Part shown: positions 1 to 64,000 of the stretch, piece after piece
Layout: the number at the start of each line of letters is the position of its first letter
Numbering within the stretch: position 1 is the first letter of the stretch
Assembly (NCBI GenBank): GCA_028289585.1
Contig: JANQPI010000010.1
Span: 620,001-684,000, forward strand
Origin: Candidatus Zixiibacteriota bacterium
GTDB lineage: Bacteria > Zixibacteria > MSB-5A5 > GN15 > FEB-12
Direction: 5' to 3'
Length of the DNA stretch: 64,000 nt
Translations under genes and position numbers: made by a program
The notes under the pieces: generated by a model
What the model was told of the DNA's origin: nothing
The model's database searches: none
Seen by the model: the letters and a program-made list of their open reading frames with translations, nothing else

Positions 1-882
1 ATCACTGGTGACTGGGAACGGTACAGCGAATCGTCTCGCCAGTACGAACGTCTCTCGGGCGAGGTAATGGTTCGGGCAACGCACGCGACCATATCACCGC
101 TCGGCCTTCAAATAGGGGTGCGATCCGTCGAAGGTTGGTTACTGCTTCCGCAGGCGGCAATCAGCTGGCGGCATACGACGGGTTCCTGGCGGTGGCTGCT
201 GACAGCTCGTTATGCCGAACGCGTCCCGTCGTTAGAAGAACTCAATCTGGAGCGTAACGAACTCGGGTTGTATTCCGGCGTCGACTACGTTGAACTTGGC
301 AATTCACAGTTGAAACCGGAACGGCAGGCAATCGCCTCCCTTGACGTGCGACTCGGCCGTCCGGAGCGATCGCTGGAAGTGATGATTGCAGGTGGGCAGA
401 TCTTCGACGGGATCGATTGGGTTGCTGGCGATTCGTCGGGGGTATCTCGATTCCAGCCAACCAACGGCGATATTCAGTTTCTTTCGATCACGGGCCGGCA
501 TCGCTGGCAGCTGGGTCAACTCTTGGCCTGGCATCTGGGAGGGTCACTCAGTTTTATCGATTACGAGGCGATTGACGATCGACCATACACGCCGGAACGA
601 AACGGCTTCGCGGGCCTCGAACTCATCGTCGCCTGGCCGCAGAAGCGCATCACGTTTACGGGGTATGGGGAGCTTCGCTTTGTGGGTCCCTACGAAGGCT
701 ATTCCGGACGACTTCTTGGCAACGAGATTGTTGCGAATGCCAAAGCGGAACTGCGTTATGGTTCGTTCCGCTTCCACTTTGTCGCGGAGAATGCGTTCAG
801 CAACTTCTTTGAGGCGCGGGAATTCTTCCCCCACAGCGGTGTTTACAACTACTTCGGGTTTGTCTGGAACTTCTTCGACTGA
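1..882 (+). CDS. TonB-dependent receptor, C-terminal part (5' truncated by window)
   Basis: The frame is open from base 1, so the gene begins before the window. The visible 293 residues alternate hydrophobic and polar residues as in outer-membrane beta strands. They contain the barrel motif ELGNSQLKPERQ near the middle (the usual N..LKPE segment of TonB-dependent receptors) and end NYFGFVWNFFD, with the terminal aromatic residue typical of outer-membrane proteins. It would be an outer-membrane uptake barrel. The substrate cannot be told because plug and TonB box lie outside the window. The first ATG (67) is internal, not the start. Confidence 0.85.
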   Translation: MTGDWERYSESSRQYERLSGEVMVRATHATISPLGLQIGVRSVEGWLLLPQAAISWRHTTGSWRWLLTARYAERVPSLEELNLERNELGLYSGVDYVELGNSQLKPERQAIASLDVRLGRPERSLEVMIAGGQIFDGIDWVAGDSSGVSRFQPTNGDIQFLSITGRHRWQLGQLLAWHLGGSLSFIDYEAIDDRPYTPERNGFAGLELIVAWPQKRITFTGYGELRFVGPYEGYSGRLLGNEIVANAKAELRYGSFRFHFVAENAFSNFFEAREFFPHSGVYNYFGFVWNFFD

Positions 883-926
883 CGGGCAGCGCTTGACCCC
901 GTGCGCTCTGCACCCTTCCTTGTACC

Positions 927-1484
927 ATGTCTCTGCCCATGACACGCACCGAAGCCTACGAGTTGGTGCTCGACAAAATAGGTACCGGCAATCTTCTTAA
1001 ACACATTCTCTCTGTCGAAGCCGGTATGCGTGCCGTCGCCACGCATCTTAATGCTGATATCGATTATTGGGGGATGGTCGGGTTACTCCATGACCTCGAC
1101 TATCATGCGACAGCAGATGACGAATCACGACATACCTACGTGGCTCGAGAATGGTTAGTGGACCGCGGCTTCGACGATGGGTTCTGGCACGCTATTCACG
1201 CTCACCCGGGTCACGTTGACTGCCAGTCCCCGCTTGACTGGGCTCTCTTTGCGGTCGATCCCACGACCGGCTTCCTCACCGCCGCGGCCCTGCTTCACCC
1301 ATCCCGAGCGCTCGATGGACCCGATCAGACGTTCCTGCTCAAACGCTTCAAGGATAAGCGGTTTGCCCGGGGAGCGACGCGCGCGAACATCGCTGCATGC
1401 AGTGAATTGGGTCTCGAATTACCCGCATTTCTGATGCTCGTGCAGTCGGGAATGCTGACCATCCGTGACCAGCTCCAACTCTAA
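927..1484 (+). CDS. HD-domain phosphohydrolase
   Basis: A 185-residue soluble protein with an HD-superfamily core: a helix containing H (KHILSVEAGM), then GLLHDLDYH with the metal-binding HD pair, then HAIHAHPGH with further histidines. Such proteins hydrolyse phosphate esters or nucleotides with a bound metal; the substrate is unknown. The start could be ATG 927 or ATG 939, and neither has a clear Shine-Dalgarno. Its last codons overlap the GTG of the next gene (1465), so the two are probably co-expressed. Length and motif order fit stand-alone HD hydrolases. Confidence 0.8.
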   Translation: MSLPMTRTEAYELVLDKIGTGNLLKHILSVEAGMRAVATHLNADIDYWGMVGLLHDLDYHATADDESRHTYVAREWLVDRGFDDGFWHAIHAHPGHVDCQSPLDWALFAVDPTTGFLTAAALLHPSRALDGPDQTFLLKRFKDKRFARGATRANIAACSELGLELPAFLMLVQSGMLTIRDQLQL

Positions 1485-2811
1485 GTCGATGGGCGCTCCT
1501 CGTATCTGGCGCCGCGACGTTGTTAGTTGGTCGCTGTACGACTTCGCGAACACAATCTACTCGATGAATATCGTATCGCTCTATTTGAAGCGGTACATCG
1601 TCGAAGATCTGGGCATGGCTGATGCCTGGTTTGATATTCCGTTCGCGATTTCGATGGCGCTGAGTGCCATCCTCGCACCAGCACTTGGGCTACTTTCCGA
1701 TTACGGGACACGGAAAAAGCTCTTTCTCTTTCTGTTTACGCTAACGTGTTGTCTGGCCACAGGTCTTCTCCAGCCGGCCGGTGCGGTAGGTCTCCTGGCT
1801 CTGGCCGCAATCTTTATCATCGCCAATTTTGCCTACGAAGCCGGACAACCGTTTTACAACGCGCTGTTGTATTCCGTTGCCGAAGGGCGATCGGCGCGTT
1901 ATGTGTCAGGAATTGGCGTTGCTCTGGGCTACGTTGGCTCGGTCCTCGGTATGATTCTGGTCATGCCGTTTGTGGATGGGTCACTCTTCTTTGTCGATTT
2001 GCCGGGAATGGACGGATGGGGTAAGACCGCGGCGTTTGTACCAACAGCTGCATTGTTTCTACTCTTTGCGATTCCGACGTTTCTGTTCGTCCGCGAACGA
2101 ACTGGTCTGCCCGGTCGACCAACCCTGCGCGAGGCGTACGTCCGGGTTGGCCGTGACGTTGCCGATGCCCGGAAGTATCCAGGCGTCGTACGGTTTCTCG
2201 TTGCCAACCTGTTCTTTCAGGATACCGTCAACACTGTCATCCTGAACATTGGCATCTACTGCTCACTCGTCCTCGGATTCTCCAACGAAAAGATCAACCT
2301 GTTTCTGATCATCTCAACGCTGACCGCTGTCGCCGGCTCCTGGGTTATCGGGAAGATCGCTCAGCGCTGGTCCCTCAAGAAACTCATGACTGCGATTGCC
2401 TGGGGTTGGATCATCGCTCTCCTCGCGATACTGGTCGTTCGCGTTGAGTGGGGAATATGGATTATTGGCTCGGCCGTGGGCATCTTTTTGGGCGGGCTGT
2501 GGACGGTCAGTCGTCCGATGCTGGCCGAATTGGTGCCCGATGAGGAACTGGGAAAGTTCTTCGGGTTGTTCGGATTCGTGGGGCGCGCGTCAGCGATCAT
2601 CGGTCCGCTTATATGGACCGGCACCGTGGCCCTCTTTGCTCCCGGTACACCGATGGGGAACGGACTTGCCGGGCTTCTGGGTATTCCCGAAGCGGCGATG
2701 GCAACAACGCGCTATCAGGTAGCAGTCGGTGTTCTGGCAGTGATCATGGCAATCGGCTTGCTCATCTTCCGAAACGTTCCCGACCCAGGGCGGTTGCGTC
2801 ATGCCTCGTAA
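1465..2811 (+). CDS. MFS transporter, UMF1/Atg22-like
   Basis: About 448 residues with roughly 12 hydrophobic segments. The N-terminal RDVVSWSLYDFANTIYSMNI resembles the WxLYDFANSxY signature of the UMF1 (Atg22-like) branch of the major facilitator superfamily, and LGLLSDYGTRKKLF is the loop 2-3 motif. It should be an inner-membrane exporter or permease; the substrate is unknown. GTG 1465 overlaps the HD gene by 20 bases; ATG 1489, just after that gene's stop, is an equally possible start. The 3' end overlaps the PHP gene by 11 bases. Confidence 0.83.
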   Translation: MTSSNSKSMGAPRIWRRDVVSWSLYDFANTIYSMNIVSLYLKRYIVEDLGMADAWFDIPFAISMALSAILAPALGLLSDYGTRKKLFLFLFTLTCCLATGLLQPAGAVGLLALAAIFIIANFAYEAGQPFYNALLYSVAEGRSARYVSGIGVALGYVGSVLGMILVMPFVDGSLFFVDLPGMDGWGKTAAFVPTAALFLLFAIPTFLFVRERTGLPGRPTLREAYVRVGRDVADARKYPGVVRFLVANLFFQDTVNTVILNIGIYCSLVLGFSNEKINLFLIISTLTAVAGSWVIGKIAQRWSLKKLMTAIAWGWIIALLAILVVRVEWGIWIIGSAVGIFLGGLWTVSRPMLAELVPDEELGKFFGLFGFVGRASAIIGPLIWTGTVALFAPGTPMGNGLAGLLGIPEAAMATTRYQVAVGVLAVIMAIGLLIFRNVPDPGRLRHAS

Positions 2812-3859
2812 GCTTCCCCAGATCGATGGCTGGTATGTGGCGACGGGTTGTATTCACATGCATACGACGGCCAGCGATGGTTCGGCAACGCTCGACGAAC
2901 TCGCTGCCTACGCCAACGAGACCGGGCTCGACTTCGTCTTTGTCACCGACCATATGACGCTCAAGCACCGTGACGATAAGCGACACGGCTGGTACCAGAA
3001 TACGCTCGTGATCGTCGGGTACGAGCACAACGACCCCGCCGATACTCACCACTTTTTAGTGTTCAAGTCTCCAGGAGTGTACGATTCCCAACTCACACCG
3101 GCGGAGTACGTGGCGGCAGCGGCCCGCGACGATGCGATAAGCATTATTGCTCATCCCGATGAGATCCGAGATCGAATGGAACAATATCCGCCCTATCCGT
3201 GGACCGATTGGTCGGTCGAAGGCTTTACCGGTATCGAGCTTTGGAATCAGATGTCTGAGTGGATGGAACGGCTCACTCCGACCAATCGTCTCTGGCGGAT
3301 CTTCTCGCCCCGGAAGTCGATGTACGGACCGCCGGCGACGACACTCCGCCGGTGGGACGACCTCAATCGCGATCGCAAGATTGTTGGCGTCGGTTCGGTT
3401 GATGCTCACGCGTTTCCTGTCGCGATCGGACCACTGACCGTTCGCATCTTTCCATACAAAGTCCACTTTCGTTCGATTCGCTCCTATCTCTTGCTGTCCG
3501 AGACACTGCCCGTCGACGCGCACCAGGCCGAGCAACACTGTTTCGACGCGTTGCGCGAAGCTCGGCTATTCTTTGCCAACGTTCGCTGGGGGGATCCAAT
3601 CGGCTTTTCATTCACCGTGGAGAACTCCGAACGCCGCGTGACAATCGGTGAGTCACTTGAGTCCGCAAACAGGGCGGTTGCCCGCGTAGCGGTGCCGCGC
3701 TCCGCGTCGATTCGACTCATTCACAACAGTCAGGTGATGAGCACTGCCCATGGCCATAAACTTGAAGCCGCCCTGTCCGAACCTGGGCTCTATCGTGTCG
3801 AAGCGTTTCGCCGCCGTCGCGGGTGGATCTACTCGAATCATATTCGGGTTGGATGCTGA
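2801..3859 (+). CDS. PHP-domain metal-dependent phosphoesterase
   Basis: A 352-residue protein with the four PHP motifs in order: GCIHMHTTASDG (HxH), FVFVTDH, IIAHPDE and VGSVDAHAF. These residues bind a trinuclear metal site that hydrolyses phosphoesters. The closing 90 residues form a beta-rich domain seen in stand-alone PHP proteins of the CehA type. Start ATG 2801 lies inside the end of the MFS gene and the stop overlaps the next gene as ATGCTGA, so it is tightly coupled to both neighbours. The substrate is unknown. Confidence 0.82.
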   Translation: MPRKLPQIDGWYVATGCIHMHTTASDGSATLDELAAYANETGLDFVFVTDHMTLKHRDDKRHGWYQNTLVIVGYEHNDPADTHHFLVFKSPGVYDSQLTPAEYVAAAARDDAISIIAHPDEIRDRMEQYPPYPWTDWSVEGFTGIELWNQMSEWMERLTPTNRLWRIFSPRKSMYGPPATTLRRWDDLNRDRKIVGVGSVDAHAFPVAIGPLTVRIFPYKVHFRSIRSYLLLSETLPVDAHQAEQHCFDALREARLFFANVRWGDPIGFSFTVENSERRVTIGESLESANRAVARVAVPRSASIRLIHNSQVMSTAHGHKLEAALSEPGLYRVEAFRRRRGWIYSNHIRVGC

Positions 3860-4257
3860 CGATGACCACCGATGCATCGCGGCTGATACTGATTGATGTT
3901 ACGCTACCGTCACCGGTCGTTGCTCGCGGGAAGTTTGTTGTCATTGCCGGTCCAGGTGGTGACCTCCTCGCTCTGGCGCCCTTACAGACCTGCCGCTACC
4001 ACGCCGAAATCGTTGCCAGGGTGGCGGACCGATTGGCTATGGCTGGCGACTGGTCCACCGGTCGCGAACTCTTTGAGTTGATCGAGCCGGGATGGACGAT
4101 CGTGGGTGGGGGATGGTGGGACGCCGATCCGGCAGGGTTACTACGTTGGTACGGACACTCAACCGCGTATGGTGCGGTGGAGGCCGAGCAGCTCAACGTG
4201 TGGCTCTCTCACCCTGAGTTTCCCGACTCGCTGAGGCATACGGTTGACCTTCCGTAG
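3853..4257 (+). CDS. Janus/Ocnus-family (phosphohistidine phosphatase-like) protein
   Basis: About 134 residues. RYHAEIVARVADRL, then IVGGGWW, then YGHSTAYG followed by HPEFPD line up in order with animal PHPT1 as I remember it (EYHADIYDKV, CLGGGR, YGYSMAYG, KYPDYE). His50 (counted from ATG 3853) matches the catalytic His53 of PHPT1, and the phosphate-binding Y-G-x-S-x-A-Y-G loop is intact. The predicted role is phosphohistidine or phospholysine phosphatase, or a related phospho-ligand function. The start is ATG 3853 (ATGCTGA overlap with the PHP stop) or 3862; the open frame reaches back to 3823 inside the PHP gene. The family is best known from animals. Confidence 0.7.
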   Translation: MLTMTTDASRLILIDVTLPSPVVARGKFVVIAGPGGDLLALAPLQTCRYHAEIVARVADRLAMAGDWSTGRELFELIEPGWTIVGGGWWDADPAGLLRWYGHSTAYGAVEAEQLNVWLSHPEFPDSLRHTVDLP

Positions 4258-4350
4258 CGAATCGGATGGCCCTGGCTAAGTGTAAGTCTGTCAAGCTATT
4301 CGAGCGCCGACTTGATCCGCTGCAGGGGAACTTCGCAGGGCCGATTACGG

Positions 4351-4379
4351 TTGACAGAGAGATGACAACGGTCTACCCT
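4351..4379 (+). promoter_or_regulatory. sigma70-type promoter of the nuo operon
   Basis: TTGACA (4351-4356), 17-bp spacer, TACCCT (4374-4379), placing the transcript start about 4386, some 33 bases before nuoA. It lies in the 161-base gap between the Ocnus-like gene and nuoA, where an operon promoter is expected. Confidence 0.6.
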
Positions 4380-4418
4380 TGACGAAATTCGTTCGGGACC
4401 TCTCAGGCGACATGTACA

Positions 4419-4775
4419 ATGTTTGACGAAATAGTTCCTATCCTCATTCTCCTGGTCGTAACGACCGGGTTGGCGGTCATTCTCAGCGGCGTTTCGCTGT
4501 TTCTGGGCCGGCGAACCAAGTTGGGTGATAAGAACATCCCGTACGAGTGTGGCATCCCGCCGAAAGGGTCGACCCGCGATCCGGTGCCGGTGAAGTTTTA
4601 CATGGTGGCGATTTCGTTCATCCTGTTCGATCTCGAACTGATCTTCCTGGTGCCGTACGCGATGGTGGCTCGTGAGTTGGGGCTGTTCGGCTTTGTCGCC
4701 GTCCTCATCTTCGCCACCATCATTCTGGTTGGCTATTTCTATGAAATTGGCAAAGGGGCGCTCCGATGGGATTAG
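4419..4775 (+). CDS. nuoA: NADH-quinone oxidoreductase subunit A
   Basis: 118 residues with three membrane helices. The conserved loop [10 protein letters not shown] and the [15 protein letters not shown] segment are diagnostic of NuoA, including acidic residues in the second helix that take part in coupling quinone reduction to proton pumping. It is the first gene of the complex I operon. Its stop overlaps the nuoB start (ATGGGATTAG), giving translational coupling. Confidence 0.97.
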
Positions 4776-5269
4776 AAGAGAAGATTCCTGACTCCGTAAT
4801 CATGACCTCGCTCGACAAGATGGTTAATTGGGCGCACAAGCGCTCGATGTGGCCACTCGGGTTTGGGTTGGCCTGTTGTGCCATCGAAATGATCTCTACG
4901 TTTTCGGCGCACTTTGACTTGGCGCGCTACGGGATGGAGGTCATGCGACCGTCACCCCGTCAGGCCGACCTGATGATTGTCGCCGGTCGTGTCTCCCGCA
5001 AGATGGCCCCCGTGGTGAAGCGTTTGTATGAGCAGATGCCAAATCCGAAATGGGTTATCTCGATGGGAGCCTGTGCGTCCTGTGGTGGCGTATTTAACAA
5101 CTACGCACTCGTACAGGGCGTCGACCGGGTCATTCCTGTCGACATCTACGTGCCCGGTTGTCCACCGCGTCCGGAACAGCTCATGGACGGTGTCTTGAAG
5201 CTACATGCGAAGGTTGAGACGGAATCGCTTAAGGACAAGCGAGAGGAGTGGGGTACGAAGATTGCCTGA
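4766..5269 (+). CDS. nuoB: NADH-quinone oxidoreductase subunit B
   Basis: 167 residues carrying the ligands of terminal cluster N2: tandem Cys37-Cys38 in GLACCAIEM, the cysteine pair in GACASCGG, and PGCPPRPE. NuoB sits in the peripheral arm at the quinone site and passes electrons from N2 to quinone. Length is normal. The start inside the end of nuoA is fixed by the overlap. Confidence 0.97.
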
Positions 5270-5317
5270 TCGGTTCCTCTCAGGTGTCGAATCACTATTC
5301 TTCCCATAACGCCCCTT

Positions 5318-5863
5318 GTGAAAATGACCACAAACGCATCTCAGCACCGTGACCTTATTCATCGCTTTGTCACCGAGACATTCGGTCAGTACGTACTGTC
5401 GCATGATGACTTTCGCGGTGATCTCTCACTTTACATCAAAGCCGAAGGGCTCATCCCGATCTGCGAGGCTTTTCTTGAGGATGACAGCCTGCAGGTTCAC
5501 TTCCTGGCAGACTTAACCGTTGTCGACTGGCTTGACACCGAACGGGGTGACGAGCACGGTCGATTTGAGGTCGTCTATAACCTCTGGTCGATGCGACACA
5601 ACTACCGATTCTTTCTCAAAGTCTTTCTGCCCGACACCGAACCCCGGGTAGCCTCGCTGACAGATCTCTGGCAGGGGGCGAATTGGATGGAGCGCGAAGC
5701 GTATGACCTGTTTGGTATCGATTTCGTTGGCCATCCGAACCTTGAAAAGATTCTCACACCAGATGATTTAGACGGATTCCCGTTGCGGAAGGATTTCCCG
5801 CTCACCTACGAGGTGCCGCACTTTACGTGGAATAAGGACCAGCCGCCGGAGGTGATCCGATGA
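5318..5863 (+). CDS. nuoC: NADH-quinone oxidoreductase subunit C
   Basis: 181 residues. The 30-kDa-subunit signature is present as WMEREAYDLFGIDFVGHPNLEKIL followed by LRKDFPL. It is a separate protein, not fused to nuoD as in E. coli. GTG 5318 and ATG 5324 are both possible starts (V/M-K-M-T). It follows nuoB after 48 bases and overlaps nuoD by ATGA. It is a peripheral-arm scaffold near the quinone channel. Confidence 0.95.
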   Translation: MKMTTNASQHRDLIHRFVTETFGQYVLSHDDFRGDLSLYIKAEGLIPICEAFLEDDSLQVHFLADLTVVDWLDTERGDEHGRFEVVYNLWSMRHNYRFFLKVFLPDTEPRVASLTDLWQGANWMEREAYDLFGIDFVGHPNLEKILTPDDLDGFPLRKDFPLTYEVPHFTWNKDQPPEVIR

Positions 5864-7044
5864 CGACAGCGACGGCGGAAGCAAAAACGCTGACCATTAA
5901 CATGGGGCCCCAGCACCCGTCGACCCATGGCGTACTCCGCGTCGAACTTGAGGTCGAGGGCGAAACGGTCGTTAAAGCGACGCCAATCATTGGTTACCTG
6001 CATACGGGTATCGAAAAGACGATGGAGTCGAAACTCTATTACAAGGCGGCTCCGTGTACTGACCGTATGGATTACCTCGCGCCGATGTCCAACAATCTCG
6101 GCTATGCTCTTGCGGTCGAGAAGCTGATGGACATCGATGTCCCTGACAAAGTCAAATGGGCGCGCGTCTGTCTCGCCGAACTGACACGTCTTAACTCGCA
6201 CCTCGTTTGGCTTGGCACCCACGCTCTTGATTTGGGGGCGATGTCGATGGTGCTCTATGCGATGCGCGATCGTGAGTCAGTGGTGGATATCTACGAAGCG
6301 TGCGGTGGCCAGCGGATGATGACAACCTACATCCGTATCGGCGGATTGGCCGACGATTTACCGAAAGATTTCGACAAACGCGTTCGCAACACCTTGAAGC
6401 AGATTAAAGCCGGCATTGCCGACTACGAAACGCTGCTGAAGGAAAACCAGATCTTCATCAATCGCACCAAAGATGTTGCCGTCATATCGGCCGAGGATGC
6501 GATCAACTGGTCTCTCTCCGGGCCAATGCTGCGCGGCTCCGGAATCGCTCGCGACCTCCGCAAGGACGCCCCCTACTCCGGGTACGAGAATTTCGATTTC
6601 AAAGTCTGTATCGGGGAGAAGGGGGACGCCTACGACCGCTACCGGCTTCGCATCGAAGAGATGAACGAATCAATCAAGATTATTGAGCAGGCACTCGACG
6701 GCATGCCCGAGGGGCCATCCCGGGCCCATGTGCCGGGCGTGGTCTTGCCACCGAAACTTGATGTCCTCGAAAAAATGGAGTCGATGATCTTCCATTTCAA
6801 GATCATCACGCACGGTTTTGATGCTCCCGTTGGCGGTGTCTACCAGGGTATCGAATCCCCCAAGGGTGAGCTTGGCTTCTATATCGCGGGAGATGGTACC
6901 AACATGCCCCGACGCATCCGCGTTCGTCCCCCGTCGTTCATCAATCTGGCGTCACTACCAAAGCTCTGCGAAGGGCAGATGCTGTCGGATGTTGTCTGTG
7001 CGATCGGATCGATCGATATCGTGCTGGGGGAAGTCGACCGATGA
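5860..7044 (+). CDS. nuoD: NADH-quinone oxidoreductase subunit D
   Basis: 394 residues, the normal length of a stand-alone 49-kDa subunit. NMGPQHPSTHGVLR near the N-terminus carries the His loop of the quinone pocket. GYLHTGIEK, DRMDYLAPMSNN and the terminal SIDIVLGEVDR are also family signatures. It forms the quinone-reduction chamber with NuoB. It overlaps both nuoC and nuoE by ATGA-type junctions. Confidence 0.97.
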   Translation: MTTATAEAKTLTINMGPQHPSTHGVLRVELEVEGETVVKATPIIGYLHTGIEKTMESKLYYKAAPCTDRMDYLAPMSNNLGYALAVEKLMDIDVPDKVKWARVCLAELTRLNSHLVWLGTHALDLGAMSMVLYAMRDRESVVDIYEACGGQRMMTTYIRIGGLADDLPKDFDKRVRNTLKQIKAGIADYETLLKENQIFINRTKDVAVISAEDAINWSLSGPMLRGSGIARDLRKDAPYSGYENFDFKVCIGEKGDAYDRYRLRIEEMNESIKIIEQALDGMPEGPSRAHVPGVVLPPKLDVLEKMESMIFHFKIITHGFDAPVGGVYQGIESPKGELGFYIAGDGTNMPRRIRVRPPSFINLASLPKLCEGQMLSDVVCAIGSIDIVLGEVDR

Positions 7045-7517
7045 TTCTGACCGATGAATCCGTTAAGGCGATGAAGGAGGCGGTTGGTCGCTATCCCAAG
7101 AAGAAGTCGGCAATCCTACCGTGTCTCACGATTGCGCATCGCCAGATCGGCCATTTGAATGATGACATCTATCGGGAAATCGCTCGGGCGGTGAACATTC
7201 CGTATGTCGAGATCGCCGAGGCCGCGACATTCTACACGTTCTTTCCCAAGCAGCCGGTTGGCAAACACCATATTCAGGTGTGTCATAATATATCATGTGC
7301 TCTCGTCGGGGCTGATGGACTCTGTTCGTACCTCGAAGAGAAGCTGGGCATCAGGAAGGGAGAGACCACCCCGGATAAGGAGTTTTCGCTCGTTTCGGTC
7401 GAGTGTCTGGGCTCGTGTGCAACCGCGCCTATGATGCAGGTCGGTGACGATTTCTACGAAAACCTCAACCGAGCAAAGGTGGACGAGATCCTGAGCGAGT
7501 TGAAGGAAAAGACCTAG
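7041..7517 (+). CDS. nuoE: NADH-quinone oxidoreductase subunit E
   Basis: 158 residues with the thioredoxin-like 2Fe-2S fold. The four ligands are in VCHNISC and ECLGSC (C-x4-C and C-x3-C), holding cluster N1a. It partners NuoF in the NADH dehydrogenase module. The start overlaps the nuoD stop (ATGA), and nuoF follows after two bases. Confidence 0.96.
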   Translation: MILTDESVKAMKEAVGRYPKKKSAILPCLTIAHRQIGHLNDDIYREIARAVNIPYVEIAEAATFYTFFPKQPVGKHHIQVCHNISCALVGADGLCSYLEEKLGIRKGETTPDKEFSLVSVECLGSCATAPMMQVGDDFYENLNRAKVDEILSELKEKT

Positions 7518-7519
7518 CC

Positions 7520-8857
7520 ATGCACTACTCTCCTGTCATTACGAACGCCGATCAGGCGATTAAATCCGACAAGCTTCATCTCTTCCGCTATGTCGAGGAC
7601 CCCAATCAAAAGCAGATCGACACCTACATGACTCATGGTGGCTACACGGCGTGGAAGAAAGTCCTGAACGACATGTCGCCCGAGGCAGTCACTGGCGAGG
7701 TCAAGGAGTCGGGGCTGCGGGGTCGCGGGGGAGCCGGTTTCCCCACCGGCGTGAAATGGGGATTCGTGCCGAAGGATTCGACCAAGCCGCGCTACTTGAT
7801 CTGCAATGCCGACGAGTCCGAGCCGGGGACCTGCAAGGATCGTGTTCTCATGGAGCGGGATCCACACGGTATGATCGAGGGTATGGCGATCGCCAGTTTT
7901 GCGATTAAGTCCAATCTCATGTTCTGCTATATCCGCGGCGAGTTTGGCGAGTGCATCCGTGCAACTGAGGCAGCGATGCACGAGGCTTATGACAAGGGGA
8001 TGCTCGGCAAGAATATCATGGGAACCGGATATGACCTCGACATGGTCATCCATACCGGGGGTGGTGCCTACATCTGCGGTGAAGAAACCGCGTTGCTCAA
8101 CTCGTTAGAGGGGGAACGCGGCATGTCACGAGTCAAACCACCCTTCCCCGCGGTGGAGGGGCTCTACGCCTGTCCGACGATTGTGAACAACGTCGAAACG
8201 CTGGCCGCGGTGCCGTTTATCGTCAACAACGGTGCGGCCTGGTACAAGTCGATGGGGACCGAAAAGTCGGCCGGCACGAAGCTCTTCTCACTGACCGGTC
8301 ATATCAATCGTCCCGGTAATTTCGAAGTTGAACTCGGCATGCCGCTCAAGGATATGATCTACTCGCCCGAGTTCGGAAACGGTATCCCCGACGGGAAGAA
8401 GCTGAAAGCCGTCATTCCCGGTGGCGCATCGACACCCTACCTGACACCAGAACAGGTTGAAACGGTCCTTCTCGACTACGAATCGATGGAAGAACATGGG
8501 TCGATGCTGGGCTCCGGTGCGATCATTGTTCTCAACGAGGACACGTGTATCATCTGGTCAATCTACAAGCTCATTCACTTCTTCCGGCACGAGTCGTGCG
8601 GAAAGTGTACGCCGTGTCGAGAGGGCACGGGATGGTTAGAGCAGATCATCAAGTCGATTCTCGATGGCAAGGGGAAGCCTGGCGATATCGAACGGATCGA
8701 AGATCTGTGCGAGAATATTTTGGGACGGACAATCTGCCCGCTCGGGGATGCTGCGGTTATGCCCATTCAGTCAGCCGTGAAGCACTTCCGAGGTGAGTGG
8801 GAATTTGCCATCGAGCATGGTCGTCCGATGGTGAAGACTGATTTCGCCTTTACCTAA
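7520..8857 (+). CDS. nuoF: NADH-quinone oxidoreductase subunit F
   Basis: 445 residues. GRGGAGFPTGVKWGF is the NADH-binding glycine-rich loop, GGGAYICGEETALLNSLEG the FMN-binding region, and SCGKCTPCREG with a later CPLGDAA supplies the four cysteines of cluster N3. It oxidises NADH through FMN and feeds electrons to NuoE and NuoG. Length matches the family. Confidence 0.97.
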   Translation: MHYSPVITNADQAIKSDKLHLFRYVEDPNQKQIDTYMTHGGYTAWKKVLNDMSPEAVTGEVKESGLRGRGGAGFPTGVKWGFVPKDSTKPRYLICNADESEPGTCKDRVLMERDPHGMIEGMAIASFAIKSNLMFCYIRGEFGECIRATEAAMHEAYDKGMLGKNIMGTGYDLDMVIHTGGGAYICGEETALLNSLEGERGMSRVKPPFPAVEGLYACPTIVNNVETLAAVPFIVNNGAAWYKSMGTEKSAGTKLFSLTGHINRPGNFEVELGMPLKDMIYSPEFGNGIPDGKKLKAVIPGGASTPYLTPEQVETVLLDYESMEEHGSMLGSGAIIVLNEDTCIIWSIYKLIHFFRHESCGKCTPCREGTGWLEQIIKSILDGKGKPGDIERIEDLCENILGRTICPLGDAAVMPIQSAVKHFRGEWEFAIEHGRPMVKTDFAFT

Positions 8858-8869
8858 GCAGGAACGATA

Positions 8870-11425
8870 GTGGCCAATGAATCGACGCTGGCGCTGCCAG
8901 CGGAACAAGTCGAAACGGTGACTCTGACGGTTAATGGTCGTCAGATTACCGCTCCCAAAGGGACCAATGTCCTGCAGGCGGCGCTCAATAACGGCATCAA
9001 AATTCCCTCGTTCTGCTGGCATCCGAAGCTGAAGTCAGTCGGCTCCTGCCGGATGTGCTACATTGAGGTGGAAGGCGTCCCCAAGCTGCTCGTCAGTTGT
9101 TGCACGCCAGTTGCCGAAGGAATGGTCGTCCACACTGAGTCGGATCTTGTCAGGCAGGGTCGCAAAGCTGTTATCGAATTCACGCTCATTAATCACCCGC
9201 TCGATTGTCCGACCTGCGACAAGGGTGGCGAGTGTGATTTGCAGGATCTGACGTTTGCTCACGGTTTTGACGATTCCCGCTTTGCCTTCCAGAAGTATCG
9301 GTTTGTTGAGGAGGGATCGTCGTCCAGCTTCGATGACCACCGGATTGGTCCTGAGATTATTCTCAACCGCAATCGATGCATTCTTTGCTACAAGTGCGTT
9401 CGCGCCAACAAAGAAGCCTTTGGTGAATATGACCTGGGTGTCTACGAACGGGGTAACATCGCTGAGATCAATGCTGCCCCCGGTGAGCAGGTCGATAATC
9501 CGTACTCGGGGAATCTTGTCGAAATCTGCCCCGTTGGTGCGCTCACGAATACCGACTGGCGCTACAAAATTCGCGTTTGGCTGACCCAACAGGACGACTC
9601 GGTCTCCATCTTTGAGTCTTCCGGGATCAATATTCGATTCTGGAAAGAGCGACAGAAGAACCACATTTACCGGGTCACCGCTCGTCCGAATGACGCCATC
9701 GATGACGGCTGGTTGGCCGATGTTACTCGATACGGGTACCAAATTGCAACGTCACCTCATCGCCTTAAGACACCACTGATTCGCAAAGATGGCAAACAGG
9801 TGGAGGCGTCGTGGGACGAGGCACTGGAGCTGATTGCCAAGCGATTCCGCTCCGTATGTGACTCTCAGGGTGCGGTGTGTGTGGGGGGCATTGTCGCCCC
9901 GTGGCAGGATAACGGCGCGTTGATGCGATTCAACGCACTGTTCCGCAAGCATCTCAAGTCAAACAATGTCGATTTTCGCACTGACTATAAGAACCTGCCG
10001 TCGACTCCGACGTCTGACTTCTCCCTGCTGGCCTCCCAGCCGTTTCGAATCGCTCAGATCGACAGCTCCGATGTTATCCTGACGTTTGGTTCCGATCTGC
10101 TCCGGGAGCATCGCAACGAGTACCTTCGCGCCCGCAAGGCGATGACGTTTAACGATGCCCAGGTAATCGTCGCCGGTCCCTACGCAACTAAACACGCTGA
10201 CATTTCCTCCGCCGAATTAGTGTACGCACCGGGCAGCGAAGAGGCGGCGATTGGTGCGCTGGGCATGGCAGCGATCGAGCTTGGCGTAGCAACCGACACT
10301 GGTTTCAGTGAATCGTTCGGTAACCGATCTCTCGCTGATCTCTGTTCTGTCGCGGGGCTCGAAAGCGACGATGTCCGAGCCGCTGCCCGTACCCTGGCGA
10401 CCGCCGAGCGACCCTCGGTCATCGTTGGCGAGCTGATTACGCGCTCGCCGGCGCGCGATGGAATCGCTAAGGCTCTGAACAATCTCGATCGCCTTCTTGG
10501 ACTATCAACCAAGGGCCAGGTTGCGGCTCTCGCTGCCTATGCGAATTCGCGGGGTGCTGAGCGGCTTGGCCTCCTGCCGCAGCCAGCCGACGCTACCCGG
10601 GCGCAGCTCACCGCGTTGTTCGGTGGCCTGAGTGAGCACGACGGTCTCACTACCGATCAGATGCTCCAGGCCATGACACGGAACGAGTTCAACGCCTGCT
10701 TTGTTTTGGGCGCTGATCCTGTGCAAACATATCCCGATCGAAGTTTCGTCGAGGAAGCTCTCGGGAAGGTCGAATTTCTGGTTGTTGCCGACACGTTTGA
10801 AAGTGAAACGACCGAGGTTGCCGACGTCGTTCTTCCCCTGTCAACGTGGGCGGAGTCGACGGGTGATTTCGTGAATCTCGAGGGGACGGTGCAGACAGCA
10901 CGTGAGACAATCCGGCCAATGCATCAATCCAAGCCGGCATCGGAAATCATCGATCGAATCGCGGCCCTCGTGACGGGCTCGGATGCCGATACGACCGTGG
11001 ATATCGACGATGCGATACGAGCGTTGCTGGCCGTAGCCCCTGCGGCCTCATGGGCCGAGAAGTATCGCCCGGTCACGCTGCCTAACCCGGAAGCGAACGA
11101 GAGTAACGTTATTGCGTTGTACGTTGGCGATGACCCCCACCACCTGAGTCATCTCACACAACACGCCAGTTCCCTCATGAACTTCGTTGGTGAAGCATAC
11201 GCCGAAATCTCATCCGATTTGGCGGCACGGCTTTCTGTCGGCTCCGGTGACACGGTGCGTTTGGAACACGGCAGTGCTAAGATTATCCTCGCTGTTCGCA
11301 TCTCTGAGCATCTCGATAGCGACGTCGTCCTGGTGCCTCGCAACTTCGCCAGCGCCGCGGTGACCGGACTGCAATCGCGGTCAGCGCGGGTTGATCGCGT
11401 CAAGATTAGCCGAGTGGAGGGGTAG
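8870..11425 (+). CDS. nuoG: NADH-quinone oxidoreductase subunit G
   Basis: 851 residues with a GTG start at 8870, 12 bases after nuoF. The N-terminal 2Fe-2S domain has FCWHPKLKSVGSCRMC and SCCTPV. The His-Cys cluster motif HPLDCPTCDKGGECDLQD, then NRCILCYKCVRA and EICPVGAL, ligate N5 and N4. The rest is the molybdopterin-oxidoreductase-like domain, which in complex I has lost its cofactor. It extends the electron wire from NuoF toward NuoI. Confidence 0.96.
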   Translation: MANESTLALPAEQVETVTLTVNGRQITAPKGTNVLQAALNNGIKIPSFCWHPKLKSVGSCRMCYIEVEGVPKLLVSCCTPVAEGMVVHTESDLVRQGRKAVIEFTLINHPLDCPTCDKGGECDLQDLTFAHGFDDSRFAFQKYRFVEEGSSSSFDDHRIGPEIILNRNRCILCYKCVRANKEAFGEYDLGVYERGNIAEINAAPGEQVDNPYSGNLVEICPVGALTNTDWRYKIRVWLTQQDDSVSIFESSGINIRFWKERQKNHIYRVTARPNDAIDDGWLADVTRYGYQIATSPHRLKTPLIRKDGKQVEASWDEALELIAKRFRSVCDSQGAVCVGGIVAPWQDNGALMRFNALFRKHLKSNNVDFRTDYKNLPSTPTSDFSLLASQPFRIAQIDSSDVILTFGSDLLREHRNEYLRARKAMTFNDAQVIVAGPYATKHADISSAELVYAPGSEEAAIGALGMAAIELGVATDTGFSESFGNRSLADLCSVAGLESDDVRAAARTLATAERPSVIVGELITRSPARDGIAKALNNLDRLLGLSTKGQVAALAAYANSRGAERLGLLPQPADATRAQLTALFGGLSEHDGLTTDQMLQAMTRNEFNACFVLGADPVQTYPDRSFVEEALGKVEFLVVADTFESETTEVADVVLPLSTWAESTGDFVNLEGTVQTARETIRPMHQSKPASEIIDRIAALVTGSDADTTVDIDDAIRALLAVAPAASWAEKYRPVTLPNPEANESNVIALYVGDDPHHLSHLTQHASSLMNFVGEAYAEISSDLAARLSVGSGDTVRLEHGSAKIILAVRISEHLDSDVVLVPRNFASAAVTGLQSRSARVDRVKISRVEG

Positions 11426-11431
11426 CGGAAC

Positions 11432-12448
11432 GTGGAAGCGAGCGTTCTCGAAACGATTCTCATTGCCTCGGCCAAAGTTGCTGCTCTTATCGGGATCGTC
11501 CTGACGGCCTGTGCGTATTCAACGCTCCTCGAACGCAAGGTGGTGGCGTGGATGCAGAACCGCATGGGACCGATTACCGCCGGACCGTGGGGATTGCTGA
11601 CACCGCTGGCCGACGGAATCAAGCTGGCGTTCAAGGAAGATCTCGTCCCCGACTCGGTCGAGCGGTGGACGTACTCGCTGGCACCGATCATTTCGTTCAT
11701 TCCGGCCATCATGGCGTTCGCGGTGGTGCCGTTCTTTGGTGAGTACAATATCCTCGGATTCCAGATCGATGGTGTCATCTCCGACCTCAATATCGGCGTC
11801 CTCTGGATCTTTGCCGTTACCTCGGTCGCCGTGTATGGGATTGCCCTGGCAGGTTGGTCGTCCGGCTCCAAGTACTCGCTACTCGGAGGAATCCGATCGT
11901 CGGCACAGATGATCTCTTATGAAATCGCATATGGCCTGACAATCGTCGGTGTCGTCATGCTGGCCGGGACGTTGTCAATGCAGGAGATCGTCGCTCAGCA
12001 GGAGGGGATCCTCAGTTGGTTTGTTTTCAAGCAACCGCTGGGTTTCATTCTGTATATGATCTGCGGTATTGCTGAGACCAACCGCGCCCCCTTTGACCTA
12101 CCGGAAGCAGAATCCGAACTGGCCGGTGGGTACCACACCGAGTATTCATCAATGCGCTTCTCGATGTTTTTTATCGGTGAGTATGCGGCGATGATTGCCG
12201 TGGCTGCTGTCGGCGTCACCCTCTTTCTGGGGGGCTGGCAGGGGCCATTTCTACCGGGCTTCTTCTGGTTTGGCATCAAGGTCTTCGCGTTGATGTTCTT
12301 CTATGTTTGGCTGCGGGCGACATTCCCGCGCTTCCGTTATGATCAACTGATGGCGTTTGGCTGGAAGGTACTCTTCCCGCTGGCGCTTCTGAATACCATT
12401 GTAACGGCATTGTTTGTCGTCATGGACTGGGATGTCTGGCCGTGGTAG
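11432..12448 (+). CDS. nuoH: NADH-quinone oxidoreductase subunit H
   Basis: 338 residues with eight or so membrane helices. ERKVVAWMQNRMGP, ADGIKLAFKED and ETNRAPFDLPEAESELAGGY are NuoH signatures; the last is the acidic loop at the quinone entrance. It joins the membrane arm to the peripheral arm. The start is GTG 11432, with a GGAGGGG Shine-Dalgarno overlapping the nuoG stop. Confidence 0.96.
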   Translation: MEASVLETILIASAKVAALIGIVLTACAYSTLLERKVVAWMQNRMGPITAGPWGLLTPLADGIKLAFKEDLVPDSVERWTYSLAPIISFIPAIMAFAVVPFFGEYNILGFQIDGVISDLNIGVLWIFAVTSVAVYGIALAGWSSGSKYSLLGGIRSSAQMISYEIAYGLTIVGVVMLAGTLSMQEIVAQQEGILSWFVFKQPLGFILYMICGIAETNRAPFDLPEAESELAGGYHTEYSSMRFSMFFIGEYAAMIAVAAVGVTLFLGGWQGPFLPGFFWFGIKVFALMFFYVWLRATFPRFRYDQLMAFGWKVLFPLALLNTIVTALFVVMDWDVWPW

Positions 12449-12500
12449 GTGGGGTGAGCGGAAAGGGAATACCAATATACTCGTACGGGCTAGGTAACCT

Positions 12501-13004
12501 ATGGTAGAGATTCTCAAAGCACTCGGTCGGGTTCTTCTGCGCATGCCGGCCGGCTTCGTTGTCACCATGCGCCAGATGTTCAAGAAGCCGGTGACACTTG
12601 ACTACCCCAAGAAGAAGAAGCCAATGCAGGCGCGCTACAAAGGCCTGCATTACCTGGAGCGTTATGACGATGGTTCCGAGCGGTGTGTCTGCTGCGGATT
12701 GTGTGCGGCTGCCTGTCCAGCGGATGCGATCTACATGGAACCTGCGGAGAACGAAAAAGGTGAACGGTACGCCGAGATCTATGAGATCAATATGATCCGG
12801 TGTATCTTTTGCGGCTATTGTGAGGAAGCGTGTCCCGAAGAGGCGATCTTCCTCGGTCGTGAATACGAGTTTTCGAATGACAACAGGGACTCGTTCATCT
12901 ACACTAAAGAGATGTTGCTGGTGCCGCATCCCCGTAAGGATAATCCGGTGAAGGATATTCTCAGGCGGGTGCGTCGACTGTATGGAGTGCAGACGGCTCG
13001 CTGA
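12501..13004 (+). CDS. nuoI: NADH-quinone oxidoreductase subunit I
   Basis: 167 residues with two ferredoxin motifs, CVCCGLCAAACPADAI and CIFCGYCEEACPEEAI, which hold the 4Fe-4S clusters N6a and N6b between NuoG and NuoB. It follows a 52-base gap after nuoH, the largest in this part of the operon. The final codon overlaps the nuoJ ATG by one base (TGATG). Confidence 0.96.
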   Translation: MVEILKALGRVLLRMPAGFVVTMRQMFKKPVTLDYPKKKKPMQARYKGLHYLERYDDGSERCVCCGLCAAACPADAIYMEPAENEKGERYAEIYEINMIRCIFCGYCEEACPEEAIFLGREYEFSNDNRDSFIYTKEMLLVPHPRKDNPVKDILRRVRRLYGVQTAR

Positions 13005-13594
13005 TGAATCTTGATCTCGTTATTTTTGCGGTTTCGTCGGTGGTGGCGATCTTCAGCGCGATCATGGTCTTCGCCCAGCGAAATCCCATTGCATCGGTCC
13101 TCTATCTCATCCTCTCACTCCTTTCTCAGGCCGTGCTGTATGTGCAGTTAGGCGCTCTGTTCATGGGGGCCATTCTCATCATTGTCTACGCCGGTGCCAT
13201 TATGGTGCTGTTTCTCTTCGTTATCATGTTGCTTAATCTTCGCGGTACCGAGGACCTCGGGTTACCATCCCATCCACTGAGTACGCCGACCAAGATCATC
13301 ATCTCGACCCTCTTCGCCGTGCAGATTGTCCTCGTGGCAGGCCGCGCGGCCCTGCCGCCGGTGACTGCCGGCATGTTGGTTGAGCCTGATCCGACCTTTG
13401 GTTCGGTCACTGAAGTTGGTCGTCTGATGTTCACCGAATGGGTGTACCCCCTGCAACTCACCGGTATTCTGTTGCTCATCGCCGTTGTTGCCGCGGTTGT
13501 GCTCGCTCAAAAAGAGCGGAGCGAGGATGAGCCGGTGGTAACGATTGACCAAGCCGGCGGTCCTGCCGACCCACCAACGGAGAAAGTTGGATAA
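13004..13594 (+). CDS. nuoJ: NADH-quinone oxidoreductase subunit J
   Basis: 196 residues with five hydrophobic helices. YAGAIMVLFLFVIMLLN is the conserved third helix, with the pi-bulge region important for proton coupling. The tail after the last helix is hydrophilic (about 35 residues). It abuts nuoK with no spacer. Confidence 0.94.
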   Translation: MNLDLVIFAVSSVVAIFSAIMVFAQRNPIASVLYLILSLLSQAVLYVQLGALFMGAILIIVYAGAIMVLFLFVIMLLNLRGTEDLGLPSHPLSTPTKIIISTLFAVQIVLVAGRAALPPVTAGMLVEPDPTFGSVTEVGRLMFTEWVYPLQLTGILLLIAVVAAVVLAQKERSEDEPVVTIDQAGGPADPPTEKVG

Positions 13595-13894
13595 ATGGAT
13601 CCGGTCGCCTATGTCATGGTTGCCGTGGTGCTGTTCGCCATCGGCTCAGTCGGGGTGCTCATTTCTCGCAACATCATTATTCTCTTCATGTCTGTTGAAC
13701 TCGCCTTGAACGCAGCGAATTTGGTCATCATGGCGTTTGCGAAAGCGCATGGTGTTACCGACGGTCATGTGATCGTCTTTTTCATGCTAACCGTGGCTGC
13801 CGCTGAGGCTGCTGTCGGGTTAGCGATGATCATCACCTTGTTCCGCAATCGTGGAACAATCAACATTGACCGCTTTAGCCTGCTGAAGTGGTAG
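13595..13894 (+). CDS. nuoK: NADH-quinone oxidoreductase subunit K
   Basis: 99 residues and three membrane helices. FMSVELALNAANLVIMAFA and the AAAEAAVGLAMIITLFRNRG segment contain the two intramembrane glutamates of NuoK that carry protons. Length is exactly typical. It starts directly after the nuoJ stop, with a GGAGAAAG Shine-Dalgarno in the end of nuoJ. Confidence 0.96.
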   Translation: MDPVAYVMVAVVLFAIGSVGVLISRNIIILFMSVELALNAANLVIMAFAKAHGVTDGHVIVFFMLTVAAAEAAVGLAMIITLFRNRGTINIDRFSLLKW

Positions 13895-13937
13895 GTCATG
13901 AGACGGGAGTGGGGTTCACGAAGCGAGTCGTAGGCTT

Positions 13938-15902
13938 ATGAGCGATTTCCTCTATCTCATACCGCTGCTGCCGTTGATCGGCTTCGCTATCAATGCTCTC
14001 CTGCTCGGGCGAGTTCCGCGCGGCCTGACAGGCATTATCGCCTCAGCAACGGTCCTCGGATCATTTCTCCTTTCGCTTGTCGGCTTCATTGAATTGGCAG
14101 GTCTTCCGGTCGATCAGCGGCAGTTGACACAGACACTCTTCACGTGGATACCGCTGGGCGATTTTGATGCGACGATTGGCTTCCTGCTCGATCCGCTCTC
14201 GGCAATTATGGTGTTGGTGGTGACCGGCGTCGGGTTCCTGATCCACGTCTACTCGATCGGCTACATGAGCCACGATCCGGGGATCGGGCGATACTTTGCC
14301 TATCTGAATCTCTTTACGTTCTCAATGCTCACCCTGGTCTTGGCGGATAACTTCCTCCTGATGTTTGTCGGCTGGGAGGGCGTCGGACTCTGTTCGTATC
14401 TCTTGATCGGATTCTGGTTTCAGAAGAAGTCAGCGGCCGACGCAGGGAAGAAGGCGTTCATTGTTAACCGAATTGGTGACTTTGGCTTTCTTCTCGGCAT
14501 GTTCATCATCTTCTGGCAGGTCGGGTCGCTGAACTTCCTTGAGGTCAACGAGCTGGCACCAATCGCCTTTGGCGGAAGCATCGGTCTCGTCACTGCCGCA
14601 ACGCTACTGCTATTCGTCGGAGCGACCGGCAAGTCGGCGCAAATACCGCTCTATACGTGGCTGCCTGACGCTATGGAAGGACCCACTCCGGTATCCGCGT
14701 TGATTCACGCGGCGACAATGGTCACCGCCGGTGTCTACATGATTGCCCGGACAAACGTGCTGTTCATGATGTCTCCCGATACGCTTCTGGTCGTCGCCAT
14801 CGTTGGTGCCGCGACGGCTTTCTTTGCCGCCACCATTGGTCTGGCCCAGAATGATATCAAGCGCGTGCTTGCGTATTCTACGGTCTCTCAGCTTGGCTAC
14901 ATGTTTTTAGCCTGCGGAGTTGCGGCGTTTACTGCCGGTATTTTCCATTTAATGACGCACGCGTTCTTCAAGGCGTTGCTCTTCCTTGGTGCCGGATCGG
15001 TCATTCATGCGATGTCCGAGGAGCAGGACATGCGCAATATGGGAGGGCTCAAGAAGTATCTTCCGATCACGTACATAACGATGCTCATCGCGACGCTCGC
15101 CATTGCCGGGATTCCTGGTCTGTCCGGCTTCTTCTCCAAAGATGAAATTCTCTTCTATTCCTTTACGAACCCTCAAGGGCACTGGCTCTTCTGGCTTGTT
15201 GGGGCGATTACTGCCGGTATCACCGCCTTCTATATGTTCCGATTGATCTATCTGACATTCCATGGCCGGGAGCGCATGGATGAGAAGACCAAAAGCCATC
15301 TGCACGAATCACCACGGGTGATGACCGTACCTCTTGTCATTCTCGCTGTGCTTTCTATCGTTGGTGGCTACGTTGGGTTGCCGTACGTCTTTCAGATTGG
15401 TTCGTTCACCAATCTCATTGCCGACTGGCTGAAGCCGGTGATGGCGCCGGGCCAGGCGCTGGCCGCTGAGGCGTTCGCGCCGACCGTACTCGCCGCCGAA
15501 GGCGGCCATTCAACGGCTCTTGAGTTGACGTTGATGGCAGCGTCGGTCGGCCTGGCGGTCATTGCGATTCTCGCGGCCCGGGCTCTGTACAAATCTGACC
15601 ACGCGGCGGTGACTCGTCTCAAGGAACGGTTCGCGGGCGTCCACAAACTGCTGGAGAATAAGTATTGGGTCGATGAATTCTATGGCGCGACGATCGTCCG
15701 GCCGATAGTGGCCGGATCGGTTTTCCTCTGGAAGATCGTCGATGTTGTCATCATCGATGGCCTGATAAATGGCATGGCCGCCTTAACCGCCGGTGCTGCC
15801 GATACCTTGAAATTCACGCAGTCAGGTCGAGTGCGCACGTACGCGACCGGATTTGTCATAGGGGCAGTCCTCGTGATCGCCTACTTCGTCTATTTGCGCT
15901 AG
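13938..15902 (+). CDS. nuoL: NADH-quinone oxidoreductase subunit L
   Basis: 654 residues with about 16 helices and the long C-terminal lateral helix. FVGWEGVGLCSYLLIGFW, TWLPDAMEGPTPVSALIHAATMVTAG (shown by its ends) and the HAFFKALLFLGAGSVIH segment are the antiporter-like core signatures with pumping lysines and glutamates. It is the distal proton-pumping subunit. It follows nuoK after a 43-base gap. Confidence 0.96.
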   Translation: MSDFLYLIPLLPLIGFAINALLLGRVPRGLTGIIASATVLGSFLLSLVGFIELAGLPVDQRQLTQTLFTWIPLGDFDATIGFLLDPLSAIMVLVVTGVGFLIHVYSIGYMSHDPGIGRYFAYLNLFTFSMLTLVLADNFLLMFVGWEGVGLCSYLLIGFWFQKKSAADAGKKAFIVNRIGDFGFLLGMFIIFWQVGSLNFLEVNELAPIAFGGSIGLVTAATLLLFVGATGKSAQIPLYTWLPDAMEGPTPVSALIHAATMVTAGVYMIARTNVLFMMSPDTLLVVAIVGAATAFFAATIGLAQNDIKRVLAYSTVSQLGYMFLACGVAAFTAGIFHLMTHAFFKALLFLGAGSVIHAMSEEQDMRNMGGLKKYLPITYITMLIATLAIAGIPGLSGFFSKDEILFYSFTNPQGHWLFWLVGAITAGITAFYMFRLIYLTFHGRERMDEKTKSHLHESPRVMTVPLVILAVLSIVGGYVGLPYVFQIGSFTNLIADWLKPVMAPGQALAAEAFAPTVLAAEGGHSTALELTLMAASVGLAVIAILAARALYKSDHAAVTRLKERFAGVHKLLENKYWVDEFYGATIVRPIVAGSVFLWKIVDVVIIDGLINGMAALTAGAADTLKFTQSGRVRTYATGFVIGAVLVIAYFVYLR

Positions 15903-15915
15903 GGAATGTGATCGA

Positions 15916-17490
15916 ATGCCGGATCTATTGACACTCGTAACATTCCTCCCCCTGCTTGGCGCGGTGATTGTTGCTCTGCTGCCATCGGCGCAGCATGGTC
16001 TCATCAAGACTGTTTCGCTGGCCACCGCACTCCTGACCACAATCGTTTCGTTCATCCTGTACGCGCAGTTCGATCCGTTGGGCAACGGGATGCAGTTCGT
16101 GGTTAACATTCCCTGGGTCGAATCGATGGGGATCAACTACCACCTGGGGATCGACGGTATCTCGCTGCTGCTGATTGTCCTGACGACAATCCTGACCCCA
16201 ATTGCGATTCTGTCGTCCTGGCATTCGATTACGACCGGTATCAAAGGCTACTTCGCCTCGATGCTGCTGCTCACGACCGGCATGATCGGTGTCTTTTGTG
16301 CGCTGGATCTGTTCCTGTTCTATATCTTCTGGGAAGTAATGCTCATCCCGATGTACTTCATCATCGGTATCTGGGGTGGGCAGCGCCGTGTCTACGCTGC
16401 GATCAAGTTCGTGCTCTTTACGATGTTTGGGTCACTGCTCATGCTGGTCGCGGTGATTTATGTCTACTTTGCGTACCAGGCTCAAACCGGGGACTTCACG
16501 TTCAATATTCTTCGCCTCAGCGAGATTGATCTTCCGCTGACTGCCCAATACTGGCTCTTCGGGGCGTTTGCACTAGCCTTCGCTGTCAAAGTTCCACTCT
16601 GGCCCTTGCATACGTGGTTGCCCGATGCTCACGTTCAGGCGCCGACTGCTGGATCGGTCATCCTGGCCGGTGTTCTGCTGAAGATGGGTACGTACGGATT
16701 CATCCGGCTCTGCATGCCGATGTTCCCCGAGGCAACACTTGCTTTCGCACCCTGGATTATCGGACTCTCTGTAATCGCGATCATCTACGGGGCGCTGGTG
16801 TCGATGGTCCAGAAAGATATCAAGTCGCTGGTCGCCTTCTCATCCGTCTCGCATATGGGCTTTGTCATGCTTGGCCTGTTCGTGATGAACGAGCAGGGGA
16901 TGTCTGGGGCGGTACTGCAAATGATTAATCATGGCATCTCGACCGGAGCGCTGTTCCTGCTGGTGGGGATGATCTATGATCGGCGCCACACTCGTGAAAT
17001 CGCCGAGTTTGGCGGGTTGGCCTCAGTCATGCCGGTTTTTGCCACGTTCTTCATGATCGCGACGCTCTCGTCGATCGGTCTACCGTTTACGAACGGGTTC
17101 GTTGGTGAGTTCACGATTCTGTTGGGTGCCTACAAAGCTAACGTGACCGTTGGTGTTCTCGCGACAACCGGTGTCATCTTAGCCGCTTGCTATATGCTCT
17201 GGATGTTCCAGCGTGTCGTGTGGGGGAAGGTAACTAATCCCGCCAATGCCAAGCTTACCGACCTTGGTTTGCGGGAGCGTATCATTCTCATTCCACTCGT
17301 CGTGCTTATCTTCTGGATTGGGATCTATCCGAAGCCGCTCTTCGATCGAATCGAGCCCGCGGTACAGGCGAACCTGCTTGTTTTGACCGAGCGCTTAGAC
17401 GGTCCGGTCAATGCTCACCAGACACCTGCCAGTGTCGATTCGTTGGAGTTTGTAACTCAAGTCGATGAAGCAACAAAGGATGACAACTGA
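15916..17490 (+). CDS. nuoM: NADH-quinone oxidoreductase subunit M
   Basis: 524 residues with about 14 helices. LFYIFWEVMLIPMYFIIGIW, WLPDAHVQAPTAGSVILAG and LVAFSSVSHMGFVMLGLF are NuoM signatures. It is a proton-pumping antiporter-like subunit. Its TGA shares one base with the ATG of the small glutaredoxin-like gene (TGATG), so that gene is translated with the operon. Confidence 0.96.
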   Translation: MPDLLTLVTFLPLLGAVIVALLPSAQHGLIKTVSLATALLTTIVSFILYAQFDPLGNGMQFVVNIPWVESMGINYHLGIDGISLLLIVLTTILTPIAILSSWHSITTGIKGYFASMLLLTTGMIGVFCALDLFLFYIFWEVMLIPMYFIIGIWGGQRRVYAAIKFVLFTMFGSLLMLVAVIYVYFAYQAQTGDFTFNILRLSEIDLPLTAQYWLFGAFALAFAVKVPLWPLHTWLPDAHVQAPTAGSVILAGVLLKMGTYGFIRLCMPMFPEATLAFAPWIIGLSVIAIIYGALVSMVQKDIKSLVAFSSVSHMGFVMLGLFVMNEQGMSGAVLQMINHGISTGALFLLVGMIYDRRHTREIAEFGGLASVMPVFATFFMIATLSSIGLPFTNGFVGEFTILLGAYKANVTVGVLATTGVILAACYMLWMFQRVVWGKVTNPANAKLTDLGLRERIILIPLVVLIFWIGIYPKPLFDRIEPAVQANLLVLTERLDGPVNAHQTPASVDSLEFVTQVDEATKDDN

Positions 17491-17705
17491 TGCTCACCCT
17501 CTATGTCAAAGATGGCTGTCCGTACTGTGCGGCCGCCAAGAAGCATTATACCGAGGAGGGTCGAGAGTTCGTGGAGAAGAACGTTCACTCGACTCCCGGT
17601 GCCCTTGATGAGATGAAGAAGGTCTCCGGTGGTCGTATGGCGGTACCGGTTATTGTCGACGGTGACGAGGTCACCGTTGGCTTTGGGGGGTCATGAGGCG
17701 TCTAA
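17490..17705 (+). CDS. Uxx-star family glutaredoxin-like selenoprotein (TGA read as Sec)
   Basis: A 71-residue glutaredoxin fold if the in-frame TGA at 17694-17696 is read as selenocysteine. The N-terminus has LYVKDGCPYCAAAKKH (redox Cys10-Pro-Tyr-Cys13) and a cis-proline at VPVIV. The C-terminus is VGFGGS-U69-G-V, then TAA (17703-17705). The NCBI family I recall as Uxx-star has exactly a Sec or Cys two residues before the stop. A SECIS-like hairpin with a GGTC tetraloop lies 22 bases after the TGA. It would be a small cytosolic thiol/selenol oxidoreductase; its partner is unknown. It overlaps nuoM (TGATG) and precedes nuoN. A standard reading would stop at 17696, giving 68 residues and losing the family's terminal signature. 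Confidence 0.82.
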
Positions 17706-17710
17706 TCTGA

Positions 17711-17730
17711 TGCGCGGCGGTCGTCGCGCA
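17711..17730 (+). promoter_or_regulatory. bacterial SECIS-like hairpin
   Basis: TGCGCGGC (17711-17718) pairs with GTCGCGCA (17723-17730), 8 bp including one G-T pair, closing the tetraloop GGTC. The loop starts 22 bases after the TGA, inside the 16-37 base window I recall for bacterial SECIS elements, and equals the GGTC apical loop of E. coli fdhF. The bulged U of the E. coli element is not seen. Confidence 0.72.
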
Positions 17731-17758
17731 CTTTGCTGACGTCACAGCGGATACATTA

Positions 17759-19228
17759 ATGAATTATTCTGAACTGCTTGCCATCGACTTTCGTCTCATC
17801 GGTCCCGAGTTGGCTCTGGCCATCGCGACGTGTGTCATCATGCTGATCGCCAGCCGTCGCTGGGCGCGTATGGCTGCACCGCTGCTGGCGTTAGCTGGAC
17901 TTGCGGTGTCGGGAGCGTTGGCGTTAACGCAATTGGCAACGCCGGCGACCGGGTTCGCCGATATGGTCACGAACGATGGCTTTGGCACGATCTTCAAGCT
18001 GATCTCGGTGGCGGTGGCGATTGTCACGGTCTTCCTCGGCTATCGCTATTTCGTCGTTAAGCAGTTGGACAAACCGGAATACTATGCGCTGTTGCTGATC
18101 GCGACACTCGGAATGATGGTCATGGCGAACTCGTCCAACCTGATCGTCATTCTTATCGGCCTTGAGATTATGTCGGTGCCCTTGTATGCGCTTGCCGGTT
18201 TCAATCGCCGGTCATTGGAGTCGAATGAGTCGGGCATCAAGTACTTCCTGATCGGTGCGTTTGCTACCGGTTTCACGCTGATGGGTATCGCCTTCCTCTT
18301 TGGGGCGACTGCGTCAACCGATCTCCGGGATATCGTCAATCAGTTCAACGCCTACCGGGCCAATGCCGAGGCGTATCTACTGCTGGGAACGGCGCTGACG
18401 CTGGTTGGTTTTGCGTTCAAGATCGCCGCTGTGCCCTTCCATAGCTGGGTCCCCGACGTTTATCAGGGGGCTCCAACTCCGGTGACCGCGTTCTTCTCGG
18501 TCGGTCCCAAAGCGGCCGCGTTCGCGGCCCTGATTCGTATCTTTGACTTCGGTTTGGGAGAGATACCGGGCATCGAAGTCGCGTTTGGCATCCTTGCCAT
18601 CTTGACGATGACCGTGGGGAATGTCCTAGCGATTCGTCAGGATAACATCAAGCGGATGCTGGCGTACTCGTCGATAGCCCACGCCGGATACATCCTGGTA
18701 GCTCTCGCTGCCGGAGGTCAACCGGCTATTTCGGCGGCCGTCTTCTATCTCATCGCCTATGCGGTATTCAATCTTGGTGCGTTTGCCGTTCTGACGGTGC
18801 TTGAAACGCGGTCCGGTAAGCGGTCCGATTACCGAGAATTTGCCGGTCTGTCGAAAGGGCACCCGTATCTGGCTGTGGCTCTCGCGCTTTTCATGTTTGC
18901 CCTGTCCGGCTTTCCGCCAACCGTTGGTTTCTTCGGCAAGTACTACATCTTCTCCGCGGTCGTGAACGAAGGCATCAGTGCGAACAACGGTTTTCTCATC
19001 GCTCTTGCCATCATTGGCGTGCTCAACTCGTTCATCTCTGTTTACTACTATCTGCGCGTAGTCAAAACGTCGTACTTCGATACTACCGACGGTGCTTACG
19101 ATCGGGCTCAGGTATCGCCTGCGGTCACGTTTGTTGTGGCGCTGATGGCGGTGGGAACACTGGGGCTGGGAATCTTCCCGGAGCAGCTACTGTCGTTGAC
19201 TCGCAGCGCCGTCTTCGTCTTTCTCTAG
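17759..19228 (+). CDS. nuoN: NADH-quinone oxidoreductase subunit N
   Basis: 489 residues with about 14 helices. LIGLEIMSVPLYALAGFNRR, PFHSWVPDVYQGAPTPVTAF and MLAYSSIAHAGYILVALAAG are NuoN signatures. It is the third antiporter-like pump subunit and the last gene of the operon. It starts 53 bases after the selenoprotein stop, beyond the SECIS hairpin. Its TAG shares the palindrome CTAG (19225-19228) with the stop of convergent purF. Confidence 0.96.
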   Translation: MNYSELLAIDFRLIGPELALAIATCVIMLIASRRWARMAAPLLALAGLAVSGALALTQLATPATGFADMVTNDGFGTIFKLISVAVAIVTVFLGYRYFVVKQLDKPEYYALLLIATLGMMVMANSSNLIVILIGLEIMSVPLYALAGFNRRSLESNESGIKYFLIGAFATGFTLMGIAFLFGATASTDLRDIVNQFNAYRANAEAYLLLGTALTLVGFAFKIAAVPFHSWVPDVYQGAPTPVTAFFSVGPKAAAFAALIRIFDFGLGEIPGIEVAFGILAILTMTVGNVLAIRQDNIKRMLAYSSIAHAGYILVALAAGGQPAISAAVFYLIAYAVFNLGAFAVLTVLETRSGKRSDYREFAGLSKGHPYLAVALALFMFALSGFPPTVGFFGKYYIFSAVVNEGISANNGFLIALAIIGVLNSFISVYYYLRVVKTSYFDTTDGAYDRAQVSPAVTFVVALMAVGTLGLGIFPEQLLSLTRSAVFVFL

Positions 19229-20625
19229 CCGAGACGCAATTTCTCGCCGTTGACTTTCGGTACCGGCATCGGATACTTGCCCGAGAAACAGCCGTGGCAG
19301 AATGTCGTTTCGGGCAGCGATTTCATCTTCAGCATCCGATCCAGGGAAAGATAGCGGAGGGAGTCGACACCAAGCTGTCGCTCGATCTCTTCGACTGACA
19401 GCGAACTCGCGATCAGCTCTTCCTTCGTCGGCATATCGACACCAAAGAAGCAGGGGGAGATAATCGGTGGAGAGGAGACGCGGAAATGAACCTCGGCCGC
19501 TCCGGCTTCGCGGATCATCTGCACAAGTTTCTTCGAGGTCGTTCCGCGTACGATTGAATCATCCACGACGACCACGCGCCGATCTTTGAGGACGCCTTTA
19601 ACCGGATTGAACTTCACCCGGACATCGAGGTCGCGAATCTTCTGATGAGGATCGATAAACGTGCGTCCAACGTAGTGATTGCGGATCAGCCCGATTTCGA
19701 AGCGGAGGCCAGAGGCTTCGGCATATCCCAGTGTCGCCGTGTTGGCAGAGTCAGGAATACCAATGACAATGTCGGCATCGACCGGGTGTTCTTCCGCGAG
19801 CTGGCGACCCAGCCGTCGACGAATCTTGTCGACGTTCTCGCCAAAGACCATCGAATCCGGTCGGGCGAAGTAGATGTATTCGAAGATACAGGCGGCGGGT
19901 TTGACGCGCTTGCCGGGGAAGACCGACGTCATCGAGCCGTCGCGCTTCATTTCCAGAACCTCGCCCGGTTCAATATCGCGGACATACTTGGCGCCAATGA
20001 TGTCGAATGCGCATGTCTCGGAGGCAACGATCAAGGCACCGCGAAACTCGCCCAGGGCGAGCGGACGGAAGCCGTGCGGATCACGGGCGGCGATAACCGA
20101 ATCCTCGGTGAGCATGACAAGCGACGCCGCGCCTTTGACTTTCGAGAGCGCCTCGCAGACCCGTCCGAGCAACGTTTCTTTCTTAGACGTCGCGGCAAGG
20201 TGGAGGATAATTTCAGTGTCAGAAGTCGTCTGGAAAATCGATCCGCGGCCATCCAATTTGCGGCGCAACTCCAGGGCATTGGTCAGATTGCCATTGTGGC
20301 CAATCGCCAGGGTCGAAGCCCGATTGGTAATCAGGAACGGCTGGATGTTGATCAGCGACGATGCGCCGGTGGTGCTGTAGCGGGTATGGCCGATGGCCAT
20401 ATCGCCGGTAAGACGTTCCATCGTTGCCTGGGCATGGAACACGTCGGCGACCTGACCCATGCCGCGATGCATATTGATTCGACCGTTGTCCGAGGTGACG
20501 ATTCCCGCCGATTCTTGCCCGCGATGCTGGAGGGAGTAGAGTCCCAAATAGGCCAGTTCTGCAGCCCGGGGATTGCCAACAATCCCGAAGACTCCGCACT
20601 GATCGTGTATCATATCTTCTAGCAT
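19225..20625 (-). CDS. purF: Amidophosphoribosyltransferase
   Basis: About 466 residues. The first committed step of purine synthesis makes phosphoribosylamine from PRPP and glutamine. CGVFGIVGN supplies the N-terminal nucleophile Cys after a short propeptide. VVVVDDSIVRGTTSKKLV is the PRPP loop. Cysteines in AACIFEY, ISPCFFGVD and CHGCFSG match the 4Fe-4S ligands of the Bacillus-type enzyme. ATG 20625 is preferred because AGGG lies 7 bases upstream; the frame is open to a TTG at 20655. It is convergent with nuoN and not part of that operon. Confidence 0.95.
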   Translation of the reverse strand: MLEDMIHDQCGVFGIVGNPRAAELAYLGLYSLQHRGQESAGIVTSDNGRINMHRGMGQVADVFHAQATMERLTGDMAIGHTRYSTTGASSLINIQPFLITNRASTLAIGHNGNLTNALELRRKLDGRGSIFQTTSDTEIILHLAATSKKETLLGRVCEALSKVKGAASLVMLTEDSVIAARDPHGFRPLALGEFRGALIVASETCAFDIIGAKYVRDIEPGEVLEMKRDGSMTSVFPGKRVKPAACIFEYIYFARPDSMVFGENVDKIRRRLGRQLAEEHPVDADIVIGIPDSANTATLGYAEASGLRFEIGLIRNHYVGRTFIDPHQKIRDLDVRVKFNPVKGVLKDRRVVVVDDSIVRGTTSKKLVQMIREAGAAEVHFRVSSPPIISPCFFGVDMPTKEELIASSLSVEEIERQLGVDSLRYLSLDRMLKMKSLPETTFCHGCFSGKYPMPVPKVNGEKLRLG

Positions 20626-20654
20626 CACCAAGCCCTGCTGGCAGGGAAGCGCCA

Positions 20655-20683
20655 AAACTAGGCCGCTTTTATACCTGTGTCAA
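20655..20683 (-). promoter_or_regulatory. candidate purF promoter
   Basis: On the minus strand TTGACA (20683-20678), 17-bp spacer and TAGTTT (20660-20655). The transcript would start about 20648, some 20 bases before the purF ATG. The -35 is perfect; the -10 matches only 3 of 6. Confidence 0.4.
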
Positions 20684-20856
20684 CGCGCCTTTTCGCTGGA
20701 GTTGTGCAGTTCCTTGCACTCCAATCCGCTTGAACTGTCGACAATAGCTGGTCGAACGGGGCTTCACCCCCTTACTTTCCGGGGTACACATCAACCAGCT
20801 GGGCTCGGACATTTTCCCGATTTGCGCAGCCGTTTTGCTCAAGACTAGCGACAGCT

Positions 20857-21675
20857 ATGACTACCGACCGCGATCTACCGCTCGATCCCTTTGCTATCCT
20901 CTCCCGGCTGGCAATCGCCGCCTCCCGGGGCGATGAGCTCGTACCGACCGTTGAGCGTGCCCTTGAACAGGCAGCGTTACTTTCGGGGCTGACAGCAGCG
21001 GCAATCTACCTCTGGGACGACCAGCAGGAGGTCAACCTGGTCGCCGGCTGGGCCCGGGACAAAGCCTCCGGGCATCAGCGCGACGATCTTGAGCAGAAGC
21101 TCTTTCGTGGGCTACGGGATGACCACGATGTTCTGGCAGCCTACCTGCGAATCGGTGGCGAGACCCCGGCCGAGTCCTTCACGTTACCGCTCCGGCATCG
21201 CGACATCGTCTTTGGCGCTGTGATTGGGCTTCACCCAGATGACGGATCACTCGTGACTCAGGCTCGATTTCTCGAATCACTCGCGGCCACCGTTGCCCTC
21301 CACGTGGTCGCCGAACGGAAAGGCACCGACCAGCTCAGTGATCGAGATCGCGACAAGGAGCGCCTGGGCGCAATCATCGAAACTGCTGTAACGGTCAACC
21401 ACGAGATTAACAACCCCCTCACCGCCATTCTGGGGAATGTCCAACTGCTCTTGCTGCGTGACGATGAGCTTCCCGAGGAGCTGAAGGGGAAGCTGAAGAC
21501 AATTGAAGCATCGGCGCTCAAGATCAAAGACGTAACGCAGCGACTTCTTGAGTTGACCTCGGCTCGTTCGATTCACTATGCCGAGGGAACAACGATGATT
21601 GACCTCGGTGATCTTTCCACCGGCGGTACGTCGAATGAATCGGACGAGTCTGATGAGGGCCCAGCAACACCATAA
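20857..21675 (+). CDS. GAF domain plus histidine-kinase dimerisation domain, no catalytic domain
   Basis: 272 residues. Residues about 10-155 form a GAF-like sensory domain (AAAIYLWDD, ESFTLPLRHRDIVFGAVIGL). Then a coiled linker and the H-box VNHEINNPLTAILGNVQLLL, with His182 as the phospho-acceptor position. The second DHp helix follows, and the protein ends in a short acidic tail (SNESDESDE). No HATPase domain (N, G1, G2 boxes) follows, and the next gene is convergent, so this is not a simple split gene. It may be phosphorylated in trans or act as a phosphotransfer or decoy protein. Confidence 0.75.
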   Translation: MTTDRDLPLDPFAILSRLAIAASRGDELVPTVERALEQAALLSGLTAAAIYLWDDQQEVNLVAGWARDKASGHQRDDLEQKLFRGLRDDHDVLAAYLRIGGETPAESFTLPLRHRDIVFGAVIGLHPDDGSLVTQARFLESLAATVALHVVAERKGTDQLSDRDRDKERLGAIIETAVTVNHEINNPLTAILGNVQLLLLRDDELPEELKGKLKTIEASALKIKDVTQRLLELTSARSIHYAEGTTMIDLGDLSTGGTSNESDESDEGPATP

Positions 21676-21704
21676 AAAAAGAGGTGAGCACGATTGTGCT
21701 CACC
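21674..21704 (-). terminator. rho-independent terminator of the secreted-protein gene
   Basis: A perfect 9-bp inverted repeat, GGTGAGCAC (21683-21691) and GTGCTCACC (21696-21704), with loop GATT. On the minus strand it is followed by seven T residues (complement of 21674-21680), which overlap the stop of the convergent GAF gene. Confidence 0.8.
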
Positions 21705-21729
21705 CCACGTTTGCTTCGTGTATGACCGA

Positions 21730-22482
21730 TTATGACTCGTGGATGTCGATGTACTTCATCACGAACGCGTCAAGGATTGCGGACAGATCGGTGATCGCTG
21801 TTTCATAGGTCGTCCAATCTTCAGCATCAGCCGCTGCTGAAACGATCTTTGCGCCACCGCGAATCTCCTCAAAGACAGCCAGAATCGCCTCTTCGTCCGC
21901 AGCTAGTTGCCACGGGATTGCCTCTTTGTTAAGCGCCGTGACTTTGGTCGCGAGTGTCTCCGCTGAACCGACCAATCCGGAAACGTTGGTTTTTGGCAGA
22001 TGGTTCGCCTTGATGACGTTTACCGTAACAACGATACCCTCAATCGCCGGGAAATAGATTGGCAGCAGAGCCGCGGCGGTCCACTCAAACCAATCGTGGA
22101 GTTCCGGCATCAGGTCGTACACTTTCATAGAGTCACCAGCTTCGGCAGCTGCCGCATATGCATGCACTTTGCTCGCGAATTGCTCGCGCTTATGCAGGAA
22201 GAGGTCGTAACGATCGGTCGATTTGAACTCTGGGCGCATCTCCATGATCGGACCGAGTTTCTCCGCGAAGACCGGACCGGCGGCAATTAGCGCTGCATAG
22301 TCCTTTTCCGGCCACGCAATATGCCATGCCTCAGCCATCGTTACATGGAACGCCTCGAACTCAACGTGCCCCGCGTTGGCGGCGCGGTGAGCCGGGCAGC
22401 TTTCGCCTTCGTGATGTGGATCGGCGAATCCGGTGCTCGTAGTTAGCAGCAAGCCGCACAGCAGTAACAAACCCGTTTTCAT
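21730..22482 (-). CDS. secreted helical protein of unknown function
   Basis: 250 residues. The signal peptide MKTGLLLLCGLLLTTSTGFA (1-20) is followed by a His-rich start, DPHHEGESCPAH. The rest is predicted all-helical, with pieces such as FHVTMAEAWHIAWPEKDY, VYDLMPELHDWFEW and FVMKYIDIHES reminiscent of four-helix bundles. I do not recognise the family; scattered His and Met might bind a metal or heme, but no CxxCH motif is present. It follows the FAD oxidoreductase by 23 bases on the same strand, so a joint transcript is likely, and a strong terminator follows. Confidence 0.6.
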   Translation of the reverse strand: MKTGLLLLCGLLLTTSTGFADPHHEGESCPAHRAANAGHVEFEAFHVTMAEAWHIAWPEKDYAALIAAGPVFAEKLGPIMEMRPEFKSTDRYDLFLHKREQFASKVHAYAAAAEAGDSMKVYDLMPELHDWFEWTAAALLPIYFPAIEGIVVTVNVIKANHLPKTNVSGLVGSAETLATKVTALNKEAIPWQLAADEEAILAVFEEIRGGAKIVSAAADAEDWTTYETAITDLSAILDAFVMKYIDIHES

Positions 22483-22505
22483 CTCTGCTATCCTCGAAGT
22501 GTTAA

Positions 22506-23654
22506 CTAAATGACGTTCGTTTCTTCGACCAGTTTGCCGGCTGTGAAGCGGTCCAGCGCCAGGTCGCTAATGTCTATTGTCAGATTCTGTTCGGTGATCA
22601 GTTCCATGGTCAATTGACCGGTTGCGGGTGCATGCATGAAGCCATGACCGGAATATCCGGTATTGTGCAGGAACCCCTTGATCTGCGGATCCCAGCCCAG
22701 AATCGCCTTGTGATCCGGCGTTGTCTCATACAGTCCGGCCCAGCTGCGGTTGACCGTCGCCTCCTCCAAACGCGGAATACGATCCAACCCCCGCATCAGG
22801 ATTTCATCCGTATAGTCGGGATGGACCGAGATGTCGAACGATGCTTCGACAGAGGGATCAGCCCAGCCCAGCAGTAAGCCTTTCGACTCTCGGTGCGTAT
22901 ACAATCCCGACGCTACATCGACAACCATGGGGAAGGTCGGCTCCAGCCAGTCGAGTTCGCCGGTCGTCACGCACTGGCGGCGGTAGGGGAGAACAGGCAC
23001 CTCAGCTCCGGCCATGCGTCCGATCTCTTTCGCCCAGGCTCCAGCGCAATTGACGACGACCGACGTCGAGATAGTGCCGCGATCAGTTTGAACACCCGTG
23101 ATCTGACCATTCGTGACGGTCAACCCGGTCACCTCGGTTCCCGGTTCGAGATCGACACCTCGCTCGCGAGCGACATGTTCGTACCCCGAAAGATAGTGTG
23201 ACGGATCAGCGACTCCGTCGGCCGGGCAGAAATTGCCGAACAGGATGTCGTCACGCTTCACCGACGGTGCCAGCTTGGCGATTTCGTCTTGTGTCAGCTG
23301 CTCAACAGGTAGACCCAGACTCCGTTGCAATTCGAAGTGCTGCTGAAATGTGTCACGATCGCGTTCGTTGCTCACCACGAAGAGGTAGCCACAGGCATCA
23401 TAGCCATCGTCCCAACCCGTGTCGTCCGGAAATGAACGGAACAGCTGCTGGGCGAGCATCGAGATTTCAACGTTCGTCTTATTGGAGAATTGGGCTCGGA
23501 TGCCACCGGCGGCTTTGGCTGTTGAGCCGGCTCCAAAGAAGCGATCTCGTTCGAGCAGCACCACCGTTCCGAAATCGGCCTTAGCCAGGTGATAGGCGAC
23601 TGTCATCCCGATGATCCCGCCGCCAATGATGACACAGTCCGCCGTAGTGCGCAT
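22506..23654 (-). CDS. FAD-dependent oxidoreductase (DAO / sarcosine-oxidase-beta type)
   Basis: 382 residues. The N-terminal CVIIGGGIIGMTVAYHLA is the dinucleotide-binding Rossmann motif, followed by a glutamate for ribose (LLERDRFFG). VVVNCAGAWAKEIG and a C-terminal NTGYSGHGFMHAPATG are typical of D-amino-acid, sarcosine or glycine-betaine oxidases. It should oxidise a secondary or D-amine; the substrate is unknown. It has no signal peptide, so it is cytosolic. It is divergent from the CLC gene and upstream of the secreted helical protein. Confidence 0.85.
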   Translation of the reverse strand: MRTTADCVIIGGGIIGMTVAYHLAKADFGTVVLLERDRFFGAGSTAKAAGGIRAQFSNKTNVEISMLAQQLFRSFPDDTGWDDGYDACGYLFVVSNERDRDTFQQHFELQRSLGLPVEQLTQDEIAKLAPSVKRDDILFGNFCPADGVADPSHYLSGYEHVARERGVDLEPGTEVTGLTVTNGQITGVQTDRGTISTSVVVNCAGAWAKEIGRMAGAEVPVLPYRRQCVTTGELDWLEPTFPMVVDVASGLYTHRESKGLLLGWADPSVEASFDISVHPDYTDEILMRGLDRIPRLEEATVNRSWAGLYETTPDHKAILGWDPQIKGFLHNTGYSGHGFMHAPATGQLTMELITEQNLTIDISDLALDRFTAGKLVEETNVI

Positions 23655-23781
23655 GCTCGCCTCCTCGCTCGTAAGCTACGATTGCCCGCTCGAAAGTCAA
23701 GGGAGAGACGCACTTACTCGGATCGGGACGGAGCTGATTTTAGCGGTTGCCGATGCTCCCTTCAGACCGTACCCAGTCTCC

Positions 23782-25557
23782 ATGCCCAGTCGGAGAGTCA
23801 AGCTCCTCATCGCCCTGCGCCATGGGTTACGCGGATCCGATACGTATCTGCTGCTTGCGATGGCGGTTCTCGTCGGGACAATCACCGGCGTCGGGGCGAT
23901 GCTGTTCCTTGAGCTCATCGAGCACGCCAACCACTTCTTCTTTCACCGCACCGACGAAGTTTTAGGTGAAACCTTTTCCGTGCTGGGGATCGGTGACCTC
24001 CCGATCTGGACGATCTTCATTCCGATGCTGGGCGGTCTTCTTGCCGGTCCCATTATCTACGGCTTCGCCAAGGAGGCGAAGGGGCATGGTGTCCCGGAAG
24101 TCATGAACGCCGTCGCCCGCCTTGGCGGCATCATCCGTCCCCGGGTCGCCGTTGCCAAATCAGCGGCCTCGGCACTCTGTATCGGATCCGGTGGTTCGGC
24201 TGGTACCGAGGGGCCAATCGTCCAGATTGGAGCCGCGCTCGGTTCGACGATCGGACAGGTATTTCGGATGCCTGCCGATCGCGTCAAAATCCTCGTCGGT
24301 TGTGGTGCGGCAGCCGGTATTTCGGCCGTGTTCAACGCCCCGATCGCCGGCGTGATCTTCTCGCTGGAGGTTATTCTCGGCGACTTCAACATCAAGACGT
24401 TCTCTCCGGTCATCATCGCCTCGGTCATGGCATCCGTCGTTTCGCGCTCGCTGTTGGGCGACCATCCGGCGTTCGACGTTCCGGACTACGCGCTCGTTTC
24501 GGCTTGGGAAGTGCCCCTCTATGCCGTGCTTGGCATTGTCTGTGGGGCCGTCGCGGTCGGCTTTATCCGTTCGCTCGATTTCGCAGAGAGTCGATTCGAC
24601 GGTTGGAACAAGATGCCAAACTGGCTCAAGCCGGCCATCGGTGGCCTGCTGCTCGGAGCGCTCGGCCTGGCCTTCCCTCAGGTTCTCGGTTCGGGGTATG
24701 AGACGATCAGTTCGGCGCTTTTCGGACACATCGAATGGACGATCATGCTCGCGCTCATCGGAGCCAAGATTCTTGCGACCTGCCTTACCCTTGGTTCCGG
24801 CAACAGTGGTGGAATCTTTGCACCCTCGCTCTACATGGGCGCAGTTGCCGGAGGTGCTTTCGGGGTCCTGGTCAATACTCTCTTCCCCGGTGTTACCGCA
24901 TCCCCCGGTGCCTATGCGCTGGTCGGAATGGCGGGCCTGGTGGCCGGGACAACGCACGCACCGATCACGGCGATTCTGATGATCTTCGAGATGACATCCG
25001 ATTACTCGATCATGTTACCATTGATGGTGTCAGTGGTTTTCGCAACGCTCATTGCGCGCCGGCTTTTTCCTCATACGATTTATACCGTTAAGCTCATTAA
25101 GCGTGGTATCGACATTCGCCATGGTCGCGATATTAATATCCTACGCAACCATCGTGTGCGCGAGTTGATGGACCGTAACTATCAATCAATATCCGCAGGT
25201 ACCACCTTGGCCGAGATTCTGCAGCTGATCGCCACGACCAACGAATCGTATTTCCTTGTCACCGACGGTGACCAGCGGCTGCGTGGCGTGATCTCACTGC
25301 AGGATATTCGCAAAGTGCTCGCCGATCAGGAAACACTGTCGCATCTCGTCGTCGCACAGGATCTGGTCATTCCCGGGGCAGTCGTCCTGACTCCGGATCA
25401 AACGCTTGAAGATGCTCAGGAAGTCGTCGCATCGCGCGGCTTTGGCTTGGTGCCTGTTGTCGACAGTCCGTCGGAGCATCGTCTTCTGGGTGTCTTACGC
25501 CGCGATCGACTGGTGGAGTACTACAACCGCGAGCTTCTTGATGCGATCAAGGAGTAA
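23782..25557 (+). CDS. CLC-family chloride channel/antiporter with CBS domains
   Basis: About 591 residues. GSGGSAGTEGPIVQIGA holds the gating glutamate, and LGSGNSGGIFAPSLYMGA and MAGLVAGTTHAPITAILM complete the anion pathway. After about ten membrane segments a pair of CBS domains occupies roughly residues 450-591 (VRELMDRNYQSISAG..., LGVLRRDRLVEYY). The chosen start ATG 23782 (MPSRRVKLL) keeps the gene clear of the divergent FAD gene; the frame is open upstream to 23611 but would overlap that gene. CBS domains suggest nucleotide regulation of transport. Confidence 0.88.
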   Translation: MPSRRVKLLIALRHGLRGSDTYLLLAMAVLVGTITGVGAMLFLELIEHANHFFFHRTDEVLGETFSVLGIGDLPIWTIFIPMLGGLLAGPIIYGFAKEAKGHGVPEVMNAVARLGGIIRPRVAVAKSAASALCIGSGGSAGTEGPIVQIGAALGSTIGQVFRMPADRVKILVGCGAAAGISAVFNAPIAGVIFSLEVILGDFNIKTFSPVIIASVMASVVSRSLLGDHPAFDVPDYALVSAWEVPLYAVLGIVCGAVAVGFIRSLDFAESRFDGWNKMPNWLKPAIGGLLLGALGLAFPQVLGSGYETISSALFGHIEWTIMLALIGAKILATCLTLGSGNSGGIFAPSLYMGAVAGGAFGVLVNTLFPGVTASPGAYALVGMAGLVAGTTHAPITAILMIFEMTSDYSIMLPLMVSVVFATLIARRLFPHTIYTVKLIKRGIDIRHGRDINILRNHRVRELMDRNYQSISAGTTLAEILQLIATTNESYFLVTDGDQRLRGVISLQDIRKVLADQETLSHLVVAQDLVIPGAVVLTPDQTLEDAQEVVASRGFGLVPVVDSPSEHRLLGVLRRDRLVEYYNRELLDAIKE

Positions 25558-25612
25558 ATCGATCGCCAATTCTCTCGTGGCGTAATCACGGTATCGACAC
25601 TATTTTCCCAAC

Positions 25613-27925
25613 GTGGGAGTTCCGCTTAGTGCCCGACCTGACTTGGTTACGTCTCGTGTTAGCAACGACGACGGTGACGTCTATGTCGTTGTCAAGGAGC
25701 CGGTGACAGGTCGTATCATCCGTCTCCGTGAGCCAGAGTTCTGGTTACTGACCGCTGCGGATAGCACTAAGACCGCCTCAATGCTCGCGAGCGAGTTTGC
25801 TGAACGGTGGGTGAGTCGTCTCAGCGCCGATGAAGTTACCGGGTTCTTTGCTCAACTCGGAGCGCACGGATTTCTGACTCGACCGCCGACCGAGCAAGAG
25901 CGGGCTCGTTTGGCCAGCGATGAAAGCGCCCACACCCTTCTGGGACGATTGCTCTTCGTTAAGCTTCGTGCTTTTAATCCCGGACGTTTCCTCGACCGTC
26001 TCGCATCGATCTATCGACCATTTCATTCCGGGCTTGGCTTCATGCTGTTTGGCATAATCGCCGCCCTGGGAGTCATTGGCTTGATCGCCAACTTCGCGGT
26101 CTTTGCTGTTTCCCCTACCGAATTGTGGACTTCCGGTTCGATTCTCCTTCTCATTCCCGCCGTCTTTGTCGTCGTTGGGCTGCACGAGTTCGCACATGCT
26201 GTCGTGTGTCGTTACTATGGTGGCGAAGTGCGAGAGATCGGGTTTCTCCTGCTTTATTTCCAGCCCTGCTTCTACTGCGATATCTCCGATGCGTGGTTGT
26301 TTCCTCGGAAACGACAACGTCTCGCTGTGACCTGGGCGGGACCATTCATGCAGTTCTTGGTCATGGCGGCTGCCCTGGGGGTATGGCGAGTGACCGAGCC
26401 CGGTGTAGTGATTAATGAATTCGCTCGCATGGTCGTGCTGGTAGCGTGGGTCAACTTTCTGTTTAACTTCAACCCGTTGATCAAGCTCGATGGCTACTAT
26501 CTGCTCGTTGACCTCGTCGACATTCCCAACCTGCGTCAACGCGCCTTTACCTATCTTCGTGGAATCTACCGTTACTATATCGTCGGTGACGACACGCCAC
26601 CGCCAACGGTCACACCCCGAGAACAGCGGGTCTTTCTGATTTATGGATTTCTGGCGGGTCTGTTCTCGACAGCAATCATCGGTCTCATTCTGTGGCTGGC
26701 GGCATCGCTGGTAATTGGTGCCTGGGGCGGCGTGGGTTTAGTCTTGTTTGCCGGATTACTCGCGGCTATGCTCCGAAAACGACCGCCCCGTGAGGATCGC
26801 TCCGCAATGAACGATTCGGCTCCAACGCCGCCCCGAGGAACACGTCGCTTCTGGCGCCGCATCAGCTACGGCATCGTCGCCGTTGTTGTCTTTGTCGTTG
26901 GTGTTGCCGTGCCATTTCCAGACCGCGTATCGGGTGCCGTTACGGTCGTCCCGTTACTGACCTTCGATCTATCATTGAACGAATTTGGTCTCTTGGAGCA
27001 ATCGCTTCGACAGCGCGGGCAGGAACCGGTTGTGCAAACCTCGTACTTGCAAATGACGTCGAGTGATGTTGCCGCGCTTCGTCTCTCACCCCAGGTCATG
27101 GATGGCGATCGCGTCACTGCCGGGGATACGATCGCGATTCTTTCGTCGAATCAGGTGACCCAAGAGTTGTCGGTTGTGGCCGCCGAACTGGAGCGATTGG
27201 AAAGCGAACGAGATCTGTTGATGGCACCGCCGAAACCGGAAGCCGTTGCCGAAGCATCGGCGGAAGTCGATGCCGCTCAGGCGCAACTCGATCAGTTGGT
27301 GCAGGAGCAAGAGCGAATCTCACAGCTGGCCGAGCGAAATCTGATTGCAGTCGAAGAGCGAGAGCAAGTCGACTCACGTGTCGCCGTGGCCCGGGCAGAT
27401 CTGGCTAATCGCCAATCCGCTCTCGATCTCCTGATCGCGCCACCTCGCGACGAAGAGCTCGATGTCATCTCTCGGCAAGTCGACATCCAGAACGCACGCA
27501 AGGCGTTCCTTCTCGACCAACAGGCAGCCCAAATAGTCAGCACCCCAATCTCCGGTACAGCCATCGTACAGCCGGTCAACGGACGGTTCATGCGAATCGT
27601 TGCTCAGAATCAGGTCGAGATCATTGTGCCCGTTTCTGACTTTGATCTACCGCGTGTCAGTAGTGGTCAGGTCGTGAAGGTGAAGGTGCGAGCATGGCCG
27701 GATCGCGTGTTCTCCGGTGCCGTTGTACGGTTACCGGAAGCTGCTGATTCGACACTGGGGCCGCGCACGTATGCTGTGTCAGTCGTGGTTGATAATGCTG
27801 ATCGACTGCTTCGAGATGGCATGTCGGGATTCGCCAAAATCGAAACCGGTCGAACCGCATTGCTCCCCCAGCTGTGGCGGTATCTGCAATCGGTTGTGCG
27901 AGTGGAATTTTGGTCCTGGTGGTAG
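25613..27925 (+). CDS. PqqD-like / M50 metalloprotease / HlyD fusion (YydH-like peptide processing-export protein)
   Basis: 770 residues in three parts. Residues 1-105 look like a PqqD/RRE-type peptide-binding domain. Residues about 140-410 form an M50 site-2-protease membrane domain with zinc motif HEFAHA (His191, Glu192, His195) and IKLDGYYLL with Asp293 as third ligand. After a membrane helix near 425 comes a HlyD-type adaptor with a coiled coil (about 520-620) and flanking lipoyl-like strands. This architecture is that of the so-called putative peptide zinc metalloproteases such as YydH, which serve exported modified peptides. The start is GTG 25613; the first ATG is too far in. A 30-codon peptide gene follows 317 bases downstream. 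Confidence 0.83.
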   Translation: MGVPLSARPDLVTSRVSNDDGDVYVVVKEPVTGRIIRLREPEFWLLTAADSTKTASMLASEFAERWVSRLSADEVTGFFAQLGAHGFLTRPPTEQERARLASDESAHTLLGRLLFVKLRAFNPGRFLDRLASIYRPFHSGLGFMLFGIIAALGVIGLIANFAVFAVSPTELWTSGSILLLIPAVFVVVGLHEFAHAVVCRYYGGEVREIGFLLLYFQPCFYCDISDAWLFPRKRQRLAVTWAGPFMQFLVMAAALGVWRVTEPGVVINEFARMVVLVAWVNFLFNFNPLIKLDGYYLLVDLVDIPNLRQRAFTYLRGIYRYYIVGDDTPPPTVTPREQRVFLIYGFLAGLFSTAIIGLILWLAASLVIGAWGGVGLVLFAGLLAAMLRKRPPREDRSAMNDSAPTPPRGTRRFWRRISYGIVAVVVFVVGVAVPFPDRVSGAVTVVPLLTFDLSLNEFGLLEQSLRQRGQEPVVQTSYLQMTSSDVAALRLSPQVMDGDRVTAGDTIAILSSNQVTQELSVVAAELERLESERDLLMAPPKPEAVAEASAEVDAAQAQLDQLVQEQERISQLAERNLIAVEEREQVDSRVAVARADLANRQSALDLLIAPPRDEELDVISRQVDIQNARKAFLLDQQAAQIVSTPISGTAIVQPVNGRFMRIVAQNQVEIIVPVSDFDLPRVSSGQVVKVKVRAWPDRVFSGAVVRLPEAADSTLGPRTYAVSVVVDNADRLLRDGMSGFAKIETGRTALLPQLWRYLQSVVRVEFWSWW

Positions 27926-28030
27926 GGGTCGCCAAGGAATTCTTTGCCGTATTCGTGCCTCCCCGGAAATAAATTCCTCTAAGTGTGACAGGTGTCGTCG
28001 TTATATCACACGGCACTCATCGGCGGGTGC

Positions 28031-28060
28031 TTGACAGAATTCACTGTCACACACTACATT
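28031..28060 (+). promoter_or_regulatory. candidate promoter of the micropeptide gene
   Basis: TTGACA (28031-28036), 18-bp spacer, TACATT (28055-28060). The inverted repeat TGACAG-N6-CTGTCA overlaps the -35 box and could be an operator. Confidence 0.55.
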
Positions 28061-28228
28061 AGACAGAACGACGCGGATAGATGTGAGTTGGCTTCGGGGG
28101 CGACCGGTCTAACTGGGGTATGCTTCTTTAGCCAGGCCGTCACGTCACTTCACACTAGCCCGTCAGGTGCGTGCACCGATGTGATAACAAAGTGCCCTTT
28201 GTTTCGCGAAGGGATCACCGTTAGTGGT

Positions 28229-28239
28229 AAAGGAGGTGA
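28229..28239 (+). promoter_or_regulatory. strong ribosome binding site of the micropeptide
   Basis: AAAGGAGGTGA is an almost complete match to the 16S anti-Shine-Dalgarno and ends a few bases before ATG 28243. It is the strongest such site I noticed in the window and identifies the 30-codon frame as a real gene. Confidence 0.8.
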
Positions 28240-28242
28240 CTC

Positions 28243-28335
28243 ATGACGGATTACAAGTTGACCGTTGAGGTCCTTGAAAGCCGTACCGCGCCCCTGGGTC
28301 TGAGCCTGGGTGGTCAGTGGGGTTTCGGCCGCTAA
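28243..28335 (+). CDS. 30-residue peptide, putative exported or RiPP-like precursor
   Basis: ATG 28243 to TAA 28333-28335 encodes 30 residues. The N-terminal half is polar and could be helical, with VEVLESRTAP at 8-17. The C-terminal half is small, glycine-rich and aromatic, ending GGQWGFGR (23-30). The leader/core split resembles precursors of ribosomally made peptides. There is no Cys, and Ser and Thr are few. It has its own promoter, a near-perfect Shine-Dalgarno and a strong terminator 28 bases after the stop, so it is probably expressed at a high level. The neighbouring PqqD/M50/HlyD protein could recognise, cleave and export it. No modification enzyme is adjacent. I do not recognise a named family. 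Confidence 0.72.
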   Translation: MTDYKLTVEVLESRTAPLGLSLGGQWGFGR

Positions 28336-28363
28336 TCGATTCGTCTCCACGAACACGGTGGAA

Positions 28364-28394
28364 AAGGCGGACCCTTGGGTCCGCCTTCCTTTTT
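28364..28394 (+). terminator. rho-independent terminator after the micropeptide
   Basis: AAGGCGGACC (28364-28373) pairs with GGTCCGCCTT (28378-28387) around CTTG, a 10-bp perfect stem, followed by CC and TTTTT (28390-28394). It ends the short micropeptide transcript. Confidence 0.88.
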
Positions 28395-28416
28395 GGTATA
28401 CCTGCTCGCTACTGAT

Positions 28417-31323
28417 TTATCGTGTCGCTAAGCGATCGGCCAGTGCTTTCATCATCTGACCGAGATGGACGACATCTCGTCGTGTCGTAAACGCTTTGCC
28501 ACGATCACGATCGGTCGTCTGCTCAAGAATCGTACGAACTGCACCCAACGCCGACTGGCAGTAACGAAACGCTGCTTCGTAGTCGCCACTTGCTTCGGCG
28601 ATCTGTGCCAGCAGCACTTCTGCCGAAACGGTATCTGGTGCCAGGCAACGCGGTTGTGCCCAGCGATAGGCTGCCTGGGCCCAGTCTTCTGCGTTGGTAA
28701 ACTCACCGGCGGCGAAACAGCGGCGCCCGATAGTGACAGCGATCCGCCCCCGCTCAATTCGCTCGGGCAACTCGTTGACACTTTGAGGTAGCTTTCGTAG
28801 TGACGCAGCGTCATCGAACGACCACAGCAGGTCCGCTACTAGCAATGCCTCTCGAGGAAGATGGTCTTCGTCCAGGCACGCACTCAGGTCGGTATGATAA
28901 GTCGCGACGCCTTCGAGTCGGCCGAGGATCAGCAGGGCGTGGATTTCCGCCGAGCGATTGGATTGTTCCCGAGCGAGATGCAGCGCATCGCGGGCTGCCA
29001 GGCGGGCGTCTTCCACCTGACCAAGAAACTCCTGCCAGGCAGCTTGTTCGAGTGCAAAATTGAGCTGTGTTATCGGGTCGTCCAGTTGTATGAGAAGTTC
29101 GCGGACGTTGTCGAGAGCATCTGCTGTTTTGTCGAGTTCCCCGCACGAGCGAGCGAGGTTCGCTCGATGCAGAAGGAAGATGGCACGGTGAGGGTTGTCG
29201 CTCAGCTGTTCGGCCAGAGCCAATCCGTCGCCAATCAGTTCTGCTGCCACCCTCGTGCGACCTGCGACGATCGTCAGTCCGGTCAGGTTTTCGAGGTTGA
29301 TCAGGACCTCTTTCTGATTGCCTATCCGTTGGTTTATTCGGAGCGACTCGGAGAGATCATCAGCTGCCGCGGCATAGTCACCCAGACGTTGATGAACGAA
29401 GCCGATGTTGTTGAGCGTACGAGCGATCTCACCGGCATCACCGAGCGAGCGTTTCTTGTCCAGCGATGCCCGGAAGAGGGCCAGGGCCCGTTCGAAGCGA
29501 CCGAGCATTGTGTAGGCCGAAGCGATGTTGTTGAGGGTCGACGCTACTTCTGGGTCGGCGTTCGCTGCGCGCTGGATGCGCAGGGCTTGCCGGTACTCGC
29601 GGAGCGCGGTGGCAAAGTCAGAGATCAGCCAGCAGAGATTTCCGAGGTTGTTATGGACACGGGATAACTCCAGCGTTTCTCCGAGTTCCGTGTACACAGC
29701 TGCGGCAGCCGAGAGAGCGTCGCGGCCAGCCCGGTAGTCCTGGCGCAGTCGATAGAGATCGCCGAGTGCTTTGTAGACGTCGCCAAGTAAGCGGTCGCGC
29801 GGTCGTCCGGTCTCTTCGTATTTCGCAACGATCTCTTCACATGCTGCGATTGCCTGAGCGATGTCGCCCATCTCTTTCCATAGTCGGGCCTTACGATAGG
29901 TTAGGGGGAGAGTAGCCCCAATCTGATCGTTGAATGTCAGATATCGACAGCAATCGTCCAGATACCGTATCGCACCCGCGGAATCACCTGACTCGCCAGT
30001 AGCTACCGCCGTCGATTCGGCCAACGCGATGATCGCATCGATGTCGCCAGCTTGGAGTGCCAGCCTGCCACGGCGAGTGACACAATCGGCATCGGTACTC
30101 CTCTGTAGAAGCTCTCGTGACAGATGCCGCATCGTTGCTGGTTTTGTGAGGGCGCGAAGGTGCGCTGCCAGAGGGTTCGGCGGAGTCGGTTCGGCAGCCT
30201 GTTGCAGGAGTTGTCGACGTTCAGCCCATCGCGTCTGCCCATAGCTCGAAAGCCACTGTCGACGCAGCACCGTCGGCCGAATCCAAGCTTTCGGTTTCGT
30301 CCATTGGCCTCCGTCGAGCTGCATCTGACCGCGCCGCCATGTCTCGCTGATAATCAGTCGTGCCTGATGCGTATCAGACTCACTCCAGAAGGCGAGGTCG
30401 CCGGCGTCCGGTGCTATGCACTGCTGCCAATCATCGCAGCTGCTTCCACTTGAAACGACATGCTTGGGCTGGATCGCCCGGTTAACTGGATACGGCGATC
30501 CAAGCTCGGCCAGTCGTTCCAGAACAATTGCGACCGATTGGGGCCGACGCTCAGGATCGACCGCGAGTAACTGGTCGATCAGCGCCGATAGTCCGACAGG
30601 TAGGTCCCGTCGAACATCATCAAGGGCATCTCGTTCGCCAGCGGCAACCCGAGCTGCGACGCGGGTAGGGTCACTGTCTTCGGCGAGGTAGGGGTGACGT
30701 CCGGTCAGTAACTCCCAGAACGATACCCCAAGGGCAAACAGCTCGGTTTGGATCGATGACGGGCCACCGGCCACCAGTTCCGGAGCGAGGTAGCCCACGG
30801 TGCCGATACCGAGGCGAGTGGATTCATCGTCGCTAACCTGGCGGCCAAGCGAAAAATCAGAAAGACGAACCCAACTGAGCTCACCGGTGGTCAAGCGGGT
30901 AGTGTCGACGGGGAGAAAGACATTGTGGGGCTTGATGTCACCATGGATGAGTCCGACAATCTCGCACCAGTAGAGGCCGGTGGCGAACGCTGAGAAGATA
31001 GCGAGCGCATCGCCGATCGCCTCGATACGGCCGACCTGATCGAGCGATGATCCGGCGCAGTAACTGAGCGCCAGCCAATCAGCATCGATATGCATCTGCT
31101 CAATCCCGACAATACCCGGCCAGCGATAGCCGCTAACCAGCGTTGCTTCTCGTCGCGCTAACTGTCGGAAGAGTTTGCGATCTTCCGGAGAGGAATCCGC
31201 AAGGGGAGATTTGATTGCGTAGCGACGGCCAGTTGGGTCACTGGCCAGAAAGACCGTTGCCGTGCCACCCTCGCCGAGGGTCGAGTGGAGCCTCCAGCCG
31301 GGCGGTAGCGACGGGCCGATCAC
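28417..31323 (-). CDS. Ser/Thr protein kinase with C-terminal TPR array
   Basis: 968 residues. The kinase domain (about 1-275) has G-loop LGEGGTATVF (16-25), Lys38 in YAIKSP, catalytic loop HGDIKPHN (127-134) and SDFSLG (155-160) in place of DFG. The catalytic Asp129 and metal Asp156 are kept, but HRD is HGD and the Gly of DFG is Ser. APE is present as LAPEL. From about residue 390 to 930 there are many TPR repeats (LNNIASAYTMLGRFERAL, LNNIGFVHQRLGDYAAA), a protein-binding scaffold. It starts with GTG overlapping the stop of the upstream histidine kinase (GTGA), so the two kinases are one transcription unit. Confidence 0.88.
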   Translation of the reverse strand: MIGPSLPPGWRLHSTLGEGGTATVFLASDPTGRRYAIKSPLADSSPEDRKLFRQLARREATLVSGYRWPGIVGIEQMHIDADWLALSYCAGSSLDQVGRIEAIGDALAIFSAFATGLYWCEIVGLIHGDIKPHNVFLPVDTTRLTTGELSWVRLSDFSLGRQVSDDESTRLGIGTVGYLAPELVAGGPSSIQTELFALGVSFWELLTGRHPYLAEDSDPTRVAARVAAGERDALDDVRRDLPVGLSALIDQLLAVDPERRPQSVAIVLERLAELGSPYPVNRAIQPKHVVSSGSSCDDWQQCIAPDAGDLAFWSESDTHQARLIISETWRRGQMQLDGGQWTKPKAWIRPTVLRRQWLSSYGQTRWAERRQLLQQAAEPTPPNPLAAHLRALTKPATMRHLSRELLQRSTDADCVTRRGRLALQAGDIDAIIALAESTAVATGESGDSAGAIRYLDDCCRYLTFNDQIGATLPLTYRKARLWKEMGDIAQAIAACEEIVAKYEETGRPRDRLLGDVYKALGDLYRLRQDYRAGRDALSAAAAVYTELGETLELSRVHNNLGNLCWLISDFATALREYRQALRIQRAANADPEVASTLNNIASAYTMLGRFERALALFRASLDKKRSLGDAGEIARTLNNIGFVHQRLGDYAAAADDLSESLRINQRIGNQKEVLINLENLTGLTIVAGRTRVAAELIGDGLALAEQLSDNPHRAIFLLHRANLARSCGELDKTADALDNVRELLIQLDDPITQLNFALEQAAWQEFLGQVEDARLAARDALHLAREQSNRSAEIHALLILGRLEGVATYHTDLSACLDEDHLPREALLVADLLWSFDDAASLRKLPQSVNELPERIERGRIAVTIGRRCFAAGEFTNAEDWAQAAYRWAQPRCLAPDTVSAEVLLAQIAEASGDYEAAFRYCQSALGAVRTILEQTTDRDRGKAFTTRRDVVHLGQMMKALADRLATR

Positions 31324-33077
31324 GGCTCGTCGGGCGAGTCGATGCCAGTATGGAAGCGGGGGAGAGTCAGCGTAAACGTTGTTCCCTCTCCAAGCGTCGA
31401 CTCGGCGGTTAGTTTGCCCCCGTGTTGGTCAACGATCTTCTGGCAGTTGTAAAGCCCCAGACCATGCCCACCCTTTTTTGTAGAGAAGTGCAGGGTGAAG
31501 ATCTTGGCGAGCGTCTCTTTCGACATACCAACGCCATTGTCAGTCACGGCGACGGAAATCTCATCGGCTTCGGAATCGTAGTCAGCCCGAATACCGATCT
31601 CGCGAGCGAACTCGGTGTCTTCGCCATTCTCGCTCTCGTGGACTGCTCGTTCTTCGATTGCGTCGGCTGCGTTGTTGAGCAGATTCATCAGCACCTGTTG
31701 AACCTGGCCGACATCGATTTCCAAGCTGGGAAGGTCGTTCGCCATATCGATCGAAAACTGGATCAGCTTTAGTCGGGGCTGTATCCGGAGTGAAAACAGA
31801 AGATCGTCGATCAGCCGGCGGAGGTCGTAGGCAATGTATTCCGGTTCGGGATTCGAGAAGTCCATGAGGCTGTCGACAAAACGTTTCACTTTGAAGACGT
31901 GATCGACAATCGCCGAGGTGTTGTGTTTCGCTTTGTCGAATTTGCTTCGATCGACGTTGAGGCTCAGCAACTCGGCATTGTTCGCGATGATTGACAGGTA
32001 ATTGTTAAGCTCATGTGCGACGGTGGCGGCCATCTCACCTCGAGCGACAAGTTTTTCGGAAAGAATCACGTACTGTTCCATCGTCACCTTTTCGGTGACA
32101 TCCTCCAGCGCCATGATCAAACCGGAGGAACCATCTGATAAGCGATCGGTCGGTGCGATCTTGATCGACAGGACTTTTTCAAGATAGCCAGTATTGTGGT
32201 AGTGTCGCGGATGTGTATGTGGCTCCTGAGTGGTGACCACGGTCGCCAGCATCTGTTGCCAGCGGGAACGTTCACTTTCCGGAATCAAATCAAGCAGCGA
32301 AGTTGGTGAAAGATCCTGATGGAGCAGTCGGATCTTCTCCCGGTCAAGGTCAAGGATCTCAAGTGCGATCGCGTTGATCGAGGCGATGCGCGTGTCGTTG
32401 TCCATCACAACGATACCCGTCGGCGAGTTCGCAACGACCGATTGATGGTACGACTTCAGCCGTTCGGTCTGTTCAAATGTCCGGGCGTTGTTCAGCGCAA
32501 TTGCCACGAGCTGCGCATAGAGCTCAAAGAGGTACAGGTCGGATTTGAGGAAGACTTTTCCCCGATCGGACGAGTCGAGATAGATCACCCCGATCACGGT
32601 ACCCTTCAGCATGACCGGCACACACATGATTGAGCGAAGGTTGAGCTCGACGACGGACTTTGCGGCCGAGAAGCGGTTGTCTGACTGAGCATCGGAGGTG
32701 AATACCGACCGCCCGGTCGCCGCAACCTGCGAGGTAATCGATGACGAGATGCGGAAGTCCTCTTCCATCATCTCCTCGCGACAGAGGTTGTACGCCGAAC
32801 GCACCTGCAGCTCACCGTTGTCGTCGAGCAACATTACCAGGCCTCGCTGGGCTTTCATCAACCCAATCGCGTTGCGCATTACGCGGTCGAGTACGGCATC
32901 AACATCGAGTGACGAATTCAGCGTCAGCGAAACATCAAGTAGCGCTTCCAGGTCTTCGGCTCGGCGCTGGGACTCCTGAGTCGCGTCGGTTGACAGTCGC
33001 GGATCATGATCGAGTAGCTTATCGTGATTGTCGATGATCTCCTTCAGAAGATCCTCTGAGAGATGTTCATTCACCAT
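31320..33077 (-). CDS. GAF-PAS sensor histidine kinase (soluble)
   Basis: 585 residues from ATG 33077; a TTG six bases earlier is possible. No membrane helices. A GAF domain lies at about 45-210, PAS at about 220-330 (VVANSPTGIVVMDNDTRIAS), then DHp with His355 in VAHELNNYLSIIANNAELL, and HATPase with N box LLNNAADAIEE, G1 VTDNGVGM and G2 GGHGLGLYNCQKIV. It is a cytosolic sensor autokinase. No response regulator lies next to it; its overlapping partner is the Ser/Thr kinase, so signal flow between His and Ser/Thr phosphorylation is plausible. Confidence 0.9.
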   Translation of the reverse strand: MVNEHLSEDLLKEIIDNHDKLLDHDPRLSTDATQESQRRAEDLEALLDVSLTLNSSLDVDAVLDRVMRNAIGLMKAQRGLVMLLDDNGELQVRSAYNLCREEMMEEDFRISSSITSQVAATGRSVFTSDAQSDNRFSAAKSVVELNLRSIMCVPVMLKGTVIGVIYLDSSDRGKVFLKSDLYLFELYAQLVAIALNNARTFEQTERLKSYHQSVVANSPTGIVVMDNDTRIASINAIALEILDLDREKIRLLHQDLSPTSLLDLIPESERSRWQQMLATVVTTQEPHTHPRHYHNTGYLEKVLSIKIAPTDRLSDGSSGLIMALEDVTEKVTMEQYVILSEKLVARGEMAATVAHELNNYLSIIANNAELLSLNVDRSKFDKAKHNTSAIVDHVFKVKRFVDSLMDFSNPEPEYIAYDLRRLIDDLLFSLRIQPRLKLIQFSIDMANDLPSLEIDVGQVQQVLMNLLNNAADAIEERAVHESENGEDTEFAREIGIRADYDSEADEISVAVTDNGVGMSKETLAKIFTLHFSTKKGGHGLGLYNCQKIVDQHGGKLTAESTLGEGTTFTLTLPRFHTGIDSPDEP

Positions 33078-33224
33078 GACCAACGTGCCTTGCTCTTGCG
33101 CTGTGGCATCGGCACCGCCTGCGTATTGTCGAGGTCAAATGGGCGCCGCTTGCCGGTTGCTGGGGCTATCGATTGTATCGGCAGCGACTTAGGGGAGCTT
33201 GAGACTAGACCTGTCGTTGACCGC

Positions 33225-34979
33225 CTACCAGCGGTGGCTGAGACGAACGAGGAAGCGGAGATCGGTATCGTCGGTGGAGTCGAGACGGCGCCCGGCGGTC
33301 AATCGAATCGTCGGGCCGAGGTAGATCGAAACAGCGGCCGATTGGCGGACTTCCTGTCCCTCAAAGCTCGTCGAGCCCTCAGCAGCAACCGTTCCAAGGT
33401 CGTAGCGGAGACCTAGGGCCAACCCGAATCGGGTCAGCTGGAGGCGCCCTTCAGCTCCACCCAGCCAGAAGGCATTGCCACGATACTCTTTGAAGCGATA
33501 TCCGGGCAGAGAGCCCAGACCACCCAGAGTGAACTGTCGGAATGCGGGCAGGTCGCCATCGCTTGAGCCCACCAGTCCGCGGGCAATGACCGCCAATCGA
33601 TCAGAAATCGGCTGGTAACGCCGAACGTGGAGGCGCCAGCGTGTGTAATCGAGCGTTCCGCCGACCGCATGGTCGAAACGGATCGATGCCACCCAGGCGG
33701 CTTGTAGAAAGAGCAATCCGGGAAGGCGTTCATCCCATGTCAGGTCGACGGTTACCTCGTCGAGTTCCGTTGAATCGATCCCCTGGGCCACGATGTCTCG
33801 TTGCTCGTCGGGAAGGTCCGAGAAGTTGGCGCGAAAGTCTTTATTCGCCCCGAAGAGCGACCACAGGTTGCGGCCGGCCGGGCGCCAGGTGAGATCATCC
33901 CGCCGATACGAGACACGGAGGTGGAACGGAATGAGTCGGCCAGCTCCGTGCCAGAATGCATACGCATACCATCCATCGACTTCGTACCAATCTTTGAAGT
34001 CTTCGGCGACGAGGATCGAGAACAGTGTGTTTTCCCACGCCGGCAGCAGCCAATCATCGTCCGAGTGCAGTTCGCGTCGATAGCCTCCCCCAATTCCGAG
34101 CCAACCGCCACGGCGGATGACCGTTTGCTCGACTCGGAATCGCAGTCTCGGTTGCTCGCTGTGGAACGCGTAGGCGCCGGCGATCTCCAGTCGGGGAAGA
34201 ACCGTATCTGGATCAGCCACATCGACAGCCAATCCGACTCGCGCCCCATCGACGCGATCGTATCCGACAATCGGCTGCCAGGTTACCCATCCGGTCGATT
34301 GGCGAAAACGCTCGCGCAGATTGGGCTGCCGCAGATCACCGGCCACTGCCGATCCGTACACTCGCGAATTCGAGGCCAGGGTCACGGTCCCGGTTACGCT
34401 CACGACTGAGCCTCGCACCACGGCGCTGTCTCCGATGGCGATATCGCCGAACAGACAGACGACGTTCTTGTTCACCTCGCCATCGATAGTCACCGGACCG
34501 GTAATGGCGATCACGTTGCCGCGGACAAAATCACCGACGGGGATTGCGCCGGGCGTTTCCCTGAGAATGCGATTACCTTTACGGCGCTGCACAGTCGGGC
34601 TGTCGATGTCATCCCTCGTGAGCAGTGCCAGTGTTGCATCGCTATCTGAAGTGATGACTTCGATATCGCTTAGCATAGACCAGGGGAAGAATTCTGACCC
34701 CCAGGTGATTCCGTCGTCAGAGAAGCGAACCTCGGTCCCTACCGTAGCGCTGCCGTTGGTACTCGCAATCGAATCGTACGGGAGTTGGATGCTGCGATTG
34801 TCCGGTAGCGTGAGGGCCAGCGAATGTGGTCCAAGACGGAGAGTCAGGTAAACGAACTCACTGCGAACCGGTTGATACGGCTCATAATCAGACTGGGCCC
34901 CGGCAGGTTCAGCCAGGGAGAACAGTGCGACCAGAGCGGCCCAGCGCATACAGCGACCCATGGGCGCGATCTTAGTCAA
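33225..34979 (-). CDS. outer-membrane protein: bactofilin-like segment plus Omp85-like barrel
   Basis: 584 residues. Signal peptide MRWAALVALFSLAEPAGAQ starts at the third Met. Residues about 150-225 carry repeated short beta turns (GNVIAITGPVTIDGEVNKN, VVRGSVVSVTGTVTL) like bactofilin or polymer-forming cytoskeletal repeats. The rest is a beta barrel with FTLGGLGSLPGYRFKEYRG, the GGxxSLxGY-type motif of the Omp85 surface-antigen domain, and ends LVRLSHRW with a terminal aromatic. POTRA domains are absent. The start may be TTG 34979 (overlapping the Nudix stop), ATG 34961 or ATG 34949. The function is unknown. Confidence 0.75.
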   Translation of the reverse strand: MTKIAPMGRCMRWAALVALFSLAEPAGAQSDYEPYQPVRSEFVYLTLRLGPHSLALTLPDNRSIQLPYDSIASTNGSATVGTEVRFSDDGITWGSEFFPWSMLSDIEVITSDSDATLALLTRDDIDSPTVQRRKGNRILRETPGAIPVGDFVRGNVIAITGPVTIDGEVNKNVVCLFGDIAIGDSAVVRGSVVSVTGTVTLASNSRVYGSAVAGDLRQPNLRERFRQSTGWVTWQPIVGYDRVDGARVGLAVDVADPDTVLPRLEIAGAYAFHSEQPRLRFRVEQTVIRRGGWLGIGGGYRRELHSDDDWLLPAWENTLFSILVAEDFKDWYEVDGWYAYAFWHGAGRLIPFHLRVSYRRDDLTWRPAGRNLWSLFGANKDFRANFSDLPDEQRDIVAQGIDSTELDEVTVDLTWDERLPGLLFLQAAWVASIRFDHAVGGTLDYTRWRLHVRRYQPISDRLAVIARGLVGSSDGDLPAFRQFTLGGLGSLPGYRFKEYRGNAFWLGGAEGRLQLTRFGLALGLRYDLGTVAAEGSTSFEGQEVRQSAAVSIYLGPTIRLTAGRRLDSTDDTDLRFLVRLSHRW

Positions 34980-35545
34980 CGATCTCGGTAGCGCCTACTA
35001 TAATCCGCGATCGCTTGGCGATGCGACACAAAGGCGATCTGCTCGGGAAGGCTGTCGAACGACCAATACTGGACATCAAGAGCATCATCGGCAGCCTCAA
35101 GCGTACCGTCCACTGGCTCCCCTCGATACAGAAGCAGGACAGCGTTATTGCGTGGATCATCCGTCCCAGCATACACCTCAAAGAAATCGATAATGCGCAC
35201 GGTGAGCCCGGTCTCCTCGCGTACCTCCCGAACAGCAGTTTCGGCTGGATGCTCCGACCACTCCATGAACCCTGCCGGCAGGCACCACCAGCCGACTTTG
35301 GGTGGATGTGCTCGTTTGACCAGCAGAATCTGGTCATCGATGACAACTATCACTCCCGCTGCGGGCACCGGATTGTGATAGTGAATGAATCCGCATGACG
35401 CGTCCGGGCAGACCAATCGTTCCGTGCCGTCGATAGTCTGTTGCTGGAGTTCATGACGCGACCAGGGACAAAACTGGTAGCCGCCGAAGTTGTTCTTGCG
35501 GGCGGTTAGGAGATCAGCGTCAAAGTTCGCGTGGCGGTCATCCAT
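34976..35545 (-). CDS. Nudix hydrolase with N-terminal zinc-ribbon-like segment
   Basis: 189 residues. Residues 20-60 hold spaced Cys/His (QFCPWSRHEL, LVCPDASCGFIHYHNP), like the zinc ribbon before the Nudix fold in NudC-type enzymes. The Nudix box is complete: GFMEWSEHPAETAVREVREETGL, residues G-x5-E-x7-REVxEETGL. It hydrolyses a nucleoside diphosphate linked to another group; the substrate is not predictable. It lies 10 bases after the PP2C gene and overlaps the outer-membrane protein gene. Confidence 0.87.
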   Translation of the reverse strand: MDDRHANFDADLLTARKNNFGGYQFCPWSRHELQQQTIDGTERLVCPDASCGFIHYHNPVPAAGVIVVIDDQILLVKRAHPPKVGWWCLPAGFMEWSEHPAETAVREVREETGLTVRIIDFFEVYAGTDDPRNNAVLLLYRGEPVDGTLEAADDALDVQYWSFDSLPEQIAFVSHRQAIADYSRRYRDR

Positions 35546-35555
35546 GATGCCCTAC

Positions 35556-37823
35556 CTACCCGGTTGCGACAGACATTGTTCCGTCGGCGCAGCGCTTCAG
35601 TGCGATTACGGTTGTGTCATCCTGGGGGGGAGACGACGAATCGTGTTTCTTCACATCGGCCAGAACCGCCGCCAGAATTGACTTGGGATCGCGATCACGG
35701 AGCGTGATCAGCATGTCGGCCAACCGCTGCTCGCCGAATTCCTCGCCCGCACTGTTCATCGCCTCCGACAATCCATCGGTGAAGAAGAAAATGAGATCGT
35801 CCTCAGTCAGTGCCACCTCAGCTTCGGTGTACTGCATCCCGCCGAAGGCACCGATGATGGGGCCACCCTGTTCCAGCCATTCGACCCGACCATCACGGCG
35901 TACCACAATCGGGTAGTTGTGCCCGGCGTTGGCGTAATGAAACTGGCCGCCTGCGGGATCGAATTCTCCGTAGAACAGCGTGACGTACTTCTCGCTCGAC
36001 GTTGATTCATTGATCTGCTGATTCATGTTACACAGAATTCGGCTGATCGGATTGCCGTTGTTGACCTCCGCTCGCAGAATCGCCTGGATCTGTGCGATAA
36101 GGAGAGCCGCCGGCATGCCTTTCCCCGACGCATCGGCAATAACAATTCCCAGCCGATTCCGAGAGGGGACCGGGATGAAGTCATAGAAGTCACCCCCTAC
36201 AGTGCGAGACGGGGCAGAGAAAGCTGAGATCGACAGCGTTGGCCAGTCGGGTGGACGTCGTGGCAAGAGGTCCAGCTGAATCTGCCGCGCCATCGAGATC
36301 TCTTCCTGTAACCGAAGTCGTTCGAGTGACTCCGCATACAGACGAGCGTTGGTCAAGGCCGTGACCATCTGATTTGCTAAGACACCAAGCAGGTTGATGT
36401 CCTCGGCAGAGTAGGTATAGCCCGCTGCCTTTCCGGTCAGGGCAAGACATCCAAGGAGATGTTTGGAGTCTTTGAGCGGCAGAATCAGTTTCACACGTCG
36501 CTCGTTGAAAAAGTCAGCCAGCGAGGAATCCCGTCCGTAGGCGGTGAGTGTCGCATACGGGGTCGGTTGATCGAGAAGATTGATGGCGCGAAGCATCAGG
36601 TCGGAACGATCCAGTACCCGGCGACGAGGAACCCCATCCCCCGGCAGTACGGCATACTCCGAAACAGTATCGTCAAAGAGCACGAAATAGACGTCTTCGA
36701 CGAGAAGCGATGTCTTGAGTGTTTCTTCAATCGTTTCCCGCAGCGCCCGAGGATCGAACTGTGTGATGATCTGTCGCGAGAACCGTTCGATAATGCTGCG
36801 ATGGTCCGAGCGTGTACGCATGAACAGCAACTGAATGATATTGTCAATCCATGAGTTGATCGGCTGAAAGAGCAACAGCAGGATAACAAGAAGGACCCAG
36901 CCAAGAACCTGTGCCCCTTGACCGATAAGCGGTACCAGCCAATCGGTGAGCCGCATACCGATTGCCAGATAGAGCCCAACCAGAACCGCAGACGTGATCG
37001 TGAAGATGAGCGACTGGCGAAAGACGAGCTGTACATCCAGAAACTGGTGACGGAAGAGCGCATAGCCGACAAAGCCAACCATGCCGGCAAGGCCGATGAA
37101 CCAGAGAACGTTGACACCGACGGTCGCCAGCGAGGCGTCCCACACCAGTTCGAGTGCCCAGGCGCCGAAATAGCCGATTAGGCCAAGTCTGATTCCCCAG
37201 ATGACGAGCTGTGTCTGTCGCTTGACCAGCGGATTGGAAATGAATCGATAGCCTGCTTCAAGGTAATACATTGCTGTCGCCGCATAGAGGGCGTTGATCG
37301 CCGTGAAAATCGGGATATGGTTCTCGGCGATCCAATTGAAAAGGAGCAGGAGCTGAGTAAGCAGTTGTACGAGAGGCGAAAGGATGATCGAAAGGAACCC
37401 CTCATTGGCGACTGCTGCTGTCAAGAAGGCAAGGAACGGACTGACATCGGTGAACAGTACCACCACGACCACGTGAATGAGGGCCGGGAAGTAGACAAAC
37501 GTACGCATCGCCGGATAACGGAAATGGCGCAACCGATCGACAGGGAAGAGCCACGAAAAGACCAGAAGAAGCGGGAAGAAGAACTCCCAGACGACAGCCA
37601 ACCGTGTCAGGAGATCGTCCCCAGTCAATGGAGTTGTACCGGTGAGCACTGTCAGGCCAGCCAGGCCTAGCGAGAGTGGCGCCAACCCGGCAGCGATAAA
37701 CATCGCGCCGGCGACTCGATTGAGTCGATTCCCCAGGTTGTCGCGTGCAACCGTAATTCCGAGAAAGAGAAGGAATCCTCCCGCCAGGAATTCGATGACA
37801 ACGATGAGAAGGTTGACGTCCAT
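35556..37823 (-). CDS. membrane GAF-PP2C (SpoIIE/RsbU-type) phosphatase
   Basis: 755 residues. About ten membrane helices fill residues 1-325, a GAF domain spans about 345-510, then the short coiled ARQIQLDLLPRRPP linker typical of RsbU-like enzymes. The PP2C domain follows (about 530-745) with GGDFYDF, VIADASGKGMPAALL, YANAGHNYP and FFFTDGLSEAMN holding the metal-binding aspartates. It should dephosphorylate the STAS protein encoded two genes upstream, triggered by a membrane or GAF signal. It lies 15 bases after the RsbW-like gene. Confidence 0.92.
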   Translation of the reverse strand: MDVNLLIVVIEFLAGGFLLFLGITVARDNLGNRLNRVAGAMFIAAGLAPLSLGLAGLTVLTGTTPLTGDDLLTRLAVVWEFFFPLLLVFSWLFPVDRLRHFRYPAMRTFVYFPALIHVVVVVLFTDVSPFLAFLTAAVANEGFLSIILSPLVQLLTQLLLLFNWIAENHIPIFTAINALYAATAMYYLEAGYRFISNPLVKRQTQLVIWGIRLGLIGYFGAWALELVWDASLATVGVNVLWFIGLAGMVGFVGYALFRHQFLDVQLVFRQSLIFTITSAVLVGLYLAIGMRLTDWLVPLIGQGAQVLGWVLLVILLLLFQPINSWIDNIIQLLFMRTRSDHRSIIERFSRQIITQFDPRALRETIEETLKTSLLVEDVYFVLFDDTVSEYAVLPGDGVPRRRVLDRSDLMLRAINLLDQPTPYATLTAYGRDSSLADFFNERRVKLILPLKDSKHLLGCLALTGKAAGYTYSAEDINLLGVLANQMVTALTNARLYAESLERLRLQEEISMARQIQLDLLPRRPPDWPTLSISAFSAPSRTVGGDFYDFIPVPSRNRLGIVIADASGKGMPAALLIAQIQAILRAEVNNGNPISRILCNMNQQINESTSSEKYVTLFYGEFDPAGGQFHYANAGHNYPIVVRRDGRVEWLEQGGPIIGAFGGMQYTEAEVALTEDDLIFFFTDGLSEAMNSAGEEFGEQRLADMLITLRDRDPKSILAAVLADVKKHDSSSPPQDDTTVIALKRCADGTMSVATG

Positions 37824-37838
37824 TGCGGCAGATAGGCC

Positions 37839-38258
37839 CTAGAAGGACTTGGAGATGCTGATCGTTGTGCCCCGTTCGCTGGCCGAGATGTCTACGTCGT
37901 CCATCAAAGCCCGAACGATGAAGATGCCTCGACCGACCTCTTTGAGCAGGTTTTCGTCAGCGACGGGATCGTCGATCTGTTCTTCGGTGAAGCCGGTACC
38001 TTGATCGGAAACGGCAATCGTTACCTGTCCCGGCTCCGACGATATTTCGACAGTTACGACTTTCTCGGGTGAGGATTTGTTGCCGTGGAGGATAGCGTTA
38101 TTGACCAGTTCCGAGACGGAGATGGCGATGTCGGCTCGAATTGATTCACCGACGGTCAACTCCCTGAGTTGCCCGTCGAGAAACGAGTCTACATCGGCAA
38201 GATACTCCTGGTCGGAGGGGATGGTAATGCGATTACCATTGATAATCGGTTTCTGCAT
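37839..38258 (-). CDS. anti-sigma regulatory factor kinase (RsbW-like)
   Basis: 139 residues, a single HATPase domain: SVSELVNNAILHGN (N box), VTIAVSDQGTGF (G1) and GRGIFIVRALMDDV (G2). Such proteins bind either a sigma factor or a STAS protein and phosphorylate the STAS serine. It lies between the STAS gene (46-base gap) and the PP2C gene. No sigma factor is encoded nearby, so its other partner is unknown. Confidence 0.9.
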   Translation of the reverse strand: MQKPIINGNRITIPSDQEYLADVDSFLDGQLRELTVGESIRADIAISVSELVNNAILHGNKSSPEKVVTVEISSEPGQVTIAVSDQGTGFTEEQIDDPVADENLLKEVGRGIFIVRALMDDVDISASERGTTISISKSF

Positions 38259-38304
38259 GATGCTTCGGTCTCCCAGACAGTATCTGGCGTTTGGTGTTGG
38301 GAGC

Positions 38305-38643
38305 TTACCGGAAGCTCTGGATAGCGTCTTCGATTGAGTCGTAGGCGTCGAAAACCGTGACCAGCTTCGTGATGGTCAGCAGCGACTGGATTTTGTCGGT
38401 AACGTTGGCAAGCTTGAGCTCACCGCCCGAATTTTTAAGCGTCGTATAACCAGAAATGAGGATGCCGAGCCCGGTTGAGTTCATCCAATCGACCTGGCTC
38501 AAATCGACAATCACCTGCTTCTTGTCGTGCTCTATGTATTCGTAGAGTTTGTCGTGGAGCAGACTCGCATCCGGACCACCCATGATCTTCCCTTTGGGTT
38601 CAAGGATCACTACTCCATCCTGCTCGCGATCTGATAGTTTCAT
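38305..38643 (-). CDS. STAS-domain anti-anti-sigma factor (RsbV-like)
   Basis: 112 residues from ATG 38643, chosen because GGAGGT lies nine bases upstream; the frame stays open to 38703. The STAS fold is clear: VVILEPKGKIMGGPDASLL, then VIVDLSQVDWMNSTGLGIL with the serine of N-S-T-G-L-G as phosphorylation site. It is the first gene of the partner-switch set STAS, kinase, phosphatase. When dephosphorylated it should bind the RsbW-like protein and release that protein's target. Confidence 0.92.
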   Translation of the reverse strand: MKLSDREQDGVVILEPKGKIMGGPDASLLHDKLYEYIEHDKKQVIVDLSQVDWMNSTGLGILISGYTTLKNSGGELKLANVTDKIQSLLTITKLVTVFDAYDSIEDAIQSFR

Positions 38644-38790
38644 GCTGTCGGGACCTCCGATCTGACTGACCATACGAGCGGTATCCGGCATCGGTTTCGC
38701 CATAGCGTACCGCGTAGGGACGTATCTTCTTGTCGTTGATACGAATCAGCCCGCGCTGGACAGTCAGGTCAAGCGCTTTTCCCGGACCGT

Positions 38791-38820
38791 TTGACAGACC
38801 CTCGGTTGCCGACCTATACT
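38791..38820 (+). promoter_or_regulatory. sigma70-type promoter, probably giving a nearly leaderless mRNA
   Basis: TTGACA (38791-38796), 18-bp spacer, TATACT (38815-38820). The -10 ends 10 bases before ATG 38831, so the transcript would start about four bases before the start codon. Confidence 0.65.
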
Positions 38821-38830
38821 CGCCTGCCCA

Positions 38831-39634
38831 ATGCGCCGTCTATCTGCATATTCAGCCATCATCTTTCTGGCGGTAACGTTCGGAGTCGCCTGTTCTCAAC
38901 GGTCGGTCGAATCTGACGCGGCGGCGGGCTATCTCCTGCCCGACTCGGTTGTTACGGATTGGCTCAGCACGTCGTTCGAAACGACGAGAATCGTCTATCC
39001 GCCCGGTCATCTGAAGGCCGCTACTATGCCCGATTTTGCCCAGCGGTTCGCCGCTGCCCGCCGTCTCAGTAGCGACCGACTCGGTCTCGAGCCGATCGAC
39101 GATACGATGATCGTTTTTCTTCTGACCGGGCCCGGTCAATCACAGGAGCTGTTGGCGACGTTCTACCCATTTGCCCGTACCGAGGCCGTCTACTTCTGGC
39201 AGCCGAGTTTCATCGGTCCACCGGTCATCGATTGGCTTCTGGCAAAGCATGATCTGTCGCAATCCGATCATGCCTGGATCCGGCATGGAATCCGCGCCTG
39301 GCTGGATTGGTCAGGGCAGAACTACCACGAAGCTGTCGAGCGTTTTGCGGCTGCCGATTCGCTTCTCTCCTTGGTGCAACTCGACGCGGATACCGCCGTC
39401 GATAGCGACCGAGAGCGGTATCAATCCGCTCACGCCGCTTCGTTTGTCGAATGGATGGTGGGTGCTTTTGGTGCTCCCGCCGTGTTTACCGTGTATCAAA
39501 GCAAAGAGCCGTTCGCTCAGACATTCCTGGCCACCACCGGCATTGGGCTGGTCCGGGCCGAAGCTGCCTGGGCGACATTTCGACAGGCAGTCGTGGCCAG
39601 CCAGGGCGTGCCTGACGCCACCCCACAGGAGTAA
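38831..39634 (+). CDS. putative lipoprotein of unknown function
   Basis: 267 residues. The N-terminal MRRLSAYSAIIFLAVTFGVAC is a signal peptide ending in Cys21, with an imperfect lipobox (Gly at -3). The mature part has a hydrophobic centre and DHAWIRHGIRAWLDW, which recalls the zinc-helix region of M1/MA-type peptidases, but no HExxH motif is present, so a protease call is not justified. Nine bases separate it from the next lipoprotein gene, so both probably share the promoter at 38791-38820. Confidence 0.65.
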   Translation: MRRLSAYSAIIFLAVTFGVACSQRSVESDAAAGYLLPDSVVTDWLSTSFETTRIVYPPGHLKAATMPDFAQRFAAARRLSSDRLGLEPIDDTMIVFLLTGPGQSQELLATFYPFARTEAVYFWQPSFIGPPVIDWLLAKHDLSQSDHAWIRHGIRAWLDWSGQNYHEAVERFAAADSLLSLVQLDADTAVDSDRERYQSAHAASFVEWMVGAFGAPAVFTVYQSKEPFAQTFLATTGIGLVRAEAAWATFRQAVVASQGVPDATPQE

Positions 39635-39642
39635 CTCGCTAC

Positions 39643-40473
39643 ATGGCTAGTCGCCGGACCATCGCAGGACTTTTACCCCTTATCGTTGCCATCCTTGCCG
39701 TCTCAACGCTCACCGCTTGTCAGTCGTCGGGCTCCGGTCCGGCCGACGAGGTGTCGCGTCGCGCTGCCCCTTACAACCTCAACGTCGAAACTGACTATGG
39801 CGAATTGACGGCGAGCTGGCAGGTCCGCGACCAGCACCTCTATGCCGGGTACAACATCTACATCCTGCCCTTGGGTACATCGACCCCCGAGCCGTTCAAT
39901 ACCAGTATCTATCCGGGCGATGCGGATAAAGACGATACCGTCATCTTCGAAACGGGCGATGTCGAGACCGGCATCCGGTACGAGGTCTATGTTCGGATCG
40001 TGTATAGCGATCAGTCCGAGTCGATTCCGAGCGAAATTGACACCGTCACGGTTGCCGCGCGCGGAGAAGTGATACTGCCGATTCGGAATCAAGCTCCCAA
40101 CGACGGTTACTCATTTGTTGAAGATCGCGCGGTTCGTGCTCGCGATGATGCGAACGATCTCTATTACTTCAGCCGCGACGGGCAGGACTATCTCTGCTCG
40201 CCAACGCGGCTTGATGGGTTCCTCCGGAACTCGCAACTCTATCTGCTTGGCCAACTACCGTCACTCGATGCGGCGGCTCAAGCCCTTGCCGACCTTGACA
40301 ACGCGGGCGGTGCTGACCGGATCGCGGTGTCAACGGGCGACTGGGTGGCTGCCCGGCTCCACGACGGTACCTCCTGCCTTCTGCGGGTCGAAGAGTTCCG
40401 TGGCGACGGTACGGAACGGACCGTTCGGCTTCGTTTTGTGCACTCCGGAGTGGCTGGCCCCGTGCTTCTGTAG
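39643..40473 (+). CDS. lipoprotein with fibronectin type III-like domain
   Basis: 276 residues. Signal peptide ending in the good lipobox LTAC (Cys26). Residues about 40-135 look like an FN3 module (NVETDYGELTASWQV, YAGYNIYILPLG, YEVYVRIVYSDQSES). The second half is beta-rich and unrecognised. It should sit on the inner leaflet of the outer membrane or at the surface. It is the second gene after the 38791 promoter. Confidence 0.72.
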   Translation: MASRRTIAGLLPLIVAILAVSTLTACQSSGSGPADEVSRRAAPYNLNVETDYGELTASWQVRDQHLYAGYNIYILPLGTSTPEPFNTSIYPGDADKDDTVIFETGDVETGIRYEVYVRIVYSDQSESIPSEIDTVTVAARGEVILPIRNQAPNDGYSFVEDRAVRARDDANDLYYFSRDGQDYLCSPTRLDGFLRNSQLYLLGQLPSLDAAAQALADLDNAGGADRIAVSTGDWVAARLHDGTSCLLRVEEFRGDGTERTVRLRFVHSGVAGPVLL

Positions 40474-40659
40474 CGACCCGCTGACCCACACAGCAACCGT
40501 GGGATGTGGTCGGGGTGGAGGCTATTCTGACGCCATCGCCGGACCAAATTGTCAAATAGTGTCATGATCGTCTTAGGTCGCTGATTGCTGCTTTGCAAAC
40601 CGTTTCCGATCACGTTTCGCCAGGCCTAGACGCTAGCTGTGTGTTGGGAAAGGGGTGCC

Positions 40660-40688
40660 TTGACGCCGTGCGGTGACCGCTGCATACT
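40660..40688 (+). promoter_or_regulatory. candidate promoter of the icd-purE-purK operon
   Basis: TTGACG (40660-40665), 17-bp spacer, CATACT (40683-40688). It lies in the 290-base gap before icd, about 70 bases upstream of its ATG. A GGCCC/GGGCC hairpin lies at the expected transcript start. I see no gene in the remainder of that gap. Confidence 0.5.
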
Positions 40689-40763
40689 GGCCCTTTCTTG
40701 GGCCGGCCCGAATCCCCGGTCCTGTAACACGCCCCCGCTGGACGGGGCAGGAGAACATGCATC

Positions 40764-42206
40764 ATGGCAGAATCGAATCGAATCACGGTCGCACGGGGCG
40801 ACGGCATCGGCCCGGAAATTATGGATGCGACCCTGCATATCCTTGAGGCCGCTCAGGCCGATTTGGCGATTGATGAAATCACGATCGGCGAGGAGATGTT
40901 TCTCAAGGGCTTTACCTCCGGAATTGAACCCTCGGCGTGGGATGTTATCCGGCGGAACAAGGTCTTTCTCAAGGCCCCGATAACCACCCCTCAGGGAGGC
41001 GGATACAAGTCGCTCAACGTGACTGTCCGCAAGACTCTTGGCCTCTTCGCCAATGTCCGTCCGTGTGTTTCGTATCATCCGTATGTCGCAACCAAGCATC
41101 CCGTTATGGATGTGGTCATCATCCGTGAAAACGAGGAAGACACCTACGCCGGTATCGAGCACCGTCAGACCGACGAGGTCTACCAGTGCCTCAAGCTGAT
41201 TTCGCGCCCGGGTTGTGAGCGAATCGTTCGTTACGCTTTCGACTACGCTGTTCAGAATGAACGCAAGAAGGTCACGTGTTTCTCGAAGGACAATATCATG
41301 AAACTGACCGACGGTCTGTTTCACAAAGTCTTCGACGAGATCGCCAAGGAGTACCCACAGATCGAAAGCGAACACTGGATCGTCGATATCGGCGCGGCCA
41401 AACTGGCCGATAGCCCGGAGCAGTTCGATGTCGTCGTCATGGAGAATCTCTACGGTGATATTCTCTCCGACGTCGCCGCACAGATCGCCGGTTCGGTTGG
41501 TCTGGCCGGATCCGGAAATATTGGCGACGGACTGGCAATGTTTGAAGCGATCCATGGTTCGGCACCGCGTCGCGCTGGACAGAATATGGCCAATCCGTCG
41601 GGTCTCTTCCTGGGTGCCGTAATGATGTTGGTCTATCTGGGTCAGGCCGAAGCAGCGGCGCGCGCTCATAACGCGTGGAAGAAGACGATCGAAGATGGGA
41701 TCCATACCTATGACATCTACACCGACGCCCATTCGAAAGAAAAAGTCGGGACACGCGAGTTTGCCGCCGCGGTCGCCGCGCGCATGGGCGAGCTGCCGGC
41801 CCGTCTGCCCGCAGTAAGCTACAAAGCTGCCGACGGCAGCCGCACCGCCTACCAGTTGACACGTACCCGGCAGAAGAAAGAGCTGGTCGGCGTAGATATG
41901 TTCGTCCATCGACCGGGGATCAGCCCCGATGATCTTGGTGCCCAACTGTCGGCTCTCAACACCGACGGACTGAAGCTGACGATGATTTCCAATCGGGGTA
42001 CCAAAGTCTGGCCCGATGGGTTGCCGGAAACGTTCTGTACTGACCACTGGCGATGCCGCTTCAAATCCCAAAACGGTTCGATGGCCAATGCCGATGTTGT
42101 GGCGCTTCTGGATCGTGCGAATTCAGCCGGGGTCGACTTCATCAAGACCGAACACCTCTATACGTTCGATGGTGAAGAAGGATTCCAGCGCGGGCAGGGC
42201 GAGTAA
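40764..42206 (+). CDS. icd: isocitrate dehydrogenase, Thermus type with C-terminal extension
   Basis: 480 residues. GDGIGPEIMDAT, substrate loop RENEEDTYAGIEH, NLYGDILSDVAAQIAG and EAIHGSAPRRAG are isocitrate/isopropylmalate dehydrogenase motifs. Beyond about residue 340 comes an extension (VGVDMFVHRP, LTMISNRGTKVWP, DHWRCRF) that closely follows my recall of the Thermus thermophilus enzyme (VGVDVFVETN, LKMISNRGTQVYP, DHYRCRF), not the E. coli one. It converts isocitrate to 2-oxoglutarate in the TCA cycle. AGGAG precedes ATG 40764. purE begins directly after its stop. Confidence 0.92.
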   Translation: MAESNRITVARGDGIGPEIMDATLHILEAAQADLAIDEITIGEEMFLKGFTSGIEPSAWDVIRRNKVFLKAPITTPQGGGYKSLNVTVRKTLGLFANVRPCVSYHPYVATKHPVMDVVIIRENEEDTYAGIEHRQTDEVYQCLKLISRPGCERIVRYAFDYAVQNERKKVTCFSKDNIMKLTDGLFHKVFDEIAKEYPQIESEHWIVDIGAAKLADSPEQFDVVVMENLYGDILSDVAAQIAGSVGLAGSGNIGDGLAMFEAIHGSAPRRAGQNMANPSGLFLGAVMMLVYLGQAEAAARAHNAWKKTIEDGIHTYDIYTDAHSKEKVGTREFAAAVAARMGELPARLPAVSYKAADGSRTAYQLTRTRQKKELVGVDMFVHRPGISPDDLGAQLSALNTDGLKLTMISNRGTKVWPDGLPETFCTDHWRCRFKSQNGSMANADVVALLDRANSAGVDFIKTEHLYTFDGEEGFQRGQGE

Positions 42207-42728
42207 GTGAGCTTCGACGTCCTAAGGCGGCCACAAGGTGACACCCGCGAGCCAATCGTGGGTGTCATCATGGGGAGTGAGTCTGATTGGCCGACGCTTG
42301 AGCGGACCTCGGACGAACTGGTGCGACTGGGTATCCCACACGAGTGTCGCGTCATCTCGGCGCACCGGACCCCCGATCTAATGGCCGACTACGCCAAAGG
42401 GGCCGCGGATCGCGGTCTCCGAGTTATCATCGCGGGGGCGGGAGGTGCGGCTCACCTTCCCGGGATGGTCGCGTCCCACACTTGGCTGCCGGTGATCGGT
42501 GTCCCGGTACAGTCGAAAGCGTTATCGGGACTCGACTCGTTGCTTTCGATTGTGCAGATGCCCGCCGGAGTGCCGGTCGCCACCGTCGCTATCGGCGGGA
42601 GCGGAGCCACCAACGCCGGGCTCCTTGCAGCCCAGATCGTTGCTCTCACTGATGTTGATGTCGCGAAACGATTGGTCGCGCACAAAGAGGAACTCATCCG
42701 CAAAGTTGGCGAGATGAAGCTCAAATGA
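42207..42728 (+). CDS. purE: N5-carboxyaminoimidazole ribonucleotide mutase
   Basis: 173 residues. [29 protein letters not shown] and [17 protein letters not shown] are class I PurE motifs, including the catalytic serine and histidine regions. It converts N5-CAIR to CAIR in purine synthesis. The start is GTG 42207, immediately after the icd TAA. It overlaps purK by ATGA, as expected for partners in consecutive steps. Confidence 0.95.
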
Positions 42729-43882
42729 GCGAGACGATTCTTCCCGGTGCTACGATCGGTATCCTTGGATCGGGACAGCTCGGGCGGATGGCCGCACTGG
42801 AAGCCCGCAAGATGGGCTACCGGGTGCACACGTTTTCTCCGGATCGTGATTCGCCGACCGGTCAGGTCGCGGATTGCGAGGTAGCTGCCGCCTACGATGA
42901 TCTCGATGCGGTCGAGTCGTTCGCTCGAGATGTCGACGTTGTGACCTTCGAGTTCGAAAACGTCCATTCCGCGACTGCCGATGCGGCGGCACGTCATGCT
43001 CCGGTGCGACCGGACGGTACCATTCTTCATGTCACCCAGAACCGACTACGCGAAAAGGCGTGGCTACGTGAGCGCGGTATTCCTGTCGCTCCCTTTGCTG
43101 CGATTCATGACGCTGACGAACTTGCCAGGCAGTTAACTGTCATTGGTCGACCCGCGGTGTTGAAGACAGCAGCGTGGGGATATGACGGTAAAGGGCAACA
43201 GAAGCTTGACAGTGACACCGATCCAACGACAGCATGGGCAGCGATGGACACCGATGAGGCGATCCTCGAATCGTGGATTCCGTATTCCCTTGAGGTGTCA
43301 ACGATAGCGGCCCGTGGTCTCGACGGTACCATTGCCCATTTCGGTGTCATTGAGAATTATCATCGTAATCATATCCTCGATCTTTCCATAGCGCCAGCTC
43401 GCGTAACCGGGCGAGTCGTCGATCGTGCCATGGAGATCACGGAGGCGATCCTTACCGGGTTCGGATATGTCGGGACAATCGGCGTTGAGTTCTTCGTCAC
43501 CGGAAATGATGATCTTCTGGTCAACGAAATCGCGCCCCGTCCTCACAACTCTGGGCATCTGACATTCGATGCCTGCCCCACGTCACAGTTCGGACAGCAG
43601 ATCCGTGCGATCTGCGGCCTGCCCTTGGGAGATACGTCGGTCCTCCGGCCGATTGCCATGGTCAATCTGCTGGGTGATCTCTGGTCTAACAATCGCACGC
43701 CGAACTGGAGCGCGGCACTGGGCATTGCACCCACCGTCCACCTGCACCTCTACGGCAAAGCTGAGCCTCGCCCCGGGAGGAAGATGGGACATCTCACGGC
43801 ACTGGCGGAGTCGACTGGACAGGCCGAGAAGCAGGTGATCGCCGCCCGTAAGGCACTCCGCCCGGACCTGAATCAGCGATAG
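42725..43882 (+). CDS. purK: N5-carboxyaminoimidazole ribonucleotide synthase
   Basis: 385 residues, ATP-grasp fold. [20 protein letters not shown] (N-terminal), [20 protein letters not shown] (ATP binding), [15 protein letters not shown] and [14 protein letters not shown] are PurK signatures. It makes N5-CAIR from AIR, bicarbonate and ATP, feeding PurE. It overlaps purE by four bases. Confidence 0.95.
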
Positions 43883-43912
43883 CAGACGAGAACGCGAAAG
43901 GTACGACGAGCG

Positions 43913-44584
43913 ATGAGTGAAAAGGCCGCCCGAATCCCGCTGACCGATTATCAGGAATATCCGCCGGATGAAATGCTGGCTCGCGCTGAGTCATTCTATG
44001 CCGAGTTACGCCGCCGCCGCACTGTCCGAGAATTCTCCGATCGACCTGTTGACCAACGCATAATCGAGTACGCGCTCCTTGCCGCTGGAACCGCTCCGAA
44101 CGGGGCCAACATGCAGCCGTGGCAGTTTGTCGTGGTCAGCGACCCGGAACGCAAACGCCGCTTGCGAGAGCGAGGTGAGGAGATCGAGAAGGACTTCTAT
44201 GAGCGTCGCATTTCCGATGAATGGCGGTCGGCTTTAGCTCCGCTCGGAACCGATGCCCACAAACCGTACCTGGAGACCGCACCCTATCTAATTGCAATCT
44301 TCGAAAAGCGCGCTACGATTCTCAGTGACGGCGAGAAGAAGCGCAATTACTACACCCCCGAATCGGTTGGGATCGCGACCGGAATGTTGATCACCGCTTT
44401 GCATCACGCCGGTCTGGTTACGCTTACGCATACGCCGTCGCCGATGGGCTGGCTCAACGAGGTGCTGGAGCGACCGAAGAATGAACGCGCGTATCTGCTG
44501 CTGATCACCGGCTACCCGGCTCCTGACGTGACCGTCCCCGCCATCACGAAGAAACCGCTCGACGAGATCGCTCTGTTTATCTGA
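43913..44584 (+). CDS. nitroreductase-family flavoprotein, iodotyrosine deiodinase-like
   Basis: 223 residues. [14 protein letters not shown] and [19 protein letters not shown] are the FMN-binding nitroreductase motifs. [33 protein letters not shown] and [12 protein letters not shown] follow animal iodotyrosine deiodinase step by step as I recall it. Glu92, Tyr96 and Lys117 fall at the spacing of human Glu157, Tyr161 and Lys182, which grip the amino-acid end of the substrate. The predicted role is reductive dehalogenation or reduction of a halotyrosine-like molecule. It follows purK after 30 bases. Confidence 0.78.
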
Positions 44585-44604
44585 TCGTTCGCTATCTGGC
44601 CACG

Positions 44605-45816
44605 CTAGCGCACCCAGCGAGGGGAGATATCCAGCGGTTGGAAGGTCAGAAAGAGATGGTCGATCAGCCGCGAAAGATCCGGGAGTCCGATATCTCCGTT
44701 TCCGTCTACCGCAACGTTGGCCCGCCATACTGGTTGGGGGAGTGGCGTAAAGCTCACAAACAGAAAATCGATGAGGCGACTGAGGTCGGCTAGGTCGACA
44801 CTCCAGTCACCATTGACATCTCCCGCGAGCCAATTGAGATCAGCCTGCAGGGGACCATCTCCCAGGACAAACGTTGCCGATGCGCCGGTGGAATCGATGA
44901 TCTGTCCGGTATCGGCGAACGACAGCGCCAGCGCACCGGGCGAGTCGAGTAGGCCAACGCCAATCTGGCTCGTTGCCAGGACGAGAGGGCTAGCGGCATC
45001 ACGGATTACGGTCAGGTCTGATGCATTGTAGACGAAGACGTTGCCCGGTCCCGAAAATCCTCCGCCGGCAACGTACGCGATGTCGTCCTGGTCGATGACA
45101 ATCTGGCCGGGTGAGCCGCCAAGGACAACTGAATCAACGACTCCTCCGGCCGCGGGGTCGATGACATAAACAGCACCAAAGACCGTCGCAAAGTCACCGG
45201 TGCAGACTACATGAAGCCGGCCTTGGCTGTCCCACGCCATGAACTGCGGATTCAAGCCAACGGGTATAGCCCCAATTCGGCTCTGGGTAACACGATCGTA
45301 AATGGCAACCTCGCCCGGATCGTATTGGAAGGTTGAGAAATCGAAACCGGTCATCGCAACGAATACGGTATCTCGCCAGACGGCCAGCGCTTGGGGGGAC
45401 TTGCCAATCGAATCGGTCCGCACCACCGAATCTTTTTTCAGGTCCACCGTGGCGATGCTGTTGTCGACGAGCAACGAAACATAGGCCAGCGAGTCGTTAG
45501 CGAGATCGATCCAGTACGGATTGCTAAATGGCGGAAAGTCGATGAACCCGATCGTTGAATCGCCAAGGAGATCTAGAACCTGCAGCTCGTTCGTGCTTGA
45601 GTTCACGACATACCCGCACTCACCCCAAATGAGGATCTGATTCGGCGCCGAGCCAACGTCTGATCCAAGACTGATCGTATTGTTCGAGACCGTAAGGGTG
45701 GTCAACTCGACGGTTGAGATCGTTTCGCCCAATGAGTTAACAACGTAGCTAATCGGCTGACCAAAAGCAGTTGCGGTGAACAGGGCGAGGGAGAAGAGAA
45801 GAGTTGCGACTTTCAT
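44605..45816 (-). CDS. secreted beta-propeller protein with C-terminal dockerin-like repeats
   Basis: 403 residues. Signal peptide MKVATLLFSLALFTATAFG. Residues about 20-320 hold repeated blades of the YVTN/lactonase type (FVAMTGFDFSTFQYDPGEVA, QFMAWDSQGRLHVVCTGD, IVIDQDDIAYVAGGG). The C-terminus has two EF-hand-like dockerin repeats: GDVNGDWSVDLADLSRLIDF and DGNGDIGLPDLSRLIDHLF. No cohesin is visible in the window. This propeller-plus-GDVNGD layout is common in some FCB candidate phyla, in my memory. It is convergent with the deiodinase-like gene, 20 bases away. Confidence 0.8.
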   Translation of the reverse strand: MKVATLLFSLALFTATAFGQPISYVVNSLGETISTVELTTLTVSNNTISLGSDVGSAPNQILIWGECGYVVNSSTNELQVLDLLGDSTIGFIDFPPFSNPYWIDLANDSLAYVSLLVDNSIATVDLKKDSVVRTDSIGKSPQALAVWRDTVFVAMTGFDFSTFQYDPGEVAIYDRVTQSRIGAIPVGLNPQFMAWDSQGRLHVVCTGDFATVFGAVYVIDPAAGGVVDSVVLGGSPGQIVIDQDDIAYVAGGGFSGPGNVFVYNASDLTVIRDAASPLVLATSQIGVGLLDSPGALALSFADTGQIIDSTGASATFVLGDGPLQADLNWLAGDVNGDWSVDLADLSRLIDFLFVSFTPLPQPVWRANVAVDGNGDIGLPDLSRLIDHLFLTFQPLDISPRWVR

Positions 45817-45841
45817 GTAAGCCTCCTCACGGCAAGGGGAT

Positions 45842-48124
45842 TCACTGACGAGGTACTATCGTGAGCGCGATGCCGACCGACCATTGCCGGGGTGGCATCG
45901 GATGATGAGCTGTTAAAACGTAAGCGGCATCGCGGAGATTTGCGACGTCGTATAGAATTTCCCATCTCGTCACCCCCCAGGACATTCGCAGACCGACGGA
46001 AAGATCATCGAGTCGATATGCCGCGTACGACTTGGTATTGTTTGCCAGTGCGAATCGTTGGTCGACCCACATTGATGACCAGCGGACAAAGACAGATTCA
46101 ATATCCACGGTTGCGGTCATGCGCTGCGAATGTCGGGGAACAAAAATCACCCGTTGGCCGAACGTGGTTGGTCCGGGGGTTCGATTGATTGCATCGATTC
46201 GATTGTGGTAATAGGCGATCGACCAGCGATTGCGCTGATCCCGTATCTCCAGTGTTTCCGTCCAGCCGGTGTGTTGGGAACGAGCAAGATTGACTGGAGT
46301 CCAAACACCGGTCGGTCCCCGAGGCTCCCAGACAATCAGATCAGTATAGTTCGCATGCCAGTAGCCAAGAGTTGCCGAAGTAGAAATGCCCAGGAAATCA
46401 TACGACGACTCAAATGTCAGCTCACTTTGTTCCACACGCTCGGGCCGAAGATCGGGGTTGCCCGCTGCTCGCGCGTCGCCGCCCCAGAAGAGGGCATGAA
46501 GGGTTGGCAGGCGTACTGATTTGCCGTATCCCCCGCGAAATCCTGCTTTCCAACGACTCCCCGTTGACAAGAAAGCGTGAACGGATGGCGTCAGATGCCG
46601 AGTTCGAGACGTGTTGGTCTGATCACCGCGGCTGGCTATTTCATCCCAGCGACTGCGAATTGTCAGTCCGACCTGCAACGGGAGATTGGCAACGTTCTGC
46701 TCATCGCTGAATGTCAGTTCACCACCTAAGCCAAACTGGTGTCGAGACGATTCCCCTAACCACGTTGACGGCGGATTGACTTCGTCGCGATGATCAAGTG
46801 ATGACCAGTTACCATCGGCTAAAAGCACAAGTGACAGCTGGCGTGTTTCAATCGACGTTCTCGTGGCGACGGACACAACCTCAGACTCGTACGACGAGGC
46901 GTAATCGAAGGCTGCCGGAATGTCAATCGTATCGGTGTATTGCTGCCGAGATTGACGAATACCGACACGAACCTCGGTGGCGACTAACGAACGCCACTGT
47001 CGCTGCCACTCGCCGTTGGCCGACACCTGCCTGTCTGAACCGGTTGCCGTCAGTGTCGGTTGAGGTGCCTCGCCCGGCAGACCGAACGTCGATCGGCGTT
47101 GCCACACCGACAGTCGCAACGAGCCCAGTGACGTTTCTGGGCTCTGGGCTGATAGATGCAACGATTCGCTCGACCGCCCGTTGTTTGCCCGCACGCCAAC
47201 GAACGCATCTGGCTGCGGATCGATCTGATATCGAAAGGCAAAGTCACCGTTCGTCTCCTGCCGACTCCACGTACCGTCGAACGACCAGGACGATAGCGAG
47301 AGACCGGTGATCGTCACACGGCGATCCTGGGTCTTTTCCTGACCGCTCCGTGAGCGCGTGGTAATTTCTTTTGGTGTCCATGAGTCGGCAGCATCGTGAC
47401 TGCGACGGGTGATGATATGAACTGCCCCAGATGCAGCATCGGGTCCGTATCGAGCTCCCGCGCCAGCGGTCTCTATTTCTATCCGTTCGACCGACTCGAT
47501 ATCGAGCGACGATAGGTCGGCGGCACCTGTCGTAAGATTGTTGACCGGCTGACCATCGATCAGAACCAGTACCTGATCGCTGCGTGAGCCTCGTAGCGAA
47601 ATGGTTGTTCCCTGACTGCTCTCCGTAGTTGTGAGCAACGGATCCTGATCCAGCAATTCGCCTACTGTCCGGGCGTGACTCCGTTGAATCTCTTCTCGAG
47701 TAATGACAGTTCCGGTCGGAGATACGAAGGATTGTGAAGCAGTCGCAGTAATCGTATCGGACAGGTTGATACGACGGAGAATAGTTATCCGCAGAGTGAG
47801 CGGTCGGTCAGGTCCACAGGCAAGCTTGGACACTAATGCAGGCTCATAACCGGGATGGTCGACCGTGAGGTCATAGGTGCCGGCGGGCAGGAGCCTGAAA
47901 GCAAAGGAGCCGGTTTCCGAAGTCCGCACCAACCAGTTTGTGCCAGCCAGCGATACCGTGGCACCCGCCACCGGCGTACCATCTGCCGCAACAACAGTTC
48001 CGCGCAGTGAAACATCCGGCTGCTGGGCTGCTGCCGATAAGCTTGATACTGCAAGCAGTACCGCAAACAGTACGGCTTGGCGTGCTGGGAAAGGACAGCA
48101 TTTGGTGGCGGCTGCTCGCCGCAT
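45842..48124 (-). CDS. TonB-dependent receptor, probably for cobalamin or a corrinoid (BtuB-like)
   Basis: 760 residues from ATG 48124, which has GGAGG seven bases upstream. Signal peptide ends near SLSAAAQQ. A carboxypeptidase-regulatory-like domain (residues about 40-115) comes first, then the plug (TVGELLDQDPLL, SLRGSRSDQVLVLIDGQPVN, VERIEIETAGAGARYGPDA) and the barrel (NPDLRPERVEQSELTFES). The cobalamin riboswitch directly upstream assigns the substrate group. The frame is open to 48229, but that part is riboswitch, not protein. The stop lies 25 bases upstream of the dockerin gene's start. Confidence 0.88.
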   Translation of the reverse strand: MRRAAATKCCPFPARQAVLFAVLLAVSSLSAAAQQPDVSLRGTVVAADGTPVAGATVSLAGTNWLVRTSETGSFAFRLLPAGTYDLTVDHPGYEPALVSKLACGPDRPLTLRITILRRINLSDTITATASQSFVSPTGTVITREEIQRSHARTVGELLDQDPLLTTTESSQGTTISLRGSRSDQVLVLIDGQPVNNLTTGAADLSSLDIESVERIEIETAGAGARYGPDAASGAVHIITRRSHDAADSWTPKEITTRSRSGQEKTQDRRVTITGLSLSSWSFDGTWSRQETNGDFAFRYQIDPQPDAFVGVRANNGRSSESLHLSAQSPETSLGSLRLSVWQRRSTFGLPGEAPQPTLTATGSDRQVSANGEWQRQWRSLVATEVRVGIRQSRQQYTDTIDIPAAFDYASSYESEVVSVATRTSIETRQLSLVLLADGNWSSLDHRDEVNPPSTWLGESSRHQFGLGGELTFSDEQNVANLPLQVGLTIRSRWDEIASRGDQTNTSRTRHLTPSVHAFLSTGSRWKAGFRGGYGKSVRLPTLHALFWGGDARAAGNPDLRPERVEQSELTFESSYDFLGISTSATLGYWHANYTDLIVWEPRGPTGVWTPVNLARSQHTGWTETLEIRDQRNRWSIAYYHNRIDAINRTPGPTTFGQRVIFVPRHSQRMTATVDIESVFVRWSSMWVDQRFALANNTKSYAAYRLDDLSVGLRMSWGVTRWEILYDVANLRDAAYVLTAHHPMPPRQWSVGIALTIVPRQ

Positions 48125-48169
48125 AGACCCGCCTCCGTCCACCCGCGCGGACGATTCAGCAGTCGTTTC

Positions 48170-48332
48170 GCCTGGCAGGTCTCCTGGCTTCGGCATCAGG
48201 CCCGACGGGCGCCTTCCCGGTTGTAGCAACCAGTGGCGTCATGCCCGGTCAGTAGCCGTTACAGTAGCGGGGCTGCGACGGATTCTCACCGTCTTCCCTA
48301 TTATCCGGTCAGATGACCGGCACCAAACGTTC
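48170..48332 (-). ncRNA. cobalamin riboswitch (adenosylcobalamin aptamer)
   Basis: Read on the minus strand, the B12 box AGCCAGGAGACCTGCC (48189-48174) is exact. Upstream of it are the conserved GAATCCGTCGCAGCCCCCGC-like segment (here GTCGCAGCCCCGCTACTGTA) and the 5' GGTGCCGG. Order and spacing fit the cobalamin aptamer. The switch ends about 45 bases before the TonB receptor start codon. No clear terminator follows, so control may be at translation. Confidence 0.92.
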
Positions 48333-48338
48333 GTCAAA

Positions 48339-48368
48339 AGTATAGTGGATTCCCGGCTCCGCTGTCAA
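48339..48368 (-). promoter_or_regulatory. promoter of the cobalamin-controlled receptor
   Basis: On the minus strand TTGACA (48368-48363), 18-bp spacer, TATACT (48344-48339). The transcript would begin about 48332, right at the 5' edge of the aptamer. Confidence 0.72.
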
Positions 48369-48392
48369 CCTTGCGACCAGGTGGAAACGCAA

Positions 48393-48419
48393 GCGCCGTT
48401 CACGTGGTGTGAACGGCGC
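48393..48419 (-). terminator. hairpin terminator after the VWA gene
   Basis: GCGCCGTTCAC (48393-48403) and GTGAACGGCGC (48409-48419) form an 11-bp perfect stem with a five-base loop. On the minus strand it is followed by TTGCGTTT, a weak T tract. It separates the VWA gene from the receptor promoter. Confidence 0.6.
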
Positions 48420-48473
48420 CGCGCAGGGAGACCCAACATCAGTGAGTTGTTGGGTGGCATATGCTTAACTTCG

Positions 48474-50528
48474 TCATCGACCGGCCAACGCACCCTCAAG
48501 ACGGTCGGCACGGATGATCATATCATAGAGCTCATCGGCCTGCTCAGCCAGAGGGCCGTAGCGCAGCGGTTCCAGATGAGGGAGCAGATCAGCCGGTCGA
48601 TACGTCTTGGCCCAGTATGAATCGCGCAGGAGCTCACCCAGCTCGGCGGCAACAACAGCGAGTCGCAAATTGTCATCGCCATAGCGGAATGCCGTGCGAA
48701 GGTCGCCCCATTCGATTCTTGCGCTAATCTCATGGACGTGGCCAATCCGATTGCCTTCATGGTAGCGGATATTGACACGGCCCAGATCTCGGCCTTTGGC
48801 CCGTTGGTGCACCGTGATCTCGTAGAGAGCCGTGACCTGGTGGCCGGCACCGATTTCACCGCCGTCAACGCGATCATTGCGGAACTGATGGTCGGCCACG
48901 GAACGATTCTCGTAGCCAAGCAACCGGTAGCGAGAAACCACACGGGGATCAAACTCCACCTGGATCTTCACGTCGCGTGCGATCGTCTGAAGCGTCCCGA
49001 CGACCTTGTCGATGAACTGGCGGCGAGCCTCCTGGTGATTGTTGATATACGCGTAGCTCCCGTCACCATCATTTGCTAGCCGTTCCAGCAGTACGTCATT
49101 GTAGTTTCCCATGCCAACGCCGAACGTCGAGAGCGTGACTCCCCGTTTGGCGAACGACTTGATCTTGGCTGTCAGGCTCTCCGGGCCGGTTGTGCCGACA
49201 TTGGCGACACCGTCGGAGAAGAGAATGACCTTCGTGTTTCGACCGCGGCGAGCCATGTCGTTGGCGACCTCAAAGCCCAGGAGCAGCCCGGCTTCAGCGT
49301 TGGTCGAACCGCCCGGTACCAGGCTATTGACTGCGCGTTGGATCGCACGGCCACGCTTGGCATTCGTCGGATTCAAGCGGACGTCGGCGTAGGTGTTGTA
49401 GGCAACGATTGCCAGACGGTCGCGCCGCGTCAGTTGCTGAGCCAGAAGCTCGATCGATCGCGAGACAAGACCAATGCGGTTCCCGTGACGCATCGACCCG
49501 GAGACATCGACCACCAGTACCAGATTGACAGGTTCCCGTTCCCGGCGATCGATCTCCACTCCCTGGAGGCCAATGGCAAGGGTGTAGGTCCGGCGTTCGT
49601 TGAAGAGAGACGGAGTTCCCTCGACAATCACCGAAAAGGCGTTGTCATCGGGTTGAGGGTAATCGAATTCAAAATGGTTGATGAACTCCTCCGTTCGGAT
49701 TGCATCGGCCGGAGGGACCACTCCACGTTCGAGGTAACTTTTAGCGAGTGTGAACGATGCGTCGTCAACGTCGACCGCGAACGTCGACTTGTTGTCGTAG
49801 CGCGGATCGACGAACGGGTTGAAACCGTAGTGGCGGAAGTACATCGCGTCGAAACTACCATAGTACCAGTCTGCATGCGGACGGCGGTGGAAACTGTCTT
49901 TGTCGTCATCATCGATGTCGTCCTCCCACTGCGGACGGATGCGCTTTGTCTCGCGTCCTGATTCACCGGCTGCTTTCGGTCCAGTCGGTTGTGTCTTCTT
50001 CTTTTTCCGGTCGAAGTTTGAGAGAATCTCAGCACCGATTCGGCCGAAGTCGATCGGCGCGGGACTGTAGTCACTAGGTGCTGATGTCGCTCCGCTTTCG
50101 GAATCGCCGCGCGTCGCCTGCTTCGTGGCAGAGTCAGTTGAGAGCGCAGATCCCGCCTTCTGTTTTCGCGTGCCTTCGACCGTAACAACGTCTTTAGCGC
50201 TTCTTGAATCGACAGCCAAACGGATGTCCTGCGTCGTTGCTCGGTGAGCAGTGACGAGAATGCTCGAAATCACTTTCGTTCGGTGCTTCAGCGCCGTTAC
50301 ACGAAGTGTGTATGTACCTGGAGGTACATTGTAGATGGTGTACACTCCCTCGTGATCGGTTACGGCTCCGAAGGCTGTTCCCATTACCACGACAGATGCC
50401 CCTTCAAGAGCGACGCCAGCCGTATCGGTTATCTTGCCTTGAATTGTTCCCGTGCGTTCCTGAGCGACGACAGTAGTCGTCATCAGTACCAGCGCTGCTG
50501 CGAGAGTCATGAGATACCGTCTCAACAT
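48474..50528 (-). CDS. VWA-domain protein (YfbK-like) with N-terminal carboxypeptidase-regulatory domain
   Basis: 684 residues from ATG 50528, chosen because GGAGGT lies six bases upstream (a TTG at 50549 is in frame). Signal peptide MLRRYLMTLAAALVLMTTTVVA. Residues 25-110 are a CarboxypepD_reg-like domain (GKITDTAGVALEGASVVVMG). After a polar linker come the YfbK-type segment (STFAVDVDDASFTLAKSYL), a VWA domain with MIDAS motif VDVSGSM, and the C-terminal DUF3520-like region. It is a periplasmic or surface protein; the function is unknown. Some paralogues are called Ca-activated chloride channel homologues without evidence. Confidence 0.85.
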   Translation of the reverse strand: MLRRYLMTLAAALVLMTTTVVAQERTGTIQGKITDTAGVALEGASVVVMGTAFGAVTDHEGVYTIYNVPPGTYTLRVTALKHRTKVISSILVTAHRATTQDIRLAVDSRSAKDVVTVEGTRKQKAGSALSTDSATKQATRGDSESGATSAPSDYSPAPIDFGRIGAEILSNFDRKKKKTQPTGPKAAGESGRETKRIRPQWEDDIDDDDKDSFHRRPHADWYYGSFDAMYFRHYGFNPFVDPRYDNKSTFAVDVDDASFTLAKSYLERGVVPPADAIRTEEFINHFEFDYPQPDDNAFSVIVEGTPSLFNERRTYTLAIGLQGVEIDRREREPVNLVLVVDVSGSMRHGNRIGLVSRSIELLAQQLTRRDRLAIVAYNTYADVRLNPTNAKRGRAIQRAVNSLVPGGSTNAEAGLLLGFEVANDMARRGRNTKVILFSDGVANVGTTGPESLTAKIKSFAKRGVTLSTFGVGMGNYNDVLLERLANDGDGSYAYINNHQEARRQFIDKVVGTLQTIARDVKIQVEFDPRVVSRYRLLGYENRSVADHQFRNDRVDGGEIGAGHQVTALYEITVHQRAKGRDLGRVNIRYHEGNRIGHVHEISARIEWGDLRTAFRYGDDNLRLAVVAAELGELLRDSYWAKTYRPADLLPHLEPLRYGPLAEQADELYDMIIRADRLEGALAGR

Positions 50529-50730
50529 AACCCACCTCCAGATGAGCAATCGTTTGATGTTCGTCTGGGTGCATTACCCCACAGCCGGAAGACTCTTCCC
50601 GGTGATATCGATCTTTTTTTGAGGAAGGAGGGGGCTACCTCGTGGCGATTGCCGCGATCATGTTCTTATCGGAGAGGACGGGCGACAGTTGACTCCCGTT
50701 TCGCGGTATCTGGCAGTAATCAGAACAGGC

Positions 50731-51078
50731 CTACTTCAGAGCGTCGATACGTGCCGCCAGAATGAAATCGTTCATGTGCAGGCCACCAATGAAATGGGTC
50801 CAGATCATGAAATCGACCTTGTTATAGTGAACACCGAAATCTGGGTGATGCTCGGCTACTTCTGCGATCTCTTCGACCTGCCGCAGGAACGCCATGGCGG
50901 CGCGAAAATCCTTGAACACGAAGCGCTTCTGTAAGGTATCCATCGACGAACCGTCGGATGTATGCGTAGCCACTACCCAGCCGTCGAGCTGTTCCAGCAG
51001 TGGTTGCTGCTCGTCGGGTGTAAGGGGGGCGGTTCCGGATGCAGGCGGCGTTATCGTCTGGTCTTTGAGTGAGGGCAT
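50731..51078 (-). CDS. phhB: pterin-4a-carbinolamine dehydratase
   Basis: 115 residues. LDGWVV, FKDFRAAMAFLRQVEEIAEV, AEHHPDFGVHYNKVDFMIWT (active-site histidines) and FILAARID are PCD/DCoH motifs. It recycles carbinolamine pterin, usually for phenylalanine hydroxylase, which is not in the window; it could instead support folate or moco metabolism. The roughly 200 bases between it and the VWA gene hold no gene I can support. Confidence 0.92.
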   Translation of the reverse strand: MPSLKDQTITPPASGTAPLTPDEQQPLLEQLDGWVVATHTSDGSSMDTLQKRFVFKDFRAAMAFLRQVEEIAEVAEHHPDFGVHYNKVDFMIWTHFIGGLHMNDFILAARIDALK

Positions 51079-51166
51079 GGATCAACCTTGGCTCGGTGAA
51101 CGGTTGTGCGGTTTTGACGTTACGATAAAGAGAAACGGGTAGGGGAACCAGTTCTACCGGATCTGG

Positions 51167-51194
51167 TTGACGCCGATCCCGTAATCCATACCAT
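51167..51194 (+). promoter_or_regulatory. candidate promoter of the bacilliredoxin gene with overlapping inverted repeat
   Basis: TTGACG (51167-51172), 16-bp spacer, TACCAT (51189-51194). AACCAG and CTGGTT form an inverted repeat just before and into the -35 box. Confidence 0.4.
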
Positions 51195-51243
51195 TATGGG
51201 TACAGATAACCTGTCTGCTTGATGCGCAGTGAAGGAGAATACG

Positions 51244-51759
51244 ATGGCTCAAGCTCTTTACGATCGCGATATGGTTCGCTTCATGTGGGAAGAACTCGAA
51301 GCGGTTGGGGTATCCCCGTTAACAACCGTGGACGAGGTAGATAAGGCGATTTCTTCGACCGAGGGCGTCACTTTGGTTGTGACCAACTCGGTGTGTGGAT
51401 GTGCTGCTGGTAATGCCCGTCCGGGCATCGCAATCGCTTTGCAGAACAAGGTGATCCCGGATACGCTCACGACCGTCTTTGCCGGCGTCGATATGGATGC
51501 TGTTGCTCGCGCCCGTGAGCTCATGCCGGAGATCCAGCCGACCTCACCGTCGGTGGCGCTCTTCAAAGACGGTCAGCCGATTTTTAATCTACCCCGCCAT
51601 GAAATCGAGGGGTCCACTGCTGAGGAGGTCGCCTCCAAGCTCGTCGCGGCTTTTAACGCTCACTGCACCAAAGCTGGACCGTCGGTGCCGCGTGAAAAAG
51701 TGGTCGAACTTTTTGCCTCCGGCCCCGATCCGCGCTGTGGGTCTGATTTCAAAGTCTGA
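51244..51759 (+). CDS. bacilliredoxin (BrxA/BrxB, YphP/YqiW family)
   Basis: 171 residues from ATG 51244, with AAGGAG nine bases upstream (a GTG at 51229 is in frame but contains the Shine-Dalgarno). The fold is thioredoxin-like with the unusual CGC motif, Cys51-Gly-Cys53, in NSVCGCAAGNARPG, and HEIEGSTAEEVA later. Bacilliredoxins remove bacillithiol from proteins or act as disulfide isomerases. Many bacteria outside Firmicutes encode them, so bacillithiol use is suggested, not shown. Confidence 0.92.
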   Translation: MAQALYDRDMVRFMWEELEAVGVSPLTTVDEVDKAISSTEGVTLVVTNSVCGCAAGNARPGIAIALQNKVIPDTLTTVFAGVDMDAVARARELMPEIQPTSPSVALFKDGQPIFNLPRHEIEGSTAEEVASKLVAAFNAHCTKAGPSVPREKVVELFASGPDPRCGSDFKV

Positions 51760-51784
51760 TCGAACCAGGTAGTATCGTTACGTC

Positions 51785-51812
51785 AACGGCCTCGCGATCC
51801 CGCGGGGCCGTT
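51785..51812. terminator. bidirectional hairpin between convergent genes
   Basis: AACGGCCTCGCG (51785-51796) and CGCGGGGCCGTT (51801-51812) form a 12-bp stem with one G-T pair and loop ATCC. It lies between the bacilliredoxin stop and the mechanosensitive channel stop. T tracts are weak. Confidence 0.6.
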
Positions 51813-51815
51813 CTG

Positions 51816-53057
51816 TTATCCGGCTGTGGGTCGAGGTTGAAAGTCTGATCCGGACGGATACTGGTACACCTTCAAGTCGAACGAGGGGAGAATCGCCAGA
51901 AGATGATCAAAGATATCGGCCTGAATTGACTCGTAGTTTGCCCAGGCCTGATCTTTGGAGAAGACATAGATTTCGATCGGAAGCCCTTCGGCGGTTGGTT
52001 TCAGTTGCCGAACGAGAAACGTCATCTTCTGATGGACCATTGGATGCGCCTTAAGATAGGCCACACAATAGGCACGAAACGTGCCAATATTGGTGATTCG
52101 ACGACCGTTGATCAGTTCACTGTCATCGACATTGTGGTCCCGGTTCCATTGTTCGACAAGCGCGACGCGCTCGCTTAGGTAGGGTGTAAGAAGCTGATAC
52201 TTCTGCCACCGTGTGATTTCGTCAGACGTGGCAAACCGAATCGTCGACTGATCAATATGAATAGCTCGTTTGATACGGCGACCGCCGGATGCTTCCATGC
52301 CGCGCCAGTTTTTGAAGGAATCCGAGAAGAGTGAGTATGTCGGTACAGTCGTCAGCGTCTTATCCCAGTTCTGAACGGTCACCGTATGCAGTGAGATATC
52401 TACGACATCACCGTCGGCACCATAGCGAGGCACCTCGATCCAGTCACCGAGGCGGACCATGTCGTTGGCTGAAATCTGAACCGACGCGACGAGCGAGAGA
52501 ATCGTATCCCGAAACACCAGTAGCAGCACCGCCGTTGCTGCACCCAATCCCGCTAATAGTGACCAGGGATCTCGTTCCAGAAGAATCCCGATCGCCACAA
52601 TCGCGACACCGATAACAATCAGAATTTTAGCGACCTGGATGTAGCCCTTGATCGGGCGATTCTTGTGAATATCGAGCTTCTGATAGATATCCGTGGCGGC
52701 GTCGAGGAAGGCGAAGACGGCGTACATGCCAGCGACGAGCATATAGACAATCGACGCATTGACAATCAATGCCTCGACGGTCGGAAAGAGCGGAGCGGTC
52801 AGCTGGAAGACGACCGCCGGAGCAAGGTGAGAAAGTCGGACGAACACTTTCCGTTCGACCAAAACGTCATCCCAATCGGTCGCTGTCCGTCTCACCAAAC
52901 GAACCACCGTTGCGACAATGATCCGTTTGGCAATCCAATTGACGAAAATGGCGAGTGCGATAACACAAATAGCCAGTGCCACCGCCACTATCCACGGCGC
53001 TAACTCGTCAGAGACGCCTCGGTCAGCAAGCCACGAGATAAGCTGTTCGCGAATCAT
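51816..53057 (-). CDS. MscS-family mechanosensitive channel
   Basis: 413 residues. Five or so helices occupy residues 20-190. The pore-lining and beta domain follow: VQISANDMVRLGDWIEVP, GDVVDISLHTVTVQNWDKT, TTVPTYSLFSDSFKNWRGM. The long C-terminal domain resembles the YbdG branch. It is an inner-membrane channel opened by membrane tension. It lies nine bases downstream of the glycosyltransferase gene, on the same strand. Confidence 0.88.
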   Translation of the reverse strand: MIREQLISWLADRGVSDELAPWIVAVALAICVIALAIFVNWIAKRIIVATVVRLVRRTATDWDDVLVERKVFVRLSHLAPAVVFQLTAPLFPTVEALIVNASIVYMLVAGMYAVFAFLDAATDIYQKLDIHKNRPIKGYIQVAKILIVIGVAIVAIGILLERDPWSLLAGLGAATAVLLLVFRDTILSLVASVQISANDMVRLGDWIEVPRYGADGDVVDISLHTVTVQNWDKTLTTVPTYSLFSDSFKNWRGMEASGGRRIKRAIHIDQSTIRFATSDEITRWQKYQLLTPYLSERVALVEQWNRDHNVDDSELINGRRITNIGTFRAYCVAYLKAHPMVHQKMTFLVRQLKPTAEGLPIEIYVFSKDQAWANYESIQADIFDHLLAILPSFDLKVYQYPSGSDFQPRPTAG

Positions 53058-53066
53058 GTCGGTAGA

Positions 53067-54200
53067 CTATCGGACGGGTCGGGTTCGGGCAAGTGTAACG
53101 AGAGCGTCGACTCGTCGATCCATCGCCATTGCTCGCTGGTACCAATCAAAGCGAGAAATCGATGCCTCAAGAGGATCGGCCAGCTGCGACCGCAGTTCAC
53201 TCAGCCGTCCCGGAGTGAGCCAATCAGTCAGACGCGCGACGAGGCCGGGTTGAGAGCCATCGTAGAAGCATGTGGACAATGAGGGGCATGCGATACGATC
53301 GATTACCTCGGGATATGCCAGCCGATCGGGGAGAAGCGGCAAAGCTCCACTATCTACCGCTTCCGCAATCGCGATCCCGAAGAACTCATGGTGGGCTGTC
53401 GATACGACGATGTCGACACCGGCCAGTGCGAACAAGTATTCCTCGCGCGATTTCCGATAGCCCCATATCTCAATCTGATCGGAGAGCTTCTCCCGAGCTA
53501 CCGCAAACACGTCCGGAGTGCGTTCAAATCGTTCACCAAGAACAACCAGTTGGGGGCGGATACCGCGCTGCCGCAGATCGATTAGCCCTCCAAAAAACAT
53601 TTCCGGGTTTTTGTCCGCCTCCCAGCGGCCGACCCAGGCGATCCGTGGATTGCCGGTTGGGTCGCGTCGTAATGCGGTCGAGCGCTCGATTCCGGGTGAC
53701 TCAACAGCCATTCGGGACCGTGCCTCATTCCAGGCATTTGTTGGGGCGAAGTCAGGCATGCGGTCCAGCAGCGTCTCCGCCGCCAGGCAGAATTCATCGC
53801 GATGAAAACCGGAATTGAACCAGATTGCATCGGCGCTCAGGCAACTGACGATTTCCGACCATCCGTACTGGAGATCCCGCTCTGCGCCCGGCGGCAGCGG
53901 GTATGTCAGCTGGTTTTCATGAAAGTAGACGACGATCGGCAGTTGGCGAAGCTCGTTGGGCAACAGACCACGAAGTTCATGGACCGGAACCATCGATGAC
54001 AGCCACAAGCAGTCGAACGGATCATCGGTCAGTTGAGAAACACGCTCGGCAAACGTCCACGGTCCGTGGCGCATACGCCACTTCCAGTGGTGAGCCGGAA
54101 GATGCAGCACGGTGAATCGATGCCGGGAATGGCTCTGCCAGCCCTCGATGAAGGACCGATGGGAACCTCCCCAGTACGGTTCCAGCGCCAGAATGTGCAT
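53067..54200 (-). CDS. glycosyltransferase homologous to tRNA-queuosine alpha-mannosyltransferase (QTMAN/GTDC1)
   Basis: 377 residues, GT-B fold. The N-terminus (ILALEPYWGGSHRSFIEGW, LPAHHWKWRMRHG, VYFHENQLTYPL, DLQYGWSEIVSCLSADAIWF) and C-terminus (RWEADKNPEMFF, VVSTAHHEFFGIAIAEAV, YPEVI) match human GTDC1 as I recall it (IIEAFYGGSHKQ, LPAKKWHWRAR, YFHENQLIYPV, VVISTAKHEFFGVAMLEAV). The human enzyme adds mannose to queuosine in tRNA-Asp. The predicted role is tRNA modification, or glycosylation of another small acceptor. A queuosine-precursor transporter is encoded 4.6 kb away. Confidence 0.8.
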   Translation of the reverse strand: MHILALEPYWGGSHRSFIEGWQSHSRHRFTVLHLPAHHWKWRMRHGPWTFAERVSQLTDDPFDCLWLSSMVPVHELRGLLPNELRQLPIVVYFHENQLTYPLPPGAERDLQYGWSEIVSCLSADAIWFNSGFHRDEFCLAAETLLDRMPDFAPTNAWNEARSRMAVESPGIERSTALRRDPTGNPRIAWVGRWEADKNPEMFFGGLIDLRQRGIRPQLVVLGERFERTPDVFAVAREKLSDQIEIWGYRKSREEYLFALAGVDIVVSTAHHEFFGIAIAEAVDSGALPLLPDRLAYPEVIDRIACPSLSTCFYDGSQPGLVARLTDWLTPGRLSELRSQLADPLEASISRFDWYQRAMAMDRRVDALVTLARTRPVR

Positions 54201-54230
54201 TCCGAAAGCTGCGGTCCCGGAAAGAGTCGG

Positions 54231-54800
54231 TCAATCGCTATCCTGGCGCGGGAAGGAGACCGCTTGCGGGTGGATCGCAAGACGCCCTTGTCCACTCCCG
54301 TCTAAGGGGGGACGGTTGGTCAGTTCGTAGCCAAGCATCGCAACGGCGCAGTGATTAAGTGCGTCGAAAATGTCAGCGTACGTCACAGTCTGCGCCCAGA
54401 TTATCTGCCATGCCCGCAGTGATTCCAGAAACGCGCCGGCGTAGGCCTCTTCGATCCGCTGCGAGAGCATCCGGTGGGCATCCTGCCAGTCGACATGACA
54501 GCAAAGGGTGTAGACCCCGCGGCTCGATGGGGCCAGCGATTCGATGAAGGAGACAACATATCGGTTTTGATGCGTGAAGAGCCGAACGGCAAGACGGGCG
54601 CGCCGACCGGAGTTGATTTCGATTTCGCCTGGATCTCCCGGCCAGATACGAATTGAATCGCTCCAGTCGATATCCCCGGCTGATGCCGGCAGGACGAGCG
54701 AGCCCAGCCATTCCAGGAGGGTCTGACGGACGCGTTCGACATCCATCAGCGGCTGATTGGCCGCTGTCTGCCACTCGATCGGTTCTGCCGGACGGTTCAT
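54231..54800 (-). CDS. conserved-looking protein of unknown function
   Basis: 189 residues from ATG 54800 (frame open to 54818). No signal peptide or membrane helix. There is a beta-rich centre (IEINSGRRARLAVRLFTH, RYVVSFIESLAP) and a helical second half (HRMLSQRIEEAYAGAFLESL, ADIFDALNHCAVAML). It matches no family I know. It sits 30 bases before the GTDC1-like gene, as part of a long same-strand run, so it may belong to the same pathway. Codon use resembles its neighbours. Confidence 0.6.
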   Translation of the reverse strand: MNRPAEPIEWQTAANQPLMDVERVRQTLLEWLGSLVLPASAGDIDWSDSIRIWPGDPGEIEINSGRRARLAVRLFTHQNRYVVSFIESLAPSSRGVYTLCCHVDWQDAHRMLSQRIEEAYAGAFLESLRAWQIIWAQTVTYADIFDALNHCAVAMLGYELTNRPPLDGSGQGRLAIHPQAVSFPRQDSD

Positions 54801-54897
54801 AAGCGATTCCTGTCTCAATCGACCCTAGACAAAGAATCGGCCGATAACGGGATGCAACTGAGGCCGAAAATTGACCAGCCAACAACCGGGGACGCTG

Positions 54898-55905
54898 TTA
54901 CTCCCCAAGCATCCGTGTAATCAGGGTCTGGGACGCGTTGCCGACGTCTACGGAGACCGGCTCCTGCTGTTCCAGCATCGGCTCGGTTCCCGATGTATCG
55001 AGCGTCCAGGAGAAGATCGGCTGCAAGCCCTGGGGCGGTGTTGTCTCCAGTTCGCCAAACCGCAGATCGGCAAATCGGCGCTGGCCGTCGACATCAAACT
55101 CCACGAGCCAGTCTTTTGAAAACCAGCGTAGTGTGCTGATTGCTCGAGAATCGGCAAAGGTGGTTATCTGACGGTACCCTTTGTTGATAGTCTTCCAATC
55201 CAATATCCGATCGGAGTCGAGGAGCGAGTAATACGCGACATGCAATCGATCTCCGTCTTCGACCGTGATCCGCCATAACAGCGTGTTGAAGATCGTGGGG
55301 CTATGCATGATTCGTGAGTAATCGATTTGCTGTCGCTCCAAATCCGCCGTCGACACCTCATGTACATGCCACTTCACGCCGAGTGACCAGATCAAATACA
55401 GGCTCGAGAGTGTTATCCCGCTCATGTTGAGCCAGAAACGCCGAGCGTTCGTTCGTCGCAGCCACAGTGCCCCAACGACGCCAACCAGGAGCGGGATTGT
55501 ATACAACGGATCAATGATTGCCACCGAGTTCCAGGCGTAGCCATAATTTGTCAGTGGCATGAGGAGTTGTGTCCCATAGACCGTGAACGTATCGAGGAGC
55601 ATGTGCGTAACGAGGCAGAGCATAACAGCAAGTGTCCACCGGTTGAACGTTGCCCGACCCCGGTGCAGGCGATTGAAGCCGAACGCGAGAAGCGGGCTGA
55701 CAGCCGCCGCAACCAAGAGGCTGTGTGACCAGCCGCGATGCCAGGTCAACTGCGTCACCTGATCGATCAGAGGATTGACGACCACATCAAGGTCGGGCAG
55801 CGTGCCGAGAACAACGCCCCAGACGATTGCTCGATTTCCTATCTGACGACCGAGAACCGCTTCACCGACGGCTGCCCCAAGTGCAGCCTGACTAATAGAA
55901 TCCAT
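54898..55905 (-). CDS. DUF457/YdjM-type membrane-bound metal-dependent hydrolase
   Basis: 335 residues. DSISQAALGAAVGEAVLG, LGTLPDLDVV, HRGWSHSLLVAAA and LVTHMLLDTFTVYGTQL are the conserved His/Asp motifs of the family in its four N-terminal helices. A C-terminal soluble domain of about 150 residues follows. Substrate unknown. It lies six bases after the EamA transporter gene. The 97 bases to the next gene contain nothing I can identify. Confidence 0.85.
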   Translation of the reverse strand: MDSISQAALGAAVGEAVLGRQIGNRAIVWGVVLGTLPDLDVVVNPLIDQVTQLTWHRGWSHSLLVAAAVSPLLAFGFNRLHRGRATFNRWTLAVMLCLVTHMLLDTFTVYGTQLLMPLTNYGYAWNSVAIIDPLYTIPLLVGVVGALWLRRTNARRFWLNMSGITLSSLYLIWSLGVKWHVHEVSTADLERQQIDYSRIMHSPTIFNTLLWRITVEDGDRLHVAYYSLLDSDRILDWKTINKGYRQITTFADSRAISTLRWFSKDWLVEFDVDGQRRFADLRFGELETTPPQGLQPIFSWTLDTSGTEPMLEQQEPVSVDVGNASQTLITRMLGE

Positions 55906-55911
55906 GCGCCA

Positions 55912-56802
55912 TCAAACTTTCGATGGTTCGAGCTTGTTCCGCGCTTTTACTCGTGATGCCAATCCCACAGCCAAAACAATGAGCAGAATACCCACGAGAC
56001 CAAGCGGTGGTATCGATTCGTTGAATAACAACCAACCGAAGAGTATCGCGAAGATCACGCCAAAGTAGTTTACGATTGCGACTCGTGACGCCGCTTCAGC
56101 CTGGTAGCCCATCGTCATGAAGATCTGGGCGATCGTGACAGATACTCCGATAGCGATCAGGATCACGAATTCGGTCCAGGTTGGTGTTACCCAATTGAAG
56201 ATTGTGTAGACGCCAATGGTCGGCACCGTCACCAGCGGGAAATAGAAGACGACCACCAGCGGATCGTCGGTGTCCTTCAACATCCGCACAAAGTTATAGG
56301 CAAAGCCGGATCCCAATGCGGCGGCCAGACCCAGTGATACCTCCAGCAAGGTTACTGACGGATCGAATCCCTTGATTAACACCACGCCCGCGAAGGCGAT
56401 AACAAAGAAGAGCCAGACGACCGGTCGGGGCGATTCACGGACAAGCCAGATCGCGAGAATCGCCGTGAAGATGGGCGACATGTATTGCAGTGTGACAGCG
56501 GTGGCGAGGGGCATCTCGCCAACGGTCCAGAAGTAGATCGTCAGAGCAACAGTACCCGCGATACCGCGAAGCAGAAGAATGGGTTTGTTGTTACCCCATG
56601 GGGAAATCCGCTTCCGGTAGAGCATTACCCAGACCACGATGAGCGATACCAGCGCTCGAAAGAAGACGATTTCGTGAGCCGGGATGCGGTCCAACCATTT
56701 GACCCCGACATTCATCAAGGCGAAGAAGACCGTCGCGAGAAACATGTAGCGAACGCCGGGGGAGATCAGCTCCCCGAGTTGATACCGACTGCCGGAGTTC
56801 AC
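55912..56802 (-). CDS. EamA-family (DMT) transporter
   Basis: 296 residues with ten helices, forming two EamA repeats (FFALMNVGVKWLDRIPAHEI and LEVSLGLAAALGSGFAYNFV mark their starts). It is an inner-membrane exporter of metabolites; the substrate is unknown. It is four bases after the 2-hydroxyacid dehydrogenase gene, suggesting they act together. Confidence 0.88.
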   Translation of the reverse strand: MNSGSRYQLGELISPGVRYMFLATVFFALMNVGVKWLDRIPAHEIVFFRALVSLIVVWVMLYRKRISPWGNNKPILLLRGIAGTVALTIYFWTVGEMPLATAVTLQYMSPIFTAILAIWLVRESPRPVVWLFFVIAFAGVVLIKGFDPSVTLLEVSLGLAAALGSGFAYNFVRMLKDTDDPLVVVFYFPLVTVPTIGVYTIFNWVTPTWTEFVILIAIGVSVTIAQIFMTMGYQAEAASRVAIVNYFGVIFAILFGWLLFNESIPPLGLVGILLIVLAVGLASRVKARNKLEPSKV

Positions 56803-56806
56803 CCGA

Positions 56807-57781
56807 TCAGTATCCGCGTTCGACGTCGACTTGCGTTGTCACTGTCTCACCCGATGCCAGACGATTGAGCAGATCGGCCAGCTCGTTCGTCCACCGATCC
56901 AGGGTGTCGGAGGCATTCCCTCCAAGGTGGGGAGAAAGCACGCATGATGGGAGCGTGTGGAAGGGATAGGTCGAAGGAAACGTCGATTGCCGTTCCGGTT
57001 CAGTCTTCGGGTAGCGATACCAGACATCGATTCCGGCGCGAAGGCGACCCGACTCCAGTTCGGTGTAGAGTGCCTTCTCATCGATAATCGGTCCACGAGC
57101 AACGTTGACAATGATCGCACCGTCGGGCAACTCAGCCAGTCGTTCGGCCGTCAGCAGGCCACGAGTTTCGGGGGTCATAGGAGCTGCGACTACGATAACG
57201 TCAGTTCTGCTGAGGTGCTCGTCCAGATAGCGGCTTGAAACAAGACCGACGTCCCCATCGGAAATCTCTGTCGCCGTCCGCCGGACCGCTGTGACTCGCA
57301 TATTCATCCCGACCAAGCTGCGTGCGACACGACGCCCGATGGCACCGTACCCGATCACCAGCGCCAACTTACCATCGAGCGTGGTGAGTTTGTCGTCACC
57401 ATACCGAATTTGCCAGTCGCCAGCTCGCAACGAACGATCAACTTCGGGAAGTCGTTTAGCGGCGGCCAGGAGCAGGGCGATCGCCATTTCGGCAGTCGCC
57501 GCTGCATTGTAGTGGATGTTGTAGACGGTCAGCTGAGGTCGTTCGAGAAGCAACTCCCGCGTACGTTGGGGGAGCCCGGCCCACGGGATCACCACGGCCC
57601 GAAGCTGCTTCGCGGCGTCAAGCTGCTCGGCGGTCGGGACACCAGCGACAAGAATCTCGGTGTCCGAAGCCGGCAATTGCTCGGCCGCGACGGTCAGATC
57701 GACAACCGGATCGAGCCGCTTCCGCAGAAGCGACGCCTCCGCCTCATCGAGTGAGTCGAGCAGATGTACACGGGTTGCCAT
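56807..57781 (-). CDS. D-2-hydroxyacid dehydrogenase
   Basis: 324 residues. Nucleotide-binding motif LALVIGYGAIGRRVARSLVG, catalytic arginine in IIVNVARGPIIDEKAL, and the catalytic histidine region VLSPHLGGNASDT are those of NAD-dependent 2-hydroxyacid dehydrogenases. The substrate is unknown; the N-terminal domain is short and lacks an ACT domain, so SerA is unlikely. It heads the run of same-strand genes down to the MscS gene. Confidence 0.88.
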   Translation of the reverse strand: MATRVHLLDSLDEAEASLLRKRLDPVVDLTVAAEQLPASDTEILVAGVPTAEQLDAAKQLRAVVIPWAGLPQRTRELLLERPQLTVYNIHYNAAATAEMAIALLLAAAKRLPEVDRSLRAGDWQIRYGDDKLTTLDGKLALVIGYGAIGRRVARSLVGMNMRVTAVRRTATEISDGDVGLVSSRYLDEHLSRTDVIVVAAPMTPETRGLLTAERLAELPDGAIIVNVARGPIIDEKALYTELESGRLRAGIDVWYRYPKTEPERQSTFPSTYPFHTLPSCVLSPHLGGNASDTLDRWTNELADLLNRLASGETVTTQVDVERGY

Positions 57782-57871
57782 CGGAGCCCGAGTATACGGC
57801 GAAGCTCAGTCTCCGCCAACCGTCCCATACAAAGTGCTGTAAATGCTGGAGAAGTGTGGTTACGCCGCGTG

Positions 57872-58249
57872 CTAACTGGACAGCGTAATCAGCGAAACGA
57901 CTCCCCCGGTTGGGTCTTTGATGATGCAGAACCGTCCAACACCCGGAATGTCGGTTGGCGGATGAATCTGCTCGCCACCGTGTCCGGAGACTGATTCCCA
58001 GCAGGTGTCGACATTGTCCACAGCGATGTAGGCCATCCAGTGTGATGGCATCGGACCCATCTCCTCGGTGATCTGCATAACGCCGCCAGCCTGTTTGTCG
58101 CCCGCCTTCGCCATGTGGTAGGTCGCGCCGTTCGGCATCGGCATCGACTCGTAAGTCCAGCCGATCAGGTTGCTGTAAAACGCCTTCGCCTTCTCGGCAT
58201 CGTTCGACATGCATTCGTTCCAGCAAAATGTACCGTGTTCGTTAGCCAT
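57872..58249 (-). CDS. VOC-family (glyoxalase-like) protein
   Basis: 125 residues forming one VOC module. FCWNECMSNDAEKAKAFYSN starts the first beta-alpha unit; MAYIAVDNVDTCWESV and GRFCIIKDPTGGVVSLI form the second. It resembles the small Cfp30B/27-kDa-antigen type. Substrate and metal are unknown. AGGAGAGG precedes ATG 58249. Confidence 0.85.
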   Translation of the reverse strand: MANEHGTFCWNECMSNDAEKAKAFYSNLIGWTYESMPMPNGATYHMAKAGDKQAGGVMQITEEMGPMPSHWMAYIAVDNVDTCWESVSGHGGEQIHPPTDIPGVGRFCIIKDPTGGVVSLITLSS

Positions 58250-58321
58250 TGTATCCCTCTCCTGAGTAACGTGTCAGCTTCGTTGATACTGCGAATTCGT
58301 GAGTGCTAGAATTGTGATACG

Positions 58322-58714
58322 TCAGAGAGGCGGCTGAGGTTGGGCCATTTCTCGATCAAACTCCGGTTGCAGGACCATCCAGAGTGCCCAGATCCCAAGA
58401 GCCGTTCCGAGCGGAAAGCCAAACAGGGAGAGGACCGACGCGATGATCGTCCAGAGCTTCGCCCACGGCTTCCGCCGCAACAGGCCAATGCCGGCTAACA
58501 GACTTGGAATCGCCGAGATAAAAGCAAGGATCGCGACGAATGTCCCCACAGCGGTCAGAATACCAACCGCGATTCCGGCATCCGGATCTTCACCGGCAAC
58601 CGCGACGATACCGCCGGTAAAAATGAAGATAAAAAGGACGATGATGCCGCTGAGGAATCCCAGCCCGCCGAGAATAGCGTAAATTAGTCCGACCGCTTTG
58701 ATATGTCCCTGCAC
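58322..58714 (-). CDS. small membrane protein of unknown function
   Basis: 130 residues with three to four hydrophobic segments (IYAILGGLGFLSGIIVLFIF; GILTAVGTFVAILAFISAIP; IASVLSLFGFPLGTALGIW) and LLRRKPWAKLW between the last two. The pattern recalls DUF4064-like or other four-helix bacterial membrane proteins. The function is unknown. It is flanked by the VOC gene and the queuosine-precursor transporter on the same strand. Confidence 0.68.
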   Translation of the reverse strand: MQGHIKAVGLIYAILGGLGFLSGIIVLFIFIFTGGIVAVAGEDPDAGIAVGILTAVGTFVAILAFISAIPSLLAGIGLLRRKPWAKLWTIIASVLSLFGFPLGTALGIWALWMVLQPEFDREMAQPQPPL

Positions 58715-58773
58715 GATAACCCTCCAGCTACAGTCGTGCTAAGATGCCAAGCGGACCGGGGAGGGTCAAGCAC

Positions 58774-59496
58774 CTAGGTTTTGATCGAGAACGGTGTGAA
58801 GTTGGTTTCCCGGTCATAGTAGTCTTCGTTTTCGGTCCGCTTCAGCCAGCCGACAATCGCATACGTTCCCGGCGTCGCAAGCGTCTCCCACAGCACTTTC
58901 AGGGCGTAATTCCCCAGCATGACCGAGATGACCTGCTCGTTGGTCCAGATCCCCCAGAAGGCGACCGGGTAGAAGATCAACGAATCGACGCCGGTCCCGA
59001 CGATCGTGGAGCCGATCGTCCGTGTCCACAGGAACCGACCCTTGGTCCAGATCTTCATTTTCGCCATGACGTACGAGTTAACGAATTCGCCGACCCAGTA
59101 GGCGAGCATCGACGCGACTACGATTCGCCAGGTCGCGCCAAAGACGAATTCCATCGCCTCCTGCCCAACCCAGCTCTCGGCAGGGGGAAGGGCCAAGACG
59201 ACCCAGGTCATGGCGGTGGCGAAGATCAGGGTGCCGAAACCGGCCCAGACGACCCGACGCGTGCGGGCGTAGCCGTAGACCTCGGTCAGGATGTCACCAA
59301 AGAGATAGCTGATCGGGAAGAAGAGGATACCCGCGCCGAACGATGTCACGCCGATCCACGGGATATCGACCTGCCAGATTTTGATCGCTCCGACGAGGTT
59401 ACTGACGAGGAGAACGGCGACAAAGATCGCCATGATGAAGTCGTAGTACTTGTACCGTCGACCGGTGAGGGACGCGGACGAAAATGGATTCGTCAT
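58774..59496 (-). CDS. yhhQ: queuosine precursor transporter
   Basis: 240 residues from ATG 59496; the frame is open to a TTG at 59535. About six helices. SYLFGDILTEVYGYARTRRV, VGEFVNSYVMAKMKIWTKGR and TIGSTIVGTGVDSLIFYPVA are signatures of the QPTR/YhhQ family, which imports preQ0 or preQ1 for tRNA queuosine. It lies 4.6 kb from a QTMAN-like gene on the same strand and just downstream of tRNA-Arg. Confidence 0.92.
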   Translation of the reverse strand: MTNPFSSASLTGRRYKYYDFIMAIFVAVLLVSNLVGAIKIWQVDIPWIGVTSFGAGILFFPISYLFGDILTEVYGYARTRRVVWAGFGTLIFATAMTWVVLALPPAESWVGQEAMEFVFGATWRIVVASMLAYWVGEFVNSYVMAKMKIWTKGRFLWTRTIGSTIVGTGVDSLIFYPVAFWGIWTNEQVISVMLGNYALKVLWETLATPGTYAIVGWLKRTENEDYYDRETNFTPFSIKT

Positions 59497-59582
59497 ACCG
59501 GGCGAAACAATCGGGTCAGGCGATTGATCCCGCAAGCGAGAATGTCTCTCGAACAGAACCGGCTCTTGGGAGGAGGGTTCTC

Positions 59583-59601
59583 AAGAAGCAGGCAAAGCCT
59601 G

Positions 59602-59602
<1 letters not shown>
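59583..59602 (-). terminator. short hairpin after tRNA-Arg
   Basis: On the minus strand GCAGGC-TTT-GCCTGC (59602-59588) is followed by TTCTT. It begins at the 3' end of the tRNA gene and probably ends its transcript. Confidence 0.55.
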
Positions 59603-59675
<73 letters not shown>

Positions 59676-59759
59676 GTCTCGTGAAACTAATACGTTTACA
59701 GGATCACCCGTCGAATCGTTGCTATCAACTGGTTTTCTGGGAGGGGAAGAATCGCTCAC

Positions 59760-59793
59760 AAAGAACAACGCGGCCGGATTACTCCGGCCGCGT
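59760..59793 (-). terminator. GC-rich hairpin terminator
   Basis: ACGCGGCCGGA (59768-59778) and TCCGGCCGCGT (59783-59793), an 11-bp perfect stem with loop TTAC. On the minus strand TTGTTCTTT follows. Confidence 0.65.
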
Positions 59794-60050
59794 CGCCTGA
59801 TTCGTTCCGGTTATCCTCTGGCACGTAGTGGATAGCCGGACAAATCGTTGCGTTCAAGTCAGCAAGCTGTCCTGAACCTAGCCCCCCTTTGGATCTAGCT
59901 CCCGAAAAGTCGAAAGCCCCATTGGGGTCGCCCCCTATTTCTGAGACTGTGTCAGCGCCGAACAGGTGAGACCGTCTCCGGTGGGTGCGGGGCTACGGTG
60001 TCCACAATTGACCGGCATTACGAGGGGGCCGGGCAATTTCCGCAGCGCGG
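59760..60050 (-). ncRNA. candidate structured non-coding RNA of unknown class
   Basis: Between the LuxR-gene terminator and tRNA-Arg the minus strand has a promoter-like pair (60085-60056) and, about 260 bases on, a perfect 11-bp hairpin followed by TTGTTCTTT. Inside is a long hairpin at 59877-59852 (GTTCAGG.../...CTTGAAC with CAGC/GCTG above) and CCCCATTGGGG. I find no open frame with a Shine-Dalgarno. It is not a recognisable tmRNA, RNase P or SRP RNA. Apart from this, the 476-base gap 59676-60151 holds only the LuxR-gene terminator. Confidence 0.35.
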
Positions 60051-60055
60051 TCGCT

Positions 60056-60085
60056 AGTATGCGGAAAATGTTAGAAATTTGTCGA
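60056..60085 (-). promoter_or_regulatory. candidate promoter of the possible ncRNA
   Basis: On the minus strand TCGACA (60085-60080), 18-bp spacer, CATACT (60061-60056). The start would be about 60049. Confidence 0.35.
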
Positions 60086-60089
60086 GGGG

Positions 60090-60125
60090 AAAAAAGGGGT
60101 ACCCATTGTCAATGTTGGCTACCCC
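60090..60125 (-). terminator. terminator of the PAS-LuxR gene
   Basis: GGGGTA (60096-60101) and TACCCC (60120-60125) close a hairpin with an inner CATTG/CAATG pair. On the minus strand six T residues follow (complement of 60090-60095). It lies 26 bases after the stop codon. Confidence 0.75.
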
Positions 60126-60151
60126 TGTTCTGGTCTGTCGAATCAGATTTC

Positions 60152-61489
60152 TTAGACAGGCCGCGGTGGCTTGTCCAAAATAACCGGTCCGGTGTCATAC
60201 TGCCGCAGCGCTGTCAGTAGACTCACCTTGGTATTGGCGATGTTTAAGCGACGCCGAACCGACTTCCGCTGTTTCTTGATCGTGTCTTCAGAGACATTCA
60301 GAATCGATGCCATCTCCTTCGACGACAATCCTTTCTTGATCATCTCACAGATCGTCAGCTCTCGCGGCGAAAGATCCGGATGGGCATGACGAAGATTGCC
60401 AATGAACGGCGAGGTGAGATCCGCCGCGAGGGAGTGTACCCATCGCAGCACTTCGGCATCCTCGGAAGCCAATCGCTTCTCAAGGCGCGTCAGGACCGGC
60501 GCGAGCAGCGTCTCCAGATTCACCCGCATGTTGTCCGCCAGCTGCCGCTTGGCGAGCTCAAGATGCCCCAGCATTTCGTCGATCGCCTGCGTCTTGCGTT
60601 CCAGGGCAGCGGTAGTCGCACGGAGACGGCGGTCGTAGTCTTCCAGGCGGTCGGTCAGCACCGCGAGCTCGGAGCGGTCAGTTACGACGACCAGTAGCCA
60701 GCCCGGATAATAGGCTAGTCGAGCCGCACTCAGATCGATTTGTCCGTCTATCTCGCCGATATGCGCCAGTCGGGTAGTAGTCGTCAGCGATTCGATACTG
60801 CCTGCCGCTAAAGCGGCGAATCGATTCTGCAGTTCAGCCCACTCGGCGTCGGCAATCAACGTGGCGAACCGCCCCCCGAGCAGGTTCGGAGCCGTTTGTG
60901 CGACCAGACGTTCCAGAGGAGCATTGGTCGCAAGGATCGTAGAGTCGATAGCGACCACCGCGGTTGGCAGCGGCGATGCCGCCAGTAGCGACGCCAATTC
61001 CGGGGCGATGGCCAAGCCTCGGGAACCGCTGGTTGTGCCCCGGTCATCCGTTCGATGTCCATTCGTGCGACCGTTCTCTGTATGGCCGTTACCATCCGAG
61101 TGGATCGCCACTCGTCCGTTTTCTCCGTTCGCCTGCCAACAGCCGATCATTACCCCGCCATGGGGGCCATCAACCGGCCACGTCTCCAGCAGCAGTGTGC
61201 GGCTATCACCATTGGTGCCGAGCAGAACACGGATCGTGCCGGAGCGCCGTTCGGCTACCAGGCGAGAAACCGGACCGGCCTGGTCGCCCAGAATGTCGCG
61301 CAGGAGAAGCGGTGCGCCGTTGGTCGAACGATTGAACCCCAACAGATCTCGGGCGAGTTCGGAGATGTAGACGACCTCGCCTCGTGCCGTGGCGAGGAGA
61401 AAACTCTCCGGCGGTCCCGTTGCCGATTGTTGCTGGGGGGTGAATGACGTCTGTGACGTGTCGTCGTCTGAGTCAGCGAACCGTGCCAT
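60152..61489 (-). CDS. PAS-domain regulator with LuxR-type DNA-binding domain
   Basis: 445 residues. PAS-like domains lie at about 25-120 (SFLLATARGEVVYISELARDL, start region) and 165-275 (LLAASPLPTAVVAIDSTILA), followed by a coiled coil (about 275-330). The C-terminal HTH (about 380-435) has LSPRELTICEMIKKGLSSKE and SILNVSEDTIKKQRKSVRRR, a LuxR/GerE helix-turn-helix. No receiver domain is present, so it probably senses a ligand directly. An 18-base palindrome (two 9-base arms) lies 91 bases upstream of the start and may be its operator. Confidence 0.85.
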   Translation of the reverse strand: MARFADSDDDTSQTSFTPQQQSATGPPESFLLATARGEVVYISELARDLLGFNRSTNGAPLLLRDILGDQAGPVSRLVAERRSGTIRVLLGTNGDSRTLLLETWPVDGPHGGVMIGCWQANGENGRVAIHSDGNGHTENGRTNGHRTDDRGTTSGSRGLAIAPELASLLAASPLPTAVVAIDSTILATNAPLERLVAQTAPNLLGGRFATLIADAEWAELQNRFAALAAGSIESLTTTTRLAHIGEIDGQIDLSAARLAYYPGWLLVVVTDRSELAVLTDRLEDYDRRLRATTAALERKTQAIDEMLGHLELAKRQLADNMRVNLETLLAPVLTRLEKRLASEDAEVLRWVHSLAADLTSPFIGNLRHAHPDLSPRELTICEMIKKGLSSKEMASILNVSEDTIKKQRKSVRRRLNIANTKVSLLTALRQYDTGPVILDKPPRPV

Positions 61490-61579
61490 CTCGCGTACCC
61501 CTTAACCTCGCGTCCCGAATCCACATGTGTGGCTACGTTCTGAGAGTATGTCGCATTTCTGTCGAAGTCCAGCGAAAAG

Positions 61580-61607
61580 TTAGACAATATCAGGCCGAAT
61601 TGTCTAA
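61580..61607. promoter_or_regulatory. palindromic operator candidate upstream of the PAS-LuxR gene
   Basis: TTAGACAAT (61580-61588) and ATTGTCTAA (61599-61607) are perfect 9-base inverted arms with a 10-base spacer. The dyad has the length of a helix-turn-helix dimer site. It lies in the 148-base gap between the LuxR gene and the rlmI-like gene. Confidence 0.5.
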
Positions 61608-61637
61608 AATGAAGTCAGGGAGTTACTTATCGATTTG

Positions 61638-62816
61638 TTAGGAAAGCTCGACAAGCGCGGTTGTCAGGTACTCCGACTCAGGGAAGCCGGGTGCAACCGG
61701 ATGGTCAACCGGCTGGCCAAGTTCGACAATAGTCCGTGCAGTTCCCCCTGCCTGAACGGCTGCACGCGACAACGTCTGTCGGAATAAACTCCGGCTAAAT
61801 GCCTGTGAGCAGCTCGATACGGCCAGAATCCCATTGGGAGACAGAAGACGCAGAACAGCCCGAAACAGCCAGTGGTACGCCTTGGCTCCTTCCGACAGGT
61901 GACGGCGATTCTTCACCAGCGCGGGAGGATCCAGAAGGACGAGGTCGTACGTCTCGTGAGATTCGCCAAGCCACTGAAAGACATCACCTTCGACCAGCTC
62001 GACGCGGTCTGACCAGCGTTTGGTCAAATCGGTCTCGGCTTTTTCCAGTGCCGGCCGTGACGAATCGACCAACGTCATGTGGGCCGCGCCGCCCGTTAAC
62101 GATGCCTGTGATAGCGAGCCGGAGTTACTAAACAGGTCGAGTCCCCGCCGCCCGCTGCTGATCCTGCGAAGGGTCGCTCGGAGGTCACGCTGATCCAGGT
62201 AGTATCCAGTCTTCTGACCGCTGAGCACCGCCGCCGATGCTGGTTCTCCGTCCTCCTGGAATGGGACAGCGTCGTTCACGGAACCAACGACTACCTCACA
62301 GCGGTTGGGAAGATGCTCTGCGCGCCGGCTTGGATTGTCCGACCGCTCGACAATGGCGGTCACCAGCGGCAACTGCTGGACGGCCGCGACAATTGCATCG
62401 CGCCAGCGTTCCATCCCGGCGGTGGTCAGCTGAATGACACACGCCTCTCCGTATCTATCAATGACCAGTCCAGGGAGCCCGTCGGACTCTCCGAAGACAA
62501 TCCGATATCCTGTCGTGGGCGTTTCTGGGCCAAGACCGAGGTAGCGACGACGTCGATCGGCCGTAGCGATTTGGTGGGTAAGCCAATCGTCATTCGGCTG
62601 CGATTCGTTGCGGGTAAGCAGTCGAACAGAGATGGAACCGGATGTCGACCAATGCCCCCAGCCAAGCGGCGCGCCACCTGCTGAAACAAGACGGACGAGA
62701 TCGCCGTTGGTTGGGCGTTCTTCGGACGGCTGGATTGCGCCGGTGAACAGCCACGGATGACCAGCGAGGATCGATCGTTCGCGCTGTGCTTTGATTCTTA
62801 CGACGGGAGCAGACAC
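61638..62816 (-). CDS. rlmI: 23S rRNA m5C methyltransferase RlmI-like (PUA + SAM methyltransferase)
   Basis: 392 residues from GTG 62816. The PUA domain (about 1-80) has RERSILAGHPWLFTGAI; the methyltransferase domain has FFSNSG-like LDLFSNSGSLSQASL, VEGDVFQWL and DLVLLDPPALVKNR, with the catalytic cysteine in VSSCSQAFS. This is RlmI/YccW architecture, methylating C1962 of 23S rRNA in E. coli. The frame is open to 62876, but that part is the tRNA-Pro gene, so I reject the longer start. Confidence 0.88.
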   Translation of the reverse strand: MSAPVVRIKAQRERSILAGHPWLFTGAIQPSEERPTNGDLVRLVSAGGAPLGWGHWSTSGSISVRLLTRNESQPNDDWLTHQIATADRRRRYLGLGPETPTTGYRIVFGESDGLPGLVIDRYGEACVIQLTTAGMERWRDAIVAAVQQLPLVTAIVERSDNPSRRAEHLPNRCEVVVGSVNDAVPFQEDGEPASAAVLSGQKTGYYLDQRDLRATLRRISSGRRGLDLFSNSGSLSQASLTGGAAHMTLVDSSRPALEKAETDLTKRWSDRVELVEGDVFQWLGESHETYDLVLLDPPALVKNRRHLSEGAKAYHWLFRAVLRLLSPNGILAVSSCSQAFSRSLFRQTLSRAAVQAGGTARTIVELGQPVDHPVAPGFPESEYLTTALVELS

Positions 62817-62842
62817 CAGCTCAGTCTCGCAGGGGGTCGAAA

Positions 62843-62918
<76 letters not shown>

Positions 62919-63008
62919 TAATGTCAGCATAAACGGGCGTGCCACCAAATTGGTCAAGCTCAAGTCGTTCCCCTTGCTCCCCGAGCAGAGACGCATAGTT
63001 TGTCAGCC

Positions 63009-64000
63009 ATGTCGTCAGTGTTACCATCATTGATCGGATTCGATCTCGCCTCGCTCACCGACCTTCTCCGCGAACGAGGAGAGCCTGCCTATCGGGCGCG
63101 CCAGCTCTATGCGTGGCTCTACAAGCGTGGAGTGGAATCATTCGACGAGATGACCGATTTCAGCAAAGCACTGCGGGCCTGGCTTACGTCGTCATATTCG
63201 ACCGCGCTGCTACCCGTCGATCAGCATGCCCGATCAGCCGACGGCACTGAGAAGTGGCTGTTTCGTCTGCCCGACGGTCACCCGGTGGAGACGGTTCTCA
63301 TCCCTGATGGCGATCGCCAAACGGTCTGTGTCTCCTCTCAGGCCGGGTGTGCCCTGGCCTGCCGATTCTGCGCAACCGGTACGATGGGGCTCTTGCGCAA
63401 TCTTACGGTCGGTGAGATTCTCGCCCAATTGGTCCACATTCGCCGTCTCTACGGACCCGACGCCTTCACGAACATCGTCTTTATGGGGATGGGTGAACCC
63501 CTGCATAACTTTGATAATCTCGTGGCCTCCCTGCGGATCATTACCGATCCGGAAGCAATGGCGATCGGTAAACGTCGTGTGACCGTTTCAACGTCGGGGG
63601 TAACCCCCAAGATTCGCAAGCTGGCCGATTCGGGTGTGAATGTCCGGTTTGCGCTTTCCCTTCATGCGGCAACCCAGGAAAAGCGGGAGACGATCATGCC
63701 GATCGCACGAACGTTCGGACTACCCAATCTGATGGAGGCGGTGCACTACTATGCGCGAACCTCAGGGGATCGTGTCTTGCTGGAATACATCGTTTTCGAT
63801 GGCTTTAACGATACGGCGAGTGATGCCGACGCCTTGGTCGGTCTTATCCACGGGCTTCCCTGCAAGATCAATCTCCTCCCATATAATCCCGTTCCCGGGT
63901 TGGACTTCAAACGACCGAGCGACGATCGCGTTGACTGGTTCGCGCGGCAACTGGCTCCACGAACACCCGCGGTAACCGTACGCCGGAGTCGTGGTCGGGA
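63009..64000 (+). CDS. rlmN: dual-specificity 23S rRNA/tRNA adenine-C2 methyltransferase (3' truncated by window)
   Basis: Open from ATG 63009 to the window end, 330 residues visible. SQAGCALACRFCATGTMG carries the radical-SAM CxxxCxxC cysteines. RARQLYAWLYKRG, NIVFMGMGEPLHN, VTVSTSGVTPKI and FALSLHAATQEKRETIMPI are RlmN signatures. The visible end AVTVRRSRGRD is close to the expected C-terminus, so only a few codons are missing. It methylates A2503 of 23S rRNA and A37 of some tRNAs. It is divergent from tRNA-Pro. Confidence 0.95.
   Translation, partial: MSSVLPSLIGFDLASLTDLLRERGEPAYRARQLYAWLYKRGVESFDEMTDFSKALRAWLTSSYSTALLPVDQHARSADGTEKWLFRLPDGHPVETVLIPDGDRQTVCVSSQAGCALACRFCATGTMGLLRNLTVGEILAQLVHIRRLYGPDAFTNIVFMGMGEPLHNFDNLVASLRIITDPEAMAIGKRRVTVSTSGVTPKIRKLADSGVNVRFALSLHAATQEKRETIMPIARTFGLPNLMEAVHYYARTSGDRVLLEYIVFDGFNDTASDADALVGLIHGLPCKINLLPYNPVPGLDFKRPSDDRVDWFARQLAPRTPAVTVRRSRGR

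What the first reader, a model, noticed from the sequence alone, without database searches (positions are those of the whole stretch)
25613..28394. Possible minimal peptide maturation and export system
The PqqD/M50/HlyD fusion has in one chain a peptide-recognition domain, an intramembrane protease and an export adaptor. YydH-type relatives serve peptide (epipeptide) pathways. Here the only small gene nearby is the 30-codon peptide, with no radical SAM, lanthipeptide or ABC gene adjacent. The two-gene unit may be a new compact signalling or antimicrobial system, perhaps read by the kinases just beyond.
Basis: inference. Interest (0 to 1): 0.75.

Follow-up and report, generated by a model that had tools for sequence, protein, structure and literature searches.

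The report
Conserved leader peptide, membrane processor, kinase
Nearly every member of the bacterial phylum Zixibacteria carries a tiny conserved peptide gene, a membrane protein that probably trims and exports that peptide, and a kinase gene locked beside the peptide gene; this looks like an undescribed peptide system, perhaps a way for these uncultured bacteria to signal.

Summary
Window 25613-27925 encodes an RRE (PqqD-like) / site-2 protease / HlyD fusion. Window 28243-28335 encodes a real 30-residue peptide, MTDYKLTVEVLESRTAP|LGLSLGGQWGFGR.

The peptide belongs to a conserved family (YxLxIExLEx[RK]IAP leader, short core usually ending GGQ), mostly one copy per genome. In 132 Zixibacteria genomes peptide and fusion co-occur: 97 have both, 7 peptide only, 4 fusion only, 24 neither. 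Related leaders with very different cores lie beside fusion homologues in Acidobacteriota.

The N-terminal domain's fold matches RiPP-recognition elements. The protease half is homologous to daptide MpaP, whose precursors carry ELExMEAP and lose their leader after AP. I infer that the fusion binds LExRIAP, cuts after AP and passes the core to its periplasmic adaptor.

Unexpectedly, a Ser/Thr-kinase-TPR gene lies tail-to-tail with the peptide gene at 91 of 106 places (median gap 66 bp), including lineages where the fusion is far away. No curated family covers the peptide and I found no paper on it. Relatives of the fusion also sit next to giant LEPR-XLL proteins, hinting at a general LExR-leader export route.

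The parts
25613..27925 (+). RRE / M50 site-2 protease / HlyD adaptor fusion, 770 aa
   Evidence: ORF; Pfam M50 and HlyD_D23; NCBIfam NF041824 daptide metalloprotease over residues 26-387 at E 7e-64, 216 bits, below the cut-off of 300; AlphaFold model pLDDT 83
25613..25936 (+). N-terminal RiPP-recognition (PqqD-like) domain, residues 1-108
   Evidence: Predicted fold (three strands, then helices, pLDDT 81) matches lasso B1 RREs 5v1v, 5v1u, 6jx3 and PqqD 5sxy
26183..26197 (+). HExxH zinc motif (HEFAH, residues 191-195) of the M50 domain
   Evidence: H191, E192, H195 invariant in 45 homologues; D293 of NPLIKLDG also invariant
26912..27859 (+). Periplasmic adaptor region (residues 434-749) after the last membrane helix (about 413-446)
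   Evidence: Foldseek hits MacA and EmrA; hydropathy
28031..28060 (+). Sigma-70-type promoter TTGACA-N18-TACATT of the peptide gene
   Evidence: Sequence; a similar promoter-like pair lies upstream of most homologous peptide genes
28230..28239 (+). Shine-Dalgarno AAGGAGGTGA of the peptide gene
   Evidence: Sequence; strong purine-rich sites at homologues
28243..28335 (+). Precursor peptide gene, 30 codons plus stop
   Evidence: Family alignments A1, A3, A4; genome-wide profile hits; codon pattern
28243..28293 (+). Proposed leader MTDYKLTVEVLESRTAP, ending at AP
   Evidence: Conserved LExRIAP; same L(-7), E/D(-6), A(-2), P(-1) register as the daptide leader ELExMEAP. The cut site is inferred.
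28294..28332 (+). Proposed core LGLSLGGQWGFGR
   Evidence: S.GGQ conserved through most of the phylum; inferred product
28364..28395 (+). Intrinsic terminator of the peptide gene, between the peptide and kinase 3' ends
   Evidence: GC-rich inverted repeat followed by a T run
28417..31323 (-). Ser/Thr kinase-TPR protein, 968 aa, tail-to-tail with the peptide gene; proposed reader
   Evidence: Pfam Pkinase and TPR; convergent neighbour at 91 of 106 peptide places
31320..33083 (-). GAF-PAS histidine kinase overlapping the kinase-TPR gene; possible partner
   Evidence: Pfam; next to the kinase-TPR gene in many families

Best explanation
A phylum-wide peptide maturation and export system. (1) The 30-residue peptide is made from its own promoter as leader plus core. 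(2) The cytoplasmic RRE domain of the fusion binds the leader (YxLxIExLEx[RK]IAP). (3) The membrane-embedded M50 protease cuts after Ala-Pro, releasing a short core (here LGLSLGGQWGFGR; in most relatives 6-9 residues ending GGQ). (4) The fused HlyD-type domain, on the periplasmic side, passes the core outwards, probably through a TolC-like channel encoded elsewhere. (5) The core acts as a signal whose level is read, directly or indirectly, by the convergently encoded Ser/Thr kinase-TPR protein and its histidine-kinase neighbour. Shown: gene content, conservation, co-occurrence, linkage, domain identity. Inferred: steps 2-4 (from MpaP homology). Speculative: step 5. The confidence given is for steps 1-4; for step 5 about 0.35.
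For: Co-occurrence over 132 genomes, 97/7/4/24, Fisher p 3e-16, not corrected for relatedness. RRE fold. Homology to MpaP over 427 columns including the RRE, probability 99.9; the daptide leader ELExMEAP is removed by this RRE-protease. Acidobacteriota and Aminicenantes peptides with a LExRIAP leader and unrelated cores (Gly/Asn-rich; about 95 aa; His/Ser/Lys-rich) lie beside fusion homologues, which supports leader-core logic. Tandem copies (4 and 7) occur in two Zixibacteria chromosomes. The kinase-TPR gene is tail-to-tail with the peptide at 91 of 106 places, 39 of them without the fusion within 1.5 kb. The conserved core implies a conserved target.
Against: No experiment; no mature peptide seen. 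The cut site is by analogy. No inner-membrane export partner (ABC, MFS) or TolC is adjacent. Four genomes of one genus (G058-G061) have the peptides but no full-length kinase-TPR match at the threshold, and in G050 the kinase is 56 kb or more from either peptide. The genome of G056 has the peptide and the kinase but no fusion between ClC and peptide. Conserved convergent pairing could partly reflect slow synteny change.
Confidence: 0.68

Rival explanations
1. The product is an antimicrobial or envelope-active peptide (bacteriocin or epipeptide type) rather than a signal; the kinases are only neighbours.
For: RRE-protease relatives make antimicrobial or natural-product peptides (daptides; YydF); tandem copies in one genus.
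Against: The core S.GGQ is conserved through most of a phylum instead of diversifying. Single-copy and near-universal. The proposed cores are mostly short and Gly/Ser-rich. No immunity or ABC gene nearby. Kinase linkage 91 of 91 tail-to-tail.
Confidence: 0.15
2. The peptide is a housekeeping product, for example a cofactor precursor like PqqA or a structural envelope peptide, made by the fusion plus a modifying enzyme encoded elsewhere.
For: Near-universal, single-copy, conserved Tyr and Glu; in some families the genes are unlinked, so a modifying enzyme could be unlinked too.
Against: Pfam PqqD finds no second RRE protein in the window genome and hits little besides the fusion itself in 40 relatives, but this is a weak test because it also misses the window's own RRE. 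Strict pairing with a kinase-TPR gene is not typical of cofactor precursors.
Confidence: 0.2
3. The small ORF is a regulatory partner of the kinase-TPR protein (for example an intracellular ligand), and its co-occurrence with the fusion is indirect.
For: Linkage to the kinase is tighter than to the fusion (91 against 58 of 106 places within 1.5 kb); G056 has the peptide and kinase but no fusion.
Against: In Acidobacteriota and Aminicenantes LExRIAP peptides sit beside fusion homologues. LExR-like tags also mark giant proteins next to fusion homologues. The leader matches the MpaP substrate register.
Confidence: 0.12
4. Chance ORF plus conserved chromosomal synteny; no functional unit.
For: A wider block (purF to ClC upstream, kinases to STAS downstream) is syntenic in many Zixibacteria.
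Against: Protein-level selection on the peptide. Linkage persists where the surrounding genes differ, and peptide and fusion co-occur even when unlinked.
Confidence: 0.02

Closest known systems
Daptides (MpaA precursor, MpaP RRE-site-2 protease; PMC10036551)
   Same: RRE fused to an M50 intramembrane protease, homologous over 427 columns; short precursors, often several per locus; leader ending ...L(E/D)...AP
   Different: The window fusion adds an HlyD adaptor (none recognisable in the Streptomyces MpaP examined); no mpaB/C/D/M or ABC genes adjacent; no C-terminal Thr; core is not aliphatic; paired with a kinase-TPR gene
Epipeptides (YydF/YydH, LiaK; PMC7026026, NCBIfam NF058609)
   Same: Membrane M50 protease thought to mature and release a small peptide
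   Different: No radical SAM epimerase; only weak match to NF058609 (39.7 bits against a cut-off of 225); different peptide
LEPR-XLL proteins (NCBIfam NF012209) with RRE/M50 fusions in Alphaproteobacteria
   Same: The same kind of RRE-M50 fusion follows a gene whose N-terminus carries LEPRxLL, similar to LExRIAP
   Different: Substrates are about 4,000 to 13,000 residues; the motif lacks AP; TolC and extra adaptors lie nearby; Zixibacteria peptides do not reach the NF012209 cut-off
RRNPPA peptide-TPR communication systems (PMC9765709)
   Same: Short exported linear peptide encoded beside a TPR protein (proposed)
   Different: Output domain is a Ser/Thr kinase, not a DNA-binding domain or Rap phosphatase; Gram-negative-type phylum; maturation by an RRE-site-2 protease; binding not shown
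Ammosamide/lymphostin leader (NF033737)
   Same: Weak leader-motif match in a few family members (best E 3e-4, 20.7 bits against a cut-off of 30)
   Different: No PEARL enzyme seen nearby; below cut-off

Membership tests
Daptide | RRE-fused intramembrane protease MpaP | tested here: inconclusive
   Clear homology (E 7e-64; hhalign 99.9%), but 216 bits is below the NF041824 cut-off of 300 and an HlyD domain is added
Daptide | Precursor leader ELExMEAP | tested here: inconclusive
   Related but different motif LExRIAP in the same register
Daptide | Invariant C-terminal Thr | tested here: not met
   None of the aligned peptides ends in Thr
Daptide | mpaB, mpaC, mpaD, mpaM in the cluster | tested here: not met
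   Neighbours are a ClC channel, kinases, an Omp85-like protein and an oxidoreductase
Epipeptide | Radical SAM epimerase adjacent | tested here: not met
   No radical SAM gene among the neighbours
Epipeptide | YydH/LiaK family protease (NF058609) | tested here: not met
   39.7 bits against a cut-off of 225
LEPR-XLL domain (NF012209) | Match above the curated cut-off | tested here: not met
   One of 26 peptides at E 0.13; nothing over cut-off in the window genome
RRE-dependent RiPP (broad sense) | RRE domain in the maturation protein | tested here: met
   Fold matches RREs and PqqD
RRE-dependent RiPP (broad sense) | Short precursor with conserved leader and variable core | tested here: met
   Leader conserved while cores range from SRYGAD to GGQ to tails of about 75 residues
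RRE-dependent RiPP (broad sense) | Post-translational modification beyond proteolysis | not testable with these tools
   No modifying enzyme adjacent; needs mass spectrometry
RRNPPA-like communication | TPR protein encoded beside the peptide gene | tested here: met
   91 of 106 places, all tail-to-tail
RRNPPA-like communication | Receptor output is an HTH DNA-binding or Rap phosphatase domain | tested here: not met
   Output domain is a protein kinase
RRNPPA-like communication | Mature peptide re-imported and bound by the TPR domain | not testable with these tools
   Needs a binding assay

The most novel reading that the evidence does not exclude
An undescribed export route in which an N-terminal LExR leader is read by an RRE-site-2 protease-HlyD fusion, carrying substrates from roughly 8-residue cores (Zixibacteria) to proteins of more than 10,000 residues (LEPR-XLL proteins of Alphaproteobacteria). 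Zixibacteria use it for a one-peptide communication circuit read by a TPR-Ser/Thr kinase.
Probability: 0.27. Interest if true: 0.92.

Novelty: new variant of a known kind. Interest (0 to 1): 0.8.

Why it matters
No curated family covers the peptide and the paper searches found no description of it. It is nearly universal in a phylum without well-studied isolates, so a conserved physiological role is likely. It gives a minimal setting (one peptide, one protein) to test whether an RRE-guided intramembrane protease can both mature and export a peptide. It offers a candidate peptide-TPR-kinase communication system outside Firmicutes. The LExR link suggests a function for the unexplained LEPR-XLL N-terminal motif of giant bacterial proteins.

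Tried and rejected
Rfam on 23000-34000: one sub-threshold match only, so no known RNA family explains the intergenic region. Pfam PqqD on the N-terminal domain: no hit, hence the fold comparison. PDB sequence search: only a weak adaptor hit. LEPR-XLL profile in the window genome: nothing over cut-off. Literature searches for PqqD + M50 + HlyD + precursor peptide, LEPR-XLL, and Zixibacteria + RiPP: no paper describing this system found from titles, abstracts and term hits. Pfam PqqD over 41 genomes to find a modifying partner: no second RRE protein in the window genome, but insensitive. Idea that the peptide depends on adjacency to the fusion: rejected, unlinked lineages keep both. Idea that the fusion is the peptide's only linked partner: rejected by the kinase result. 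Idea that every fusion homologue has a LEPR protein beside it: rejected, several Azospirillum, Burkholderia and Magnetospirillum loci show no motif at the annotated start or no LEPR annotation.

Full report
What is in the window. ORF 25613-27925 (+) encodes 770 residues. Pfam sees M50 and HlyD_D23. NCBIfam sees the daptide intramembrane metalloprotease model over residues 26-387 at E 7e-64, 216 bits, below its cut-off of 300. Pfam does not see PqqD, but the predicted fold of residues 1-108 (strands 12-17, 23-28, 35-39, then helices; pLDDT 81) has lasso-peptide B1 RREs, PqqD (5sxy), TigE and a sactipeptide enzyme as its nine best PDB matches, the best at probability 1.00, E 0.005. The C-terminal part matches MacA and EmrA adaptors. 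M50 residues H191, E192, H195 and D293 are invariant among 45 homologues. Hydropathy places the last membrane helix near residues 413-446, just before the adaptor, which fits RRE inside, protease in the membrane, adaptor outside.

The peptide is a real gene. It lies at 28243-28335 with SD AAGGAGGTGA, a TTGACA-N18-TACATT promoter at 28031-28060 and a terminator. Homologues lie 200-550 bp (about 1 kb in one case) downstream of the fusion in nearly all loci of three families. They align as MxxYxLTIEVLEARIAPxGxSxGGQ with Y, L, L, E, P, S invariant. Over 26 leaders, differences per codon position are 0.26/0.18/0.63 and synonymous codon changes exceed non-synonymous. A profile search of 41 genomes gives one strong match in 35 genomes and none in the six that also lack the fusion; the next-best match anywhere is E 0.014.

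Phylum-wide survey. In 132 Zixibacteria genomes (organism names of relatives), 104 have the peptide and 101 the fusion (two further HlyD-only hits discounted): 97 both, 7 peptide only, 4 fusion only, 24 neither. Two of the seven carry a fusion cut by a contig end next to the peptide (G018, G041). Fisher p is 3e-16, but genomes are related, so the true significance is lower. Deep families keep the leader (VEELEEKIAP, IEELEEKVAP) and a short core, often S.GGQ. Two complete chromosomes of one genus have four and seven tandem ORFs of the form M.YEL.IEQLEARIAPSR[YW]GAD, each with its own upstream motif, most with their own terminator.

Outside the phylum. Two related genomes (one labelled Aminicenantes) have three or four tandem copies of MAKKSTKKVVKLNVERLEKRIAPTRAAIAMG next to the fusion. 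In that group's phylum (Acidobacteriota by its Aminicenantes label) 16 of 247 genomes match the peptide profile, and most of the matching places I read lie beside fusion homologues. The same leader precedes very different tails: Gly/Asn/Pro-rich repeats (GLLGYEGQPGNQ), about 75 residues of ordinary-looking sequence, or a Ser/His/Lys-rich tail ending GGGSCGCA. Constant leader with variable core is what leader-guided processing predicts.

Mechanism. The closest characterised protein is daptide MpaP, an RRE-dependent intramembrane peptidase that removes the leader (PMC10036551). hhalign aligns the fusion family with a Streptomyces MpaP over 427 columns including the RRE, probability 99.9. Daptide precursors carry ELExMEAP, with mutagenesis numbering that puts P at -1. 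The Zixibacteria leader LExRIAP has L(-7), E(-6), A(-2), P(-1) in the same register. I therefore infer RRE binding to the leader, cleavage after AP, and hand-over of the core to the fused adaptor. The cut site and export are inferences.

The kinase link. The Ser/Thr kinase-TPR gene (28417-31323, -) and the GAF-PAS histidine kinase (31320-33083, -) lie just beyond. Where the fusion has moved away, the peptide still abuts the kinase-TPR gene (G027, G038, G048, G099, G109, G111, G117, G123). A kinase-TPR profile over 132 genomes gives, for 106 peptide places, a kinase-TPR gene within 1.5 kb at 91. All 91 are tail-to-tail, with a median gap of 66 bp (40-377), and 39 of them have no fusion within 1.5 kb, some because the contig ends there. 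Exceptions are the multi-copy genus (G058-G061), G050, and some contig ends. I read this as functional association, because surrounding genes change between families while this pair stays. It remains correlative. A peptide-TPR arrangement recalls RRNPPA communication (PMC9765709; the comparison of output domains is from general knowledge), but the output here is a kinase.

Against alternatives. A diversifying antimicrobial would be expected to vary its core; S.GGQ is conserved through most of the phylum. A cofactor precursor remains possible, since modifying enzymes could be unlinked. The Pfam PqqD search found no second RRE protein in the window genome but is insensitive. Pure synteny is made unlikely by codon-level selection and by unlinked co-occurrence.

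A wider pattern. tblastn of the RRE-M50 part against plasmids shows homologues in Alphaproteobacteria a few genes downstream of giant genes. In Pontibrevibacter, Pseudosulfitobacter and Thalassospira these are annotated LEPR-XLL proteins of about 10,600, 12,900 and 4,000 residues. In Mesorhizobium and Methylosinus the giant N-termini read LEPRLLLSAD and LEPRVLLNAD. The Pontibrevibacter and Pseudosulfitobacter N-termini read MEPRVLLSADP and LEPRFLLSADP. Several Azospirillum, Burkholderia and Magnetospirillum loci lack the motif or the annotation. This suggests, without proving, that LExR-type N-termini are general substrates of this fusion family.

Limits. Most genomes are metagenome-assembled. 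E-values for peptides in the deepest families are modest (1e-5 to 3e-3) and lean on the independent kinase neighbourhood. Counts are not corrected for phylogeny. No biochemical step was tested.

Noticed in passing
window 28417-38703 (-): The peptide-facing kinase block continues into Omp85-like, NUDIX, SpoIIE phosphatase, RsbW-like ATPase and STAS genes: a partner-switching signalling set transcribed towards the peptide gene.
   Followed up: partly
L063 8380-9580, L064 8400-10170: Tandem peptide genes share an upstream element TGTAAG-N15-CAAATA, which may be a non-sigma-70 promoter.
   Followed up: no
window 25600-25613 and homologues: The fusion gene has a TAnATT-like -10 box a few bases before its start codon and no Shine-Dalgarno in most homologues, suggesting leaderless transcription.
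   Followed up: partly
L143, L144, L179 (plasmids): Fusion homologues lie downstream of LEPR-XLL genes of 12-39 kb, with TolC, DUF3467 or further adaptors nearby.
   Followed up: partly
L123, L128, L129, L130, L132: Acidobacteriota precursors with repeated GLLGYEGQPGNQ cores, and one with a Ser/His/Lys-rich tail ending GGGSCGCA, beside fusion homologues.
   Followed up: no
L173 6368-6725 (G056): The fusion is missing precisely between the ClC channel and the peptide, while peptide and kinase-TPR remain: a natural deletion or an assembly gap.
   Followed up: partly
core of the peptide family (window 28312-28320): The conserved Gly-Gly-Gln of the core equals the catalytic motif of translation release factors; no explanation, possibly coincidence.
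   Followed up: no

Follow-up and report, generated by a model that had tools for sequence, protein, structure and literature searches.

Is a 30-codon reading frame, below the size range of normal annotation, a genuine gene, and if so, what becomes of its product? The question is raised by positions 28243 to 28335 of the window, that is, the whole 64,000-nucleotide stretch of Candidatus Zixiibacteriota DNA that was analyzed. An earlier note had described an orphan peptide gene with exceptionally strong expression signals, the product of which (translation, MTDYKLTVEVLESRTAPLGLSLGGQWGFGR) would split into a leader and a core and be linked to M50/HlyD genes. The features of the locus are collected in Table 1.

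Table 1. Features of the peptide locus (positions are those of the window)
Feature	Position	Strand	Basis
RRE-M50-HlyD fusion, 770 aa; proposed leader-binding protease and exporter	25613..27925	+	Pfam, NF041824, co-occurrence
RRE-like domain (beta3-alpha3) of fusion	25634..25897	+	AlphaFold2 model; best PDB fold matches are RREs
HEFAH zinc-protease motif, M50 domain, residues 191-195	26183..26197	+	Invariant H, E, H columns in alignment
HlyD/MacA-like periplasmic adaptor part	26909..27925	+	Pfam; Foldseek MacA/EmrA matches
Promoter-like site TTGACA-N18-TACATT	28031..28060	+	Equivalent site in most same-family relatives
Shine-Dalgarno AAAGGAGGTGA	28229..28239	+	GGAGG(T)-type sites 5' of nearly all homologues
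30-codon precursor peptide gene, ATG to TAA	28243..28335	+	Homologues; pS >> pN
Leader MTDYKLTVEVLESRTAP, recognition motif ending at Pro(-1)	28243..28293	+	Conserved columns; same leader on unrelated cores in other phyla
Predicted core LGLSLGGQWGFGR, proposed released product	28294..28332	+	Boundary from conservation and daptide ELExMEAP numbering with Pro(-1)
Intrinsic terminator: 10-bp G+C-rich stem, then T-rich tail	28364..28397	+	Terminator in 40/41 copies
Convergent Ser/Thr kinase-TPR protein; conserved neighbor, possible sensor, link unproven	28417..31323	-	Pfam; synteny across phylum

A short gene conserved across Zixibacteria

The reading frame, ribosome site, promoter-like site, and 10-bp terminator reported in the earlier note were all recovered. 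For the promoter, the description as exceptionally strong is not supported, as this element by itself is only at chance level: scans of the window alone found 1 promoter against 0.6 expected and 1 terminator against 1.4 expected, the latter likewise no better than chance. Comparison with homologues was more informative. A TTGAC(A/G)...TATNTT promoter lies ∼105 to 127 nt 5' of the start in most relatives of the same family, and a terminator follows the stop codon in 40/41 homologous copies. Because both elements are conserved in relatives, and not on the strength of the scans alone, we accept them as real.

An initial search yielded homologues in 48 of 61 related genomes. A profile built from 32 homologues was then run against 132 Zixibacteria genomes and, at a threshold of E ≤ 0.001, matched peptides in ∼104 of them. 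The peptide is thus a member of a family present in most Zixibacteria genomes, and with about 100 homologues, the gene cannot be called an orphan. The Zixibacteria homologues are 20 to 35 residues long, nearly all are preceded by a GGAGG-type ribosome site, and they usually have the same neighbors. The usual copy number is one per genome; one distant family has 2 copies, and one genus carries up to 7 in tandem, with cores such as SRYGAE. Within that genus (genomes L095, L096, L098, and L099), we observed 2 to 7 tandem copies with SRYGAE, SRWGAD, or SKYGADG cores, and the kinase-TPR gene was undetected in the 4 genomes.

Two outcomes had been named beforehand as refuting the gene, namely, a frame not conserved in relatives and substitutions without codon-position bias, and neither was obtained. 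The frame is kept across the phylum, and the third codon position is far more variable (mean entropy, 1.58) than the first and second (0.57 and 0.46). In the true frame, pS was 0.77 and pN was 0.215, a pattern absent from the other two frames, and pS exceeded pN in 777/780 peptide gene pairs. Given the conserved frame, the substitution bias, and the promoter/terminator architecture, we conclude that the gene is genuine, codes for protein, and forms a short transcription unit by itself. Neither Pfam nor NCBIfam holds a model matching the peptide, and a literature search on the LEERIAP motif returned unrelated papers only. No paper describing RRE-M50-HlyD fusions with such peptides was found; most subscription papers lay outside the search, and novelty is therefore unproven.

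Leader, core, and the RRE-M50-HlyD partner

Alignment of 94 Zixibacteria peptides on the motif gave the consensus leader (M)xxYxLx[I/V]ExLE[A/E][R/K][I/V]AP, followed by the core. The regular expression used to select these 94 peptides demanded the L, E, and P residues of the motif, but the same residues show no variation in the alignment of 32 homologues, which was made independently. The core is mostly xGxSxGGQ and mostly 6 to 9 residues long, in some cases extended by a Gly/aromatic tail, as it is in the window, and contains Ser in 94/94 cases. Judged from these alignments, the peptide has two parts: a conserved leader, the last residues of which are LExx[I/V]AP, and, after it, a short core of the Gly/Ser type. 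The earlier note had placed the leader end near VEVLESRTAP, ahead of a Gly-rich, variable core. A conserved leader and differing cores were indeed found, but within Zixibacteria the core is short, fairly conserved, and not hypervariable.

Cores of a quite different kind occur elsewhere. When one degenerate DNA pattern was scanned over 84,980 species, the same leader was retrieved outside Zixibacteria on peptides of ∼50 aa (48 to 58 aa), often in tandem, with Gly/Asn/Pro-rich cores of 30 to 40 residues. The family is rare there: broader phylum samples contained it in 1/145 genomes for the phylum of the Verrucomicrobia hit, 4/47 for that of the Eisenbacteria hit, and 1/198 for that of the DP_3 hit. 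In the Eisenbacteria group (L259 to L261), the leader reads LExLEQRIAP, the cores are Gly/Ser/His/Lys repeats, and an M50-HlyD gene adjoins. Nearly identical core types (GNPGNNNPP..NNTNNPGNEG; GVPGESNGNPGNEVSNG) were observed in different phyla (L245, L246, L248, and L254), which suggests horizontal spread of the precursors. The same scan found the leader at the start of two proteins of >500 residues (L144:2480-5626, minus strand, MPDKLRMEELEERIAP; L160:6300-8000, plus strand, MGRKLRFEELEERIAP), and it may act as an additional sorting signal for large proteins.

The protein encoded upstream of the peptide matches Peptidase_M50 and HlyD_D23 in Pfam. Its protease half best matches the daptide leader protease family (NF041824, daptide_HExxH; 7e-64, residues 26 to 387), with a score of 216 bits against a curated cutoff of 300; the match to the epipeptide M50 protease model NF058609 is weaker (E value, 4e-10). 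The HExxH and LDG motifs are conserved in the M50-HlyD alignment. In the AlphaFold2 model, a beta3-alpha3 domain is predicted to be followed by a membrane part and a MacA/EmrA-like adaptor. The best PDB fold matches of the N-terminal domain modeled alone are leader-binding RREs (lasso TbiB1 and B1; sactipeptide CteB), with probabilities of 0.97 to 0.99 but weak E values (0.03 to 0.2). A Foldseek search with the full 770-aa model gave adaptor proteins only among the best 50 matches. On the basis of these best fold matches, we describe the N terminus of the predicted structure as RRE-like; that it binds the leader is an inference.

The link to an M50/HlyD gene drawn in the earlier note is borne out by co-occurrence or adjacency both inside and outside the phylum. 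Among the 132 Zixibacteria genomes, 97 have both peptide and partner, 24 have neither, 7 have the peptide only, and 4 have the partner only (Fisher P = 3e-16, a value that ignores shared ancestry and fragmented assemblies). Several of the peptide-only cases are located at contig ends. The partner was undetected in two single-contig but incomplete genomes (G027 and G057) and in one Nitrospiria genome, all with the peptide present. Outside Zixibacteria, the partner was retrieved at E ≤ 1e-50 from 12/13 peptide-positive genomes versus 0/30 peptide-negative genomes, and it adjoins the peptide in eight; such adjacency was seen in several phyla. Two genomes of one genus lack both genes, and ClC there directly abuts the kinase gene; a third genome of that genus retains both, and we read this as a clean loss of the pair together.

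The order in most Zixibacteria is M50-HlyD, peptide, convergent kinase-TPR, and histidine kinase, and the conserved neighbors comprise ClC, kinase-TPR, histidine kinase, nudix, and SpoIIE-type genes. In one genome (L038), the kinase lies elsewhere and the peptide still accompanies the M50-HlyD gene. M50-HlyD is present but not next to the peptide in one family and several others, where it lies ∼22 to 25 kb away or on another contig; a second leader peptide beside these displaced M50-HlyD genes was looked for, and none was found. The kinase-TPR protein of the window contains HGDIKPHN and has DFS in place of DFG, and LSDFSL/ISDFSL were the commonest forms among the 59 homologues searched. Farther along the window, the translation of positions 44605 to 45816 (minus strand) reads as a secreted beta-propeller-like protein with dockerin-like repeats at its end (GDVNGDWSVDLADLSRLIDFLF...).

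Proposed processing and competing explanations

We propose that the leader would be bound by the RRE-like domain at the N terminus of the upstream fusion, that the M50 site-2 protease part would cut after the conserved Ala-Pro, and that the MacA/EmrA-like HlyD part would move the released core across the envelope (6 to 9 residues in most relatives). Once exported, the core could possibly act as a signal. The cut after Ala-Pro and the export via the fused adaptor are predicted because E.LExx[I/V]AP fits the ELExMEAP logic of daptides, in which an RRE-dependent site-2 protease removes leaders carrying this motif with Pro as the -1 residue (PMC10036551). We consider it likely that the gene encodes an RRE-guided leader peptide that is cut after IAP and whose core is exported by the same fusion, with leader binding, cut site, cleavage, and export all inferred. 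Read in this way, the locus points to a so far undescribed system for the secretion of small peptides or for signaling by them. The leader/core and M50/HlyD interpretation of the earlier note is supported. That there is usually a single copy, and that the core is conserved throughout the phylum, argues for a signaling or housekeeping role rather than a weapon, although any such function is likewise an inference.

The product may instead be a true RiPP, in which the core is modified before cleavage, for example through phosphorylation of Ser by the neighboring kinase or through the action of an enzyme whose gene lies elsewhere. The RRE and the leader/core logic are RiPP-type, and all 94 aligned cores contain Ser beside an adjoining Ser/Thr kinase gene. 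However, no known RiPP-class modification enzyme was found beside the Zixibacteria peptide or among the scanned neighbors in other phyla, these searches covering neighbors only; modification is an inference only, and we consider it unlikely. As an extension of the preferred reading, the released core of 6 to 13 residues could act in the manner of a pheromone, with the TPR region of the kinase as its sensor. In the RRNPP systems of Gram-positive bacteria, TPR receptors bind short peptides, and the core length is compatible with known pheromones. The kinase-TPR gene is the convergent neighbor in most of the phylum and stays by the peptide where M50-HlyD has moved away, and the genus without detectable kinase-TPR (4 genomes) is the one with amplified peptides and SRYGAE in place of GxSxGGQ cores. 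This correlation, however, comes from one lineage only; the core varies very little within the phylum as a whole, in which it differs from specific pheromones; outside Zixibacteria, no kinase of this kind was observed close to the peptides; and the kinase lies elsewhere in L038. We therefore hold the pheromone proposal to be unlikely. Because the kinase persists without the peptide in two genomes (G011 and G071), its role as a sensor or modifier of the peptide, which it may have, stays a minor hypothesis.

Other explanations dispense with processing. Many bacterial proteins of <50 aa regulate membrane proteins, and a small protein that is neither secreted nor cut and serves as a regulator or chaperone of the M50-HlyD protein would account for the small size and the tight co-occurrence with the partner. 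It fits poorly with strongly differing cores on a constant leader and with multiple tandem copies, and the same leader on proteins of >500 residues better fits a processing or export signal; we regard this explanation as quite improbable. A small ORF with a strong ribosome site and a terminator could also be an attenuator, an upstream leader ORF that controls the gene after it, or a mere chance ORF. The next downstream gene is on the opposite strand, and the attenuator was rejected for want of a same-strand target, while protein-level conservation and pS >> pN exclude a chance ORF; we give these two scarcely any credence. A remnant of a large secreted protein was also considered and rejected.

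Returning to the RRE-guided leader peptide, a bolder version can be formulated, in which one fused protein recognizes, cuts, and exports a peptide of 6 to 13 residues that is then either sensed or phosphorylated on its Ser by the neighboring TPR-Ser/Thr kinase, forming a phylum-wide signaling circuit. We judge this rather improbable. If true, it would constitute an RRNPP-like system in Gram-negative-type bacteria, assembled from RiPP parts. The preferred reading, for its part, would mean that Zixibacteria, which are known chiefly through metagenome assemblies, possess an abundant family of very small exported peptides that has apparently not been described before, together with a single protein in which recognition of the leader, cleavage within the membrane, and an envelope adaptor are united. 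Genes this small escape routine annotation, but they can easily be searched for by means of the leader motif, and expression in E. coli offers a way to test the system.

Comparison with known systems

Daptides (MpaA precursors and the RRE-site-2 protease MpaP; NF041824) share with this family the fusion of an RRE to an M50 site-2 protease and a short leader whose motif, of the ELE..AP type, has Ala-Pro at its end; their several precursors per locus are matched in some genomes here. In contrast, no aminotransferase, alcohol dehydrogenase, methyltransferase, or MpaB-type gene is nearby, and with the MpaB/C/D/M modification genes absent from the cluster, the daptide requirement for them is unmet. 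Daptide precursors have an invariant C-terminal Thr, whereas 0/94 cores end in Thr. The partner proteins score 207 to 232 bits against the NF041824 cutoff of 300, which they therefore fail, and no protein above this cutoff was found anywhere in the genome. A HlyD part is fused to the protease, and a genome usually has a single precursor, the core of which is conserved. Because daptide-modifying enzymes are lacking nearby and no core ends in Thr, we conclude that this is not a daptide, an identity that also fails on the protease cutoff.

In epipeptides (YydF/EpeX), the M50 protease YydH/EpeP/LiaK is thought to cut and export the peptide (PMC10885120). The M50 protease is shared with the present family, which differs in having no radical SAM epimerase among the scanned neighbors, a different precursor, and the HlyD fusion. 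Pearlin pathways use a scaffold to make their product, which is one modified residue. In these pathways (TglA/TmoA), the M50 protein TglG/TmoG acts on a ribosomal peptide (PMC10885120), but pearlin-type enzymes were not seen among the neighbors here. RRNPP signaling offers an analogy only, that of a short processed peptide beside a TPR protein; here, the protein with the TPR region is a Ser/Thr kinase, the peptide lacks hydrophobic character, the leader follows RRE logic, and the proposed export is across a Gram-negative-type envelope. The peptide and its fusion partner are classed among the RRE-guided leader peptides cut by a site-2 protease, with binding and cut inferred.
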